Source of the DNA: Nereocystis luetkeana
Taxonomy: Eukaryota > Sar > Phaeophyceae > Laminariales > Laminariaceae
DNA length: 64,000 nt
Direction: 5' to 3'
Assembly: GCA_031213475.1 (NCBI GenBank)
Contig: JARUPZ010000013.1
Location: forward strand, 10,704,794 to 10,768,793
A program made the translations under genes and the position numbers. Each line of letters begins with the position of its first letter. Positions within the stretch are counted from its first letter, which is position 1. Below, piece by piece: positions 1-64,000 of this stretch. A model generated the notes under the pieces. That model saw nothing but the letters and a program-made list of their open reading frames with translations. It was not told the DNA's origin and ran no database searches.

Positions 1-827
1 CACTGAAGAAGCCATCACTATTATTTGGGTGGTATTTTTATCGTTATGCGGCAGAAAGCAACACGTTTTGTTTGTTTGTTCTTGCGTTGAGCTTTTTTGT
101 TTTTCGACGTTGCGCTGCTGTGCGGTGTTGTTTTTTTTCAGGATACTGTCTGCTAACAAAAACTGTTTGATTAATTCATACCAGGTATGTATTAATCAAT
201 TCAGACATTGTTTGTTTCACCCCGTACGCACCCATCACATTAAATATACATATCACCCCACCCTAACATGACTATTTCATTCAGGTCTTTAGTTTGTTTG
301 TGGTCTACCAGCCGGACACACGACTGACTCCCTGCAGACCTGCAGACAGAAAGCGTAGTGCCTCGAGTCTCGACATCTGCGCCCTGCACCCATCTTCTCC
401 TTTTTTTACGCGGGGCCATAGTAATGCATAGCAAAACATACGTGGTAGCTATCAAAACCCACGATGAACCCTAAAAACAGGTATCCCCCTACAACACTGC
501 TATATGTTCACACACTATTCTTGGTTATCGGTACTACTATTCTGGTTTTCGAGTACGAGGAGGCGGTCTGTCGAAAGGAGTCAAACCGCGGTCTTCTACT
601 ACGGCATATAAGCCATAGCGATACATAGTAATACATCGTACCGGTAGTACATAGTAATCAGAACCCACTATAGACCCTAAAAAGCAGGTACCTGGTATGT
701 ATGTAACCCCTCACTGCTCTATGTTGGCACAACTTATTTGGTTCTCATTACTACTGGTATTTGATCGTTTGCTCACGCGTGATAGTATACCTCCTCTTTG
801 TTTCTGTCCGTGATTTATCGATGACAG
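1..827 (+). other. Intron of the DHX33-like gene, 5' flank
   Basis: No exon was recognised here. The next expected helicase segment upstream (before motif V) was not found, so this is probably intron. It holds a repeated dimer at 405-765. Confidence 0.5.
405..765. repeat. Dispersed dimer repeat (copy 1)
   Basis: Two related units at about 420-545 and 605-760 share AACCCAC(G/T)AT, CAGGTA, TCCCCCTAC or CCCCTCACTGCTCTATGTT, and TGGTT(A/C)TC. Between them is a spacer with GAGGAGGCGGTC and CCGCGGTCTTCTA. The same dimer and spacer recur at 6335-6672; single related units are near 8755-8860 and 35995-36125. Confidence 0.75.
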
Positions 828-2407
828 GCGACGAACATCGCCGAGACTTCAATCACCATCAACGGCATCCGGTACGTGGTGGACTCCGGGAAGGTCAAGG
901 TGAGCTCCCCCCTTTCCCTTCCATTGCATTGCGTCATTTCCACATCCTTCGTATAACTCCTACCAGGTACTTCGTACCCTCTTATACCGGGTATACCGGT
1001 ACGTGTTTTGGTGCATATGCTTCTCACGCCCTTCGCACACTTGCTATTAATAACCTCCTGCTGCGCCCCCCCCCCCCCCCCCACACCCAAGAGGCAGTTA
1101 CATAATACTCCCACTGCTGTCTCTGGAAGTGGCTACACCGGAAATTAAATTAACTCATTGAAGCTGTCATCCATATGCAAGTCCGCCTCACAAGCGGTTC
1201 TTAGTAGGATGCAGCTCACCCTTCATGCGACTCGCCCCACACCTCACGGCGCTTGCTTCAAGCTTGGTGCAAGCAATGTCTGCCCGGTCGGTAAAACCCG
1301 ACATGCTCCGTTCCAGCATTGTAGGGATGCGAGGGTCTATGGTCATACGACTACGGCTATGCATGATATCGAGTACATCTCTCCTATCGAGTACCCCCCC
1401 CCCCCCCCCCGCCCCCCCCCCCCCCGCCCCCCGCCCTTTGCTCTATCAGCTCCCCATCTTTCTCTCTCAGCCCCCCCCCACCTTGCCCTACCCCCCTCCT
1501 CTTCCCCTCCTCCCCCCCCCCCCCCTAATTCCGTTCGTGTCGCTCACCGAATCGGTCGGTGGTTGCTTCGGTTCCAGGTCCGCTCTTACCAGCCCTCGAC
1601 GGGCATGGAGTTCTTGCGGTCTAGGGACGTGTCTAAGGCGCAGGCGACGCAGCGGGCGGGGAGGGCGGGGCGAGAGGCCCCTGGCGTGTGCTACCGCCTT
1701 TTCCGGTGGGAACGCCGACCGCGCAACACGCCCTGATCCATTTTTTCTTCTTACAAAAGTAAATTCGTTGCGGAAAACGTGGGCACAGTGCTGTAGTTCT
1801 AAAGGTCTTACGAGTTCAGACCCGTCTTTTTCTAGTGCATACACTATTACTGGGGGCGATAGTTAATAGGACCTGTGTTATACATAAAAAACCCATATAT
1901 TTAACCATTCCTACCAAAAATATTCGGTCCTATTAACTATGGTCCCCCGTAGCAGACAACTCTAACTTTCAAGCTGTTTTGTTCCCAACACGTACGGTAT
2001 AGTCCCACCCTGAGAAAGAGCCCAATAAATAACGTAAAGCTTGCGGTATTGAGGGCGCTAAGGTTTTTTTGGTTTAAGGAAGCATGCTCAGAGAGAAGCG
2101 CTACACTACTGTATACAAGTGCTACCAGGTATAGTGGTACCAGGTATGTTGTAGCGTTAAGATTGAGGGGGTGATCAAGCTTCGGGCGGGTTACCATGAG
2201 GGTCCAAGCCGCCTGCCTAGTATGACGTGTTTTTTTGTTTTTGTTTTGTTTTTTGCATTTTGCTTGTTGGCGGGCTCGTACGGTAATCCTATTGTTCTAC
2301 TGCTGTGGTTGTACCACCTCCCGTACCGAGCGTGGTAGTGGAACGGTGCTGACAGGTACCCTCCCCCCCCCCCCCCCGCCCCCCGTGCGCGCCGCTTCCG
2401 ATTTGCC

Positions 2408-2474
<67 letters not shown>

Positions 2475-2511
2475 TTATCTGTTTGTCTGTCTGCCTGTCT
2501 GCCTGTCTGCC

Positions 2512-2562
<51 letters not shown>

Positions 2563-2627
2563 TTATCTGTTTATCTGTTTGTCTGTTTGTCTGTCTGTCT
2601 GTCTGTCTGCCTGTCTGTTTGCCTGAC

Positions 2628-2674
<47 letters not shown>

Positions 2675-2677
2675 TTA

Positions 2678-2722
<45 letters not shown>

Positions 2723-5700
2723 GTCTGTGATTGCGCTTGATGCAGGGAAGACGCGTACCTTGAGCTGGGAGACGCGCCGACCCCGGAGATCCTGAGGGTT
2801 AGCCTAGCGCAGGTGGGTGGCGGGCCTTCGTGCGCAGTAACACCGCGCGGGGGGGGGGGGGGCGGAGGGGGGGAGGGGGGGTGGTTGTTGGTGTTGTTGA
2901 TAGCGGTGGTGGCGACGGGGGAGGCGGGGGTGATGTTGAGGTTGTTGTTGTTGTTGTTGTTTTTTTTGGGGGGGAGGGTGGGGTTGTTTTTGGTGTTGGG
3001 ATGAGGGTTGATGATTTGCTGTTGTTCACATTGTTGTTGCTGCTGTCGTCATTTTCTGTGGCCGCAAGCCAGGCAGATCCACGAATTAACCCTGGCAGAA
3101 GTTAAATCATACACGAAAAACAAGACGAAAAGAAAACAACCAAAACAGGCGAAAATCACCCAGTAAGCGGCGATCGCGGCCCTCGGCCGACAGACGAACG
3201 GTCACAGGCTTATACGTTCGGGGACGACCTTCTAGACTTAATATACTATTTTTGGTGTGGGGAAGGGGGTTCAGGCCTGTGACCGACGGCCGTCTAGAGC
3301 CTTCATGTACTGTTTTTAGTGTGGGGAAGGCCGTCTAGGCCTGTGACGGACGGCCGTCTAGACTCAATGCACTATTAATAGTTTTAGAGTGCGGAAAGGG
3401 GTTCAGGCATGGGAATGACGGCGGTCTAGAGCCTTATTGTACTGGTTGCAGTGTGGGGAAGACAGTTCAGGTCTGTGACGGGCAGCCGTCTAGGTAGTCT
3501 TATAACAAGGGGAACATATTAATCAGGACCAAATGTGTTTGGGGAAAAATACTAGAATATATAGGTTTTTGTGTATGAATGTGATGGGTCCTCAACCCTA
3601 TGCTCCCCCGAGATAGCATACCATTTTCATTGTGGGGAAGGCAGTATAAGCCCATGACGGACGGCCGTCTATAGACTTGATTCTCAATATACTAGTTTTT
3701 CGTGTGACGAACGCCGTTTAGGCCTGCGACGGACGGCCGTCTAGAGCCTTAGTGTACTAGTTTTAGTGCGGGGAAGGCGGTCTAGGCCCATGGCCGACGG
3801 CGGTCTAGACTTAATGTAGTAGTTTTAGTGTTGGAGTTCATGGAGGTGTGACTGATGATGCCCCACGACTTCCGTCTCCTGACACAATTGGTCACAGGTA
3901 GTTCTCCAGCTCAAGGTTATGGGGGTAAAAGACCCTTCGACTTTCGACTATGTCACCGCGCCTAGCCGTGCCGCGCTGCTGAAGGCCCTCAAGACTCTGG
4001 CCATGCTGGGTGCCCTGGACAAAGCTGGAGACGTCACTCCGGATGGCAAGAAGATGGCGGCGCTGCCGCTCGACCCGGCCTTCGCGCACTTGCTCGTCAG
4101 GTACTACGAATACCCCTGCCGTCTCTATGCTACTAACAGTGTCAGGTTCTACGAATCCCACTGCTGTGTTTATGCTTTTAATGGTGTATTTTACCGTATA
4201 ACAGTATCACACAGGGTGATAAAATAACACACCCCCTCTGACGAATTTCAAAGCTGATTTTTGTCGACCAAGGCGCGAGTGAAGAACGCCAACCGATATG
4301 TACGTACGTACGTTTACGGGAAGGTCTCGACGAGATCTTCCCAGAGCCACCGTGTTCCTCATTGCGTGTGATTTTCCTTGCTATATACCTGGTACCTGGT
4401 ATGGAGAACGCCTCTGAGGAAATAGTTCGTTCCAGGGTGTGTGTTGTCTTACCACCCTGGTGTGATACGGTTTATGTTTCGTGTTTTATTCATGTAGAGC
4501 CCATGGGATTGTGTATCGGGGCTTACAGTACCTTGAATTTTTTCTCACAGCCGGTTGTTGGATGTTGGGTGAGTTGTGTCGAGCTCTTCAAGCGAGAAGC
4601 CTTACAAATTTCTGAGAAAATTCCTGCGTGCTATACGTATATACCCTTATCAACCCTCTCTACCGTGACACGCGTCCTATTGCGAAAAAAAAAACTATGC
4701 TGATGCCAACTACTTTCTCCCATAAAAACGTGCCGGGAGTTCGAAAGGCGTTATGTATGTATACACCCTCGCTCGAACTTCCCCTGAGTTTCCGTGGATG
4801 CTTTGAAAGACGTAGAAAATGATTTAGGAACCGATGAATTGCCCGAGCTGTGAAGCAGTTAGTCCCAAAAGACGTGGTGGCAGGTGTACAAAAAGGGGTT
4901 CACGCTCGCTCAGTCAGACCCCACTCACCCAAACGCACTCAAATATTTTGCCTCTCAGTTACCGTGGGTGGTCTCTCTCCCTCGCCTCCACTCCCACCCT
5001 CCCACCGTTTTGTTTCAGGTCGGCGGAGCCCCAGTTCGCCTGTGTGAAGGAAGTTTTGACCACCGTGGCGTGTTTGTCGGCGGAGAACTTGTTGTTCTAC
5101 CCCCCCAAGGTGGGTGGGCAGGTTTTTTATGTCGGAGAATTATACGATCCTGTTTGTACAGCGCAGCGTGGCACTGTTTATCAACCCTTTCACTTCTGAT
5201 ACTGTAGAATATGTCCACACTATGGTGATTCCAAGGGGTTCGGCGAAAACGTTGGTACAGTTTACTGCTATCAATACTAAAGCTTCCACACGTCGGACAG
5301 ATCAGATTTATCATCTACAGATAGATCAGATATATCATCTACAGATAGATCAGATATATCATCTACAGATAGATCAGATATATTATTTACAGATAGATCA
5401 GATGGATCATCTACATAAAAATCATTTACAGATAGATCTTTTACAGATAGATCATCGACGGATAGATCATCTACAGATCTATCAGATATATTATATCCTG
5501 CCGTTATGGGATGCTGTGCAGGACCTGTATAATACAGGTCCAACCCAATAAATAGGTGCTAGATCATGCAGATTTTACGGCTCCCATCCGGCAACATGAG
5601 CCCGATCATACAGATCATCTGCCCTGAAAGATCTAGATCATAAAATTGGAATGATCTATATGACGTGTCCGAGCTCTGGAACCTTCCCCCTGTGCGGCAT

Positions 5701-8700
5701 CCCAGAATACGGCAGATTCCCAGATTCGTCCGGTTTCTCATGCTTCCTACCTTAGAGGGTAGGAGGGTGGGGGAGACTGATTGATACATAGGGGATGGGC
5801 AGCAGATTCGCGAATAGAAATCCTAGCATTTTTTTTTTTTTTGTAAACGCGAAATTTCCCCGGCATCTGAAGGTGGATTGCACCTATTCAGGAATCTATA
5901 CGGTAGTACACGAAGTAAACCCGGTTGGAGATCTATGTGCACCATTTTTGGCCGTTTTGTGACGTCCGTATTCTACGAACGTTGAAACCGTTTTTACGCC
6001 GGGTCAAAAGAGATGTTTTGCGTATTTCCAGTCATGTAGTAGTATTATCAACCATGGGATGCGGCAACGATAGAGGCAGCACATTAAGGGACATTTAAGG
6101 TTAAACTAGTTTATGAGTAACGGGCGCTCCTTATCCCGAAAATCGTCGGAGTAATGGTATTCTTGTTTTTCAAAATAATTAATTATGTTTTTGTTTGCCC
6201 TGGCCATAGGGATTAATCATCAACCATCGCGCTTTGATGTTTTTTTTTTTTTTCACTCCGGGGTTCTGGGTGAGGTATAAGAGCTCCTCAGGCAGGGAGC
6301 CTCATAAACTAGATGGTGCACCTCTGCTACTATATCATGCGTCGGCCATGGTACTATATAGTAATACATAGCAATACGACATAATAATACATGATCGGAA
6401 CCCATGATGGATCCAAACAGCAGGTATGATGTATCCCCCTACTGCTCTATGTTCACACGCCATATTTGGTTATCGTCACTACTATTCTGGTTTTCGAGTA
6501 GGAGGAGGCGGTCAGTCAAGTGGGGTCAGACCGCGGTCTTCTATGACGGCATATAGGCCATAGTAATACATGGTAACCATAACCCACAATGGACCCTAAG
6601 AAGCAGGTATGTATGGATCCCCCTACTGCCCTATGCTCACACACGACCTTGGTTCTCATTTCTACTATTGATATTACGGGGGACCATAGTTAACAGGACC
6701 TATGGTATACATAAAAACCTATATGTTTAACCACTTTTACTAACAATATTTGGTCCTGTTAACTATGGCCCCCCGTAATAGTATCGTCCTCAGTATTAGT
6801 AACGATTTCGTCCGGAACGGTCAGCCAGCGTTTCAGTCCACAATGCCAGGCATCCCCCGTCGAAACCCCCGCGGTGCTTCTACGAGTACTGTCGGCTGTA
6901 CCTCTTTTTCTTTTTTTTTCGATGTTTGTGTTTTTGTTTCCCGCGAAAACTGCCCAAAACTTGAGCAGGAAGAGGCTAGGCGGGCGGCGGACGAGGCGCA
7001 TCGAGCCTTCGCTGCCTACGAGGGCGACCTGCCCACGCTCCTGCGAGTCTACGAGGGTTTCCTAAAGGTAAGGTATGGTATGATGTGGTGTGGTGTGATT
7101 TGGTGTACTGTAGTATGGTGTGGTGTGGTATGGTATGGGTATGGTATGGTATGGTATGGTATGGTATGATATGGTATGGTATGGCATAGCATGTATGGTA
7201 TGGCATAGCATGGTATGGCATAGGTTGAGCTACCGAAGAGTTTCGGTTTTCCTAAATGCTTGCATGGCTCCTTGCATTTTTTCTCGAAACCGCTCGACAA
7301 TCTCCAGGTTTCCTTCGTTCAATTTTCCACTTAGCCCTCGGCCTATTCCTGTTGCTCTTCCCCCACCCCCTTTTTTTTCGTTTTCGTTTTTGTATCTGTT
7401 TTTCTTTCTTCTCTTTTTTCCTTTTCCCTTTTTTTTCTTGATTTTTACTGGTTTTCCCGTAGTCCACTTACTCCGTAGCAGGTATCTATTTTGTACGTTT
7501 ACCCCTTTACGTATTCCTTTGTCTGATATGACTGTTTTCTTCTTCTCATCTGTTTCCTTCTTTCGTTTCTCTTTTTTCTTTTTTCTTCTTTCTCTTGCCT
7601 TTTAATTCTTTTCCCTTTACATTTCTCTATCCGATATTAGTACCCCCCCCATCCCCCGCGCTTCACAAGCGGTTCTTATTAGAATGTAGCTCACCCTTCA
7701 TGCGACTCGCTCAACACCTCACGGCGCTTCGCCCTTGGTGCAAGAAATGCCTGCCTGGTCGGTGAAAACCCGACGTGCTCCGTTCCAGTATTGTTCGTAG
7801 GGATACGAGGGTCTATGGTCATAAGACTTCGGCCATGCGTGATATTGAGCACCCCCCCCCTTTTCCTTTTTTTGCCTCGCGTATCACGTCCGTCCGTCCG
7901 TCCGTCCGTCGGTACCACCAGGAGCGGAAGGACCCGACTTGGTGTCGACGGAATTTCGTGAACGGCCGGTCGGTAGTGCGAGCGATCGATGTTCGCCAGC
8001 AGCTCGCCAAAATCCTGCGCGAGCGATGGAGGATCGACCCTGAGGTAGGTATTCACCCTTTTAGGACCCCAGTCCCGTTTTGGGGACAAACTACTTATAA
8101 TTAGAGCGTCTTGTCCCCACATATGGGAGTGCGGTTCTAAAAGGGTTAAACTATACATATACGAGCTGTCAGACCGAGGATTTCGTCGAAAGTCATGTTT
8201 GTGAGCGGTATGTCATACGATTCTGAGTCATACTTCGATCGCGCCTACTACGTACCAGGCACGACTATTAGATTTGATCATGGTTACGTATTTGCTTGCT
8301 GTGCCAGTCTCTTTGCGTCTGTATCTGGACGTGGGCTCGTCGCAGCTACAGTATATACCTGGTACCGTTTGACTAAAACAAACTAATCAACCCTTCAGTA
8401 AATAATAGGGCTGTGAAGTGGCCGACTTTGACTAAAAGTTGCCGACTACGTGCGCGGTTCTTAGTTGACTAAGTATCGAAGCTATTATAGTCGTGTCCGG
8501 CAAATTTGTGGAGGTTTGCGTCTTTTTGTTGGTGACTGTCGCGCTTGTGGCTGGACGTGTCTTTTATTGATAAAACCCACCACTACTACAAGTCAGTTTG
8601 TTGGCATGGCTTGCTTTGCCTCCCCAAGTAACAACTATTACAGGGGGCCATAGTAAATAGGGCCAAATATTAATGGTGAATATAGGAAAATATATAGGTT

Positions 8701-11700
8701 TTTGTCTGTACCGTAGTTCCTATTTTTCTACGGTCCACTGTAATAATATCAATGTTACGAGGGGCTACGAGCGCAGAACGAGATCAGAGTCCACGATGGG
8801 CTCAAAAGCCATATATCCCAGTAGACTTGCACCCCATATTTGGTTCTGATTGCTGTTCACGGGTCAGGTCAAACCTCACGGGTCGGGTCGGGTCGGGTCC
8901 GGTCCGGCTAGGATGACCCGGCCCGATCCGTGAGACTTTGGAAACCTCGTGACCCGACCCTTCCCGACCCGACCTGACCCGACCGGTGATATTTTGAAGA
9001 GGTTCTCACCCGATCCGACCGGTCATGACCCGTGAAGAGCCCTGATTATTATTACGAGGGACCATAGTAAATAGGACCAAATATTGTTGATAAAAATAGG
9101 GAAATATACGGGTTTTTGTTTGTGCCGTAGGTCCTATTTACTTCGGCCCCCCGTAATAGGATTGCTACAGCAAGGTTGCCCCGTAAGAGGAATAGCGTGC
9201 AGCCAGATCACAGCCCTAATTTTTAGCACTCTGACCGCAAGGGTAAAAGGACCGTTTGGTTAAAAAACTACGGATGTGTCAAAAGCGTCTCGAGTCTTTC
9301 GGCTATTAATATTACAGCTATACTACAGAGCAGACTACGTGGTACATGACACCCACTGTATTAATAGTAACCTTCGAGTATACACACCACTCTGGACGGA
9401 AATGTAAGGACCGTTTGGTATTAATGTTAATGTGTAAACGCTCCTTACATTCCCGTCCACAGTTACCGTAGGTTTCTCGACAGCGGTGAAATGGTGCTAA
9501 TAAAGTCGACCATTGTATTTTCGGAAGGCTCCCTCTCGACCAGTGTCTTTCCGAAAACAACTTATTCGGTTCTTGTTCGGTAATGGTCAACCTTAACCTT
9601 CCCCTTCTGAAAAATCGAACGCCGAAAAGCGGTCGTACCCAAGTGAGCGAAGTCGACGACCTTAAGGTACTCCTTTATATGATACCTGGTGGTAGTGGAT
9701 ACCGGTACCATTATGTCTGGCAATGTAAGGACTGTTTTGTTGTTGGTGTTATTACCTAAAAGGTCCTTACGGTTTCGGGCAGAGTGGTAGCATGCAAGGA
9801 TCAACTATTAATACGTATGTGTGGCGTTGAAGATCAATATTATTTTTCGTCTCCATAGGGTGGACGGACAAATCTCGTGTATTCGTAATATTAATTGTAC
9901 TGTTGATATATACGGAGTATATACGTACGTACAGGACCGACGATCTTGACTCAGGCTGGGCATATTTTTCCAAGTACCTAGGAAAGCGTGCATTTTACAC
10001 TATGAATTTCTCCACAAGAATGACTTTCAAATCTCTCAGTGCCTGCGGCTACGGGTGGTGGGCAGACAAATCCCTTGTATTATTAATAGAATACTGTTGA
10101 TATATATATACCTGGTACGTACGTATAAGACCGACGATCTTGGCCCAAGCTGGGCGTATTACCAAGTACCTGGTACATACTAAAGAGGGCGTTTCTTACT
10201 ATGCACCAGGTACGCTATGAATAACTCCGGAAGAACGGCTTTCGAGTTTCGTAGTGCCTGTGGCTCGTGGTTCGCATTTCTCAACCCCTTTTGAACCGCA
10301 GTCCCGTTTTGGGGACAAACCACTCAATTTTCAAGTAGTTTGCCCCCACAACGGGACTGCGGTTCGAAAGGGGTTAGAATCAACACATTTAAGTACCTGA
10401 CATCGTCGTATCGTCGTACCGCCTTACCCTCCCCCACCTATGAAATCAACCGGTCCGGCGTCGGGGCGAACCTATGGGATAATCGATTTTGCTTGCCAGT
10501 CGTCTGGCTGTTTTGCGAATATAAGACCACTTCTCTAGCCGTGCTGGGATGTTTCTCTTCCCCCCACCGAGTGTGTGCCCTGTTTGCTGTGTTCTCGGTG
10601 TTTCTGTTCTGATGTCGTTCTTCTGATGTGGTTATGGTTCTCTCGAAGCACTGACGACGTGTGTGGAGGGATTCCTACTCATGCACCCGTGTCAACGAGG
10701 TCCCGGAACCACAATCCCCGGTATTCTCCAGAGGCCACAAATCTGGTGGATTGCGATTATTTTTCCGAATTTGACGGTTTCGCCCAATCATGTTCCTTGT
10801 ATTAGTTACAGTGTTAATAGCATGTACCTGGTACCGCTTCGGACGGAATTATAAGGAATGTTCGGTATTCATATCACAGTATAATATTTCCTCATAGTGC
10901 CGCTACCTGGTCTACACGGGTTGTACTACAGCATGAGGTGTCCCCTGCTGACTCTATCTCACCACGCGTCCAACTCGACATTTGGGTTTGGGTTTGCAGG
11001 AGTCTTGCCAGGCGGAGACCTCGCAATATCTCCGCTGTTTGGTGGCCGGGCTTTTCTCCAACGTGGCTATGAGGCAGGCGGCGACGAGCGGAGGGGGGGG
11101 TCGAGGGTGCTACCGCACCCTCGTTGGCGGCAGGCAAGTCTACTTGTGTTCTCGCATACGTCAAGATATTTGTTGGCGCGGGCTGTGTGGGGCGTGTTGT
11201 AATTTATCGCAACAAATATATTTTTTATTCTAGTTTTTCGCAGAGAAGGGTCGACGTGACAACACCCCCTTGAAATCAATAGTATAAATACTAAATGCGC
11301 GCTTCAGGAGTAGAGGTAGACTGAGCGGGGCGAAGTACTTGAAATCAGCGTGTCGTTATATTTTCAGTAGTAAAAGAGTCTCACACGTTGTGTTCTACTG
11401 TAGTTTGCTCATGACGCTCTTGAAGGGGGGTGTCGTAATTTGCAGCTGGTAATGTTCGCTCTCTCGTATATAGGTATATACTTTAGGTCTACATATATAT
11501 ATATATATCTACACAGATATACGACTACTACTGACTGTAGGTATACCAGGTATACGGTATCACACTGGGTGATAAGGTATCACACCCCCCAGGACGAATT
11601 TCCGCACTGTTTTTCTCCATATCAAGGGGGACACACGTAACGAAGATGGTGGCTTTAGCAATATCTCGTCCATATACCTTTCCATGGACGCATCGATCGC

Positions 11701-13282
11701 TCGGCGTTCGCACTCACCTCATTGACGATAAGATCAGCTATGGTGTTAGTGGCATTCGTCCTCGGGGGGGTGTGTCCTCATGCGAAGTATAGCCCGTGTT
11801 GCACGATACGTACGTCAGTTTGTTTTTTTGTACATGAGCAGTCAGCCAGCACGCTTTCGTGTTTCTGTGCGAACAGAAAGATGAAAGGAAACAGCACGCA
11901 CGTACGTACGCACGAGTACGTACACCGTCCTTTTTATTTTCGGTGTATCTCTCTTCTTTTCGAATTCTTGCGTTTTCTGATTTTTTTTTCTTTCGTTCAC
12001 CTCTCAGCTTCATTGTTCTTCTTGTTTTTTGTTTGGTCCGCCTGTTTTCATTCTCCCTCTCTCGTTCCCTTTCCGCACAAACACAGTAACTGACACTCAC
12101 ACTGTTTCATCAGTTTTTTTTACATTTTTGTTTTGTGCGATTCGAATTTTGAACAGCGTTTTTTGCGTCCCTCGCTCGTTTTCTTTCTCGCCCTCTCCCT
12201 GCTCCCAGGGAGGCGCAGATACACCCTTCGTCGTCTCTGTGGAGAAGAAATCCTCCTGCCAAGTGCGTCGTGTACACGGAGCTCCTGTCCACCAGCCGCG
12301 ACGTGAGTCTTGAAGCTAAACCCCTTCTAACCTATTCTTATGTTTTTTCAAATTTCCAAATTTCCATGTTTCCATATTTTCTCAATTTTGGTATCCCTGG
12401 TACGTGCGTACATATTTGCAGACGATTTTTCACGAGCAGCGCCAGGCGGTAACCTGGGTAAATTTGTAAGTTTGTAAATTTGGTGGAGAAAGAAACAATA
12501 ACCTTATACGAAGTATATACCGTAGCGGAGTTTTTTTTCCGAGTATTTTCTAACGGGCTCAAATCACTGCCGTTTATGACGCGACCAACGGAGGCTTGCG
12601 CGACCTATCAGTCGCAACAAGTTATGCCATACATGCGCGCGTAGATTTCTCTGGTTTGCACGCTCTCAGTTGAATGTTGGGGCATTGCATGCCGAAAAAC
12701 GGCCCACTGCGCGCTCTCCTCGTATTCTGTCCTCTGCACGCCTCCATTGAAATGAAATGAAACCCCTCCTTAGTGGTTTGCTTTTCGCCGCTCTTTTGTT
12801 TTTGTTCGTGGTTATTTTGTTCTTCATTATCTGCCCTCGACGGAAACGTAAGGACCGTTTCGGTACCCACATCAGCACGTAACATGCCCTACATTTCCGT
12901 CCAGAGTGGTTTTCGGTAAAAATATTTTGCTATGTACCGCACACATAGTCCCCCACCAATTCCGTACTGTTTTCCCCCGAAAAGGTGGGGATGCGGTTCT
13001 TAACAGGGATGTTCACCGTTGTGTTACAGGTACGTCAAAAAATGATCCCAAACAGATTCCAAGTTGTTTGTCCCCGAAAAAGTGTGTCTGGAAGTTTTTG
13101 ATTATTCTTTTCGCCGTCCCTCGTTGAACATCGTTTTTCGTTCGTCTTTCGTTGTTTTGTTTTTGTTTTTTGTTGTTTCGCGTTTTTTATTGTATTTCCT
13201 CTGCCGGCCTTAGTTCATCAAGACCGTCACGGCCGTCGATGCGTCTTGGCTCAGGGAGCTCGTGCCACAGTTCTTCAAGTAG
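828..13282 (+). CDS. DHX33: DHX33-like DEAH-box RNA helicase, C-terminal half (partial, 10 exons)
   Basis: This is the 3' part of an ATP-dependent RNA helicase gene; DHX33-type enzymes act in ribosome biogenesis and translation. Exons read from splice sites and frame: 828-899, 1578-1705, 2746-2812, 3898-4100, 5019-5109, 6969-7067, 7922-8044, 11000-11133, 12209-12302, 13214-13282 (stop TAG). All phases agree and they sum to 360 codons with stop. The first exon holds motif V ([11 protein letters not shown]). The second holds motif VI (QRAGRAGR, 1650-1673). Then follow the winged-helix/ratchet (HA2) region ([28 protein letters not shown]), WCRRNFVN, and the OB-fold end ([18 protein letters not shown]). 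The protein ends in FFK. The 359 residues match the C-terminal half of a ~700-aa DHX33-type protein; motifs I-III lie upstream of the window. One intron (11134-12208) has a GC donor. The family is certain; DHX33 over other DEAH members is inferred from the C-terminal pattern. Confidence 0.92.
1079..1400 (-). repeat. Poly-C-bounded dispersed repeat (copy 1)
   Basis: This ~320-bp unit matches, in reverse complement, the sequence at 29880-30195, including the flank CTCTGGAAGTGGCTACACCG. It is bounded by C-runs on both sides. Shared landmarks are CATGCGACTCGCC, CCCGACATGCTCCGTTCCAG and GAGGGTCTATGGTCATACGA. Confidence 0.85.
1848..1951 (+). repeat. Short inverted-repeat element, family A copy 1
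   Basis: About 103 bp. The ends read TACGGGGGACCATAGTTAA (here partly diverged) and its complement, around an asymmetric AT-rich core (CATAAAAACC...TTTAACCA...AATATTTGGTCC). The plus orientation is defined by the AATATTTGGTCC end lying to the right. No coding capacity. Confidence 0.85.
2404..2728. repeat. (TGTC)n microsatellite
   Basis: About 325 bp of CTGT tetranucleotide repeats with sporadic CTGC and TTAT variants. It lies just 5' of the exon at 2746. Confidence 0.97.
2850..2995. repeat. G/T-rich low-complexity tract
   Basis: Runs of G followed by GTT repeats, beginning 38 bases after the donor at 2813. No gene seen. Confidence 0.9.
3168..3830. repeat. Tandem satellite-like array, ~65-75 bp units
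   Basis: About eight to nine degenerate units share GACGGACGGCCGTCTAGA, a stretch like ATGTACTAGTTTTAG, GTGTGGGGAAGGC and GTTCAGGCCTGTGAC. Each unit contains the palindrome ACGGCCGT. It is interrupted at about 3500-3640 by unrelated sequence. It sits inside a helicase intron. Confidence 0.88.
4096..4184 (+). repeat. Tandem duplication of a splice donor
   Basis: Two ~45-bp units. GTCAGGTACTACGAATACCC at 4096 is the real exon end plus donor; GTCAGGTTCTACGAATCCC at 4141 is a decayed second copy. Splicing at the second donor would add about 45 bases and shift the frame. Confidence 0.75.
4205..4440. repeat. Dispersed repeat, family D copy
   Basis: Shares ACACACCCCCTCTGACGAAT, TCGACGAGATCTTCCCAGAG and TTCCAGGGTGTGTG with copies near 11550-11715, 60885-61050, 61360-61570 and 61640-61870. 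Confidence 0.65.
5285..5800. repeat. GATC-rich repeat, family F copy 1
   Basis: A run of ATCTACAGATAGATCAGATA units (~20-bp period, 5300-5480) is followed by GCAGATTTTACGGCTCCCAT, ATCATCTGCCCTGAAAGATC and related stretches. The same order recurs around 15470-15660, 28345-28625, 30700-30960, 49815-50110 and 51920-52610. Confidence 0.8.
6335..6672. repeat. Dispersed dimer repeat (copy 2)
   Basis: Same two units and spacer as 405-765 (AACCCATGATGGATCC, GAGGAGGCGGTCAGTC, ACGGCATATAGGCCATAG). A family A element lies directly after it. Confidence 0.8.
6675..6777 (+). repeat. Short inverted-repeat element, family A copy 2
   Basis: Near-complete copy with both ends (TACGGGGGACCATAGTTAAC and its counterpart GGCCCCCCGTA). 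Confidence 0.92.
7068..7223. repeat. (TATGG)n-type microsatellite starting at a splice donor
   Basis: TATGG/TGTGG pentamers begin within the donor GTAAGGTATGG of the exon ending at 7067, as if the array grew from the splice site. Confidence 0.9.
7663..7862 (-). repeat. Poly-C-bounded dispersed repeat (copy 2, truncated)
   Basis: Matches 1200-1390 in the same orientation (TCATGCGACTCGC, CGACGTGCTCCGTTCCAG, GGGTCTATGGTCATA). It ends in a C-run. Confidence 0.85.
8054..8147. repeat. Inverted-repeat element, family B copy 1
   Basis: A ~95-bp element with arms CCCAGTCCCGTTTTGGGGAC and GGGAGTGCGGTTCTAAAAGG. It begins 9 bases after a helicase splice donor. Confidence 0.85.
8405..8590 (+). repeat. 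GGGCTGTGAA-type dispersed repeat (copy 1)
   Basis: Starts TAGGGCTGTGAAGTGGCCGA. Related sequence starts at 43325 (TAGGGCTGTGAAATCGGCTG) and, reversed, lies around 62790-62960. The start resembles hAT-type ends, but no transposase was seen. Confidence 0.55.
8639..8742 (-). repeat. Short inverted-repeat element, family A copy 3
   Basis: Diverged copy in reverse orientation; both ends recognisable. Confidence 0.85.
8868..9050. repeat. GGGTCGGGTC-rich inverted repeat
   Basis: Left part CACGGGTCGGGTCGGGTC pairs with right part GACCCGACCTGACCCG. The outer ends TTCACGGGTCA and TGACCCGTGAA are inverted. No coding sequence. Confidence 0.75.
9053..9155 (-). repeat. Short inverted-repeat element, family A copy 4
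   Basis: Reverse-orientation copy with near-complete ends. Confidence 0.9.
9387..9462. repeat. Short inverted-repeat element, family C copy 1
   Basis: About 78 bp: CTGGACGGAAATGTAAGGAC at the left and GCTCCTTACATTCCCGTCCA at the right are inverted arms. Confidence 0.8.
9712..9793. repeat. Short inverted-repeat element, family C copy (diverged)
   Basis: TCTGGCAATGTAAGGACTGT and AGGTCCTTACGG...GCAGAGTGGT are weaker forms of the family C arms. Confidence 0.6.
10283..10376. repeat. Inverted-repeat element, family B copy 2
   Basis: AACCCCTTTTGAACCGCAGT at the left and ACTGCGGTTCGAAAGGGGTT at the right form a near-perfect 94-bp hairpin. Confidence 0.92.
10833..10911. repeat. Family C-like element (diverged)
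   Basis: CTTCGGACGGAATTATAAGG and a decayed right arm (ATATTTCCTCATAGTG). Confidence 0.45.
11134..11139 (+). promoter_or_regulatory. Non-canonical GC splice donor (helicase gene)
   Basis: The exon ends GGC AG and the intron starts GCAAGT. The acceptor CCCAG is at 12204-12208. Joining gives [11 protein letters not shown], matching the conserved IHPSS block in the right frame. No nearby GT restores it. Confidence 0.85.
11550..11715. repeat. Dispersed repeat, family D copy
   Basis: ATCACACCCCCCAGGACGAA, then CGAAGATGGTGGC and CATGGACGCATCGATCGCTC, as in the 61.4-61.9 kb copies. Confidence 0.65.
12831..12912. repeat. Short inverted-repeat element, family C copy 2
   Basis: CGACGGAAACGTAAGGACCG at the left; CCTACATTTCCGTCCAGAGT at the right. 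Confidence 0.8.
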
Positions 13283-15072
13283 TCGAGTTCTACAAAAGAC
13301 AGGCGTTTTGTTGCGACGGGGGAGCAGGTCCTGACGTTGGGCAATGCCCATGTTGCCGGATCGACGTTGATACTGGACTAGCCCAGCCTAGCTACATAGC
13401 GTTGGGGTGTCGGTGTTGTTGCGACCCGGCCAATACTTTTCCAAGGATACTGCTGCTACGGATGCGCCACTCTGACCGGGAATATAAAATACGTTTTTTT
13501 TTGTATTGATAGCCCAAACGGGGGCTACGTTCACGGCCATACCTATGTGATTGATTGTTCTTTCCGGACTTGGCAGGCAAAACGTCGAAACATGCATAAA
13601 CGATACCTGTATCATACCGGGCATAGCTTAATGTATGGTATGAGGATCCCTAGATAGAGGGGATTCACCTGTTAGTCGACACTATGGTTGGAGCTCACTG
13701 TGTACGATACAAATAATGATACTGTAGAATGCAGATAAACCTAACCAAACCCTAAGCCAATCAGATTATATCGATCTAGTATTGTTTGGGGTTTTTAAAT
13801 GGTCTCTCTGTCTCGCACACAGTGTGCTCCAACGAAATCCCTTTCTCTCTAGGGTGTGTGCGATCATCCGTTTTGGAGGTTGGGTTATAGAATGAACTGG
13901 AGGCAACAGGAGGAGTTGGTTGGTTAAATAAGCAAATCCGGTGGTCCACAGAGTTAACCCAGCCCACAGACTTAACCCGGCCCAAGAATGGTTAGACTGA
14001 AAGCATCAATTTGGTCACTTTTTCCCACAGACTTTAGGATGATCCCACCTACTGTATTTACTCAGTTCTCATCCACGGCCACTTCTCCTTCCCTGCGTGT
14101 GCTCAACTGAATCCCACGATCCACATTTACCCGGTTCTTGTACCTGTGCTATGATACCATCATCGGGTTGCACATGGCTTCTTATAGGATTCATCCGATG
14201 GACCATCCCATGACCTACTACTTCAGCAGTATAGATACTAGCGATACATGATTTAGCCGATTTATCTAAAACTATTAATTAATAGTGTACATAGCTGTCG
14301 CGACTCGCGCACCAGGACGATGTTCTCGTAACAACTGTCGTGAACTTATTTGTTTGCGTTGGTGTGATTCCCCTCTTGCCTTGTCGTGATTGACTACTAA
14401 TACCACGCTATTTAATCGCCGGTCGTCGTTGCTTTCTTGTGGTTGTATTGTATTACACTTACGTTCCAGGGTATTGCAATATTGAAACAGGCGGCCGCCC
14501 CCCCCCCCTCGCAGGATGTGGGCGTAAGAATATCGTTGTAGAGAGGTTGAACAATCTAGTCTAGCAAACCCCACAAAGCGTCGGCAACCTTTCAATTCGG
14601 TATACATACGCCTAAGTTATTTGTGCAACGCCGTTTCCTTAAGGACTTACTTGTTTATGCCTACAATGTGCAGGGGGGTGTCGGCCGGCTCTGCTGTTAC
14701 TTTTTTTGCTAAAACCCTTACCCCCAACTCCATACATTTAGCCCCCTTGACATGGAATCTTCGAATTTTCAGTCTTCCGGGGAGATACCATAACAGGTGA
14801 CAATCTACAGCTGTGAATAGCTGCGGCAGTATAATATTTTAGGTTTTTGTCTGCTATTAATAGTCTCCTTTTTGCTTCCCTGATGGTGTCCGCAGTGGTG
14901 GAGTGCGTATGTATGCTTGTTTTTTGTTTTTGCCTCTGTTTTACTACCGAGGTATTTCTTCCACTCCAGAGTTATTGGAGCCTGTCCTGCGACCACGGAC
15001 TGCATTGTATTGTGGCGATGAGTTGATGCGAGAACAGCAACAGCAACAACAACAACAACAGTTAACTATTAT

Positions 15073-15114
15073 ACTATTTTTAATATTTGGTCCTATTTAC
15101 TATGGTCCCCCGTA
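15073..15114 (+). repeat. Family A element, right half only
   Basis: Retains TAATATTTGGTCC and TATGGTCCCCCGTA; the left half is missing. Confidence 0.8.
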
Positions 15115-15184
15115 ATAATAGAGCATCGAGATCGTGGGATCCTAACCTGTGCCGTTATGATATACGTTGTGCAAGATCTATCTG

Positions 15185-15395
15185 TCTGTGCATGTACCTG
15201 GTATGTAGTACAATTCGATGCGAGTCGACGAGGGAAGAAAAGGCTGAAATCTTCTCGCGATAAAAATGAAGGCACGTACCGTAGCGGGAAGGGGGGAGAA
15301 GAGCCTGCTATGTGACCCCGGATCTGAGTTACGAGTTGGAATGAGAGAGAGAAGAGGATGTGCGAAGGTAATTAATGGGATGAGCAAAAAAAAAA
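15185..15395. repeat. Dispersed repeat shared with 19385-19590
   Basis: AATTCGATGCGAGT, TCTCGCGATAAAAATGAAGG and GTGACCCCGGATCTGAGT here are the reverse complement of the 19.4-19.6 kb stretch. A shorter related piece (AGAGGGATCTGAGCTACGA) is near 46450. Confidence 0.75.
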
Positions 15396-15469
15396 AAAAA
15401 AAAATGTAAATGTACGCACATACATGTATACTCTAATTAATAGTAAAAGTGCAGACCCGACTCTCGGGA

Positions 15470-15660
15470 AAGGTGCGCTACAGGTTGCGCAGATTTTACG
15501 GCCCCCGCCCGAGAGCTATTAATAGGTCATCATACAGGTCACGGAATCTAAAGCAGCAGCAGTATTATATATATATAGCATCTGCCCTAAAATGTCTACG
15601 TCATGAATCATGAACTACTACTACTACGTACTGGGGATCGGTGATCTTACCCCTGTGTAA
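15470..15660. repeat. Family F fragment
   Basis: GCGCAGATTTTACGGCCCCC, CATCTGCCCTAAAATGTCTA and GGTGATCTTACCCCTGTG match the right part of 5285-5800. Confidence 0.65.
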
Positions 15661-16199
15661 CATGTGTAACCAGTTGTTGTCTCTTGTTGTTGTCTTCACA
15701 TTAAATCGTCCTTTCTACCCAGCTTCATCAGTACACCCACAGTGTCCGTCCTGATTCCCTATCCTAGAGAGATACTGATTTTTCTGTGGTCACAGACTCT
15801 GAGACAGAGGAAGACCAAACTATTAATACCTGGTACTAAATACTACCAGTAATACTGGTTACCAGGTATTCTGAAACCGTTTTTGGGGGGGTTCACGTGT
15901 TCACGGTTTACGGTTTACGCGTGATCTTCTGTGGTAATGGTGGCAGAGGAGCCCTCCCAAGCAACATCAAGCCGGTAGGTCAGGGCCATAACGCCCCGTC
16001 CCGTCCCGCCGCGCTGACAAATCGTGTGCGTACCGTGTAGCAACAGGCAACACAGGCGAGATGGCCATACAGCAGTATTTCCGACATGATTTCCTCGAAA
16101 ACGGGGAGAAGAGTGCACAACAAGCGCCGACCGATGCATGCATTTTAATATCCGGTCTGTCTGTGGAAAGATCTCGACGATACAATTTTCGCTGTGTGA

Positions 16200-16383
16200 C
16201 GTACCACTCTGTCCCTGAAAATAAGGAACATTTGAATTGAATAATGATATTAAAAAGGTGCTTTTATTTTGGGAAAATATTTTTCGCTGTGTCCCTGAAC
16301 ATAAGGTACGTGCAAGTATAATAACAATATTCAAAAATGACTTATATTTTGGGACATTGTGGTATTATTGGGGAAAATCCTGA
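16200..16383. repeat. Paired GTCCCTGAACATAAGG repeat
   Basis: Two related units (TGTCCCTGAAAATAAGGAAC and TGTCCCTGAACATAAGGTAC), each followed by AT-rich sequence and TTATTTTGGGA. A related unit is at 61895-61975. Confidence 0.6.
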
Positions 16384-16467
16384 ACCACTCTGGGTGGAAA
16401 TATTAGGACCGTTTAGAGCTTCATGTTCCACCCAGGTGTGCCTTACATTTTCGTTCAGAGTGTTTTC
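16384..16467. repeat. Short inverted-repeat element, family C copy 3
   Basis: ACCACTCTGGGTGGAAATAT at the left; CCTTACATTTTCGTTCAGAG at the right. Confidence 0.7.
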
Positions 16468-18117
16468 TTGTATCTAACTTTTCTTGGGTCTTGCACGGGT
16501 GATGGGTGTAGCATACCAAGCGTATACATACCTGGTACCTGGTGCGCTGCTGTAGCAGGCACTGCTGTTAGTACTCGTACGCGTGCATCGTACACATATA
16601 TATGATACGTGCGCGTAGCTCGATTTGGTCGAGCTTTCGCGTTTGGCCCGTACGAGTCACAGCAGTTGTACGGCTGTGGTGTGTGGGTGTGGGTGATGTG
16701 CTTCCGGTGGTGGTGATCGAAAATTCGAAAATTGAATAAAATGATGACAACGAAAAACAGAATTATTTTTCCAACATTATTATTTGAATTCGCCCAGGAT
16801 CGCGACATCGATCGACATCGCGTCTGTCTCTCAACACGAAGGTCTGTGCGTTTGTCATCGGAAAGCACGTAACACTACATGCCCTTCTCTCTTCCGTTAC
16901 GCTCGTCTTAGCTGTACGACCGTATCAGGGAAGTTTCAGGGAAAAAAGGATTCGCTTTATTGCTCGCACGCTTTTTTTGTCGGGTTCGTAGCTTGCTTGG
17001 AAAGGTATGGGCAACACACCCAAGTTGTACACACTTTGAAATGGAAAAGAAAAACAGAACAAAATACAAAGACAAAAGGGGAAAAAAATGAAACCGCCGT
17101 TTTGATACTAATAACAAGTAATATAGGTTTCATTTCCTTCCGGTTGTATGATGACTGACGTGCAGTCGAGTCGAGTCGCCCAGAAAAAAATGTCACGAAA
17201 AATTGTACCCAGGAAAAAAAACTTTGCGCCTGTCGTACAATCCACAACATCCTTGCTTCCTTTGGCATCGGGCGCACCCCCCTATCACCCCACCGAGCAC
17301 GGTGCTTGCAAGCCGTGGTGTCGGTAGTTTCTGATCGCTTGGTGTTATCGTTTCTGCAGCGTATCGCGGCTGGATTGCTCCTGGTGGTGGCCGAAACAAC
17401 AGCGAGCCAGCAGGTCAGTGAAAGGTACACGATCATCCTGTTCAAAAACGTTTGTTTGTGCTGACTGCTGTTGTATCGCGATCCAGCTAAAAGCACTACC
17501 AGGTACATCAGTAGGCGCGGCACTGCTGTCTCCTGTGTACGAACGAACGGTGGCATGTGTACGGTCTGCTTCGTGTTCCTATCGGCATGTCGTAGGTGTA
17601 CAGTTTGCTGATTCGTGTCTTGCCTTGTCTGCTGCAGCCGCATCTATGACTAAAATAACTCGTTGCTTGTGCTGATCCAAACCCAACAATTCAGTCGTTT
17701 TTTCCGAAACCATAGCAACACAGCAGCCCCTAGAGCGGTTTCGGATTGTGTGCGGCGGTGAACGGAGCGATCCGGTAACACGCGAATGTCCAGTAGCGTT
17801 GAAGCGTGCACCCACGCGCTACCCACTACCCCGTGTAGTTATAGTCCACCGCAGCAGTCTCCTCATTGAAAGTAGATACCAGAGGTACCTCTGGTATACG
17901 TCTGCTGCGACACAGTGGAGGTATCATACTGCTGTACTCGTAGATCAGGCACGATCTGGCAGAAAAACACCCAACTTCTCTGAACTACTTTCAGAAAAAT
18001 ATCTTACCGGTACGTCTTGTTTTTTACTCGCGTATTGAAACCCTCGAAATCCACCCCCTCTTCTGTGTTGCTCGTTGACTGCTACTCGTATCCTATATAA
18101 TCTATGTACAGGGAGGG

Positions 18118-21100
18118 ATGGATTCCCGCCTGATGGACGTTGCGACGGAGGCCCCCGGGCTCGCGCTCAGGATAGGCTCTGCCGTGTCAGACTTGGCAGC
18201 CTTCGTCGTTGACATCGGGCAGGACTTTCCGTTGATCTACGTGGTTCTCAAGACCCTCAAGAATATTCGGGATAAGGTGGACACCATCAAGAACAACCAG
18301 GCGGCGCTCGACGCGCTGCACCAGCGCTGCACGTGCATCACCGCCTGCGTCATCGTCAAGTGCAGGCGCAGCCCTCCGTCCGAGGTCGACATCACGCCTC
18401 TCGTCGAAAGGATCGAGGAGGTGCACGGGTTGGTGGAGAGATTCAGCCTGCGAACGAGGATCTCGCGGGTCCTGAAAGCTTCCAGCGACAAGGTTGAGAT
18501 CGTGCACATGCACGATCGGATTGGGGAGCTGACGGATGACATGGGTCTGGCGGGAATACTGGCGGTGGAGCGTGATGTGAACGACCTCAAGGGGCTCTTG
18601 GTGAGAGCTGTGCTACATGAACATGACCATGACATGACCATGACATGACATGACAAGGGAGTTGTGAATTGTTGTACTGGTATTCGTATGCGCGCGGAAA
18701 AGGAAGAAAACATATGGTTCACTTCGCTGGCCTGCGCTGACTGTTGTTCTTTTCTCTACGTGTAAAACTGCTGTATAGACCTGATACGTGTATACTCTTA
18801 CGAGTAGTCGCATTCAAGCGATAAACCGTATTTTGTTATATTATTTTTCTTTGTCAAAACCAACGCAAGTACAGAGCAACATACCAGGTACCAGGTAGTG
18901 AACATCTCTATTATTATTTATCTTGCCATCCGACAAAGTGCAGCATGATCTTCAACATTGATCACTTTCGTATCACTTTCCGATACTCGTATTATAGCAG
19001 TAAATCAGTAAAAACGTAGGTACCTGGTGCATATTGCATATCTCCTGGTACTGTGTACTGTTTGGCGTTCCCTTTACCGCCGTGCAAAGTGCAAGTATTA
19101 ATAGTATTACAGCATCGCTGCAGCGGTCACAATGCTGGCAAGGATACGGAATACATTGACATTATTCTTGAGTGATCGACGTTGGAGCTCATTGTCGGGC
19201 GGCGAACTATTACGGGGGACCATTGTTAATAGGACCTATGGTATACATAAAAACCTATATATTTAACCATTTTTACTAACAATATTTGGTCCTATTAACT
19301 ATGGTCCCCCGTAACATTAATAATGAAAACACCATCATTATATTTTTTTCCCATCCCATTTATTATCTTCGCCCTTCTTTTCTCTCTCCCTTACACACTA
19401 AGTCTCTATCAATAGTCGTAATCCAGATCCGGGGTCACATACATGGCAGGCTCTTCTCCCTCTTGCCCACTACGGTTCTTTCCTTCCTTGTGTCTTTATC
19501 GCGAGAATATTTTTGCCCTCTTTTCCCTCGCCCACTCTCATCGAATTGCGCCTACGCACGCTACTGGACCAGGTGCTCTCACTAGTTGGTTCCATGTTTT
19601 ATTGTACTTGGCGAATATACTCTAAAACGTTCGACCCACGTGGGATTCGAACTATAGCATCAATCAACTATTAGCAACATTGGAGGGTACCACTACAGCT
19701 CACTGGGGCGAGCACCTTACCGCTGCTGTACGTGTACAGCAGTGTAAGAAACGGGGATGCCCCCGCAGCCCCAACAATATAGTGCCAGCACTTGAAACGC
19801 AACTTAGTTGATCGGTCATAACTTTCGACTGCTATCTCTGATTTCGACCTTGCTTTTATACTTTTCATTCATGGCAAGCCCATCGTTGTTATCATCTTTT
19901 CCCCGTTTCGCTTTTTGCTGTCGCTATGTACCAGGAAAATGTATGGTCCCCACAAGGGTTAATTGGCAAAACCCGGGGGAAGGGTAAACACGTGTGTATC
20001 TAACATATCCCAAGCAACATCCTAACACGTCCATACCTCTGTTTTTCGTTACCCCCTCCCCTCCGTATGATGATAGGAAACCGTCGACACAAAGGCGGAC
20101 CAAATATTAACCCGACTGCCGAAGCCGCCAACAAAACTCGCCAAGGTGCCCAAGGGAACCCCGGCGCGGAAAACCTGGCACATAAAGCGGCAGCGAGTCA
20201 TGGACACCGTGTGCGAGGGACTCTTCCGCGAGGGAGGGCCCCACCACGTCGGACTCGTGGGTGACAGCGGGTCGGGCAAGACCACGGCGGCGTCCGAAAT
20301 CGTCCGGAGCTCGGAGGTGCAGGAGTTTTTTTCGGACGGCATTGTCTGGCTGTCCGTGGACAAGGGGGCGAAAGCGCGGCTCCCGTCCCTGATGTTAGAC
20401 CTCGCCAGAATGGTGCACGAGGACATCGGGGGAAGCTTGGGAAAGCCCCCGAGTGGAAGCAAGGGCGGCGAGGGGTACACGAAGGACCTCATGGATGGGC
20501 GCCAGGGGGGGGGGAAGAAGCTTAGGTGTTTGCTGGTGGCAGACAATGTTTGGGAGAAAAAAGTGGTCTCGCGGCTGAGGAAGACGGGGATGTGGGTCCT
20601 CACGACCACCCGAGATGAGCGGCTCGTCGAGGGCGGGTGCGGCGAGGCGGTAGTGATCGATGAAATGTCCGAGGAGGACGCCGAGTCGGTGCTCATTGGA
20701 GCGTCGGAGCTGCCGGCGGGGTCCCACCTACCGGAGGCTGCCAAAGACGTCGCCTCGCTGTGCGGCCGTGTGGCGATGGATCTAGCCTTCGTCGGGAGGT
20801 GGAGCACCACCCGCGGCAGGGGAGACCCCCTAGCTTGGTCGGAATCTGCGGAGAAAATTCGCGTCGAGCTGGAGAAGGTGGCAGCGGCGGAGGCGTCGGC
20901 CAGGAGGGGGGGAAGGGCTGAAGCGGAGCCGGTGAAAGGAGGGGTTGGGGTGGGGGTGGGCGCGGGGACGGGGGCAGAGGCGGGAGGGCAGGAGGGGGGG
21001 AGGGGGTCCGATTCAGACCGCGATGGTGAAGACAACGCGCGCGCGAAGCAGCGGCGCGCTATTCTTCGCGCGGGGTTCGATCACCTCGCTACCGGCACGG

Positions 21101-22374
21101 ACGATGACCGAGTGCAGAGGCTGTATCTGTCTCTGGCTGTCATCCCGGACGGCCACACCTTCAATGTGAGAGACGCAGCGGCCCTCCTCTACGACAGGCA
21201 AGGGAGCGCGGAAGACCAGGAGGCCGTGGGAGAGGTGGTGGAGACCCTGGAGCGGTGGGCCGTGCTGCGGGCAGTGGGCGACGGAAAATATCGGATGCAC
21301 GACGCGCACTCGAGCTTCGCGAGGGAGAGCCTCATGGACCGTGAGAACGTACGCGGGCCGGCGGTGGAGCGGTGGGTAGAGCACATCTCTTCCCTGGAAT
21401 ACCTAAGGTCCCTGGACACCTTCGCGATGATGGGACTGTGGTGGGCCCTGGAATGCGTGGGGGAAGACTCTCGGCACGGGTGCCATCGGCCGTACGAGGA
21501 GGAGCTCAAGGGCGTGGCCGACTCCGACCCTCTCTGCCGCGAGTCTCTGTCGGCCGTGGCGCGGTTTCGTTGTGCCAAGGGAGACTGGGCCGGCGAGAAG
21601 GCCGCGTACGAGAGGCTGCTCCGGGTGGAGAGACAGGCTCTGGGCCCTCACGACCCGACCATCGTAGGCACCCTCTGGCACCTCGGTAACTGCGCCGAAA
21701 GAATGGAAAACCCGAAGGAGGCCAAGGAGTGGCGGCAGCGGGAGTACGAGACGGTCCACCTTGCCCTCGCCAGAATTCGCGCGCAGGATGGAGGAGGAGG
21801 CAGCGAAAGCGAGCAGAGCACCGCGGACGGACTGAGGTCTCTCGCTTCCGGCATGCTGAGGCTGGCGCCGGGGAGGCTCGACGAAGCTGAGAGGCTCCTG
21901 AGGAGGGCTGTGGAGATCGAGGGGGCGAGGCTAGGGCCGGATAACGTGCAGCTGGCCGGGACGCTGCACCAGCTGGGGGTGTGCGTCCGCGAGGCGGGGA
22001 GGAAGCAGGAAGCGGAGGCCATATTGCGACGCGTCCTGGAAATCAAGGAGTCGAAGCTGGGCCCCGCGAACGTGTACGTAGCCGTCACTCTGCACGAACT
22101 CGGCGTGTGCGTACGACAGACCGGACGCGTGAAAGAAGCGGAGGTCTTCCTGCGGCGAGCGTTGGACATCTGGCAGGGGAAGCTCGGGCTCGCCACCGGG
22201 TGCATCGCCTACACGCAGCGGGAGTTGCGCATGTGCGCTCCGAGGGGGGGGGAGGGGGGCGGCCGGGCGGCGTCGTACGCGCTGAGCAGGTCTCACCGGT
22301 TAAAGCCGGGGGGAAGAGGAGCGATGGTTTTGGTCGTTCTTGTGTTGGCGTTGCTCGGCAAGTGTGTGATGTAA
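18118..22374 (+). CDS. NLR-like receptor: N-terminal helical (HeLo/MLKL-like) domain, NB-ARC ATPase, TPR repeats
   Basis: Two exons, 18118-18600 and 20077-22374, join in phase 0 (GT donor GTGAGA, acceptor TAG) to give 926 aa. Residues 1-161 are all helical with a hydrophobic early segment; they resemble the HeLo/MLKL-type four-helix domains found at the N terminus of some fungal and algal NLRs (assignment inferred). A short linker (VPKGTPARKTW) leads to NB-ARC: P-loop GDSGSGKTT at 223-231, Walker B-like RCLLVADNVW near 311-320, a sensor-like stretch (VLTTTRDERL), and an MHD motif (RMHDAH, 568-570). From about 645 to 895 come TPRs of kinesin-light-chain type, with the last units 42 aa apart (LGPDNVQLAGTLHQLGVCV, then LGPANVYVAVTLHELGVCV). 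A short hydrophobic tail (MVLVVLVLALLGKCVM) closes it. The likely role is intracellular sensing with oligomerisation; ligand unknown. The second acidic residue of Walker B is Asn. The intron carries a short inverted-repeat element. The start is the first ATG of the open GC-rich frame. Confidence 0.9.
19211..19313 (+). repeat. Short inverted-repeat element, family A copy 5, in the NLR intron
   Basis: Nearly consensus copy with both ends intact, inside the single intron of the NLR-like gene. Confidence 0.95.
19385..19590. repeat. Dispersed repeat shared with 15185-15395 (inverted)
   Basis: CCAGATCCGGGGTCACATAC, TTATCGCGAGAATATTT and ATCGAATTGCGC correspond in reverse to the 15.2-15.4 kb copy. 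Confidence 0.75.
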
Positions 22375-23408
22375 AGGTCGCGTGGTCGGTCGGTCGATCG
22401 GTCGATCGGTGTCGATTGAGGGCGTACGAGTGTCGGCTCGAAACGCTGTTTGTTCTCTTGACGTGGGGAAGAACATGAATTTTCAAACTCTTCCCGCGGT
22501 GTCGCGGGTTGTGGGCGTAGCAGCATCGCCGTTTCCTGTCCTGACGTGCTGCAGTAGAATGGGCTCCCCCCCGGCCTTTGTCCTTTTTTGTGTGGAGAAT
22601 TTTATATACGTCAGCCAAGTCGACAGAACAGTTGGTCGATATTCTCAGCGCTTTGCAAGCTTCATGATTTTTCTTTGTTTCTAGACCGAGATATATAGAG
22701 ATAGAGATACGTCGTGTCATTTTATGGCCCGAAAATAGGTGACGGGAGTACCCCTGTGTTTGCGTCACCCACGTGTCGGCGTCCCTCTTTTACCGCCATT
22801 GTTTTTGGGGGCAGCATACTGCAAAAATTGTGTATGGGCCATTTTTGTACATAGTTTCAAACGGCAACCGCTCTGCTTTATGTGAAGAAAAAACGTCGGC
22901 TTTTTTTGTGCAAAGTATCGAATGGGTATTGGCTGCCGTTGAAGTGTGCCGTACTGCAGCAGTACGAACGATTTCAATGGTAACTCTGAGCTGAGAACGG
23001 GGATCTCGGACTAGTCTGGATGCCTGTCGGCATACTAGATAGGAAAAAGTTGCGAGAAGATTAAGATACAGTCAAGCTTTTCGTCTAAATAAAGAGAGTC
23101 ACGATTTTCGTGTTACGTGTATAGTGTAGAATTTTGAAAGTACAACACGTGAACTTAACTTTCGATGGTTGTCGTGACAACAACGGGGAGTTCTGACGTG
23201 GTGTACTACACATCATACGTATATAGTACGTATGTGCGCTGGGTATGTTAAAAGTTTATCGCCTGGCATCGACATGATTGAGCGTTTCTACGTATTTTTT
23301 ACTGCTATTATTATGGCAGGTATCTTTTTTTAAAGGGGGCGGAATGAGAGGCGATTCTATTAGTGCAATGGAAAAATACCGGTAACACTACGATCGATCA
23401 GTGATGTG

Positions 23409-23752
23409 AAGGTCTTAGTCCGTTAGGCTAAAGGTAAAAGGTTAACCAATCGACTACTACCCAATCTAAGCCTCAAAACACTCTCCCCCCCTGGAACGGA
23501 CCGGATTTTACGGGTCGACGCGCCACCACACGCGGTTCCAATTTCTGGGGATCCAGAAGCTTTTTTCAGATTCTTGACATGAGGAAACTCACTTTTTTCT
23601 TCTAAAAGCGATTTCATGGTGGACGTGAGAGTCGAACCCACGACCAACGACCCATGCTCTGCCGTCGTCGCCATTTTTGAAGGTCTCAGTCCGTTAGGCT
23701 AAGGGTAAAAGCTTACCCAATCGCCTACCCAATCTAAGCCTCATAACAGTGG
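23409..23752. repeat. Direct repeats of ~70 bp, ~200 bp apart
   Basis: GAAGGTCTTAGTCCGTTAGG at 23409 and GAAGGTCTCAGTCCGTTAGG near 23680 each continue into CTACCCAATCTAAGCCTCA. The stretch between them includes a tRNA-like 3' half. Confidence 0.75.
23617..23673 (-). pseudogene. tRNA-like fragment (D-arm-like plus T-arm, no anticodon arm)
   Basis: The minus strand reads GGCAGAGCATGGGTCG, then GTGGGTTCGACTCTCAC, which folds as a T-arm, then GTCCACCA. The anticodon stem is missing and the 5' acceptor does not pair. It is either a degraded tRNA or part of a tRNA-derived repeat. Confidence 0.4.
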
Positions 23753-24148
23753 TTTGCTGTGAGCAATATTGAAGACGGTGTGAGTCCTTTGTTTGAGTTC
23801 AGGCGTCTGTTTGTTCATACCAGTATGAGGTATGGTAAGGGATGTACACACGCGACACAGTTTGCTGACATTTTTTAAGTTTGTGACAGCCGTCGCAGAT
23901 CGATAAGGACTACCCGATATCAGTGAAGAAGGTAAACTTGCAGAGTAGGCAAAACAGTTTGTTGTACGCCAGTCTGGCCGATAAAATATTACTCGGGCGG
24001 GGTCTATTTTGAGTACCTAATAATAATGGGGGTTACAGCAGTGTGAGGTTAGGGCATCATACGGTGAAGCTACGTGCTAGTAGAGAGGTGTGTTTGGGCT
24101 GTGCTATAATATTAATAGTGCATTAGATAGTGAAGCTTTAAATTATCT

Positions 24149-24250
24149 TACGGGGGACCATAGTAAATAGAACCAAATATTGTGAGTAAAAATGGGTAAA
24201 TACATAGGTTTTGTGTATACCATAGGTCCTATCAACTATGGCCCCCCGTA
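24149..24250 (-). repeat. Short inverted-repeat element, family A copy 6
   Basis: Reverse-orientation copy with both ends. Confidence 0.92.
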
Positions 24251-26599
24251 ATAGCATAATCTAGAGGATTATTTGTGCCATGTTGGTGCAGCAGATGGTA
24301 AAACAGCGAGAAAAACACAATCTTCTAGTGTGATATTGCGTGTCATAGCGCACCAGAGTGTGCCGTAGGCAGTTGAAGGGACAGCGTAGCGCTGCCTTAC
24401 AGCAAGCGAAAACCGATGGATACTCTGTGATCGACATACAGTAGATGCGTCATATCACGCTGCAATCATGAATTAAAAATTTAAATTGCTCTCATACCAC
24501 GACCAGGGCGAGCGGGAGTTAGGGTTCCTGGCTCCGCGTAACAACAATTCGCCTTGCTTGGGCTGCGCGTTCGTAGTCGTACAGACATGCGTTCGCGCGT
24601 GTTTAGTACACACAGCCATGGTTGATGCCAGACGCCAAAGGTTTTGCTTTCACCTTTTTACGTGCGACTTCAGAATTAGGTTGGGAAAAAATGGGAAATT
24701 AGGTGGCGGCGGCTGGCTACCGTCCCCCTTCCACTAGAGTGCCTATAGGGTGCAGAAGGGGCCCTCCCGGCAGCTTGCACCTCACTCCCACTCTAGGGCC
24801 CTTCGCAGATAGCTCTACAGTATAGTATTTCACACGGGTCATCATTGTGTGGTGTCCGATCACCTCGCAGCCGTAAAACGTTCGGTCTGCGCGGCCGAGA
24901 AATTGTACAAAATTATATACTAGTGGTATAGCAGGACCTTAGGTGTAGAGACAAAGACCCGTACCAAGATAGAGACGACACTCGTTCGTACACATACATG
25001 CAGCTGGTTGCGGTTGGAACGCGAAATCAGATTGGCGTTCAGCCCAGATAGATGAGAGAGTGTTCTGCTTCTTAAGAATCTGGTTTGTTGGTATTCACGC
25101 TCGCCGACGACGGACGGTGTGCTGCTTCATTTCTTTGCGGTGTCATGCGACCGGGTGGTTTCGTTCGAAAGCCTAAATGGCTTCAATGTCGCAAAAAAAA
25201 ACAAAACTCGAGAAATAGTCATGCTTGTGGTAGGAAGTGGACGGTTTGTTCGTCGTGGGGGGTCGTTCGAAATGGCTATATTATAATCGCAAAAACAATT
25301 TGGAGAGTAATGCTTGATAAGAAGTAGATTCTTCGTTGTTCGTTCGTGAAGGCTCGGGGTGTCGTTCGATTTCGTCACCTCGAATTATTTCGGAAAATAA
25401 ATAATTACAGCATTTACTTTCATCCCCCAAAAAAATCATGTTCAATTCGAACGCAAATAATTTTTACCTTTCCAAAGAAATGTTTCTTGGTGTTCAGGGT
25501 TTTTTGTATCAGAGGAGCAATATAGCAGTAACTGGATGTGTATTGGCTCCAAAAGCGACAAGGCAAAAGCTTGAGAGTCGTTCGTTATGGGAAGTGGATT
25601 CTTGTTGAGCCGTGGGGTAGTGAGGTGCAGCTCGACATGACTTCAAAATCGCAAAAACTCAAGCTCAACAGCCATACCTGATAGGACGTGGACGCTCCGA
25701 TATTTTTTTGTTGTCGTGGGGTTTTCGTTCGTAAAGACTTCAAAACCGCAAAAAAAAATAGCAATCGAGAGTACTGCCCAATATCAAGCGGGGTGAAAAC
25801 ACTTGGGACAAGATAAGACGATTGTCTCAAATCGCTACAAAAACAAAAAATACGGGAGTCATGCCTGATAAGAAGTCGACTGACAGCAAGGGGCACAACA
25901 CATGTACATATACCTGGTACGCACCTGATGGGTAGTGGACGACAATTCAAATCGGGAAAAAAATGTTCTATTAATAGAGTCATGCCTGACAGGACGCGCA
26001 CTCGAAAAAAAAAGGGGACAAAACAAGTTAAGGTCCGATTTACCCTCGCAGAGACCCCAGTAGAATCAGGGGAATTTTCCGTTGCGAATGGATTGGAGCG
26101 GTACCCGCTTCCAAAGGGGGTCAAGATGGTGCCGGAGCACCAACGAAAGCCAAAAACATGCGTACATCAACAAAAGACAAGAAAATAAATAAATAAATTA
26201 AGAAGCAGGGCAAAGAGAGCAAATCGCACCTCACCCCCCTTCCTTTCCTTCCCGCGTAGAAAGCTTTCACACAATTGCTTTTTTTTTGCAAGGCGCTTTT
26301 ACTTTCCACCTCAACTCGCAGAGGGTTTTACACTCGACGACTTTCTGGATATGTCGCGGTGGCAGGTGTCTTCCCTTCCCCCACACGCCTCTTCTATTTT
26401 GTACCGCGCATAGGGTTCATTCACCATTCCCACTATGCAAGTCGAAATTTCATCGATTTCCTGCTAGCTTGCGTTCTCGCCCTTTCGCTGCAAAACAAAA
26501 GCTGAACATCTTCTCCTCGAGTTGAGCCCGGGCACATTCACGCGCACATCAGCCGTTCGTATCTTATCGAAAGCAAGCCAGAAACAACTTAGCCGCCGC

Positions 26600-26850
26600 T
26601 GACACCTACCCCCACCACCCCCCCCCCTCCCCCCCTCCCGACTCACCCCCCCCCCACCCCACCCCACCATCACCCTCGACTACAGCCTCCGTGAGGCGCC
26701 CCACCCCTTAGCATCGCCAACACCACACTACCACCACCACCACCACCACTGCCACCCCCCCGACCCCTAACTCCGCCAAGAGGCAGTACCCCGTAAAGCG
26801 CCTCACCTCTTCCCCTACACCCCCCCCCCCCCAGCCCCCACCCCCACATC
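26600..26850. repeat. C-rich low-complexity tract
   Basis: C-runs, CCACCACCA repeats and CCCCACCCC. The long glycine-rich minus-strand frames here are artefacts of composition. Confidence 0.85.
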
Positions 26851-27479
26851 CGGCCTTTAGAACCAAGGGGAAACCCGAAGGCACACACCAAGCCTCTAAA
26901 CCGAGCACAAAACAAAAACAATCGGCCACTATTCTAGAGCTCGTCATCGAATGAATGAGGCTTCAGATAGTATAAAGCTGTGATAGCGTTTTTTCCCAGC
27001 GGGGCGAGAAAGGAAGGCGGAGTGGTGTGCCCTCCCCTACCCCGACCTCTCCAAAGGGAGGGACCGTCAACTCTGAGATGTGATGAAATGGTCTGTGATC
27101 GTAAAATATGCGATGGTATGAGGTAGGATTGGGTGAGACGGGATGGGATGTTCCGAGCGCGCGGTCCTTCTCCTATGCCCCCACACCAGTCCAATGGTGA
27201 TCCCGACCACGACCATGGAAATTACCGCAACCATGACAATAACCACGGCCGTAACGATACTATGACCATGATGATAACCATGATGAGGTGATATCACGTG
27301 GGGTCGTGTTTTCCGAGAAATTTCGAATCCTTCTCCCTCGGGAGCGGCCCAAACCCGTCCCACGACGATCGTGGCAATTCCCACGAGTGTCGTTAATAGG
27401 CCCCAGGATCATGATCTGCTGTACGCCCTGCCGTCGCCGTGCTGGTCGACCCAGTCCTGGAACCATCCAAGCAAGAAAT

Positions 27480-27705
27480 CGTACCGTTACCGTAACGTTA
27501 CCGTACCGTTACCGTACCGTTACCGTACCGTTACCGTACCAATACGGTTCCGTTACCGTACCAATACGGTTCCGTTACCGTACCGTACCAACACGGTTCC
27601 GTTACCGTACCATTACCGTACCGTTACCGTACAGTACCGTTACCGTACCATTACCGTACCGTTACCGTACAGTACCGTTACCGTACCATTACCGTACCGT
27701 ACACG
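27480..27705. repeat. GTACCGTTACC minisatellite
   Basis: An array of ~11-bp units (GTACCGTTACC) with variants containing AATACGGTTCC and CATTACC. It inflates a spurious 382-residue frame. Confidence 0.95.
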
Positions 27706-28344
27706 AATGGGACGGGAAAAACGAGACCAAGAGGGAAAACAAGACGAGACGGACGACAACAGAGGGACGAAAAAGAGACAAGGGGGGAATTCACGTCAGA
27801 AGTAATAGGCACTCTCCAGGACAATGCACCAAACGTGCCGAACAAAACGGTCGTGTCACATTTCCGGGCATGCCGTGTGTTTTCTGGCGAATTTGGGGTC
27901 TGAATCACAAGAACGGAACGAATTTCGTGCTGCGATGTATGACGTGTGCCAGGCGATCCCGACCGGCGACGATTGGCTTTGTAGCTGGAGTAGCCACCAG
28001 AGTAAGAGACAGGACGTACGTCATCTTTAATATCCAATGCCGTAGGCCTTGCAAAACCATGAACGCATCAAATTGGACGGACCATGGGCGAAGGGGTTGG
28101 CCGCAGAGAAATACCGGTGGTAGCAATCATCACCAGCGGCGCCGCAGCGACGCAAACAAGAAAAAAAATGTCACCAGGTACGATATATCGGAAAATCGCC
28201 ATGCTCCATCTCCTCTCAGCTACTGTAGCTCTAAATCACACCACCCGACGGCGGACGAAGTGCAGCCAAAAGCACACAAAAAAACAGTAGTCTTTAATGA
28301 CCTGCCGCGTCTTCGACGAAGTGGTTCATGCTTCACACCTCCGA

Positions 28345-28625
28345 CGGGTCAGATAGATCATCATCATCATTTACAGATAGGTCATCATCAGATACATCAT
28401 CTACAGATACATCATCTAGATCTAGATCGTCTGTAACCAAGTCTGCCGCTATGATATACAGCAGTGCAGGATCCGTCTAGTACAGATCATCCAACCCAGG
28501 AAACCTGCCCCACAGTAGATGATGCGGATTGTGCGATAACATGAGCTAAATCATACAGATCATACCGATCTGGAATATATCTATCTGACCTGAAAAATCT
28601 ATACTATGGACTGGGAATCGACCAT
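28345..28625. repeat. Family F copy
   Basis: TCAGATAGATCATCATCATC, ACAGATACATCATCTACAG and ATCTATCTGACCTGAAAAAT follow the 5285-5800 order. Confidence 0.7.
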
Positions 28626-29014
28626 ACGCCCGAGGTGCGGAACACTTAGGGCATTCAATGCCTTGTGGGTCCACAATGCCATCAGCAGATATTCGATACC
28701 TGGTACCTACTACGCGATAAAATAGCACCTGGTAGGTTTTTACTGCGCACAGGGTTTACAATTCCCACCGCTCGTCGAGTTTCATCGGGTTGCCAACTCG
28801 CGCTCTCGCGCTTCCGGCGACGGAAGAAGCGCCGGGTCCGAGGAATTCGAACCGCTGAACTATTCCGGCAGCAAGGGATGACGGCTTATCAAAGCAGCCC
28901 CTATCATACGCCCAATTAACTCCTCGAGATCAATCCCATTAATAGAAAGGGTGGACACACGGCGCAAACCCTCTAGTTGTACAGCATGTACTATTAATAA
29001 TCACGTGTGCTAGG

Positions 29015-29463
29015 GGGAGACGTGGTATGTACGGCCGCTCACATGGCCGTCCGTCGTTACCTCCGGGCTCGACATGAGCAAAAAATCGAACCACCCCCTT
29101 CTTTGGCACGAACCTCATGAACAACACCGACCCTAAAGGTCCGACAAGAGGGGGAAAATGGGATACACCTGCCGCGATTTGGCGTCATTTCCGCGGCGGA
29201 TGGGTTCCTTGTTGGGGCGCTTAGGTCACGCATAGGGTTGGGACCAAGCCTAACCCCGCAACAAGGAAGTCGTTGACCGCGGAAAAATGACGCCAAATCT
29301 CGGCAGGTCGATCCCGTCATCCTCCTCGTCGGACCCTTCGGATCGTCGTTGTTCATGAGCTTCGTGCGAAAGAGGGGACGGGTTCGTTTTTGATGGGTCA
29401 TGTCCCGCTTGGAGAAAACCACGGACGACCATGAACGGCGGACGTATGTACCACCTCAAGTTG
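29015..29463. repeat. Long fold-back (imperfect palindrome), arms ~220 bp
   Basis: The left arm (GTGGTATGTACGGCCG; CCTCATGAACAAC; ATTTGGCGTCATTTCCGCGG) is matched inverted by the right arm (CCGCGGAAAAATGACGCC; GTTGTTCATGAGC; CGGACGTATGTACCAC). The centre is near 29238. Arms differ at a minority of positions. Confidence 0.88.
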
Positions 29464-29614
29464 GTGAACAAGCAAAGACGAAATCAAATGTCACGACGAA
29501 TGCGAATGCGAAGGCGAAATCAAATGTCACGACGAATGCGAATGCGAAGGCGAAGGAAGAAAACACGAAACACTAAAAAAAACACAAAAACGGGGGGAAG
29601 GGGAGGGGGGGGGG

Positions 29615-29853
29615 TATTCGATAGGAGAGATGTACTCGATCTCATGCATGGCCGTAGTCGTATGACCATAGACCTTCGCATCCCTACAATGCCGGGACGG
29701 AGCATGTCGGGTTTTCACCGACCAGGCAGACATTGCTTGCACCAAGCGCGGAGCGCCGTGAGGTGTCTGGCAAGTCGCATGAAGGGTGAGCTGCATCCTA
29801 CTAAAACCCGCTTTTGAGGCGGACTTGCATATGGATGACAGCTTCAAAGAGGA
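29615..29853 (+). repeat. Poly-G-bounded dispersed repeat (copy 3)
   Basis: GTACTCGATCTCATGCATGG, CATGTCGGGTTTTCACCGAC and GTCGCATGAAGGGTGAGCTG. The next copy follows in tandem after a G-run. Confidence 0.92.
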
Positions 29854-29879
29854 GGGGGGGGGGGGGGGGGGGGGGGGGG

Positions 29880-30195
29880 GTGTACTCGATAGGAGAGATG
29901 TACTCGATCTCATGCATGGCCGTAGTCGTATGACCATAGACCCTCGCATCCCTACAATGCCGGGACGGAGCATATCGGGTTTTCACCGACCAGGCAGACA
30001 TTGCTTGCACCAAGCGCGAAGCGCCGTGAGGTGTCCGGCAAGTCGCATGAAGGGTGAGCTGCATCCTACTAAAACCCGCTTTTGAGGCGGACTTGCATAT
30101 GGACAACAGCTTCAATGAGTTGATTTAATTTCCGGTGTAGGTACTTCCAGAGACGGCAATGGGAGTACTATGTAACCGCCTCTTGGGTGCCTTAC
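29880..30195 (+). repeat. Poly-G-bounded dispersed repeat (copy 4)
   Basis: Nearly identical to copy 3, but with the full right flank (GAGTTGATTTAATTTCCGG, ACTTCCAGAGACGGCAATGG) also present at 1079-1160 in reverse. Confidence 0.92.
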
Positions 30196-30390
30196 CTCGA
30201 ACACTACGTGATACGATCATTGCCAATTGCGCGGAGTAAAGGTTCTTTACCTCGCACAAATGATCTAACTTGACAACCAGCTGTGGGCGACCGCCAAAAA
30301 AAACAAAACAAAAAACGGTACCCTGGTTGTCTAGCTCACGTAGTGAGCGGCATGTTTTACAGTGTCGTTGCCAACCGACGCCAACCCAAC

Positions 30391-33300
30391 CTATAAGGGG
30401 GGGCATGCAGCGGCCCCGTGTCGAACCTTGTTTTTGAAGGGCTGTCCGCTCCACGCGCCCTGGAAGTACTTCTCTTTCTCAGACTGGTACTGCTCCGGCC
30501 CGCCTGCGATGCGCTCCTCGATCACGGGCTGAAATCGCCTGATCAAGCCCTGGAAACCCGAAGACAACCGAAGCAGCAAGGGGACGACATCAGACCAACA
30601 TCATACACCAGCGCTACCCGAAGGCATCACGGGCACGTATCACACATCCTCTGTCAACGGCAAAGCCCTGCCAAACGGCAGCCGGCATGATATTCTGTGC
30701 AGCACCTGCATCGTACATACCCAACCCACGAAACACGTCCTATTGATAGACAACGCAGATTCCACGGTTCACACCCGGCAACATCGGCTAGATTGCGCAG
30801 ATCAGGAATCTATATACTGGTAACTGTCTGTCCTGAAATGTGTAGATTATGAGGGGGAAATCTGATATATCTGATCTACCTGATATCTATGATCAATCTA
30901 ATCCATCTGATAGGTATACTATGCCCGATATGTGCAATCTGCAACGTCTAGTTCGGCGGGCAGACCTGTTGACCCATTCAGAACCGCACTATGAACACAT
31001 AAAATAAGCTCAAGTCGAATTTCAAGCAAATTTGTCCCCCAAACGGGAGTCCGGCCCTAAACGAGTCCTAAACGAGTTCTAAACGAATCATAAACGGGTT
31101 AGAAAAGGTAAAAAAAGGTAAATAGGGACCTCCCATCTTAGCCGCCCTTACCGCACCGATTAATTAGCATCTAGAACGAGCTACAGAAATCGGGGAATTT
31201 GGGGTTCCAGTATGATGAGAAGGAACTTTTCGAACACTGCCCAAAACGCCACTTTAGTCCCTAACCCTGACCCCAATACTGACCCCACCTCCACCCATAC
31301 GAGCTTCGACTGGAAAAAATGCCTATGTATGTTTCCTTTATGCGGCTCGAAGAACTCGGCCGTTTTGTTTTTTGTTTTGATTCGAAAAAAAACGGGCGTT
31401 CAACAAATAAACATAAGATCGACAACACCAAAAACTCATATAATTAAACATTCCTCCATTTCTAGATACCAGGTATAATTTAAGTGATGAGGTAAAGCCT
31501 GCTGTCCCACCCCCCCCCCCCCCTCCGTCGGCTTGCAAAACAATAAACCTAAGATCGACAACACCAAAAACTCATACAATTAAACATTCCTCCATTTCTA
31601 GATACCAGGTATAATTTAAGTGATGGAGGTAAAGCCTGCTGTCCCCCCCCCCCCCCCCCCCCCCCGTCGGCTTGCAAAAACCGTCAGAACATGGTACACA
31701 ACACAACACAACCCCACCCCACGCCCCGCCATCTAAACGCACCTGTACGGGCCAGGCGGCGGCGTCTCCAAGCGCGCAGATGGTATGCCCCTCGATGGAC
31801 CGCGATATTTCTTCCAGCATCGGGATCTCGCGCGTGTCTGCCTCCCCATTTTCCATCTTGATGAGCATTTGCTCAAGCCATCCGGTGCCCTCCCTGCTTA
31901 GTGATGAAAAAGAGTACGACGTATACGATGCACACATATGGATGGGTGTTCACATGGAAGGAGGGAGGGAGAGAGAGGGGGGGGAAGAGGGGGTGAGAGA
32001 GAAAAGCAAGACAAAACGAACCCCGAGTAGCATAAAACAATAAACAAAACCAAAGCGAAACAAAACAGAGCACAGCCGAAACAAAACAAGACACGACATG
32101 AATACGAAAAAAAAAAAACACACACACACACAACAAAAAAACACACCAACTCGACAATAGGAACAACACACTCCACCACCACCACCACCACCATCACCAC
32201 CACCAGAACCACCACCACCACCACCCGCACCACCAGCGTCAGCAACATAGCCACCACCACTAGCAAGCGATAAGTCATTCTTACCGGCAGGGCGTGCACT
32301 GGCCGCACGACTCGTGCTTGTAGAAGTGAGCCAGGCGGCGGATGGCGGCGATCATGTCGACGCTCTTGTCCATGACGGTCACGGCAGCGGTGCCCAGTCC
32401 CGAGCCGGCCTTCTTCAGGTCGTCGAAGTCCATCATCACGTCGGCGCAGTCGTTGATGTCCAGCACCGGAACCGAAGATCCCCCAGGAATAACCGCCTGC
32501 ACGTTACATAGTAACACCCCGCGAATCGTGAAGGTAGTTGAGGACACCCACGTACGTTTGCATCGAAACAACAACTAAATGGCAAGTAAATCGCCAGCAA
32601 CATGTAATATCATACCAGCGTACGATATCAGCGCATGATAGCCAGTAAATAGCAGGAAAGTCTGAAGTAAATAGAGAGTAACTCGCTGTTACCGCCAGTA
32701 AATAGCAGGTAGCTCGCAAGTACATGGGAAAAGTAACTCGCTGATACCGCATACCCCCCCGGGGTTTTAGCCTGCACGGTAACTAGGAAAACCCGTACAT
32801 CAACAGGTACACAGGAAATAAAATAAGATTAGTCTGTTGCTGGGTAGGAGCATCCGTACATCCACCTGTGGATAGCGAAGGAAGCAACACCATCATACCC
32901 TGCACGTTCGTTCTTAGTAGGAAAAGCCGTACATGAGGTATTAGACATCGAAGAAAAAACAACAAGTACATCGCAGGTAAAGTCGCAAGTAAATCGCTTG
33001 GCCTGCTGAATATGCACACAATATTATATCCTGTACCTGGTATATTTTTATAATACACCCAACGAAACGCGAAAAAAAAAACGACATCCCACTTTTTTTA
33101 TGAGCCCGCGAGAGGGAGGGGGTCCAAAACAAAAAAAAAAAACTCGACGTATGCCGTTAAATTAAAACATGCTGTTATAATTCATGACAAAAAATTCAAA
33201 CCCGCTAAGACGTGATGACAACGGAAACGCGAAGAAAAAGGTTCTTTCAAAATATTGCTTCTTAAGAACAGCCGAAGATATCCTCGTACCGCCGCTGTGG

Positions 33301-36300
33301 GGAAAAAACGGGGAAAAAAAAGTTAGATTTTTTCTTCTTTCTTTTTTTCTAACGGCTGCAGGCGGCGCAACTTCTTTTTTCGCGTTGAAACTTGCCAACA
33401 CGGTGATTGTTACAATCAGCTCGTGCCACGATAGACACTCGATTTCGACACAGACTCAGCCCACGGCCAACCCGCTTGGTGTCGGGCAAGGCCACCGAGT
33501 ATAGATGACGGCCTCTGATATGCAAGGTGGATCCATGGTCTAGGGGGCGAGAGCTTGCCGGCGGCGTCCTACGGTATCTATCCTTCCAACCTGAAAAAAA
33601 AAAACTGTGTTTTTACCATTCGAGGCGGATCGAGATTTTTTGTCATCTGTTTTGTGTACACCAGCGGCCAATTGTTCATAATACGCCTGGCCAGCTCCCG
33701 CCACATGTCACCGGCCGTTGTGTGAACACGGTGACCCTAAGGTGGATCGGAGTCCCTAACGAGCGCACTTCCTTCAGAATTCATGATGCAGTCGTTCGTT
33801 TTGTCGATCGATGTCTGTCGAGGACTCGGAACCTCGCCGCTTCGAACTAAACATCCGCCCCCGAAATTGTTTTTTTTTCGGGGTTTTCCAAAAGTTTAGA
33901 ATTTGCCGGGACAAGCAAGAATCGTGCCCATAGCAAGCTGTACCTGAAAATTTCCCGACGGGTATCTTTGGATTCCAAACTTTTAATGGAAACTTTGCGT
34001 TTCCATTGGCATAGGTCTAAATAGTTTAGTTTCTGATTCAGACATGGCGAAAGAGGCCGCGTTTTCTCTTTTGCTTTTTCGGTTACTCCTGGTGTACCTG
34101 CAAGTTGTCCCAACCCCCCCTGACACCGCCGCAGTGCTTATCCAGCAACTCCCTGAGCGTGATGGACATCTCTTCTTCCACGACGATGGGATTGTTCACG
34201 TGGCCCGAGATGGCGAACAGCTTCGTACCATGGTTGTTCTAGTAGCACATCACATGACATCACAGCACGTCACGGCAAAGCACGGCACGCATCACCACCA
34301 TCAACAGGTTAAAAACGCGGGGGAGGAGGGCATAGGAAGGGAGAGAGGCGGGTGGGGGGGGGGGGCGTACTCATTTGTTGCTTGCCTTAGTCATTTGACC
34401 ATTGACCACGCATCCCTTTCGAGACGGAGCAGAGGCGGGTGGGGGGGGGGGGAGAGAGAGAGAGAGAGAGAGAAGGATGCATAACAACGTATACATAAGG
34501 AGGCAGAGGGATACAGAAGAGAGGGGAGAGAGGGAGGGTACATGTAGGATCTACAGTAGATGATCGACTAACAGATCATCTACACTAGATGATCTGCTGT
34601 AGACCGTCATGATCTGTTAACAATACCGAAGTTACCTTGCGGCCGAACCCAGCGAACCAGCTCGCTCCGCGGCGAAGGATGGTTGGCGCCACGGCGACCG
34701 TTTCAACGTTGGTGACCGTAGTCGGGCAGCCGAACACACCCACGTTGGCAGGGAACGGCGGTTTCAGGCGCGGCTTTCCTTGGCGGCCCTGGTCATATTA
34801 CAGAAATTGTCAACGGGATATAGATCAGACAAAGATATCAAGTTATTACGAGATACCGAAAAAATTACAGAAATGAAGATATTGGGATTGGGATCTCAAG
34901 ATGCTACGATATCAAGATACTGTTATATTGTAAACACGCGAACGTTCGCGGGAAAGGGAGGCTTCAGGTGCGCCCTTCCTTGGCGGCCCTGGTCAATATG
35001 AACGTAATTCCCGTAAAAAAATGTCAACGTACGAAATAACGAAAATAACATATTTTGTAAGATACCCTGGTACTAGGATATTCTGTAAGACATCGAGATA
35101 TTGATTTTTCCTCGAGCTATTAATATCAAGCCACCAAATATAACACGTCTACTGCGGCCTTCCTTGGCAACCTTGATCGAGATATGAAAAACGTCAACAT
35201 GTATTTAAATATGAAACATGTGAAGATTCGAAGACTATGAACCCCTTTCGAACCGCAGTCCCTTTATGGGGACAAACTACTTGAAATTTGAGTGGTTTGT
35301 CCCCGAAACGGGACTGCGGTTCTAAAAGGGTTAACGTAGATCAGCGGCCGCTTTCTACAGTGGCCTTGATCGAGACATACATTACAAAACATCCACGGAA
35401 ATACATACGACAATTGTTGTCAAGGTCGTGTCAGAACGTAAACACGTTGAGACGCAGGAAACCAGTCACATCAGCACCATGTAACATAGACGTTAACCCC
35501 TTTAGAACTCCAGTCCCGTTTTGGGGACACACCAGTCAAATTCCAAGTAGTCTGTCCCAAATTGTCCCCAAACGGGACTGCGGTTCTAAAAGGGTTAATA
35601 CCCCAAGAAGACAAACACGATATCAAGACTTCGAGATACTACCACGTCAAAACTTCAAGACATCAACTGATCAAGAAAACAGTAAGTAAAAAAACGATAC
35701 AGCAGCAACAAATCGAAGCCAGTCCAGTCAAAACAACCAAAACAACCAAAACGACAGGTTATCGATAAATCAACAAATCAAGACATCAAGAGGCCTCTGG
35801 GACCGTACACAACTGGTGTCTGGTTTCGTCTGGCCAGGCCATTTCTGATGGAAATACAAAAATTATTCTAGAGATTTCTGCTTCGTGTCCATCGATAAGA
35901 TTCGATGAATCGGATCCGGCACGAAAAGTCTTCTTGGATCTCTCTACAAACCCTGTTCTGTTTTCCGGTTTCGGCTCCGATAAGAGTCAGCCTAATACAC
36001 GGCAATCATAACCCATGATTAACCCAAACACTAGGTGTGTATCCCCCTACTGCTGTATGTTCACACAACTTATGTGGTTCTCATTACTACTATTGACAAT
36101 ATGCTCCCTCGTAATCGTCGTACCTTTCTTATATTAAAATATTCTGGTGCATGGTACGAGTCATACTGGTGTTGACACAAGGCACGCATTTTATGTATGG
36201 AACCGTGATGAGCTCAACTTTTTTTTCAACCATTTCGCCGGAGGAAAAATGTTTTTTTTTCGTGTATATGTTACAGTCCGTCAAGCAAAATCAAGGCTTT

Positions 36301-39061
36301 GCTAATGATACCTCGAGGCTTTCGATGAGCGCCGTTTCCTCTCCGCAGATGTAGGCCCCAGCCCCACGGTGCAGGTAGACGTCGAAGTCGTAGCCGGACC
36401 CGCAGGCGTTTTTGCCCAAGAATCCTTGCTGTGCAACAGGCCGGCAGGCAGGCAGGCAGGGGACGTACCTCAGATATAACACAACACCAGGTATCAGGTA
36501 ACAGATAATGATGATTGAACTGGTACTTGAGAATGATCACTGAGAACGACGATTAAGAAGGATCAAGTGGGATGGGATGACGTTCGATAATGAAAATTGA
36601 GAACCACTGCTTAAGAAAGGCATTGGAGACTGGTATTTGAGTATTTTCATGATTGCAAAACTTTAATTGAGAATATTGTCTAGACCTCGGAGTAGCCACT
36701 GGGCCCGCAGACGTTACAGCCTGAGAACCCTTTCTGCGCGACAGGCAGGCAGGCAGGTAGGCAGGCAGGCAGGTAGGCAGGCAGGCAGGCAGGCCAATAG
36801 AAACGTACTGCTACTACACACCGTAGGAATAAGTGCGGAATATTCTCTCACGGCTTACACGTTTTTACGGCTTGTACCGTGAGCGATTTACCCTGAAGCC
36901 CTTTCACAACTGCACCCTACCCTCGCTTTTGGCGACAAAATACTTGGAAATAGTATGGGTTCCTTTCTTCCAGTGACAACGGTGAAAGGGCCGAGTAGGT
37001 GTTGCGTCGTGCTGCTGTACAAAGGGACTCAGAACTCGCCTTGTACGCTTCGTGGATGGCCTCATCCATCACCACGGCCTCGTTGAAATACTCCCCGCGA
37101 ATGTAGATGTACGCGGCGCGGGCACGCATCGCGTAGCCGGCGAGAAGGCAGCCCTCCACCAGCTTGTGAGGGTCCTTGCGCATGATCTCGCGGTCCTGCA
37201 GGCAGCACGCAACAGGAGTTCCAGAGGGGGTGGAGGCAGTAGCGGCGGCGGCGTCAAGGGGTATTTTTTAACTTGAAGTTTCTGCTAACAAGAAGACCAT
37301 GCACGTGCGGGATGAAAAATCCCCCCCACTTGCCCAACAGGGCGTCCCGTGATGGTGGTGGCCAGTACGCCGAAGCTGGTAGAGGGGGCGGGGGCGGGGG
37401 CGTCCCGCCCGGTCGAAAAATGACAAATTAAATACACATTGGAATCGATTGGCGACCTAGCTATCGAGCGACAGGCCGACCGACCGACCGACCTACCTCC
37501 TTTCTTCCCACCCTACCGACATGCCGATGGACACATCGATCGACCTACGGACCTGCTTACTGACGGACCGGCTGAACGACACACCGATCGACCTACCGAC
37601 CAACAGCCGACTGACTGATCGGCATATCGGCCTACTTATCAACCGACCGGTCGACCCATAACTCTACCGACCACCCCGTGATACCTACCAACGGACTGAC
37701 CTACCTACCTCCGTACGTACCGACTGACTGACCAACGATCGACCAACCGCATCGAAGTACAGACGCCGAGCAACGCGCGTCCTGTCCCTCGTCGCGGCCC
37801 GCCCCCGCGAAACACACATATGGCAAGGTAAGCCACGGCGAGCCACGGCAAGCCAAGGCAAGACGAGACAAAACAAGAAAAAAATCAGCCAAACCGAGCC
37901 AAGTCAAGTCCAGCCAAGGCAAGCCAAGGCAAGTTATATCCAGCCAAGCCGAGCCAAGCCAAGCCCACCCGACCCAACCCAACCCTCACCAGAGCCAAGC
38001 CAACTCCTACCCCACCCAATACAACCAACCAACCGACCATCTAACAAACCAGCCAACCGATCAACCAACCAACAACAAACAGACCGACCGACCGACCAAC
38101 CAAATTTCACCTTGCACGTTCCCGGCTCGGACTCGTCGGCGTTGACGACAAGGAAGGACGGCCGCCCATCGGTATTCTTCGGCATGAACGACCACTTCAA
38201 ACCTGAAGGGAACCCGGCCCCACCCCTCCCCCTTAGGCCGGAGTCCTTCATCTCCTGCACGATCCAGTCGGGGCCCATCCACATGATGTCCTTCGTCTGG
38301 TGCCTGCGGAAAAGAGAAAACATGGAGAAAATTCCGAGATAGTTCCGTGAGCGCCCATGGCCTGGTGCGGCAGTAGTGACAACGGCTCGGACCAGCTTCA
38401 GCTTCGACAAAATGGTTGATAGTTCACACTGTTGTTTTTACGCCTCATGACGTGTTACATTCAGAGAACTTTCCCGCGCGGTCGGGAACAAAAGCTAGGG
38501 TTTGCCTACAGCCATCGGTACCCACCGCACACACCAGCCCCCACGCTTCATCGTCTCTCACGCGCTAATCCTGTTTTTTGTAGAAGTTGATAATACCTGG
38601 TATGCAGTGCCCTACCCTACCCCACCCCACCTATCCTACAGCCGTTATAAGCGCCTAACGCTGGCTGCTGGCAGGAATTTCGCATAATCAAGTGCGATTT
38701 GTGTCTATTTGAATGAATACGCCGTACCAGGTATGATGACGAAACATCCTATACTGGTACTGTACTGGAGCGTTTTAGTCCGCTTGCACGCACATAAATG
38801 TCTGGGGACGAACTACTGTAAACACCGTACACACTCCGCGTCGAACCACGCTACAGCAGTGTGGGATACTTATGGGAACAGCCAAAAGGGTGAAATAAAC
38901 GCCGCACGCACCAGTCCCCACGCTTCATCGCGTCTCCCACGCGCCAATCCTGCTCCCCGTAGAGATTGGTGAAGATGCGGTCCTGGTCCTTGAGACCACC
39001 GTACACGCGGGGCGGTTCCGGAGTTGCCTCCTTAGCTCCCGGCGCCGCGCTAAGGTATCGC
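30391..39061 (-). CDS. NDUFV1: NADH:ubiquinone oxidoreductase 51-kDa subunit, mitochondrial complex I (exons 2-10)
   Basis: This complex I subunit binds NADH, FMN and the N3 4Fe-4S cluster and starts electron entry. Exons in transcription order: 39061-38912, 38303-38111, 37195-37040, 36428-36312, 34788-34636, 34238-34098, 32496-32285, 31893-31743, 30549-30391 (stop TAG). All phases agree, giving 476 aa. Motifs in order: [26 protein letters not shown] (FMN/NADH site); [26 protein letters not shown]; the family signature [48 protein letters not shown]; and [12 protein letters not shown], whose three Cys ligate N3 and which is split by the 32284-31894 intron; then [15 protein letters not shown] with the fourth Cys. 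The C terminus ([15 protein letters not shown] onward) extends past the animal protein. The intron after EAYK has a GC donor. Several introns contain decayed copies of exon edges. The first exon here starts in mid codon at RYLSAAPG, so an upstream transit-peptide exon is needed. Confidence 0.95.
30700..30960. repeat. Family F copy in the 3' intron of NDUFV1
   Basis: CGCAGATTCCACGGTTC, CTGTCCTGAAATGTGTAGAT and ATCTGATATATCTGATC follow family F order. Confidence 0.65.
30973..31099. repeat. Family B element, diverged
   Basis: Left arm CATTCAGAACCGCAC; right arm GTCCCCCAAACGGGAGTCC with CTAAACGAG extended into a short tandem repeat. Confidence 0.6.
31403..31680. repeat. Tandem duplication (2 x ~137 bp) in an NDUFV1 intron
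   Basis: Both copies contain AAGATCGACAACACCAAAAA, CCTCCATTTCTAGATACCAG and AGGTAAAGCCTGCTGTCCC, then a C-run and GTCGGCTTGCAAAA. They differ at only a few positions, so the event is recent. Confidence 0.95.
32105..32250. repeat. CACA and CCA/ACC low-complexity tracts
   Basis: ACACACACAC followed by ACCACCACC repeats, close to the donor of the exon ending at 32285. Confidence 0.9.
32747..32812 (-). pseudogene. Decayed copy of the 5' edge of NDUFV1 exon 32496-32285
   Basis: The minus strand reads CCGTGCAG then GCT AAA ACC CCG GGG GGG (AKTPGG). The true exon is CGTGCAG then GCG GTT ATT CCT GGG GGA (AVIPGG). The intron part before the acceptor is also similar. Confidence 0.55.
34545..34620. 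repeat. Family F-like GATCATCTACA palindromic cluster
   Basis: GATCATCTACACTAGATGATC and TAGATGATCGACTAACAG lie just 3' of an NDUFV1 donor. Confidence 0.6.
34921..35395 (-). pseudogene. Serial decayed copies of the 5' edge of NDUFV1 exon 34788-34636
   Basis: The real exon starts CCAG|GGCCGCCAAGG. An upstream copy at 34988 has the same acceptor and encodes [19 protein letters not shown] before a TAA (true exon: [19 protein letters not shown]). Further, more decayed junction copies lie near 35158-35185 (CTTGGCAACCTTGATCGAGA) and 35355-35385 (AGTGGCCTTGATCGAGACAT). The spacing is about 180-200 bp. Confidence 0.85.
35240..35333. repeat. Inverted-repeat element, family B copy
   Basis: AACCCCTTTCGAACCGCAGT at the left and ACTGCGGTTCTAAAAGGGTT at the right. 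Confidence 0.92.
35493..35598. repeat. Inverted-repeat element, family B copy with internal duplication
   Basis: Ends TTAACCCCTTTAGAACTCCA and ACTGCGGTTCTAAAAGGGTT with TTAA at both outer edges. The loop carries TGTCCCAAATTGTCCCC, a small internal duplication. Confidence 0.9.
35995..36125. repeat. Dimer-family single unit
   Basis: AATCATAACCCATGATTAAC, GTATCCCCCTACTGCTGTAT and GTGGTTCTCATTACTACTAT match the units at 405-765. Confidence 0.7.
36687..36750 (-). pseudogene. Decayed copy of the 5' edge of NDUFV1 exon 36428-36312
   Basis: The minus strand reads GCGCAG then AAAGGGTTCTCAGGC, encoding [17 protein letters not shown] before TAG. The true exon, after TTGCACAG, encodes [17 protein letters not shown]. 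Both copies are preceded by the same GGCA repeat. Confidence 0.75.
36735..36795. repeat. (GGCA)n microsatellite
   Basis: AGGCAGGCAGGTAGGCAGG repeats. The same repeat in shorter form follows the true exon acceptor at 36440-36460. Confidence 0.95.
37034..37039 (-). promoter_or_regulatory. Non-canonical GC splice donor (NDUFV1)
   Basis: The exon ends TAC AAG at 37040 and the intron begins GCGAGT. The acceptor CACAG is at 36433-36429. The join gives [16 protein letters not shown], aligning without gap to the family block; no GT donor gives this alignment. Confidence 0.85.
37460..38100. repeat. Low-complexity intron: GACCGACC and AGCCAAGCC repeats
   Basis: Two simple arrays, CCGACCGACC/CTACC (37475-37740) and CAAGCCAAGGCAAGCC (37840-37990), then ACCAACCAACC (38020-38100). 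They fill the intron between the exons at 38111 and 37195. Confidence 0.9.
38510..38605 (-). pseudogene. Decayed copy of the 3' edge of NDUFV1 exon 39061-38912
   Basis: The plus-strand text CCACGCTTCATCGTCTCTCA and CGCGCTAATCCTG mirrors CCACGCTTCATCGCGTCTCC and CGCGCCAATCCTG in the true exon. The following donor region is copied as well (CACACACCAGCCCC for CACGCACCAGTCCC). The frame is broken by a stop. Confidence 0.82.
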
Positions 39062-39189
39062 CTGCCACCGTCACAGAAAAACAAGAGAGGAAGCGCCGTT
39101 TGTCAAGTGGAAACCCTTCAAATCCTACACAGGAGGAGGGTGGGTGGGGGCGTTTGTCTGGTGGAAGCTCTTCAATTTCTACAGAGAGG

Positions 39190-39285
39190 GGATGGGGGGG
39201 GGGGGGGGGGGGGGGCGTACTCATTTGTTGCTGGCCTTAGTCATTTGACCATTGACCACGCATCCCTTTCGAGACGGAGCACCGT
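39190..39285 (+). repeat. Poly-G-headed repeat fragment
   Basis: A G-run followed by GCGTACTCATTTGTTGCTGG, CATTTGACCATTGACCACGC and TTTCGAGACGGAGCA. The same sequence is at 34345-34432. It is a diverged relative of the 29.6-30.1 kb family (GTACTCGAT, TATGACCATAGACC). Confidence 0.75.
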
Positions 39286-39419
39286 TCCTGCTCCTACTAG
39301 ACACCTCCAACAATTGGGCGCTCATTACGTTGTTTCCATATATTACATACCAGGTAGAGGCTTTTGCTAATCTTATACCTTCCTGTTTGGCCGCCTGTGG
39401 CCACCATCTATCTCCTAGG

Positions 39420-39510
39420 AGGGGTGGGGGGGTGTACTCGATAGGAGAGATGTACTCGATCGCATGCATGGCCGCAGTCGTATGGGGGAGGGGGGGGGGG
39501 GGGGGGAGAG
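39420..39510 (+). repeat. Poly-G-headed repeat fragment
   Basis: GGGTGTACTCGATAGGAGAG, then GCATGCATGGCCGCAGTCGT, cut off by another G-run. Confidence 0.85.
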
Positions 39511-40483
39511 GGCATTCGTCAGGTGAAAATAATTCAATCCTCACTGGGAAGGCGGGCTTCGTCAGGTGGAAACCCTACAATTCTTACAGAGGGGGAATTG
39601 GGGGGGGGACGGGGACGAGAACGTTCGTCACGTGGAAACCCTTCATTGCCTAGGGAGGGGGGGCGACTTTCATCAAGTGCAAAGCCTTCTACTCCTAGAG
39701 AGCGGGGGGGGGGGGGGGGGGAAGGACCAATCGCACCGCGTTTCAGTTCGTCGTACAATCCTGAAAAAGTGGCTTTCGCAGTCGCAGATGCTCTGCGTGA
39801 TGCAGTCAGTCGTGAAACACTTCAACAATGCAATCGTAAACAGCAGAACGCCGTGGGTAGACATTTCAATGTGACCGTGAATAATTGCGCAGCAGATGAC
39901 CGTTACGCTTCGTGCATGAGCGAACGAGATCCCGCATGTCGCGGGCTAAGGAAACAATAGCTTGGGGAAGATTGGTACCAGAAATACACCAGTCAAGACC
40001 CGACTCCGGTGTTGGGATGCGGCTTCATCAGCCAAGGTCCAAAGCCGGAGTTTGGGGCGTGACTATTAATTCACGATTCCACGATATACATGGAATAGTT
40101 TTAATACCGCTCTGCCCCCAAAATATATGTAAAGTTTGTATTGAATATCACTACCAGGTATACTAAACGTTCTTTATCACAGCTCGGGACAAAACGGTAA
40201 CTGATACCAGGTACGTGGTACACACTTTGGACTACACCCGTGCACGAATGCGACTGTTAATATTAAAAAAGTTTTGTGAAACCGCCAGATGTTTGCAAAT
40301 ATTCCACTCCACATGCTGCCGGTTGCATGCTAGGATGTTATTAATAGGTGCCCTACAGCAGCAGCAGCAGCAGCAGCTTGGCTTCAGAGCAGCAGGTTTT
40401 TCTGTCGTCCTTGTCTCAAGATTCCACCCGCCAAGATCCGAATCCACCAATCAGGATCTTGGGGGTTCGACTAGCGTAGGGTA

Positions 40484-41412
40484 TACAAGGCGCTTCGCTC
40501 CGCGGGCGGCCTACGCCGCCCGCTACGCTCGCTCTGGAAGAAAAAGTACATCGAATTCCGCGAAGCGGACAGAAGGTCGATGATTGAACATATTTTGTTA
40601 TGATTGTTGTAGTTGCAAATTGGCGACTTGATAATGCCAAGAGCCACATGCCGTAAGTACATACCCCAGGTAGGGTACTGATTTTCTTCTTTCGATATGC
40701 TGTATGATATGTACCTGGTATGTACGCACGTGCGAGAAAGCACAGCATGGCACAGCAGCAGCACCGCAAAAACAATGAAAACAAAACAAAAAAAAATCGG
40801 AAAGAGAAAAATCCCCGTCCCCTCTCATGTAATAATTGTCTGCCCCTGGAACACCTTGCACCAGTCAAAAGAAGAAAAAAAAAAAAAAATGAACAGCAGA
40901 GCTTCTCTCTCAGCCTCGTACGCCGCCCGCTCCTCTCTCGACCACCTCGCCACCGATTCGGTCCGGGTAAAGCTTTTCTCCCTCTCTGTCACAGTGATCC
41001 CCGTTGCCCGCCCCGCGTGAAGCCTGGTGCTCACCGTGACCCCCGTTCGCCAGCTCGACGATGTCGATGGTCAGACGGGCGTTCGCCTATTTGTATAGTT
41101 CAGCGTGGTCGCAAAAATAATCACCGCTTGAATGTTAGCTTGCAATCCCGAACGACCCTTATGGACTCATACCTACTCAGTCTAATTTTTCACATGGAGG
41201 CAAAAGAGAGCCCATTCATGCTTCCCTTGTGTCTCGAGGCACACACGACGCCTAGCCACGAAAACCGCGACCGCACTCCTTGCAACCCCCCCTTTACCCG
41301 CCAGTATCCGCCGACACCCACGACGGCGCTGGGCTCGCCCGCGTCGCAGTGCTCCGACTACACACGCGCACACGAAACGGAAGAAGAAAAAAGGAAAAAA
41401 ACTGAACGTGCA
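40484..41412 (+). repeat. ~1-kb dispersed repeat, copy 1 (empty site)
   Basis: Starts ACAAGGCGCTTCGCTCCGC and runs through TTGCAAATTGGCGACTTGAT, GAACACCTTGCAC, CTCTCTCAGCCTCGTACGCC, CGAGGCACACACGACGCC and ACACGAAACG. It matches 55515-57270 in order but lacks the 736-bp insertion and a ~100-bp segment. Confidence 0.92.
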
Positions 41413-41701
41413 AAAAAAAATTCAACCAGCCGGTAAAAAAAAGCGAAAGAGAGCCTCCCAAACCGCTGAAAAAACAAAATCGACTTTTTCTTTTTCCGAG
41501 ATTTTTTTTCTTTTGTTCCGGGAAAAAAAGTGTGGCACGAGAAGCAAGCACGCAAAGAAAGCAAAGAACGCGAAGAAAGCAAGGATCGCAGAAACGACAA
41601 AAAATCGTGGGAGACTCGCTGAGCGTGAGGCAGGTGCTTATAACCAAGTGATTTTAGGAAAAGGGTAACTTTAAGTATGTTTATGTTATGTACACCAAAA
41701 G

Positions 41702-42036
41702 TGTCGGTTGACGGCAGCCTTGACGGTCTTGACGGACAGCCGTCAAGGAACTCCCCACACTAAACTAGCACGTTAGGTCAGATTAAGTCTTGACGGGTCA
41801 AACTTAGACCAATATGACGGTTGACGGCAACCCTAACGGTCTTGACGAATAGCCAAGAAATTGTCCACAATAAAAAGAGCACATTAAGTCAAAGGAGATG
41901 TTGACGGGTCAAAACTAGACACAGATGTCGGTTGACGGACAGCCGACTCCCAACACTAAAACTAGCATAGTACGTCAAACTAAGTCTTGACGGGTCAAGC
42001 GTTGACGGGCCAAGCCTAGAAAGCAGTCAACCGACA
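41702..42036. repeat. TIR element with TGTCGGTTGAC ends and internal tandem units
   Basis: The outer ends are TGTCGGTTGACGGCAGCC and GCAGTCAACCGACA. Inside are about three units with ACGGACAGCCGTCAAGGAAC, CCCACACTAAACTAGCA and AGTCTTGACGGGTCAA. Confidence 0.85.
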
Positions 42037-42292
42037 TAGTGAACATACTGTACGCCCGGCAAGACCCAACTGCGGAGTTGGGCCAATACACAAATTCGGA
42101 GTTGGGGTGAGACTATTACCCCTAAAAATTACCAACAGGTTTTAACAGCGACTAAGGTTCATTCTTATCGGAGAGCGTTTTTTCCATAATTTCCAAAGTT
42201 TGGAAATAATTGGAGATATGTATTCGTATCGATATACGGAGGCGTTGTCACTATTCGTGAAATTCTCCAGAACCAAAAATATCAAGTTCGTT

Positions 42293-43091
42293 AGGGCCGG
42301 TCTTAACGAGGGCAAAAAAAACGAAAAAAAAAACGAAATAAAACGAACAGACTTTCGTTTTTCGCAAAAAACAGCAGGTTGAGTCCTAACGAGGGCAAAA
42401 AAAACGAAAAAAAAAACGAAACAAAAATAAGAAGCCGAGTCGAATTTTTACGCGGTGCAATTTTTCGGAATGACTCAACCGCCACAGCACGTGGTTCCCG
42501 GCCATAGCGCTCGACAGCGACGGTGGATGGACACAACTCGCACACGTAAGGCACCCTCCACAGCAGGCGGTTCTCGTGGTCCAACCCGCTCCCTACGGAG
42601 TGCTCTAGAACTTGTGTATCGGCCATCGCTGTTCGATGGCAGACGTTTGAATGTTGAGTGGGACTCATGTCGAAAAATATACCGCCACAGCCGGTTTCTT
42701 GCGAGGGCACCCCATGGTGATTCCCTACCCATATGTGCTCGCGGCGTCAGCAGACAAGCCGCGTGGCAGCCACATGCACTACCTCGGCCATGGTGCGCTT
42801 GCCAACCGGTCGTAGGAACTTTATCGGGACTTCATCCCAAAGCTTCGAGCTCCTCCTATGTTCCTCTTCGACCCTGGGTATCCCATATTTCGTTTATTTG
42901 GCACCCATTTCGTTTTTTTCAAGTCTGCTGGGACTTTAAAAAAAACGAAATGTGAAAACGGAGGTATCGGGATCTCTACTTCTAACTTTTATAATTTCAC
43001 CAATAAAACTCACGTACTCTTTAGTTCTGTTTTTCGTTTTTTTCACTACGTTTTTTTTTTCGTTTATTTTGCCCTCGATAAGACCGGCCCT
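42293..43091. repeat. ~800-bp TIR element
   Basis: The left end AGGGCCGGTCTTAACGAGGG is matched inverted by the right end CCCTCGATAAGACCGGCCCT. Subterminal AAAACGAAAAAAAA stretches are also mirrored. The interior (42455-42955) has a 166-residue open frame of unknown nature and no transposase motif I can recognise. No clear target-site duplication. Confidence 0.8.
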
Positions 43092-43324
43092 GAACATTCC
43101 AACATTTGGAAAAAAAATCAGGAAAAATATGGAAGAATTGACAAATTGAGCGAAAAAAATGTCGAAAATTTGGGAAAAAAAGGTTTCCGATAAGAATGAC
43201 CCTAAAACACCAGTGTGCGGTGTGCGGGTGCGACTACACGTTTTGAAACCGCCATATTTCATTCCGTTTGTTGCATGTGAGGTGTATATATGTTGATACA
43301 TGCACACACTGGGGTTATAATGGT

Positions 43325-43500
43325 AGGGCTGTGAAATCGGCTGACTGCAAGCGGCCGACTAGTTCCTACCTGGTAGTCGGCTATTGTAGGTACAGCAGTA
43401 TCACCTTTAGTTGCGTGCGGCGCTTTGTTGGGCTCTGCGTCTTCGTATGGTGTCATGACTATCTGACTGGCGCCTTTGTGGCTCGAGTTGTGTTTTAAAA
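43325..43500 (+). repeat. GGGCTGTGAA-type dispersed repeat (copy 2)
   Basis: TAGGGCTGTGAAATCGGCTG, then ATCTGACTGGCGCCTTTGTG. The latter returns inverted near 62830 (CAAACGCGCCAGTCAGG). Confidence 0.6.
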
Positions 43501-43833
43501 TAATCATTACAGTAGTAGACATAGACATTACTACATGACTACTATTTTGTAACGAAGACTTGAAAAAGTCGGTTGGTTGGCTCACGTTGCCACCCAACGA
43601 ATAACTACCGGGTAGCCGCCAAGTCCAGCCAACGGACAGCCTCACTTGGTAGATTGTTATCTGTTAGACCGGTCGTGGCAAGATTGCTCCACCTCCCTTC
43701 GGCCGCCCACAAGCACTACAGCAGTAGTACAACTGCTGTAGTACTGGTACAGTTTTAGAACTGCGCTCCCACGATGGGAACTTTTTAATTCGAAGCAGAG
43801 TCCAATTTAGCCACATGTACACTGCAGTACTAT

Positions 43834-43936
43834 GACGGGGGGCCATAGTTAGTAGGACCTATGGTATACATAAAAACCTGTATATTTAACCGTCTTTACT
43901 AAAAATATTTGGTCCTATCAACTATAGTCCCCCGTA
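43834..43936 (+). repeat. Short inverted-repeat element, family A copy 7
   Basis: Both ends present; plus orientation. Confidence 0.92.
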
Positions 43937-44292
43937 ATAATAACAAAAGGGTTCATACCTGGCACCTGGTATCTTGTACCAGTACAAGGTAATAGCAGGG
44001 ACTTGGCCTGTTATTACAAGATACCAAACACCAGAGGTTACCTATTGTGCATACTTCGTTTTCATACTGGTGGCTGTACGCATGGCACGTACCTGTTTTT
44101 TTTGTTTCACGAGTTTTGTAGATAATACCGGTGTGACGTGGCGAAAACCTCGGAATCACCGACAGATTGACGGGTAAAAAAGCTGAGTGGCTGAATATGG
44201 GCCTGACCGTGAGATGTGTACGATAAAATCACTCGTATCGAAGTGCGAATAAACAGAGCAGAGGATGGGGACGGCGTGACAGCGTGTACTAT

Positions 44293-44395
44293 TACGGGGG
44301 ACCAGAGTAAATAGGACCAAATATTGTTAGTAAAATTGGTTAAATATCTATGTTTTTATGTATACCATAGGTCCCATCAACTATCGTCCCCCGTA
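44293..44395 (-). repeat. Short inverted-repeat element, family A copy 8
   Basis: Both ends present; reverse orientation, about 70 bp from the next copy. Confidence 0.92.
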
Positions 44396-44464
44396 ATAAT
44401 TACACCACCAACGGAACGGCTAATATTCATTCAAATGTATATATTTACTCTCAGAAATTACCAT

Positions 44465-44579
44465 TACGGGGGACCAGTAGTAATTAGGACCTACGGTACA
44501 CACAAAAACCAATGTATTTACCTATATTTTTACGAACAATGTTCGGTCCTACCAGGGTATTTACTATGGTCCCCCCTAA
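44465..44579 (+). repeat. Short inverted-repeat element, family A copy 9
   Basis: Longer than usual: TACCAGGGTA is present between GGTCC and the right end, as though a short motif was inserted. Confidence 0.9.
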
Positions 44580-45989
44580 CATTAACGCTACTCTGGCCGA
44601 TAATATAATAACCGCTTGATATTCGCGTCAGACGATAAACGACAACAAAATTTCCGGACAAAGGGGGTTGCAGGCAGTATAGCAATCCAAAGCCAATAGG
44701 CAGAGCTCGAACGCATTTTACCAAAATAAATAGCACCTCATAAACGACTACAGTATCAACGGTACGCCCGTAGGGTACCTGATATGTATGAAATGCACGC
44801 TGTTGTCTGACCTACAGTACGTTCAAATTCCCTCGGGCAGGCCGGGGGGATTTTTTTCTCGAAGGGCTAATTACTGGCAGCAGCCTCAATCAGGATACAC
44901 GTAGGTAAGTACTATACCGGCTGAGTTAGTAGTCAGCACGCTGGATTGCTCGCGCCAGTAAAAATGTAATGGATTCCAGGCGGCTAGGAGAAAAGAGCAA
45001 ACCCACACGTTTTCGCTTTATTCCCCATCAAAATCGGGGCTCAATGCTTGATACCAGATACATAATTAGCCCAGGGTGGATGCGGGCGTCGGCGCATGCA
45101 AGAGAACTACCCGGAGGAGATGACTCTCCTGGCTAGGTATCTCCACCGCACCTGCTCCTCTCGGGATCAGGTCGGGTCAACATACTCACGCGCCCGTGGC
45201 ATTAATAGCGGTATCTCGGGCTGCTGCTACAATGGGAGCGACGGGTTAAACGGATACACGACACGTACCTGTATGTGGAATTGTGGTGAGCTCAAGCTCT
45301 GATTCGCTAATCTACCGCAGGATAATCCACCGCAGGTTGTAAAAAAAAAAGAAAAGAAAAAAAAGAGCGGAGATAAAAACTGCTGTTGCACGAGTTAGAT
45401 GCTTCAAAATTACCCGCGACGAGTAAACAATGTTCCATGCACGGCATGCACGGATAGAGCTTCTTGTGGAGACTTCAAAATGGTCGTTGTTTCATGTGGT
45501 CGCTCTCTCCTTTCTCTTGCCGGAAAGCGTTTCAAGCTTCTCTTTCCCTCAAGACGTGGCGTGTGCCTTGCACGTACGTACAAATTCCATACCTAATACG
45601 TACGCACGAAAAATAGATATACTGGCGGCTTATACTGGCAAGCTCAGTCCCGTTACCTACTGACACTTTACGCTGCTGTGCCAGCGCGCATTTCCAAGAA
45701 ATCGCTACTGGTTCGTACCTGAAAACAGAGTGTACGAGTGTACCAGAACTTGATACAGTGTAATCGGCACTACCGGTAATACCGTACAGACGCGGAACAA
45801 CAACAGGAGCGGTCATCATTTGGGGAGTGTTCCGGGGCACTTGAGAAGTGGAAGAGGAACACAGAAAAGCAGGGGTTCGCCGTTTTGTTGGCCAGGCGAA
45901 CGCTTTGCACCTAAAATCTTCCTTGGCCAGGCTCCCCCAATCTGCCGACCTATGTACAGCAGAGAGAACAGCACTACCGCATAATCTGC

Positions 45990-46322
45990 AGCATTCGATG
46001 GGCTCGACCTACGAGCAGGAGCGGAGCGGCCTGCACCTATGCGCAGGATGCGGGTCTTATTGGTCAAGGCGGGTCTTTCAGCCGCTCGACGTTTTTTTGG
46101 GCAAAACGCGTCCAAAACACGAGCGGCGTGACTGCCCCCTGGCGACCTCGAGCCCCCCAAAAGGATTGGGGTTTGGGGGCTAGGGTTTGGGCTAGGGTTA
46201 TAGGTCTGGGGTCGGGTTGGTCTGGACCGATGTGCAAGGGTGAAGTTGACGACACGCGTCCTGCACAAAGTTTTGCGCAGGCCGCTCCTGCACATAGCGG
46301 GAGCCCATTTGATGCTCTACCA
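45990..46322. repeat. Inverted repeat, arms ~73 bp
   Basis: The left arm (GATGGGCTCGACCTACGAGC, AGGAGCGGAGCGGCCTGC) pairs with the right arm (GCAGGCCGCTCCTGC, GCGGGAGCCCATTTGATGC). The loop contains GGGCTAGGGTTTGGGCTAGG, a telomere-like short stretch. Confidence 0.75.
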
Positions 46323-46884
46323 ATACCAACCCGGGAGACTTTCTCTTTGCGCAAAAATAGACGTGTACGTGTATGCGCAATCCAACGCGGGCCCAGGAGG
46401 GGAAGGCATGCACGGTGGCGGGGAGGGGGGACAAAAGCCTGCCACCTCATAGAGGGATCTGAGCTACGAAAGGGTGGGAGGCGGAGAAAGCAGTGCAAAG
46501 CGAACACATATCATAGACAGGACGAAAAACACGGCAAACGATTACTATCCCCCACGAACAGGTGCGATCGTGGATACAGGTCGTTGTCGGGTCGCACCCG
46601 CAGGCTTTTCGGGCTCTCTTTTCCACCCTCACCCTCACAGGAGACCGCCGCCAGCCCCCGAAATCAATCCACACAGGCACACGGGCCCTTTTCCCCAACA
46701 CCTGCGCACCGCGGTTACTCTCGTATCACCAGCCCTGCCAGACACCACTCTGCACGGAAAAATTAGGACTGGCTAGATCAAATACCAACCTCCAAGAAAA
46801 GTCCTTGCCTTTGGCAATAGAGTGGTGCCTGGTATATCGACCCGTGCTATTTATACGTACCACTAGTTAAAAAAGTACTGGTAT

Positions 46885-46986
46885 TACGGGGGACCATAGT
46901 AGATAGGGCCTACGGTGTATACAAATTCCTACATATTTCCCGGTTATACTAACAATATTTGGTTCTATTTAGTATGGTGCCCCGTA
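46885..46986 (+). repeat. Short inverted-repeat element, family A copy 10
   Basis: Both ends present; plus orientation. Confidence 0.92.
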
Positions 46987-47231
46987 ATAGCACGTTTTGC
47001 TCGAACCATTTCTGACTGAAACTGCCTGCGCTCCCAAACTGAGAACCTACCCGATATCGTTGGAAGGTCCTTATTTATAGCGTTTACAGTAACACTCGTT
47101 GCCTACTTGAATATATATAATATATAATATATAATATATACCAGGTATATATACCTACAGTAGGCCATGGCATCGCCCATCGCTCATCTTGATTTACGTT
47201 TTGTCATAATAGGTATTTCTGGCCGAAAGCG

Positions 47232-47322
47232 CCCTTTCAGGACAACAGTCCCGTTTATGGGACAAACTACTTGAAAATTGAGTGGCTTGTCTCCGAAACG
47301 GGACTGCGGTTCTAAAAGGGTA
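47232..47322. repeat. Inverted-repeat element, family B copy
   Basis: GACAACAGTCCCGTTTATGG at the left; GGACTGCGGTTCTAAAAGGG at the right. Confidence 0.88.
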
Positions 47323-47869
47323 AAAACTGAGGACCTACCCAATATCGTTGGAGGGACCTTACTAGTAGTATGTATACACGTACTGCTGTTTTAGAATGCG
47401 GCAGTAGTACTCGTTGCATACCTCGTTGCATAGCCACATACCTCCGGTAGACTATGGCATCGCTCATCTTGACCCATTCTAATTTTACGTTTCGTCAGGT
47501 TTGGGGTGGGCATAGAGAAATCCTCAAGTAAGCAAGGAGCCTGAGAAATATTTCGGTAAACCTTTGCCATGCTGTGCGTGTGTCAACAACATCGTCATAT
47601 CGCACAAAAACGAAACAAAAACGCGTTTTTACAGTCCAGACCCGTGTCGAAGGAGGTATTTCTTACCCTCAGCGACCTTCTCGACAGACCGCGGTCACAG
47701 GTGCCGCCCCCTCCCCCCCCCCCCCCCCCCGGTAGCCGCCTGCATTACATCGCGCAAGAGTTTCATGCACACCGCCCGCAGCATGTTCTTTACCGCACGG
47801 AACACGTGATATATCTCTTTTTTGTGCCTGTATAACACGATCAAGGTCTTTTACGATCAGTTGTGCTTT

Positions 47870-48045
47870 TATGTGGGATCCCGTGGAAGATCCCATGGAA
47901 AAAATCACGGGATGCCACAGGATCCCACCACCGCATCCCTCAGCATCCCGCGGAACTTCCCATGGGACCCCGTGGGATTTCGCCGGATACCGCGGCGTGC
48001 CAGGCAAGATCCCGCGCATTCCCGTGGGATCCCACGGGTTAATTT
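47870..48045. repeat. GGGATCCC/CCATGGGA-rich palindromic cluster
   Basis: About ten variants of GGGATCCCGTGG and its complement in 175 bp (for example ATCCCATGG, ATCCCGCGG and the final GTGGGATCCCACGG). Confidence 0.85.
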
Positions 48046-48657
48046 ATGCAGTATTTCCACTGCTCATCCAATTTTTTGCTCGTCCGTTGTTCACCGATTT
48101 TTGCCAACTCACGCTCTCGTTTCTTTAGGGACGCGAAAAGGCTCAGAAATGTGCCTCGCGCCTTAATACCATTTAAAACAAGGGCTCCACTTGGGTGCCG
48201 GCGAATCAATGCCAAGTAGTGTATTACAAAATAAAGGTGAAATGCCAGGTGTGTCAGCAAGCAGCCAGAACAGTCGAATTCACCACTATCCTTCATCAGG
48301 CTCGTTGCTTTCTGGCATTCAGTCCTCGCCCTCACGTTAACTCCCACAGCAGCACTGTAGTCCCAAGGCTCGACCAGGGCCGTTTGTGGCACCTGGTATC
48401 CCTTTCTTTTACCAGCCTCTGTTTAGCTCCGGCGCATTAAAAATATTCTTGACCACCAGCATTATTTTTTATTTATTTTCTCAATCTGATGTAACAGTAT
48501 ATTTATGATAGTGCTCAATATTAAGTCTCATTTCTCGCCCAACGAGAGAGGCTCAGTTCTTGGATACATTAGCATTCTATGTATGTATGTATCTGTATCT
48601 CATTCCTCTCAGGGTCGTTTCTGAGCAGACTGGTGTGGTTTACTGCAGCAATACTAC

Positions 48658-48761
48658 TACGGGGGACCATAGTTAATAGGACTAAATATTGTTAGTAACA
48701 ATAGCGAAATATATAGGTTTTTGTATGGGCCGTAGGTTCTATTTAATATGGTCCCCCGGAA
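48658..48761 (-). repeat. Short inverted-repeat element, family A copy 11
   Basis: Both ends present; reverse orientation. Confidence 0.92.
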
Positions 48762-48949
48762 TACTGCAGGATCCCTTTACCCGTCTCTCAGGCCTGGCGT
48801 ATTTGTGAGATTTTTCATCACACCAGAAAAATTATGTCATCAGTTCTCAATCTGATGCGTCATCCTTTCTGTATATCACGCCTCTCCGGCGCGCTTCGGA
48901 ACAGACTGGCATGTAGCCGAGGAAGGATTAACTGCAATAGCGCTGCTAT

Positions 48950-49052
48950 TAAGGGGGACCATAGTTGATAGGACCAAATATTGTTGGTAAAAATTGTTAA
49001 ATATATACGTTTTTATGTATCCCACAGGTCCTATTAACTATGGTCCCCCGTA
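48950..49052 (-). repeat. Short inverted-repeat element, family A copy 12
   Basis: Both ends present; reverse orientation, about 190 bp from the previous copy. Confidence 0.92.
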
Positions 49053-49814
49053 ACACCATACGGCAGTTACGGCTACTACTGGAGCAATAGAGTAATTACA
49101 CCGCGAAAAAGGAGGTGAGCTATGAATTAACCCGCGAAAGTAAAGACGCCTGGTATTTTCAAGCCGAGTTTTCGTTGTTGTATTTACTATTATAATAATA
49201 CCTGGTATGTAAATACTTCTGCCCTTGTTGCTGTAGTATTGTACTCGTGTCCCGACGAGGCAAGGCGGAGGGAGGGGGTGGAGGCGCCTCAAGGCGACCC
49301 GACCCGCCCAGGGAGGTAGTCGGGAGAAAGCGGTCGCGGCCGGCCGCGGGACCGAGACATCGAAGAGGAGAGACATCGAACCTCGCAACGACAAAAAAAA
49401 ACGAGATCCCAGCGCGAAACAGATAATATATACCTGGTATATATATATATATATCTCCAAAAAAAAGTACAACCTCGATTTCTCCAAGGAACAACCTCGA
49501 TGTTTCTCCATCTCCGCAACATCCACCGGAACGACAGCTGTTCAGGGTCGCTGCGCACGCCGGTGGCGCGCGACCCCTAGAGTGCGCGGGGGGGGAAAAG
49601 GCGGTGCGGAGGCCGAGGAGCGCGATTTCTCGAGAAGAGCGGCCGAGAAAGCGAGGGCGAATCCCCGAGACAGGAGGCGAACGAATCCTGGTCTTAGATC
49701 GGGGCGGAGATTCCGATATTTCTGCTTCACTGTCAGCCTTGGAACATTTACTTGATACCTACACACGTATATATATAACTACCGAGTATCTATCTATATG
49801 ATAGCCGACCTTTG

Positions 49815-50110
49815 AAACACAGCACGACTCGGACAGATCATCTACAGATAGATCACGATCTAGATCTTTCACGGCTGCTATATTCCTGATCTGTATGATC
49901 TAGCTCATGTTGCCGCGCGGGAACCGCGCTACGCCGCACGACCTTAGGGCGTGTTTCCTGCGTTGGACCTGCACTTCACAGACCCTGCACATCACACCAT
50001 ATCATAAGGGCAGCTTAGAATCTGCAGTATATGATTTAGCCTGTACAGCCTCTCACTAACGGCAGGCTAGGATGTAGATGATCTACGTAGATCGTGATCT
50101 ATCAGTCCGA
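49815..50110. repeat. Family F copy
   Basis: GGACAGATCATCTACAGATA, TGATCTGTATGATCTAGCTC and GTAGATCGTGATCTATCAGT. Confidence 0.65.
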
Positions 50111-50689
50111 CGCGTGCAACGCAGCGCAACCGTCAGCAGAGTGACAACGTAACCGTTAGGCGGCAGACAACCAGAGCGAGTCGTTAGTTTACAAGGCCGC
50201 CAAAATGGTAGGGCATGCCGAAATTATCAGAGGGGTGAAAGCCGGAAATCCTACAGTACACAAAACGCCAAGACAGAGATCCGAGCCGTCCAACCGAAAA
50301 TCTCCGGAAAAACGCAACACTATCTCCGTTTTTTTTTTTCATTTTGACTGCGTTCCACCAGTCACACACTAGTTCACGGCACTTACACACACATCTACCA
50401 GCGCGATTTTCCTACTATTAATAATAGCGAGAGCTATCATACCCTGTATTTGTGCGTATGCTTTCGTGGCTTTAGCGTGAGTTGGCAAAAATCGAAGAAA
50501 AAATCGACGAGCAGTGGTTCAAAATGTTGAGCACCTTCAGCGATAAAAAGTAACGCGTGTACCGGAGATGAAAGGGAGAGGCGCCTGAGAGAACGGCTGG
50601 TCCAGAAGGTCGCCGAGCGCAAAAATCCAAGGGGGAGTCTATTAATAGTGAGGCATACACTCTCCGGGGGAGCCGGGGCGTGTACACTC

Positions 50690-51125
50690 TCGAGGTACCC
50701 GGAGGGTATACCCAGGGGGTATAAACACACGCTTGGATATCCGGGAGGTATACACCCTGGGGGTGCCAGGGTACCTACCCGAGTATGACCAAACAATCAG
50801 GTATGGTACCCGGGTGCCCCAGAGTATCCATTTCATGTATACCCGAGCATGACCCGACACAGCCAGGATAGGTACCAGGTTATCCCAGACTATATACCTG
50901 GTATATACTCGAGTATGACCAAAACACCCAGGTGTGGTACCCGGGTACCCCAGATTATTTACCTGTTTTTTTCTCGAGTATGCCCTGAACAACCAAGTTC
51001 GGTACACGGGTACCCCAGGGTATAGACCTGGTGCATACCCGAGTTGACCCGGGTACCCCGAGTATACCTGGTATCTACCCGAGTATGACCCCAACAACCA
51101 GATTTAGTACCCCGGTATCCCAGAG
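50690..51125. repeat. Minisatellite, ~57-67 bp units
   Basis: About six to seven units with ACCCGAGTATGACC, AACAACCA, GGTACCCGGGTACCCCAG and TATACCTGGTATA. Units contain several nested palindromes (CCCGGG, GGTACC, CTCGAG). Confidence 0.92.
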
Positions 51126-51919
51126 CATATACCATGCCAGTGTTAAACACACCCTCGTAAAACAACTACAATGAGCTGGGTAGTCATATTCGTTTTAAAA
51201 GGCTACATAATCGGTCAAGAGAAACTAAAGTGGGTTTCGTAGAGGTAATGGGATGTTTGATACCAGTGTCACACCACTTCAGTGCCAGAGCCAGCGCTAC
51301 ACCGCAAAGAGACGCACGACACGCGCACACCATGATGGTATACTAGTGGTCCCTCTATACTGCCGGTTGAGTAGTGCCGTTTACCCTACATGCTATCGCT
51401 CGGCCCAGATGGGCTTCAACAGCGTGGCAGCGGCGGCGAATAAACTGCATGTGCTGTAAGTACGCGCACGGCTATTTAGATTCGCACGTAAATTCAAGAC
51501 CGTTGTATGTATAGCAGGAGTTGTTGTAGATATGTATGCTTCATGGTAACAAACGGGATCAGGGTGCAAGGTGGGCCTCCCGCGGCGTCTACGGAGGACT
51601 GACTATATTCCTGCATAACCAAGTGCGAGCAGGGTGCCAAGCGGGATGGGATGGCCCACTGGGGGGTCAAAGTACCTACTGGGAGCAGAGTGCCTGGTGG
51701 TAAACAAATACGTGCAGATCTAGATATCCCTCCACGTACGTGCAAGCTCTCCGCCGCCGGTGTGGTACATTAGTGTGCGGAGTGGAGTCGGTTGCCGCTG
51801 CGTATAGCGCCGGTTTTGTTAGCTGGCGCATACCGGTCCTAGAGAGGGGCCACTACTACTGATGGTGGAGACTACTCGTATATACTGCTGCGCGCTGAAA
51901 CTAGACGGACGATAAGACC

Positions 51920-52610
51920 ACACTATTGACAGCACATTTCCGACAGACCAGATAGATCGCCATCTAATGGTGTAGGTATTTCTAGGCAGATCCACATGTC
52001 AGCCATATGATCTGCACGATGTAGATCATGTTTGCCGGGTGGGATCTGTATGGCACGGCTCTTGGGCACATCATTTGCCAATACGGGATCTGCATGGTGC
52101 GGTTGCTGCACAGCATGTAATGACGGCAAAATACAGGATCCAGATGATCTAGACTATCTTAGGGTAGTCTAGATCGTGATCTGCTCCACGTGTGCACAGT
52201 TCTGACTGAGTTTATCGCGATACCCGGGTCTAAAAAAAATCGATAGTGAAGCCTATACATACGACGGCGTTCACACATAAAACATTTAGACGATAAGGGG
52301 CAGCGTTGCGCTTAAGTTCGAGTACAATACTATTAGTATACCTGTTGACAATTACGGTAAAAAAAATGCACACCTGCGACGGGTGTACCATTTCCACAGT
52401 GATGTAGGCATCTATACTTTTCAAGGCAGATCTGTTCCCCATCTGGTATCGTCTAGCTCGTGATGTCGGGTGGGGTCCGTATATCCTGCATGATCTAGCA
52501 CATGTTTTCCAGGTTGGATCTGTACACAACAGATTCTGCACAACCTCTCAGAACGACAGGTGAGGAACTGCAGATATATCAGATAGATCATGATCTGTGC
52601 GAGCTGTGAA
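51920..52610. repeat. Family F copies, extended
   Basis: Repeats of ACCAGATAGATCGCCATC, GATCTGCACGATGTAGATC, CAGATCTGTTCCCCATCTGG and ATATATCAGATAGATCATG. Two related halves lie on either side of 52200-52400. Confidence 0.7.
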
Positions 52611-54234
52611 AATATGGTACTGGGACGGACAAAGGCGCCACCTTAGCCTCCGAACTCCGAACATGCCGCCATCCAATTCCTACTGCTGCCGTAGGCGTCA
52701 ATAATACTCTACCTGCTACTACTTACCAGTCTGTCTGGAAATAAAACCACAGTTTCTATACAGTGGGGAACCCACGTCAAGCCTGCTCGGGAGATAAATA
52801 AGACCAGTTGAGTCGGCTCGTCACGAGAACCAACTAGTTGGCATCAGTATCGCCAGTAGTAAAAAGATAAGACCACGTCTGTTGGCATGTCACGAGGTAC
52901 ACCCCACTGCTGCACTATTAATAATATATTTTCAAAGCTGTCCTTATATTTATAGTGGTACGCATCGTATGATACTTCGGCTACAGCTACTGGAGCGATG
53001 CCACGGTAGGGGTGGTGCCTTTTTCTGTGAGCTCCCCGCATCATGACCTCGAAATCTCTCCTGAAACAGGACTTCCGAAGAAGTACGTTCGTCCAACCCG
53101 ACCATTTTTTTTTTTTGCGCCAGTCCTAAACCACGTACACTCGTCATTTTACCGTACGAAGCCGAGGAGATCAGCGAGACAGAAAATATTGCCTCGGAAG
53201 GCAGAATGTGCATCTCTTGCCGCAAAAAGGGTCAGTTGCCGGCATTGACGTTGCTGTTGTTGCTATTGCTACTGTTGCTGTCTTCACAAGGGGGGGGGGG
53301 GGGGGAACCGTTCTTTCGATCCAATGCCACCCAGCACATATTTTGTCCCGTACCGATTCTTCACTCCAAGAGAGATGCCTACAAGTTGTGTAGTCACAAA
53401 CTTCGAGACAGACAAAAACGCCCATCGCGATCGAAACGACGTACTACTCTGTCCGGAACTCCTGCAAGACCCGTTTATCGACGCCCAAATCACCTTTACA
53501 TTTCCGGTCACACTGGTTGTGGAAACCCTAACCCTATCTATGGTACTAGTTCTACAAAGTACACTCGTACGAGCCACCAGGTGGATCACAATATATACGA
53601 TCACCCACGGCCCTGCTGAGGTGTTGCCTTACCGGTGGCGCACTACACAGCAGTTATACGGTATATCCCTGAGCTATCGTACGAGCAAAAATGCGTGCTG
53701 AGCACAGCCGTCCTGCTCCTTGTTTACCCCCAAAATTTTTGATGCTCGGCTATTCATCACCATCGCCACCACCTTTCAACTTAGCCGTGGTTTTCAAGTT
53801 GGGCAAATAGAAAGGTGTACAATGCCAGTCCAGCGGTTCTTCCTCTACACCTTGCTGCCTTCTGATCCAGTCCTATCGCACGACATCCAGCTCCCAGACG
53901 ATGCCTACATTTGCATGAAACAACTTAATCCCCGCGTAACCCTAGCGGCGGTTTCTACCTGGTACTATGCTCAGGCCCTACCCTGTACCTATTGGAGCTT
54001 GGTCGGGCGGAACTCTGGCGAAACAATGTTTTGCTGGGAAAAATGATCCACTATATTTTATGCTTGTAAAGAGTCCCGCCTTTCAATGCTTCATTCCATA
54101 TCTTCTATTAATAATGTGGAGAAAGGCTACCGCGATACTTGATCACGTAAACCCTCCCAAGGTGCAAATCAGTACATCAGATATACCTACAGTACCTGGT
54201 ACCGGTGTTAGCATTGGTCTTTTCTTGGGCAGGA

Positions 54235-54275
54235 GGGGGGGGGGGGGTGTACTCGATATCATGCATGACCTTAAG
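54235..54275 (+). repeat. Poly-G-headed repeat fragment
   Basis: A G-run then TGTACTCGATATCATGCATG, a short 5' piece of the 29.6 kb family. Confidence 0.7.
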
Positions 54276-54357
54276 AGTGGGGGTGATAATATCTCTTATT
54301 AGTTTTGGCCCTGCCACCAACCCTGAAACTCCCAAAGGCGACACCCAACCCTTCTAT

Positions 54358-54460
54358 TACGGGGGACCATAGTTAATAGGACCAAATATTGTTAGTAAAA
54401 ATGGTTAAATATATAGGTTTTGAAATAAACCATAGGTCCTATTAACTAGGGTCCCCCGTA
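54358..54460 (-). repeat. Short inverted-repeat element, family A copy 13
   Basis: Both ends close to consensus; reverse orientation. Confidence 0.94.
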
Positions 54461-54812
54461 ATACGTAGTATTAATAGTGCACTGCTGTACATGTAACTAA
54501 ACATGACTATATTTTCAAGTGACATACCTCTACAACGGGAGTGCAGCCCTAAACGGCTAACACCGAGTGTAGACTACAGCACATATAATACTTGCACACC
54601 TTGGGAGGCCTCCGGGGTGTGCACACTGTGCGCGTCATCGTGCCCCGTAGGCAACGCATACTGTGCGCCTCACCATGCCCCGTGTGTTTCTCAAGGTGTA
54701 ATCAGTGTACCAGTACGATACTGCTCGTACAACTACCTGGTATCACACAAGTACTGATGTGGTACCAGGTACACTGGTTTTAGTGCCGTCCATTCTAGTT
54801 CGCGGGGTGCTC

Positions 54813-54909
54813 TTAACCCTTTTAGAACCGCAGTCCCGTTCTGGGGACAATCCAGTCAAATTTCAAGTAGTTTTGTCCCCAAACGGGACTGCGGTTCTAA
54901 AGGGGTTAA
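54813..54909. repeat. Inverted-repeat element, family B copy (tandem pair, left)
   Basis: TTAACCCTTTTAGAACCGCA to ACTGCGGTTCTAAAGGGGTT. It shares its right TTAA with the next copy. Confidence 0.94.
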
Positions 54910-55000
54910 CCCCTTTAGAACTGCAGTCCCGTTTTGGGGACAAACTACTTGAAATTTGAGTGGTTTGCCCCCAAAACGGGACTGCAGTTCTAAAAGGGTT
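54906..55000. repeat. Inverted-repeat element, family B copy (tandem pair, right)
   Basis: TTAACCCCTTTAGAACTGCA to ACTGCAGTTCTAAAAGGGTT. Its loop is the reverse orientation of the left copy's loop. Confidence 0.94.
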
Positions 55001-55514
55001 CATGTCTCAACCCCACCCCTGTCCTTTGACCCTGAAACTCCAAACATGGGCGGCACTAACACAAGAATAAACCGACTACGAGGTACACCTTCTCCGTGGC
55101 ATCGGCGGTGTGCAATTAGCGATTAGGCTTGCGCTACAGCCGTATATATACCTGCAAATTGGAAGTATATGGACACGTGCTCTTTAAGGCTACGAAAATA
55201 CAGAGGTACCGAGTGTGCCGATATATTTCCAACAAGAGCACTACAGACAGCAGTAGTGAGTACACCGCTGACTTTGCACGGATTCAATGTGAAGAACACA
55301 CACACATAGGTGCGATCGTTTTTCAGCGCTCGATTCGTCCAGAAGGGGAAGGATGGTTGCCAGTAGCGAACAACGGAAGGAGGCGTTTCCAGAAAGATCT
55401 GGTTGAGAGCCTTACGAAAACACAACGCCACCGTAACCGGTGTCGAGAAACTTACCAGTAGAGCTGAAAAACGATTGCAGCCTGTGCGAACTTGACCCTC
55501 TTTATGGTATTATT

Positions 55515-57270
55515 TACAAGGCGCTTCGCTCCGCGGGCGGCCTACGCCACCCGCCACGCTCGCTCAGGAAGGAAAAATACATCAAATTAATATGCCAAGC
55601 GGACAGAGGTCCATGATTGAATATACGAAGTTTTTTATGATTGTATTCATAGTTGCAAATTGGCGACTTGATATTGCCAAGAGTCCCGCCGCCAGCTTCA
55701 GGGGAAAACGCTTGGACGCCACATACGCTTCGCGTCGCGGGCGGTTGCCGGACGTACGTCGCCCTCTCCGCTCGCTCACATGCCGTACGTACGTACATAC
55801 CCGAGGCAGGGTAATCCTTTTCCTCTCTTGGTATGCTTGCTGTATGTACTGCTGTACGAAAGAGAAAGCAAAGCACGGCACAGCAGCACCGCAAAAACAG
55901 TGAAAGTGAAACCGAATAAAATGTGAAGAAAAAAAAATCCCCGTCCCCTCATGAAATAATTTTCTGTCTGATTGGAACACCTTGCACTGGTCAAAAAATA
56001 AAATCGTACAGCAGAGATTCTCTCTCAGGCCGTTTCCTATGCGGTTCGATTTTTGAGCTTCAGATTTTGACCCGATCGCATTTTCAGATGTGAACTTGGC
56101 AAAATCGAAACCGCCTTTCTGCGGAATAATCAGATTTATTGTGTGTGTAGAGATTCGAGCAAACGCCGAGACCAACTGCTGTTTTTGTGGTTTGGCGCCG
56201 CGAGGAGAAGCGCTGGGTGCGCTGCCCAGCGCGTAGGACCCAAGCGTGCGAGCCAAGGCTGACTGCCTCTGGTCTGGCGGCAAAGAGACGTGGCGAGTGC
56301 GCCAGAGCCAACCTGTTTTGGTACTTTGTCTTCCATTTTGTGACTGACTGCTGCTGCTGCTGTACAGCAGTGTAAGTATACGAGTACTTGTACGTATCCA
56401 CGGAGAGGTGCGTGCCGAGTGCGCTTCTCTTGGTCTCTAGGCCCGAGCCCGCGCCAGGCGACTGTAGTCTGGCCACGGAGGGACGGGCCGCCCGCCGCCC
56501 GAGCGTCGGGCGCGAATCAACGTCGCTATACAGTTGTGTCACCATCCAACATATCGATCGTTCTGGTGCTGTTTGCTGTCGTGGATAACATCTTGAATTT
56601 AGAGAGCATGCCATTTTTCGATTCGAAACTTGGGTCATAGGATTCTCAAATCGTTTTTTTTCCGGTCGGATTTTGCATATTTGGACTGTATAAGCAGGGT
56701 CATTCGTTTTTGAGATCGAAAAATACAAATCTGAAGCTCGAAATCGAACCGCATAGGAAACAGCCTCAGCCTCGTACGCCGCCCGCCCCTCTTGCGACCG
56801 CCTCGCCACCGATTTGGTCCAGGTAAAGTTTGCCTTACTCTTTGCCACAGTGAGCCCCGTCGCCCGCCTCGCGTTAAGCCCGGTGCTCACTGTGGCCGTC
56901 GTTCGCCAGCTCGACAATGTTGTTTTTCAGACTGGGTACCTCCGTCTGTGATTGTCAGCCCGGTCGCAAAAATAAGCACCGCTTGAAAATTATCTTGCGA
57001 TGCCGAACGAACCTTATAACTCGTACATACCCTATCAGAAATCACAAATGGAGGCCAGACAGAGCCCATTCATGCATCCCTCGTGTCTCAAGGCACACGC
57101 GACGCCTAGGCACGAGAGCGGCGATCGCGCTCCTTGCAACCCCCCCTCTACCTACCAGCACCCGCTGACACCCGCGACGACGGCGGGCTCACGCGCGGTG
57201 CCGTACTCGGAGTACACACACGCACACGAAACGAAAGAAGGAAAAAGGAAGAAAGCACCGAGAGTGCCAA
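55515..57270 (+). repeat. ~1-kb dispersed repeat, copy 2 (interrupted by a 736-bp insertion)
   Basis: Same order as 40484-41412. It has an extra ~100 bp near 55690-55790 (TCGCGTCGCGGGCGGTTGCC) and the element at 56029-56764. Confidence 0.92.
56029..56764. mobile_element. 736-bp non-autonomous TIR element with 5-bp target duplication
   Basis: The left end GCCGTTTCCTATGCGGTTCG and the right end CGAACCGCATAGGAAACAGC are inverted. Similarity continues to about 37 bp (GAGCTTCAGATTT / AAATCTGAAGCTC). CTCAG lies on both sides (56024-56028, 56765-56769) but once at the empty site near 40909. No transposase frame; presumably moved in trans. Superfamily unassigned. Confidence 0.9.
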
Positions 57271-58081
57271 GAGAAAGGGAGAAAACAAAGACCCCCAGGA
57301 AAGGTCCGGCAAGTAATGAAGGGCGGCGGTTTCGAAGTGGGAGCTCTGAGAGGCCAGGGATGTACCAAGCGAGCACGCTCAGAGAGTGAGATCTAAGTAA
57401 GTGGTTCTATATACTCGAAGTAGCAAGGAACAGGTACGTACAGCAGTCCCTGGGGGTTGGGAGCGCGGTTTGCATTTGTACCTTCCTGTGCCCTTCTGTA
57501 CCCGTGATGCAATACGATGCGTACGAGTAGCACCTACCACAGCAGTGGTACAGAGTGCTTGCGATTCCATACCGACATGAACCGAGCAACAAAAAAAAAC
57601 GAACTCCTTGAAAATGTAGCAGCAGTAGATGTCTTGGTTGCTACCTGCAGCCTACCGGGTGTTCGTACATACCAGAGGTGCTGCTGCTTGAGGAGCTGTG
57701 TCCCGGTACGAGTACCTCGTACTGAAAAGGCCTCATGTTCCGCGTAAGAGGAAACTCGTCCTGTGTCCTGTGAGCAGCAGCGCCGACCTGTTCCCCACAA
57801 AGATGCACAGACTTGTGTGTGCACTTGCATGCACTCCTTCGTTGATATTGGGCCAAGCCATGAGCCTACCTCGCAGTCAAACCTCAACTTGTGATGGACT
57901 GGTGTGTCCAGGTGCAGCTCTAGATACTCGTACTACGCACCCAGGATGCACGCAACGGAGAGTGTAGACAGAACGACCCCAAAGTGCCGACCGACTGAAT
58001 TAGACTACAGTACGAAAGACCTCTGGGAAATGCAGCAGCACCCAAGCCCACGCTGCATCACACACATGAAAATGTACTCAC

Positions 58082-58173
58082 CCTGCCACTGCACCATGCC
58101 TTCCAGTAGCCCTCAAGGACGGCCCCGCGGCGGTGGCCGTCGTCACGGCAGCTCGCGCCGCCGCCTTGTACAT
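58082..58173 (-). CDS. NDUFV1: Candidate first exon of NDUFV1 (mitochondrial transit peptide)
   Basis: The minus strand opens with ATG at 58173-58171 in a fair context (GGCC before ATG). It reads 30 codons rich in Ala, Arg and Thr with no acidic residue (MYKAAARAAVTTATAAG, then SLRATGRHGAVA) and stops at GG before a consensus donor GTGAGT. That leaves two bases, exactly what the next recognised exon (39061, starting with one base before CGA TAC) needs to make a Gly codon; the join reads [13 protein letters not shown]. Composition is typical of a mitochondrial presequence, and the full protein would be 507 aa. The weak point is the distance: intron 1 would be about 19 kb, far longer than any other here. 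A nearer unrecognised first exon remains possible. Confidence 0.5.
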
Positions 58174-60884
58174 GGCCGTCTAGTTTTCTTTCTGAGAAAA
58201 AAAGGTGGACAGGTATACTCCTGGGGTCCGCTGCGGCTGTGCCGGACCGGTGGGTTGGGTAGGGAACCCTCGTGCCTATTGCACCAGACCTTTCCCGACA
58301 AGTTCCTCTCTTGGTGCAATCGAAACCGGAACGCAATGCGACGAGGAAGCGTCACACAACACGGCGAGGTACCAGGCCCCAGTTTGACGCAGCGCTTAAA
58401 CGTCCCCTGTCCCCTCAAGGGTTTCCATAAAAGGACAGATTATCGAACATCCAGGAACAATATGTGAAACCTTTCGCTCGTATTTCGTGTTCATCGAATA
58501 CCCTGTCGTAGAGTTTCAAGGCGCCTTGTGTAAAGCCCGTACCGAAGCGGGGAGCGCAGGGATAACAGTAAGCCCGGAGGTGTATATCCCGCGAGGAAGC
58601 TAGGCTTGGATTTCTGAAGCGGCAAGCTTTTCTGTGAACCAGTTGGGGACCGCTGGTCTTGACCGAGTGCCAAGGTGAGCAAAGTAAAGTTGCATTTTTG
58701 GTGATTTTATGACTCAATTTGCCGTAGATCACTTTTTCCCATCAGTGCCGATCACACCGCACACACCATGAGCCACGGCCCAGTGACCAAAGCGCAGGCT
58801 CGCCCGATTGGATCCTAGCCCCTTGCCCCTAAGCGCGTTCACGAGGCATCAATTGCGCGTGCCGTCGGGCCGTCGGGCGCGTCCCCTTGTTGTTGCTGTT
58901 GTTTTTTTTCTGTGCCTCTACGTCTTTACGCACGTCCTTGTGATCCTTTTTTTTTTGTCGAGTTTTTTCGGCGCTGCCGGACCACGCGAGCGACTCAATC
59001 AATTTATTTTTCGTAAAAATGGAGGCCTTGCTTCGGCCCCACGCTGCCTATCACCAGCTCCAGATAGGGAGGTGTGCATTCCACCGAAAGCGCATGCTGT
59101 TCTCTTAAACACTCCTCCTCCAGGCCGCGGGTTTGCGCGAGCGAGCAGGGGAGCCTTGCCGCTCCGCTGCCTCCTACACCGACCACAAAAAAAATCCTCC
59201 GGATCATTTATTTTCGGTTCTCGCTAAATTGAAATGGATATTTTAGTTTAATGTGAGCACCCTATTCTAGAACCCATATAATAATATCCAATCGAGTCTC
59301 CCTTTCCTTTTGAACGAACGATGAGGGTACGTAGAAATGGGAGAAAGTTGCCTTTTTTTTCGAGAGTAGTGTGGACTTTTTCTGATGGGCCAAAAATGTG
59401 TAACCCACGCTCACGTGAACCCTGTGATGTCTGAAAGCACCCAACTGCCAAGCTCGGAAGCTGTATAGAACACAACAACTCCCTCTCAACTTCAGGTTGC
59501 CCTCGACTTCACTACTGCTGTCACAACGCTTCTGCTAGCTAGCCTGGTCCGCAGACGGGTACCGGTATATATTTGGCGGAGCAAGCGCGGGCTTCTGATT
59601 TCCTGTTTATTTTTCGAGTTTTTTTAATCGTTTTCTCCGTTTTCTTGTTTTGTCTAGGTTTTAGAAAGGAGCCAACCGGAAATATGTCGGATTCACCGCT
59701 CCCGCTCTCTCTCGGTGTGTTTTATTCCCTTGCTCGGTTGCTTTTTGTCACATTTTTGGCCTTTTTTAGTTATTTTGTTGTCAACTTTTCGTCATAACAT
59801 CTGGGAAAGCATCAGTCAATGAATGCTACCTCAACCACGTTTAAAAACTAAAAATAAACCCGGCGACATATAGTTCGGCACATCACCGATCACTATTTTT
59901 TAAACGTTATTACAGCTGCTATAATTGGCCGGAATAATATTCGGAACTTACAAACAGCGGCGTGCCGAGAACATTCTTGCAGTGGGCTGTGTGGTAACGA
60001 CGCGATTCAGCTCCCATCGCTTGACCTCCTCAATACTGAATCCCCCCCCGCCCGACCCCCCCCCATGGGTGCATACGTGGTAGTATTGTGTTTGGCTCCA
60101 GGGCCTGTAGGAGAAGTCATTTTGCTTTTCGGGAGATCGGCCGGCTCATCAGCAGTGCGGGTATTAATAGTAGTATTGCTTGCATTACTTTGGCCCTCGA
60201 TGCTTTTTTCAGAAGCCTTTTTTAGTTATCGCTCGCCAACCAACCACGACGAACCCTGTCTCTGTTCTCCTCGGCGCTCAACAGCAGTACTCGTACATGC
60301 ATGTAGAGCAGTATGCGGTTCGTGCCAGCACGTGCATATGATAAGTGTTGCTCTCGTATACGAAGGAAACTAAAGTTATGTACTGCTGTATCAGGTAGGC
60401 AGTATAGACAGCGTTGTCGGTACCGTATGATACGATTTTCCAGCGTCATATACCAGGTATACTCGTACCTGGTTTTGGTTTGGCGTACATCATACCCAAA
60501 CCCTACCATACGATGCTGCTGGACAGACCGACAAAATCGCAGCACTGCTGTGCAGACATGCTGTCTGCTGTGTTCTTTACTTGCTGATGATGGATGTTGA
60601 TATACGGTAGACTGGGGTATTATCAGGTACGTAGGATATGATACGAGCTACCTGGTATTAATATTACAACGCAACAGCAATGATACCAGGTAGGGTGGGT
60701 ATTTTTATACAGTACTGGTGTACAGCAGCAGCCTTCTATCGATGTGTTGCGGCTGCTGCACTGGTGTCGTATTGCTCTGTATGATACGCTATTAATACTG
60801 ATGTACCAGGTACCGGTATCCTATTTTGTGGTATCATATACCAGGTACCTGGTACTTGCTTGGTATTTAAGACTTAGGATAGCA

Positions 60885-61050
60885 CCTGCGGGGATGAATT
60901 TCTGAACCGATTGTCTCCAAAACATGCCCCAAGAGGGCCGCACCCAACGAAAATGGCGGCCCTGGGGACGTATCGTCGAGACCTGTCCATACAAGCGTCG
61001 CTCAGCGCTTGCACACTTCCCTTTGAGAAAATCAGCTTTGAAATTCGTTC
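60885..61050. repeat. Dispersed repeat, family D copy
   Basis: AAAATGGCGGCCCTGGGGAC, TATCGTCGAGACCTGTCCAT and GTCGCTCAGCGCTTGCACAC match the orientation-reversed layout of 11550-11715. Confidence 0.65.
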
Positions 61051-61359
61051 GAGGGGATGTGCTACTGCTGTATTCATCATATATATTTGGTTACGGTGCG
61101 ACAACAGCATTATTACCAGGTACCAGGTACCTGGTATTAATTAGTTTTGCCGTGTCTGCGCCCCCCCCCCCCCCCCCCCCTCTCCTTCTCCCTTCGCTCC
61201 GATCAAGTATCAATAATACAGAGCAGCATACCTCTATCAGGAAATGTCGCGGCTGCTCGAGCGTTCGTGTTAACACTCAAATTGGCATTCAAATGGTCCT
61301 TACTTTAACGGACATTATGGTATTGTACTCTGTACGTTTATACAGCGATTACCGTGTAA

Positions 61360-61880
61360 AACACGCAAGATAACACACCCCCTCCGACCAATTTCCTATC
61401 AATAGCCGGTTTTCTGGACGACGGGGACATGCAAATGGCCTGTCATAGCGATGCGTCTATGGAAAGATGAAGGTATCGACGATATGTGTCCAAAGCCACC
61501 ATATTCGTTGCGTAAAACTGCGTTTGTTTTGTAGAAAATCGGCTCCAAAGCTCGCCCCAGGTGGAGCTCGTGCAGTATTTTGTCGCGTGTTGCTTGGTAC
61601 ATGGTACTTGGTATGTATGTACCTGGCACCTATTCATACCGTATTACACGCAGGATAAAACTTTATTTTTACCAATCCGCCAAACACCCCCTCCGACGAA
61701 GTTGGAAGCTGTTGTTCTCGACATCGCGGAAGGTGCAAACGCCGAGCGATCCGTCTATGGCAATTAGATGTCGACGAGATCTTTCTACAGCCACCATTTT
61801 GGTTGTGTGTCCCAGGGGTCTCTCGAGAAACTTGGCTCGGAAATTCGTCCCAGGGTGTGTGTACTTGAACACTCGGGTGG
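61360..61880. repeat. Dispersed repeat, two family D copies in tandem
   Basis: ACACACCCCCTCCGACCAAT at about 61374 and ACACCCCCTCCGACGAAGTT at about 61684. Each continues into AGCGATGCGTCTATGGAAAG or GAGCGATCCGTCTATGGCAA, and then CCACCAT and TCGTCCCAGG-type ends. Confidence 0.75.
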
Positions 61881-62036
61881 TAAATAGCAGGTACCACTCT
61901 GTCCAATAGTTTAAACACTGGTTGTACACTTATTGTCAAATACAAGGTTTATTATATTTCGGGACATAGTGGTATGCGGTAGTACCCCCAGGGTACAAAA
62001 ACATTTCGCTGCAGAGTGTCGTTTAGGAAGCGACGG

Positions 62037-62164
62037 TGTCGGTTGACGGAACCCTCGCCCTCTGACGGACAGCGGCGGTAGAACTCCCCACGCTAAGGGT
62101 AGTATGTTATATGTAAAGAGGCGTTGACGAGCCAAAAATCGAAAAAATAGACCGTCAACCGACA
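62037..62164. repeat. Short TGTCGGTTGAC TIR element
   Basis: 128 bp from TGTCGGTTGACGGAACCC to ACCGTCAACCGACA. It corresponds to one internal unit of the longer element at 41702-42036. Confidence 0.88.
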
Positions 62165-63438
62165 AGTTGGACTTGAAGTGAGTCGAGGCAGCGGAGAAGG
62201 GGTCGAGGCTGGAGGGAGGCATCAGCGCAAAAACATTGTATGTCGGAGTAATGATAATTACACGACTGATGAGAGGCGCGCGAAAGCTTTTTCGAATTTA
62301 TTTGCTGTGTATCATACCTGTCGCCTGTCGTACTGGTGCTCGTTCTCTAAACATCAGTGTTGCTTCTAGTAAATACTATACCAGGTATTTATCAACCGGT
62401 ACTTACAGACGAAACATACCTGGTAACTTTTTGTTAGCCACCAACGTAAATTATATGAATACTCTGGTACGAGGATAAAAGGACCTGCCAGAGGTATGAT
62501 TATTGTAGGCTAGACTATGAACTACACCACTGCTGCTGTGCATATATCAAGCATTCTGTTAACGCACTGAACTGCAGTCTCCGTGTGTACGTATGGCATG
62601 TATACTCACTACTACTAACAGCAGTAGTTTGATAGCCACGTTTTTCCGTCCCAGCTTGACATTTCCTGGTAGGTAGGTATAGGTATGATAAGGACTGCTG
62701 TGTACTGGCTCGACTTGCGGCTACTACTCGTGGTTATTAGTTGGATTAGTTGGGTGTGTCGAAGTGAGCAAACTACAAGGAACTACTTTTTTTTTCGTAA
62801 TTCCTAACAACGAACATAACCCGAGCCGCAAACGCGCCAGTCAGGTAATAGAACGCAGATTTCCGCCAGTTAAAACTAACTGCAATACATGGCCAACCAG
62901 TAACTAGTGGGCACCTTATGGTCGGACAACTGACAGCGCTACAGTACCCTAATGGCTTCCGTAGTGCAAGCGTTCTTGTTACCCAACGACACCCAGCACA
63001 CCCGACGTCTGTACGTATGTGACTCATTTTTCTACCGGTATTTTTTGCGGATAATATTATGCGAGTATTTGGAGCGAGTGCGACTTTCTGATTTTGACGG
63101 CGCCAAAAAATCGGGACCGTGTACAGTTGTCTGCAGCGTCCTCCGAACGCCGCGACGCTCCCCAAACTCAGGACTTGAAAGACAAGAAAAAACAGTTGAG
63201 TTGTTATTTAATTTTGTTCTAGCCCTTTCGCCATCGCACTCAACTTGACGAGACTTTCAAATATCCTACTGCACGATGTCCTGGAGACAGCAGCAGCTAC
63301 CTGGTAAGCATACCTTCCTTTGGTGGTATTCCACATAACTGCTGTCTGTGTTGATGCTACGAGTATTGTAAAGAAATCTGACGTCAGCCACGTTAATATG
63401 TTCTACCTTCTTGCTACCGGACACGATGCGTAGCACTC

Positions 63439-63541
63439 AACCCTTTTTATTACTGCAGTTCCGTTTGGGAGACAAACTATAGTACTTACAGTTTGAGTGG
63501 TCTGTCCCCCTAACGGGAGTGCAGCTTGCCTTAAAAGGGTT
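63439..63541. repeat. Inverted-repeat element, family B copy
   Basis: AACCCTTTTTATTACTGCAG to GTGCAGCTTGCCTTAAAAGG, a diverged copy. Confidence 0.8.
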
Positions 63542-63784
63542 TTTTATTATTAGTTATATTAATACCGTGTTTTTACAGTATTGGCCCGCCAATAAGACAC
63601 AGCTATTATAATCTGAGCAAGCCCTAGAATCTTGTTGTGACACCATCCTTCTTTTGTTGTTGAACGTTTAGCGTGGAGTATTGTATACCGGGTACCTGGT
63701 AGGATTTTTGTGTAGCGATCGCCGCTGAGCTCTTTTCCTCGCTCCGATTTGCTTAGCGTCCCTTAAAAGTGAGCCTAATCTGGT

Positions 63785-63866
63785 ACCGCTCAGGACGGTC
63801 ATTCAAGGACCGTTGGGTCCTCGTATCTACGTGTAAATGCTCCTTACATTTCCGCCCAGATTGGTA
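63785..63866. repeat. Short inverted-repeat element, family C copy 4
   Basis: CAGGACGGTCATTCAAGGAC at the left; GCTCCTTACATTTCCGCCCA at the right. Confidence 0.75.
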
Positions 63867-64000
63867 TGTTTTTAGTCCATCTAGGTTCTTGCTCTTTCGT
63901 TCGTCTACTCGTATACTGCTGCACAGCAGCACCTGCGTTTTCAGGGGCAAAAGGCTTGGAGTTAGTCGGGATTAAATCTTCAGTAATGGTGCTGAATCTT

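Follow-up and report, generated by a model that had tools for sequence, protein, structure and literature searches.

Partial copies of exons and of exon-intron boundaries have been described in several systems. In the potato RdRp gene, a tandem genomic duplication crossing one intron-exon boundary is reported alongside an 83-bp tandem duplication within an intron (PMC4974935). Exonize detects exon matches in introns, some of which are unannotated or degenerate exons, and more genes are reported with partial, inter-boundary and intronic events than with duplications of full exons, with lower eukaryotes generally having fewer events (PMC12343006). Tandem duplication of whole exons, some of them expressed, is treated in PMC9013439, and in the intron gain by tandem duplication proposed by Rogers a duplicated piece of exon makes the intron (PMC4974935, PMC2891723). 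For Drosophila lines, PMC2891723 quotes 1901 duplications, mostly tandem, with a median length of 367 nt. In brown algae, ROCO genes show exon shuffling of LRR exons (PMC11378527). Here, we describe decayed copies of exon edges and their splice sites in introns of the NDUFV1 gene of the brown alga Nereocystis luetkeana.

The window analysed is a stretch of 64,000 nt (assembly GCA_031213475.1, contig JARUPZ010000013.1, positions 10,704,794 to 10,768,793). NDUFV1 lies on its minus strand with nine exons in one continuous open frame, and the nine-exon translation has mitochondrial NDUFV1 chains of solved structure as matches, at E 2.8e-226. The frame-consistent model gives intron 3 a GC donor (AAG/GCGAGT) at 37039 on the minus strand. 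A second gene, with seven exons from 828 to 8044 on the plus strand, encodes a helicase with HA2 domains (Pfam), which we take to be of the DEAH type. Exon ends of both genes were placed manually, guided by reading frame, splice dinucleotides and the conservation of the protein sequence. Together the two genes form the sample for the junction test, 14 complete introns and 28 junctions from one window; NDUFV1 was selected for study on account of showing the pattern, so p-values flatter it. Elsewhere in the window, an open reading frame at 20077-22374 (+) carries NB-ARC and TPR domains, and one upstream of it at 18079-18645 (+) matches the MLKL N-terminal domain at a score under the Pfam cut-off (22.5 vs 27 bits); NB-ARC genes of brown algae are mentioned in PMC11378527. 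Five open reading frames outside the named genes (four at 40.7-56.9 kb and one at 27 kb) gave no Pfam match at E 0.01, Rfam at the gathering threshold and a tRNA scan gave no match in the whole window, and no relatives of NDUFV1 were confirmed among viral contigs. Near-identical translated stretches at 40488-40532 and 55519-55563, approximately 15 kb apart, are probably a dispersed repeat.

Junctions were searched with 80-nt probes (40 nt of exon and 40 nt of intron) against the remainder of the same intron, with simple repeats masked and 200 two-base-block shuffles. Two-base blocks were shuffled in all tests except those with exon-only probes of 60 nt, for which 300 dinucleotide shuffles were used. 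The initial annotation had reported decayed copies beside the junctions of exons E1, E4, E5 and E7, and all four are above chance, three of them firmly and that of E7 weakly (Table 1). With exon-only probes the E1 donor, E4 acceptor and E5 acceptor edges score z 18.4, 11.1 and 20.3, and the E7 acceptor edge z 1.0 (p 0.22), that is, the exonic part of the E7 copy alone is at chance; intron 6 is rich in other short repeats near the E7 copy. The intron copies of NDUFV1 exon edges are thus real. Blastn of each exon-intron-exon region aligns 57 nt of exon and 10 nt of intron at E1, 53 and 6 at E4, 56 and 20 at E5, and 26 and 23 at E7, always in the order of the source (exon edge, splice site, neighbouring intron), albeit weakly at E7. 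The claim that each copy includes adjacent intron therefore holds unevenly across the set; in the E4 alignment the 6 nt are joined by a CCTG microsatellite, which lies next to the E4 acceptor and also next to the copy. Copies were found in 3/17 own-side tests with exon-only probes (adjoining intron or flank) and in 0/16 tests of exon-edge probes against the intron that flanks the opposite end of the exon, where the top score was z 2.5. That the copies lie on the intron side agrees with the initial annotation, and we read the position as probably forced by survival, because an exon-side copy would alter the protein.

Table 1 Exons of NDUFV1, copied edges and their copies, and control duplications (positions in the window; percentages are blastn identities, z-scores are from junction-centred probes)
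Feature	Position	Strand	Details
NDUFV1 E1	39061-38912	-	donor at 38911
NDUFV1 E2	38303-38111	-	
NDUFV1 E3	37195-37040	-	
NDUFV1 E4	36428-36312	-	exon start 36428
NDUFV1 E5	34788-34636	-	exon start 34788
NDUFV1 E6	34238-34098	-	
NDUFV1 E7	32496-32285	-	exon start 32496
NDUFV1 E8	31893-31743	-	
NDUFV1 E9	30549-30391	-	
3' edge of E1, source edge	38912..38968	-	blastn; donor at 38911
Decayed copy of E1 3' edge and donor, intron 1	38525..38589	-	80.6% over 67 nt; z 28.0 at 38572-38525
E4 5' edge and acceptor, source edge	36376..36434	-	blastn
Decayed copy of E4 acceptor and 5' edge, intron 3	36681..36739	-	71.2% over 59 nt; z 11.4 at 36739-36692
E5 5' edge and acceptor, source edge	34733..34808	-	blastn
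E5 copy 1, intron 4, lag 200	34933..35009	-	77.9% over 77 nt; z 18.3 at 35009-34951
E5 copy 2, start 35172	35153..35225	-	blastn E 0.010; AA replaces acceptor AG
Probable E5 copy 3, exon-equivalent start 35365	35336..35420	-	
E7 5' edge and acceptor, source edge	32471..32519	-	blastn
Weak copy of E7 acceptor region, intron 6	32746..32794	-	69.4% over 49 nt, E 0.004; z 8.5 at 32794-32746
Tandem duplication, period 136, wholly in intron 8, in-gene control	31395..31679	.	93.8% over 113 nt (blastn); TRF
45-nt tandem duplication at helicase donor (exon end 4100), mostly intronic	4096..4185	+	z 11.8

The clearest history is that of E5, for which further copies upstream had been noted and are found, the equivalents of the exon start lying at 35172 and 35365. 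Together with the exon itself (34788) and copy 1 (34988), they form a ladder of four units with spacings of 200, 184 and 193 nt. Copy 2 scores z 8.2 against E5 and z 7.5 against copy 1, and copy 3 scores z 5.9 against E5 and z 4.6 against copy 2, for ranges picked by eye. The whole 200-nt unit reaches an alignment score of 45.5 against a shuffled maximum of 15, and its intron part alone z 2.9, with a score of 13.5 against 17 for the best of 500 shuffles. By its sequence, the E5 set is supported as a decayed tandem array, and the serial tandem duplication suggested in the initial annotation is supported at this exon. Elsewhere it is a reasonable reading that the copies of E1, E4 and E7 also arose by tandem duplication; the intronic remainder of the tandem unit is undetectable at E4 (z -1.1) and E1 (z 1.3), which neutral decay on both arms would give. 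The lags between copies and sources, approximately 185-380 nt by blastn, are in keeping with the Drosophila median of 367 nt for duplications (PMC2891723). Intron 4 also holds a short element with inverted-repeat arms (35240-35334 and 35495-35598), with 11 more matches elsewhere in the window.

Duplications also occur away from exon edges. Besides the one in intron 8, NDUFV1 contains a tandem duplication of 53 nt x 2 at 32641-32750, away from junctions. The duplication at the helicase donor, in which GT is kept in both copies, was found by the junction-centred probe and is unlisted by blastn. A 268-nt tandem duplication (29592-30119, 95% matches) lies just downstream of the NDUFV1 stop, and a 96-nt pair, 93% identical, is shared between intron 5 (34336-34431) and the region upstream of E1 (39186-39281), 4850 nt apart.

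The NDUFV1 copies have lost their coding ability. In the E1 copy, TAG stands for TGG and 2 nt are deleted; use of the acceptor of the E4 copy would meet a stop after 17 codons and that of E5 copy 1 after 21 codons, and in-frame stops would likewise be met from the acceptor of the E7 copy and the donor of the E1 copy. An AG with a plausible tract is retained before the E4 copy and E5 copy 1, and the acceptor AG is lost in E5 copies 2 and 3. The spare splice sites described earlier are present on paper, as predictions, but use of the sites in the E1, E4, E5 and E7 copies runs into in-frame stops. None of the copies amounts to a complete exon, open in frame and with a splice site at either end; all are partial edges, with stops and a frameshift among them. 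Differences in the E4 copy are spread evenly over codon positions (6, 5 and 5 over 53 nt), as is expected for a dead copy. Those in E5 copy 1 are skewed (2, 2 and 8 over 56 nt). The exon may have changed synonymously, or the copy may for a time have been under constraint; 12 differences are too few to tell these apart. Judged from these stops and the frameshift, the copies are dead; they are probably unused in splicing, and they would have added to the length of the introns.

The initial annotation knew of no named system for such copies. This no longer stands, given the tandem duplication across a single boundary in PMC4974935 and the inter-boundary and intronic exon matches in PMC12343006, and most likely the junction-crossing copies of NDUFV1 are of a kind already published (PMC4974935), produced by an ordinary mechanism. 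The potato RdRp case shares with them a tandem duplication crossing one intron-exon boundary, but as described there the copy is recent and made a new intron, whereas those of NDUFV1 are old and decayed and, on present evidence, silent. Like the Exonize classes, they are exon matches inside introns; Exonize, however, is presented as defining matches against whole exons (PMC12343006), whereas NDUFV1 retains edges of 53-57 nt at three firm sites. Tandem exon duplication resembles them in being local, including exon sequence and adjoining the exon, but concerns whole exons, some of them expressed, in PMC9013439, whereas NDUFV1 has partial edges that no exon use would read without a stop. As in the intron gain of Rogers, exon sequence ends up intronic (PMC4974935, PMC2891723), but there the duplication of a piece of exon gives rise to the intron, whereas the NDUFV1 copies carry the splice sites of an existing one. 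The AGGT form of that intron gain, in which the exon copy adjoins the donor and no older acceptor and tract precede it, does not fit, as the E4 and E5 copies follow AG and intron sequence; they begin approximately 306 and 1323 nt into the intron. The brown algal ROCO genes likewise show intragenic duplication of exon-bearing segments, although PMC11378527 describes whole in-phase exons that are spliced, in candidate immune receptors, compared with dead edges in a housekeeping gene. Judged from the openings of abstracts, no paper on junction-centred duplication was found in the literature searched.

Duplication had been described as centred on splice junctions, and a lack of enrichment over intron interiors had been named in the initial annotation as a result that would refute this. 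Centring is not supported by this comparison. With the same probe and z>=5, 5/28 junctions and 60/273 interior probes are positive in the two genes (Fisher p 0.81), the corresponding counts being 4/16 and 32/147 for NDUFV1 alone and 1/12 and 29/126 for the helicase; at z>=8.5, the level of the weakest NDUFV1 junction, 21/147 of its interior probes are still positive. Neighbouring interior probes share half their length, each repeat is counted in both arms, and dispersed repeats and arrays are included; interior probes with >40 masked bases were dropped, whereas no junction probe was. Repeat density in the interiors is thus similar to that at junctions. A count by base coverage, with intron-only arms picked by hand, junction copies excluded and part of the E5 ladder kept, gives a weak excess for NDUFV1 only: 4/16 junctions against 9.3% intron-only repeat bases (p 0.055), or 6.6% without a dispersed family (p 0.018). 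For both genes it is 5/28 against 11.8% (p 0.23), or 7.2% without dispersed families (p 0.048; one NDUFV1 family and two helicase families dropped), and the helicase alone has no junction excess by this count (p 0.85 and 0.63). Slower decay of exon-anchored copies would produce the weak NDUFV1 excess. Within exons, 40-nt probes (n=86) reach z 5 in 3/32 cases at edges and 2/54 further in, and in 0/8 at >=60 nt from any edge, a sample too small to say much.

We propose, with a probability of about 0.8, that these are ordinary small tandem duplications, blind to junctions, that stay recognizable for longer at exon edges through selection on the exon copy. Small duplications (~45 to 380 nt) would arise along genes irrespective of splice junctions, and can be silent when they fall inside an intron or span just one exon-intron junction. 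After a junction-crossing event, splicing would still join the sites that produce the original mRNA, leaving the extra exon edge to decay within the intron. Selection would meanwhile hold most first and second codon positions of the true exon edge fixed, such that an exon-anchored pair would diverge approximately half as fast as a purely intronic one. The old duplications still seen would then be the exon-anchored ones, and an unbiased process with this decay bias would leave what is found here, where the duplication within intron 8 is young and those at the edges of exons have decayed. Under random placement, 28-33% of silent tandem duplications (wholly intronic or crossing one junction) cross a junction in NDUFV1 and 19-22% in the helicase. 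In a decay simulation that assumes frozen first and second codon positions in the exonic parent arm and free third positions, with indel rate and size range of our choosing, the junction-crossing share among detectable pairs rises from 0.28 to 0.31, 0.56 and 0.93 in bins of per-lineage divergence of 0-0.15, 0.15-0.3, 0.3-0.45 and 0.45-0.6, whereas the share as placed was 0.27-0.28.

It could instead be that duplication starts preferentially at exon-intron junctions, for example through breaks linked to transcription or splicing, and so drives intron growth. Copies at 4/16 NDUFV1 junctions, the base-coverage count (p 0.018-0.055) and the serial copies at E5 would fit, but the single-probe counts show no enrichment, only 1/12 helicase junctions has a copy, geometry and decay bias already predict the pattern, and the gene was chosen for showing it; we regard such targeting as very improbable. 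Equally hard to credit is a role for the copies as present or recent alternative exons or as regulatory decoy splice sites, such as poison exons with stops. The AG and plausible tract before the E4 and E5 copies, the 8/12 third-position differences in E5 copy 1 and the stop that use of a copy would introduce speak for it, whereas the aligned exon edge of only 53-57 nt, the stop and frameshift in the E1 copy, the even spread of differences in the E4 copy and the missing AG of E5 copies 2 and 3 speak against.

That the copies are non-tandem pieces, inserted by template switching or during repair from the nearby exon edge, would account for the undetectable intronic remainder at E4 and E1, but is difficult to reconcile with the regular ladder and alignable unit at E5 and with the lack of a copy in far-side introns in 16/16 tests, since insertions need not keep to the tandem side. 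We consider this origin very unlikely. Low complexity or background repeats might contribute part of the similarity, above all at E7, whose exon part is at chance in an intron with other short repeats, and at E4, with its CCTG microsatellite next to acceptor and copy alike; as z stays at 11-28 for E1, E4 and E5 and at 8.5 for E7 with masked probes, the chance that this explains the copies is close to nil. The reading we prefer is hence junction-blind tandem duplication with slower loss of recognizable pairs at exon edges.

On this reading, exon edges would act as preserved reference copies, against which ancient small duplications outlast intron-internal ones in visibility. Counts of duplications near splice sites would need correction for this exon-anchored detection bias, and exon-anchored pairs could date the growth of introns. 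A lineage in which short duplications prefer junctions, with steady intron growth and fossils datable against the frozen exon copy, is a prospect to which we give very little weight; if a junction bias nevertheless held genome-wide after correction, it would point to a new process that generates duplications and lengthens introns.
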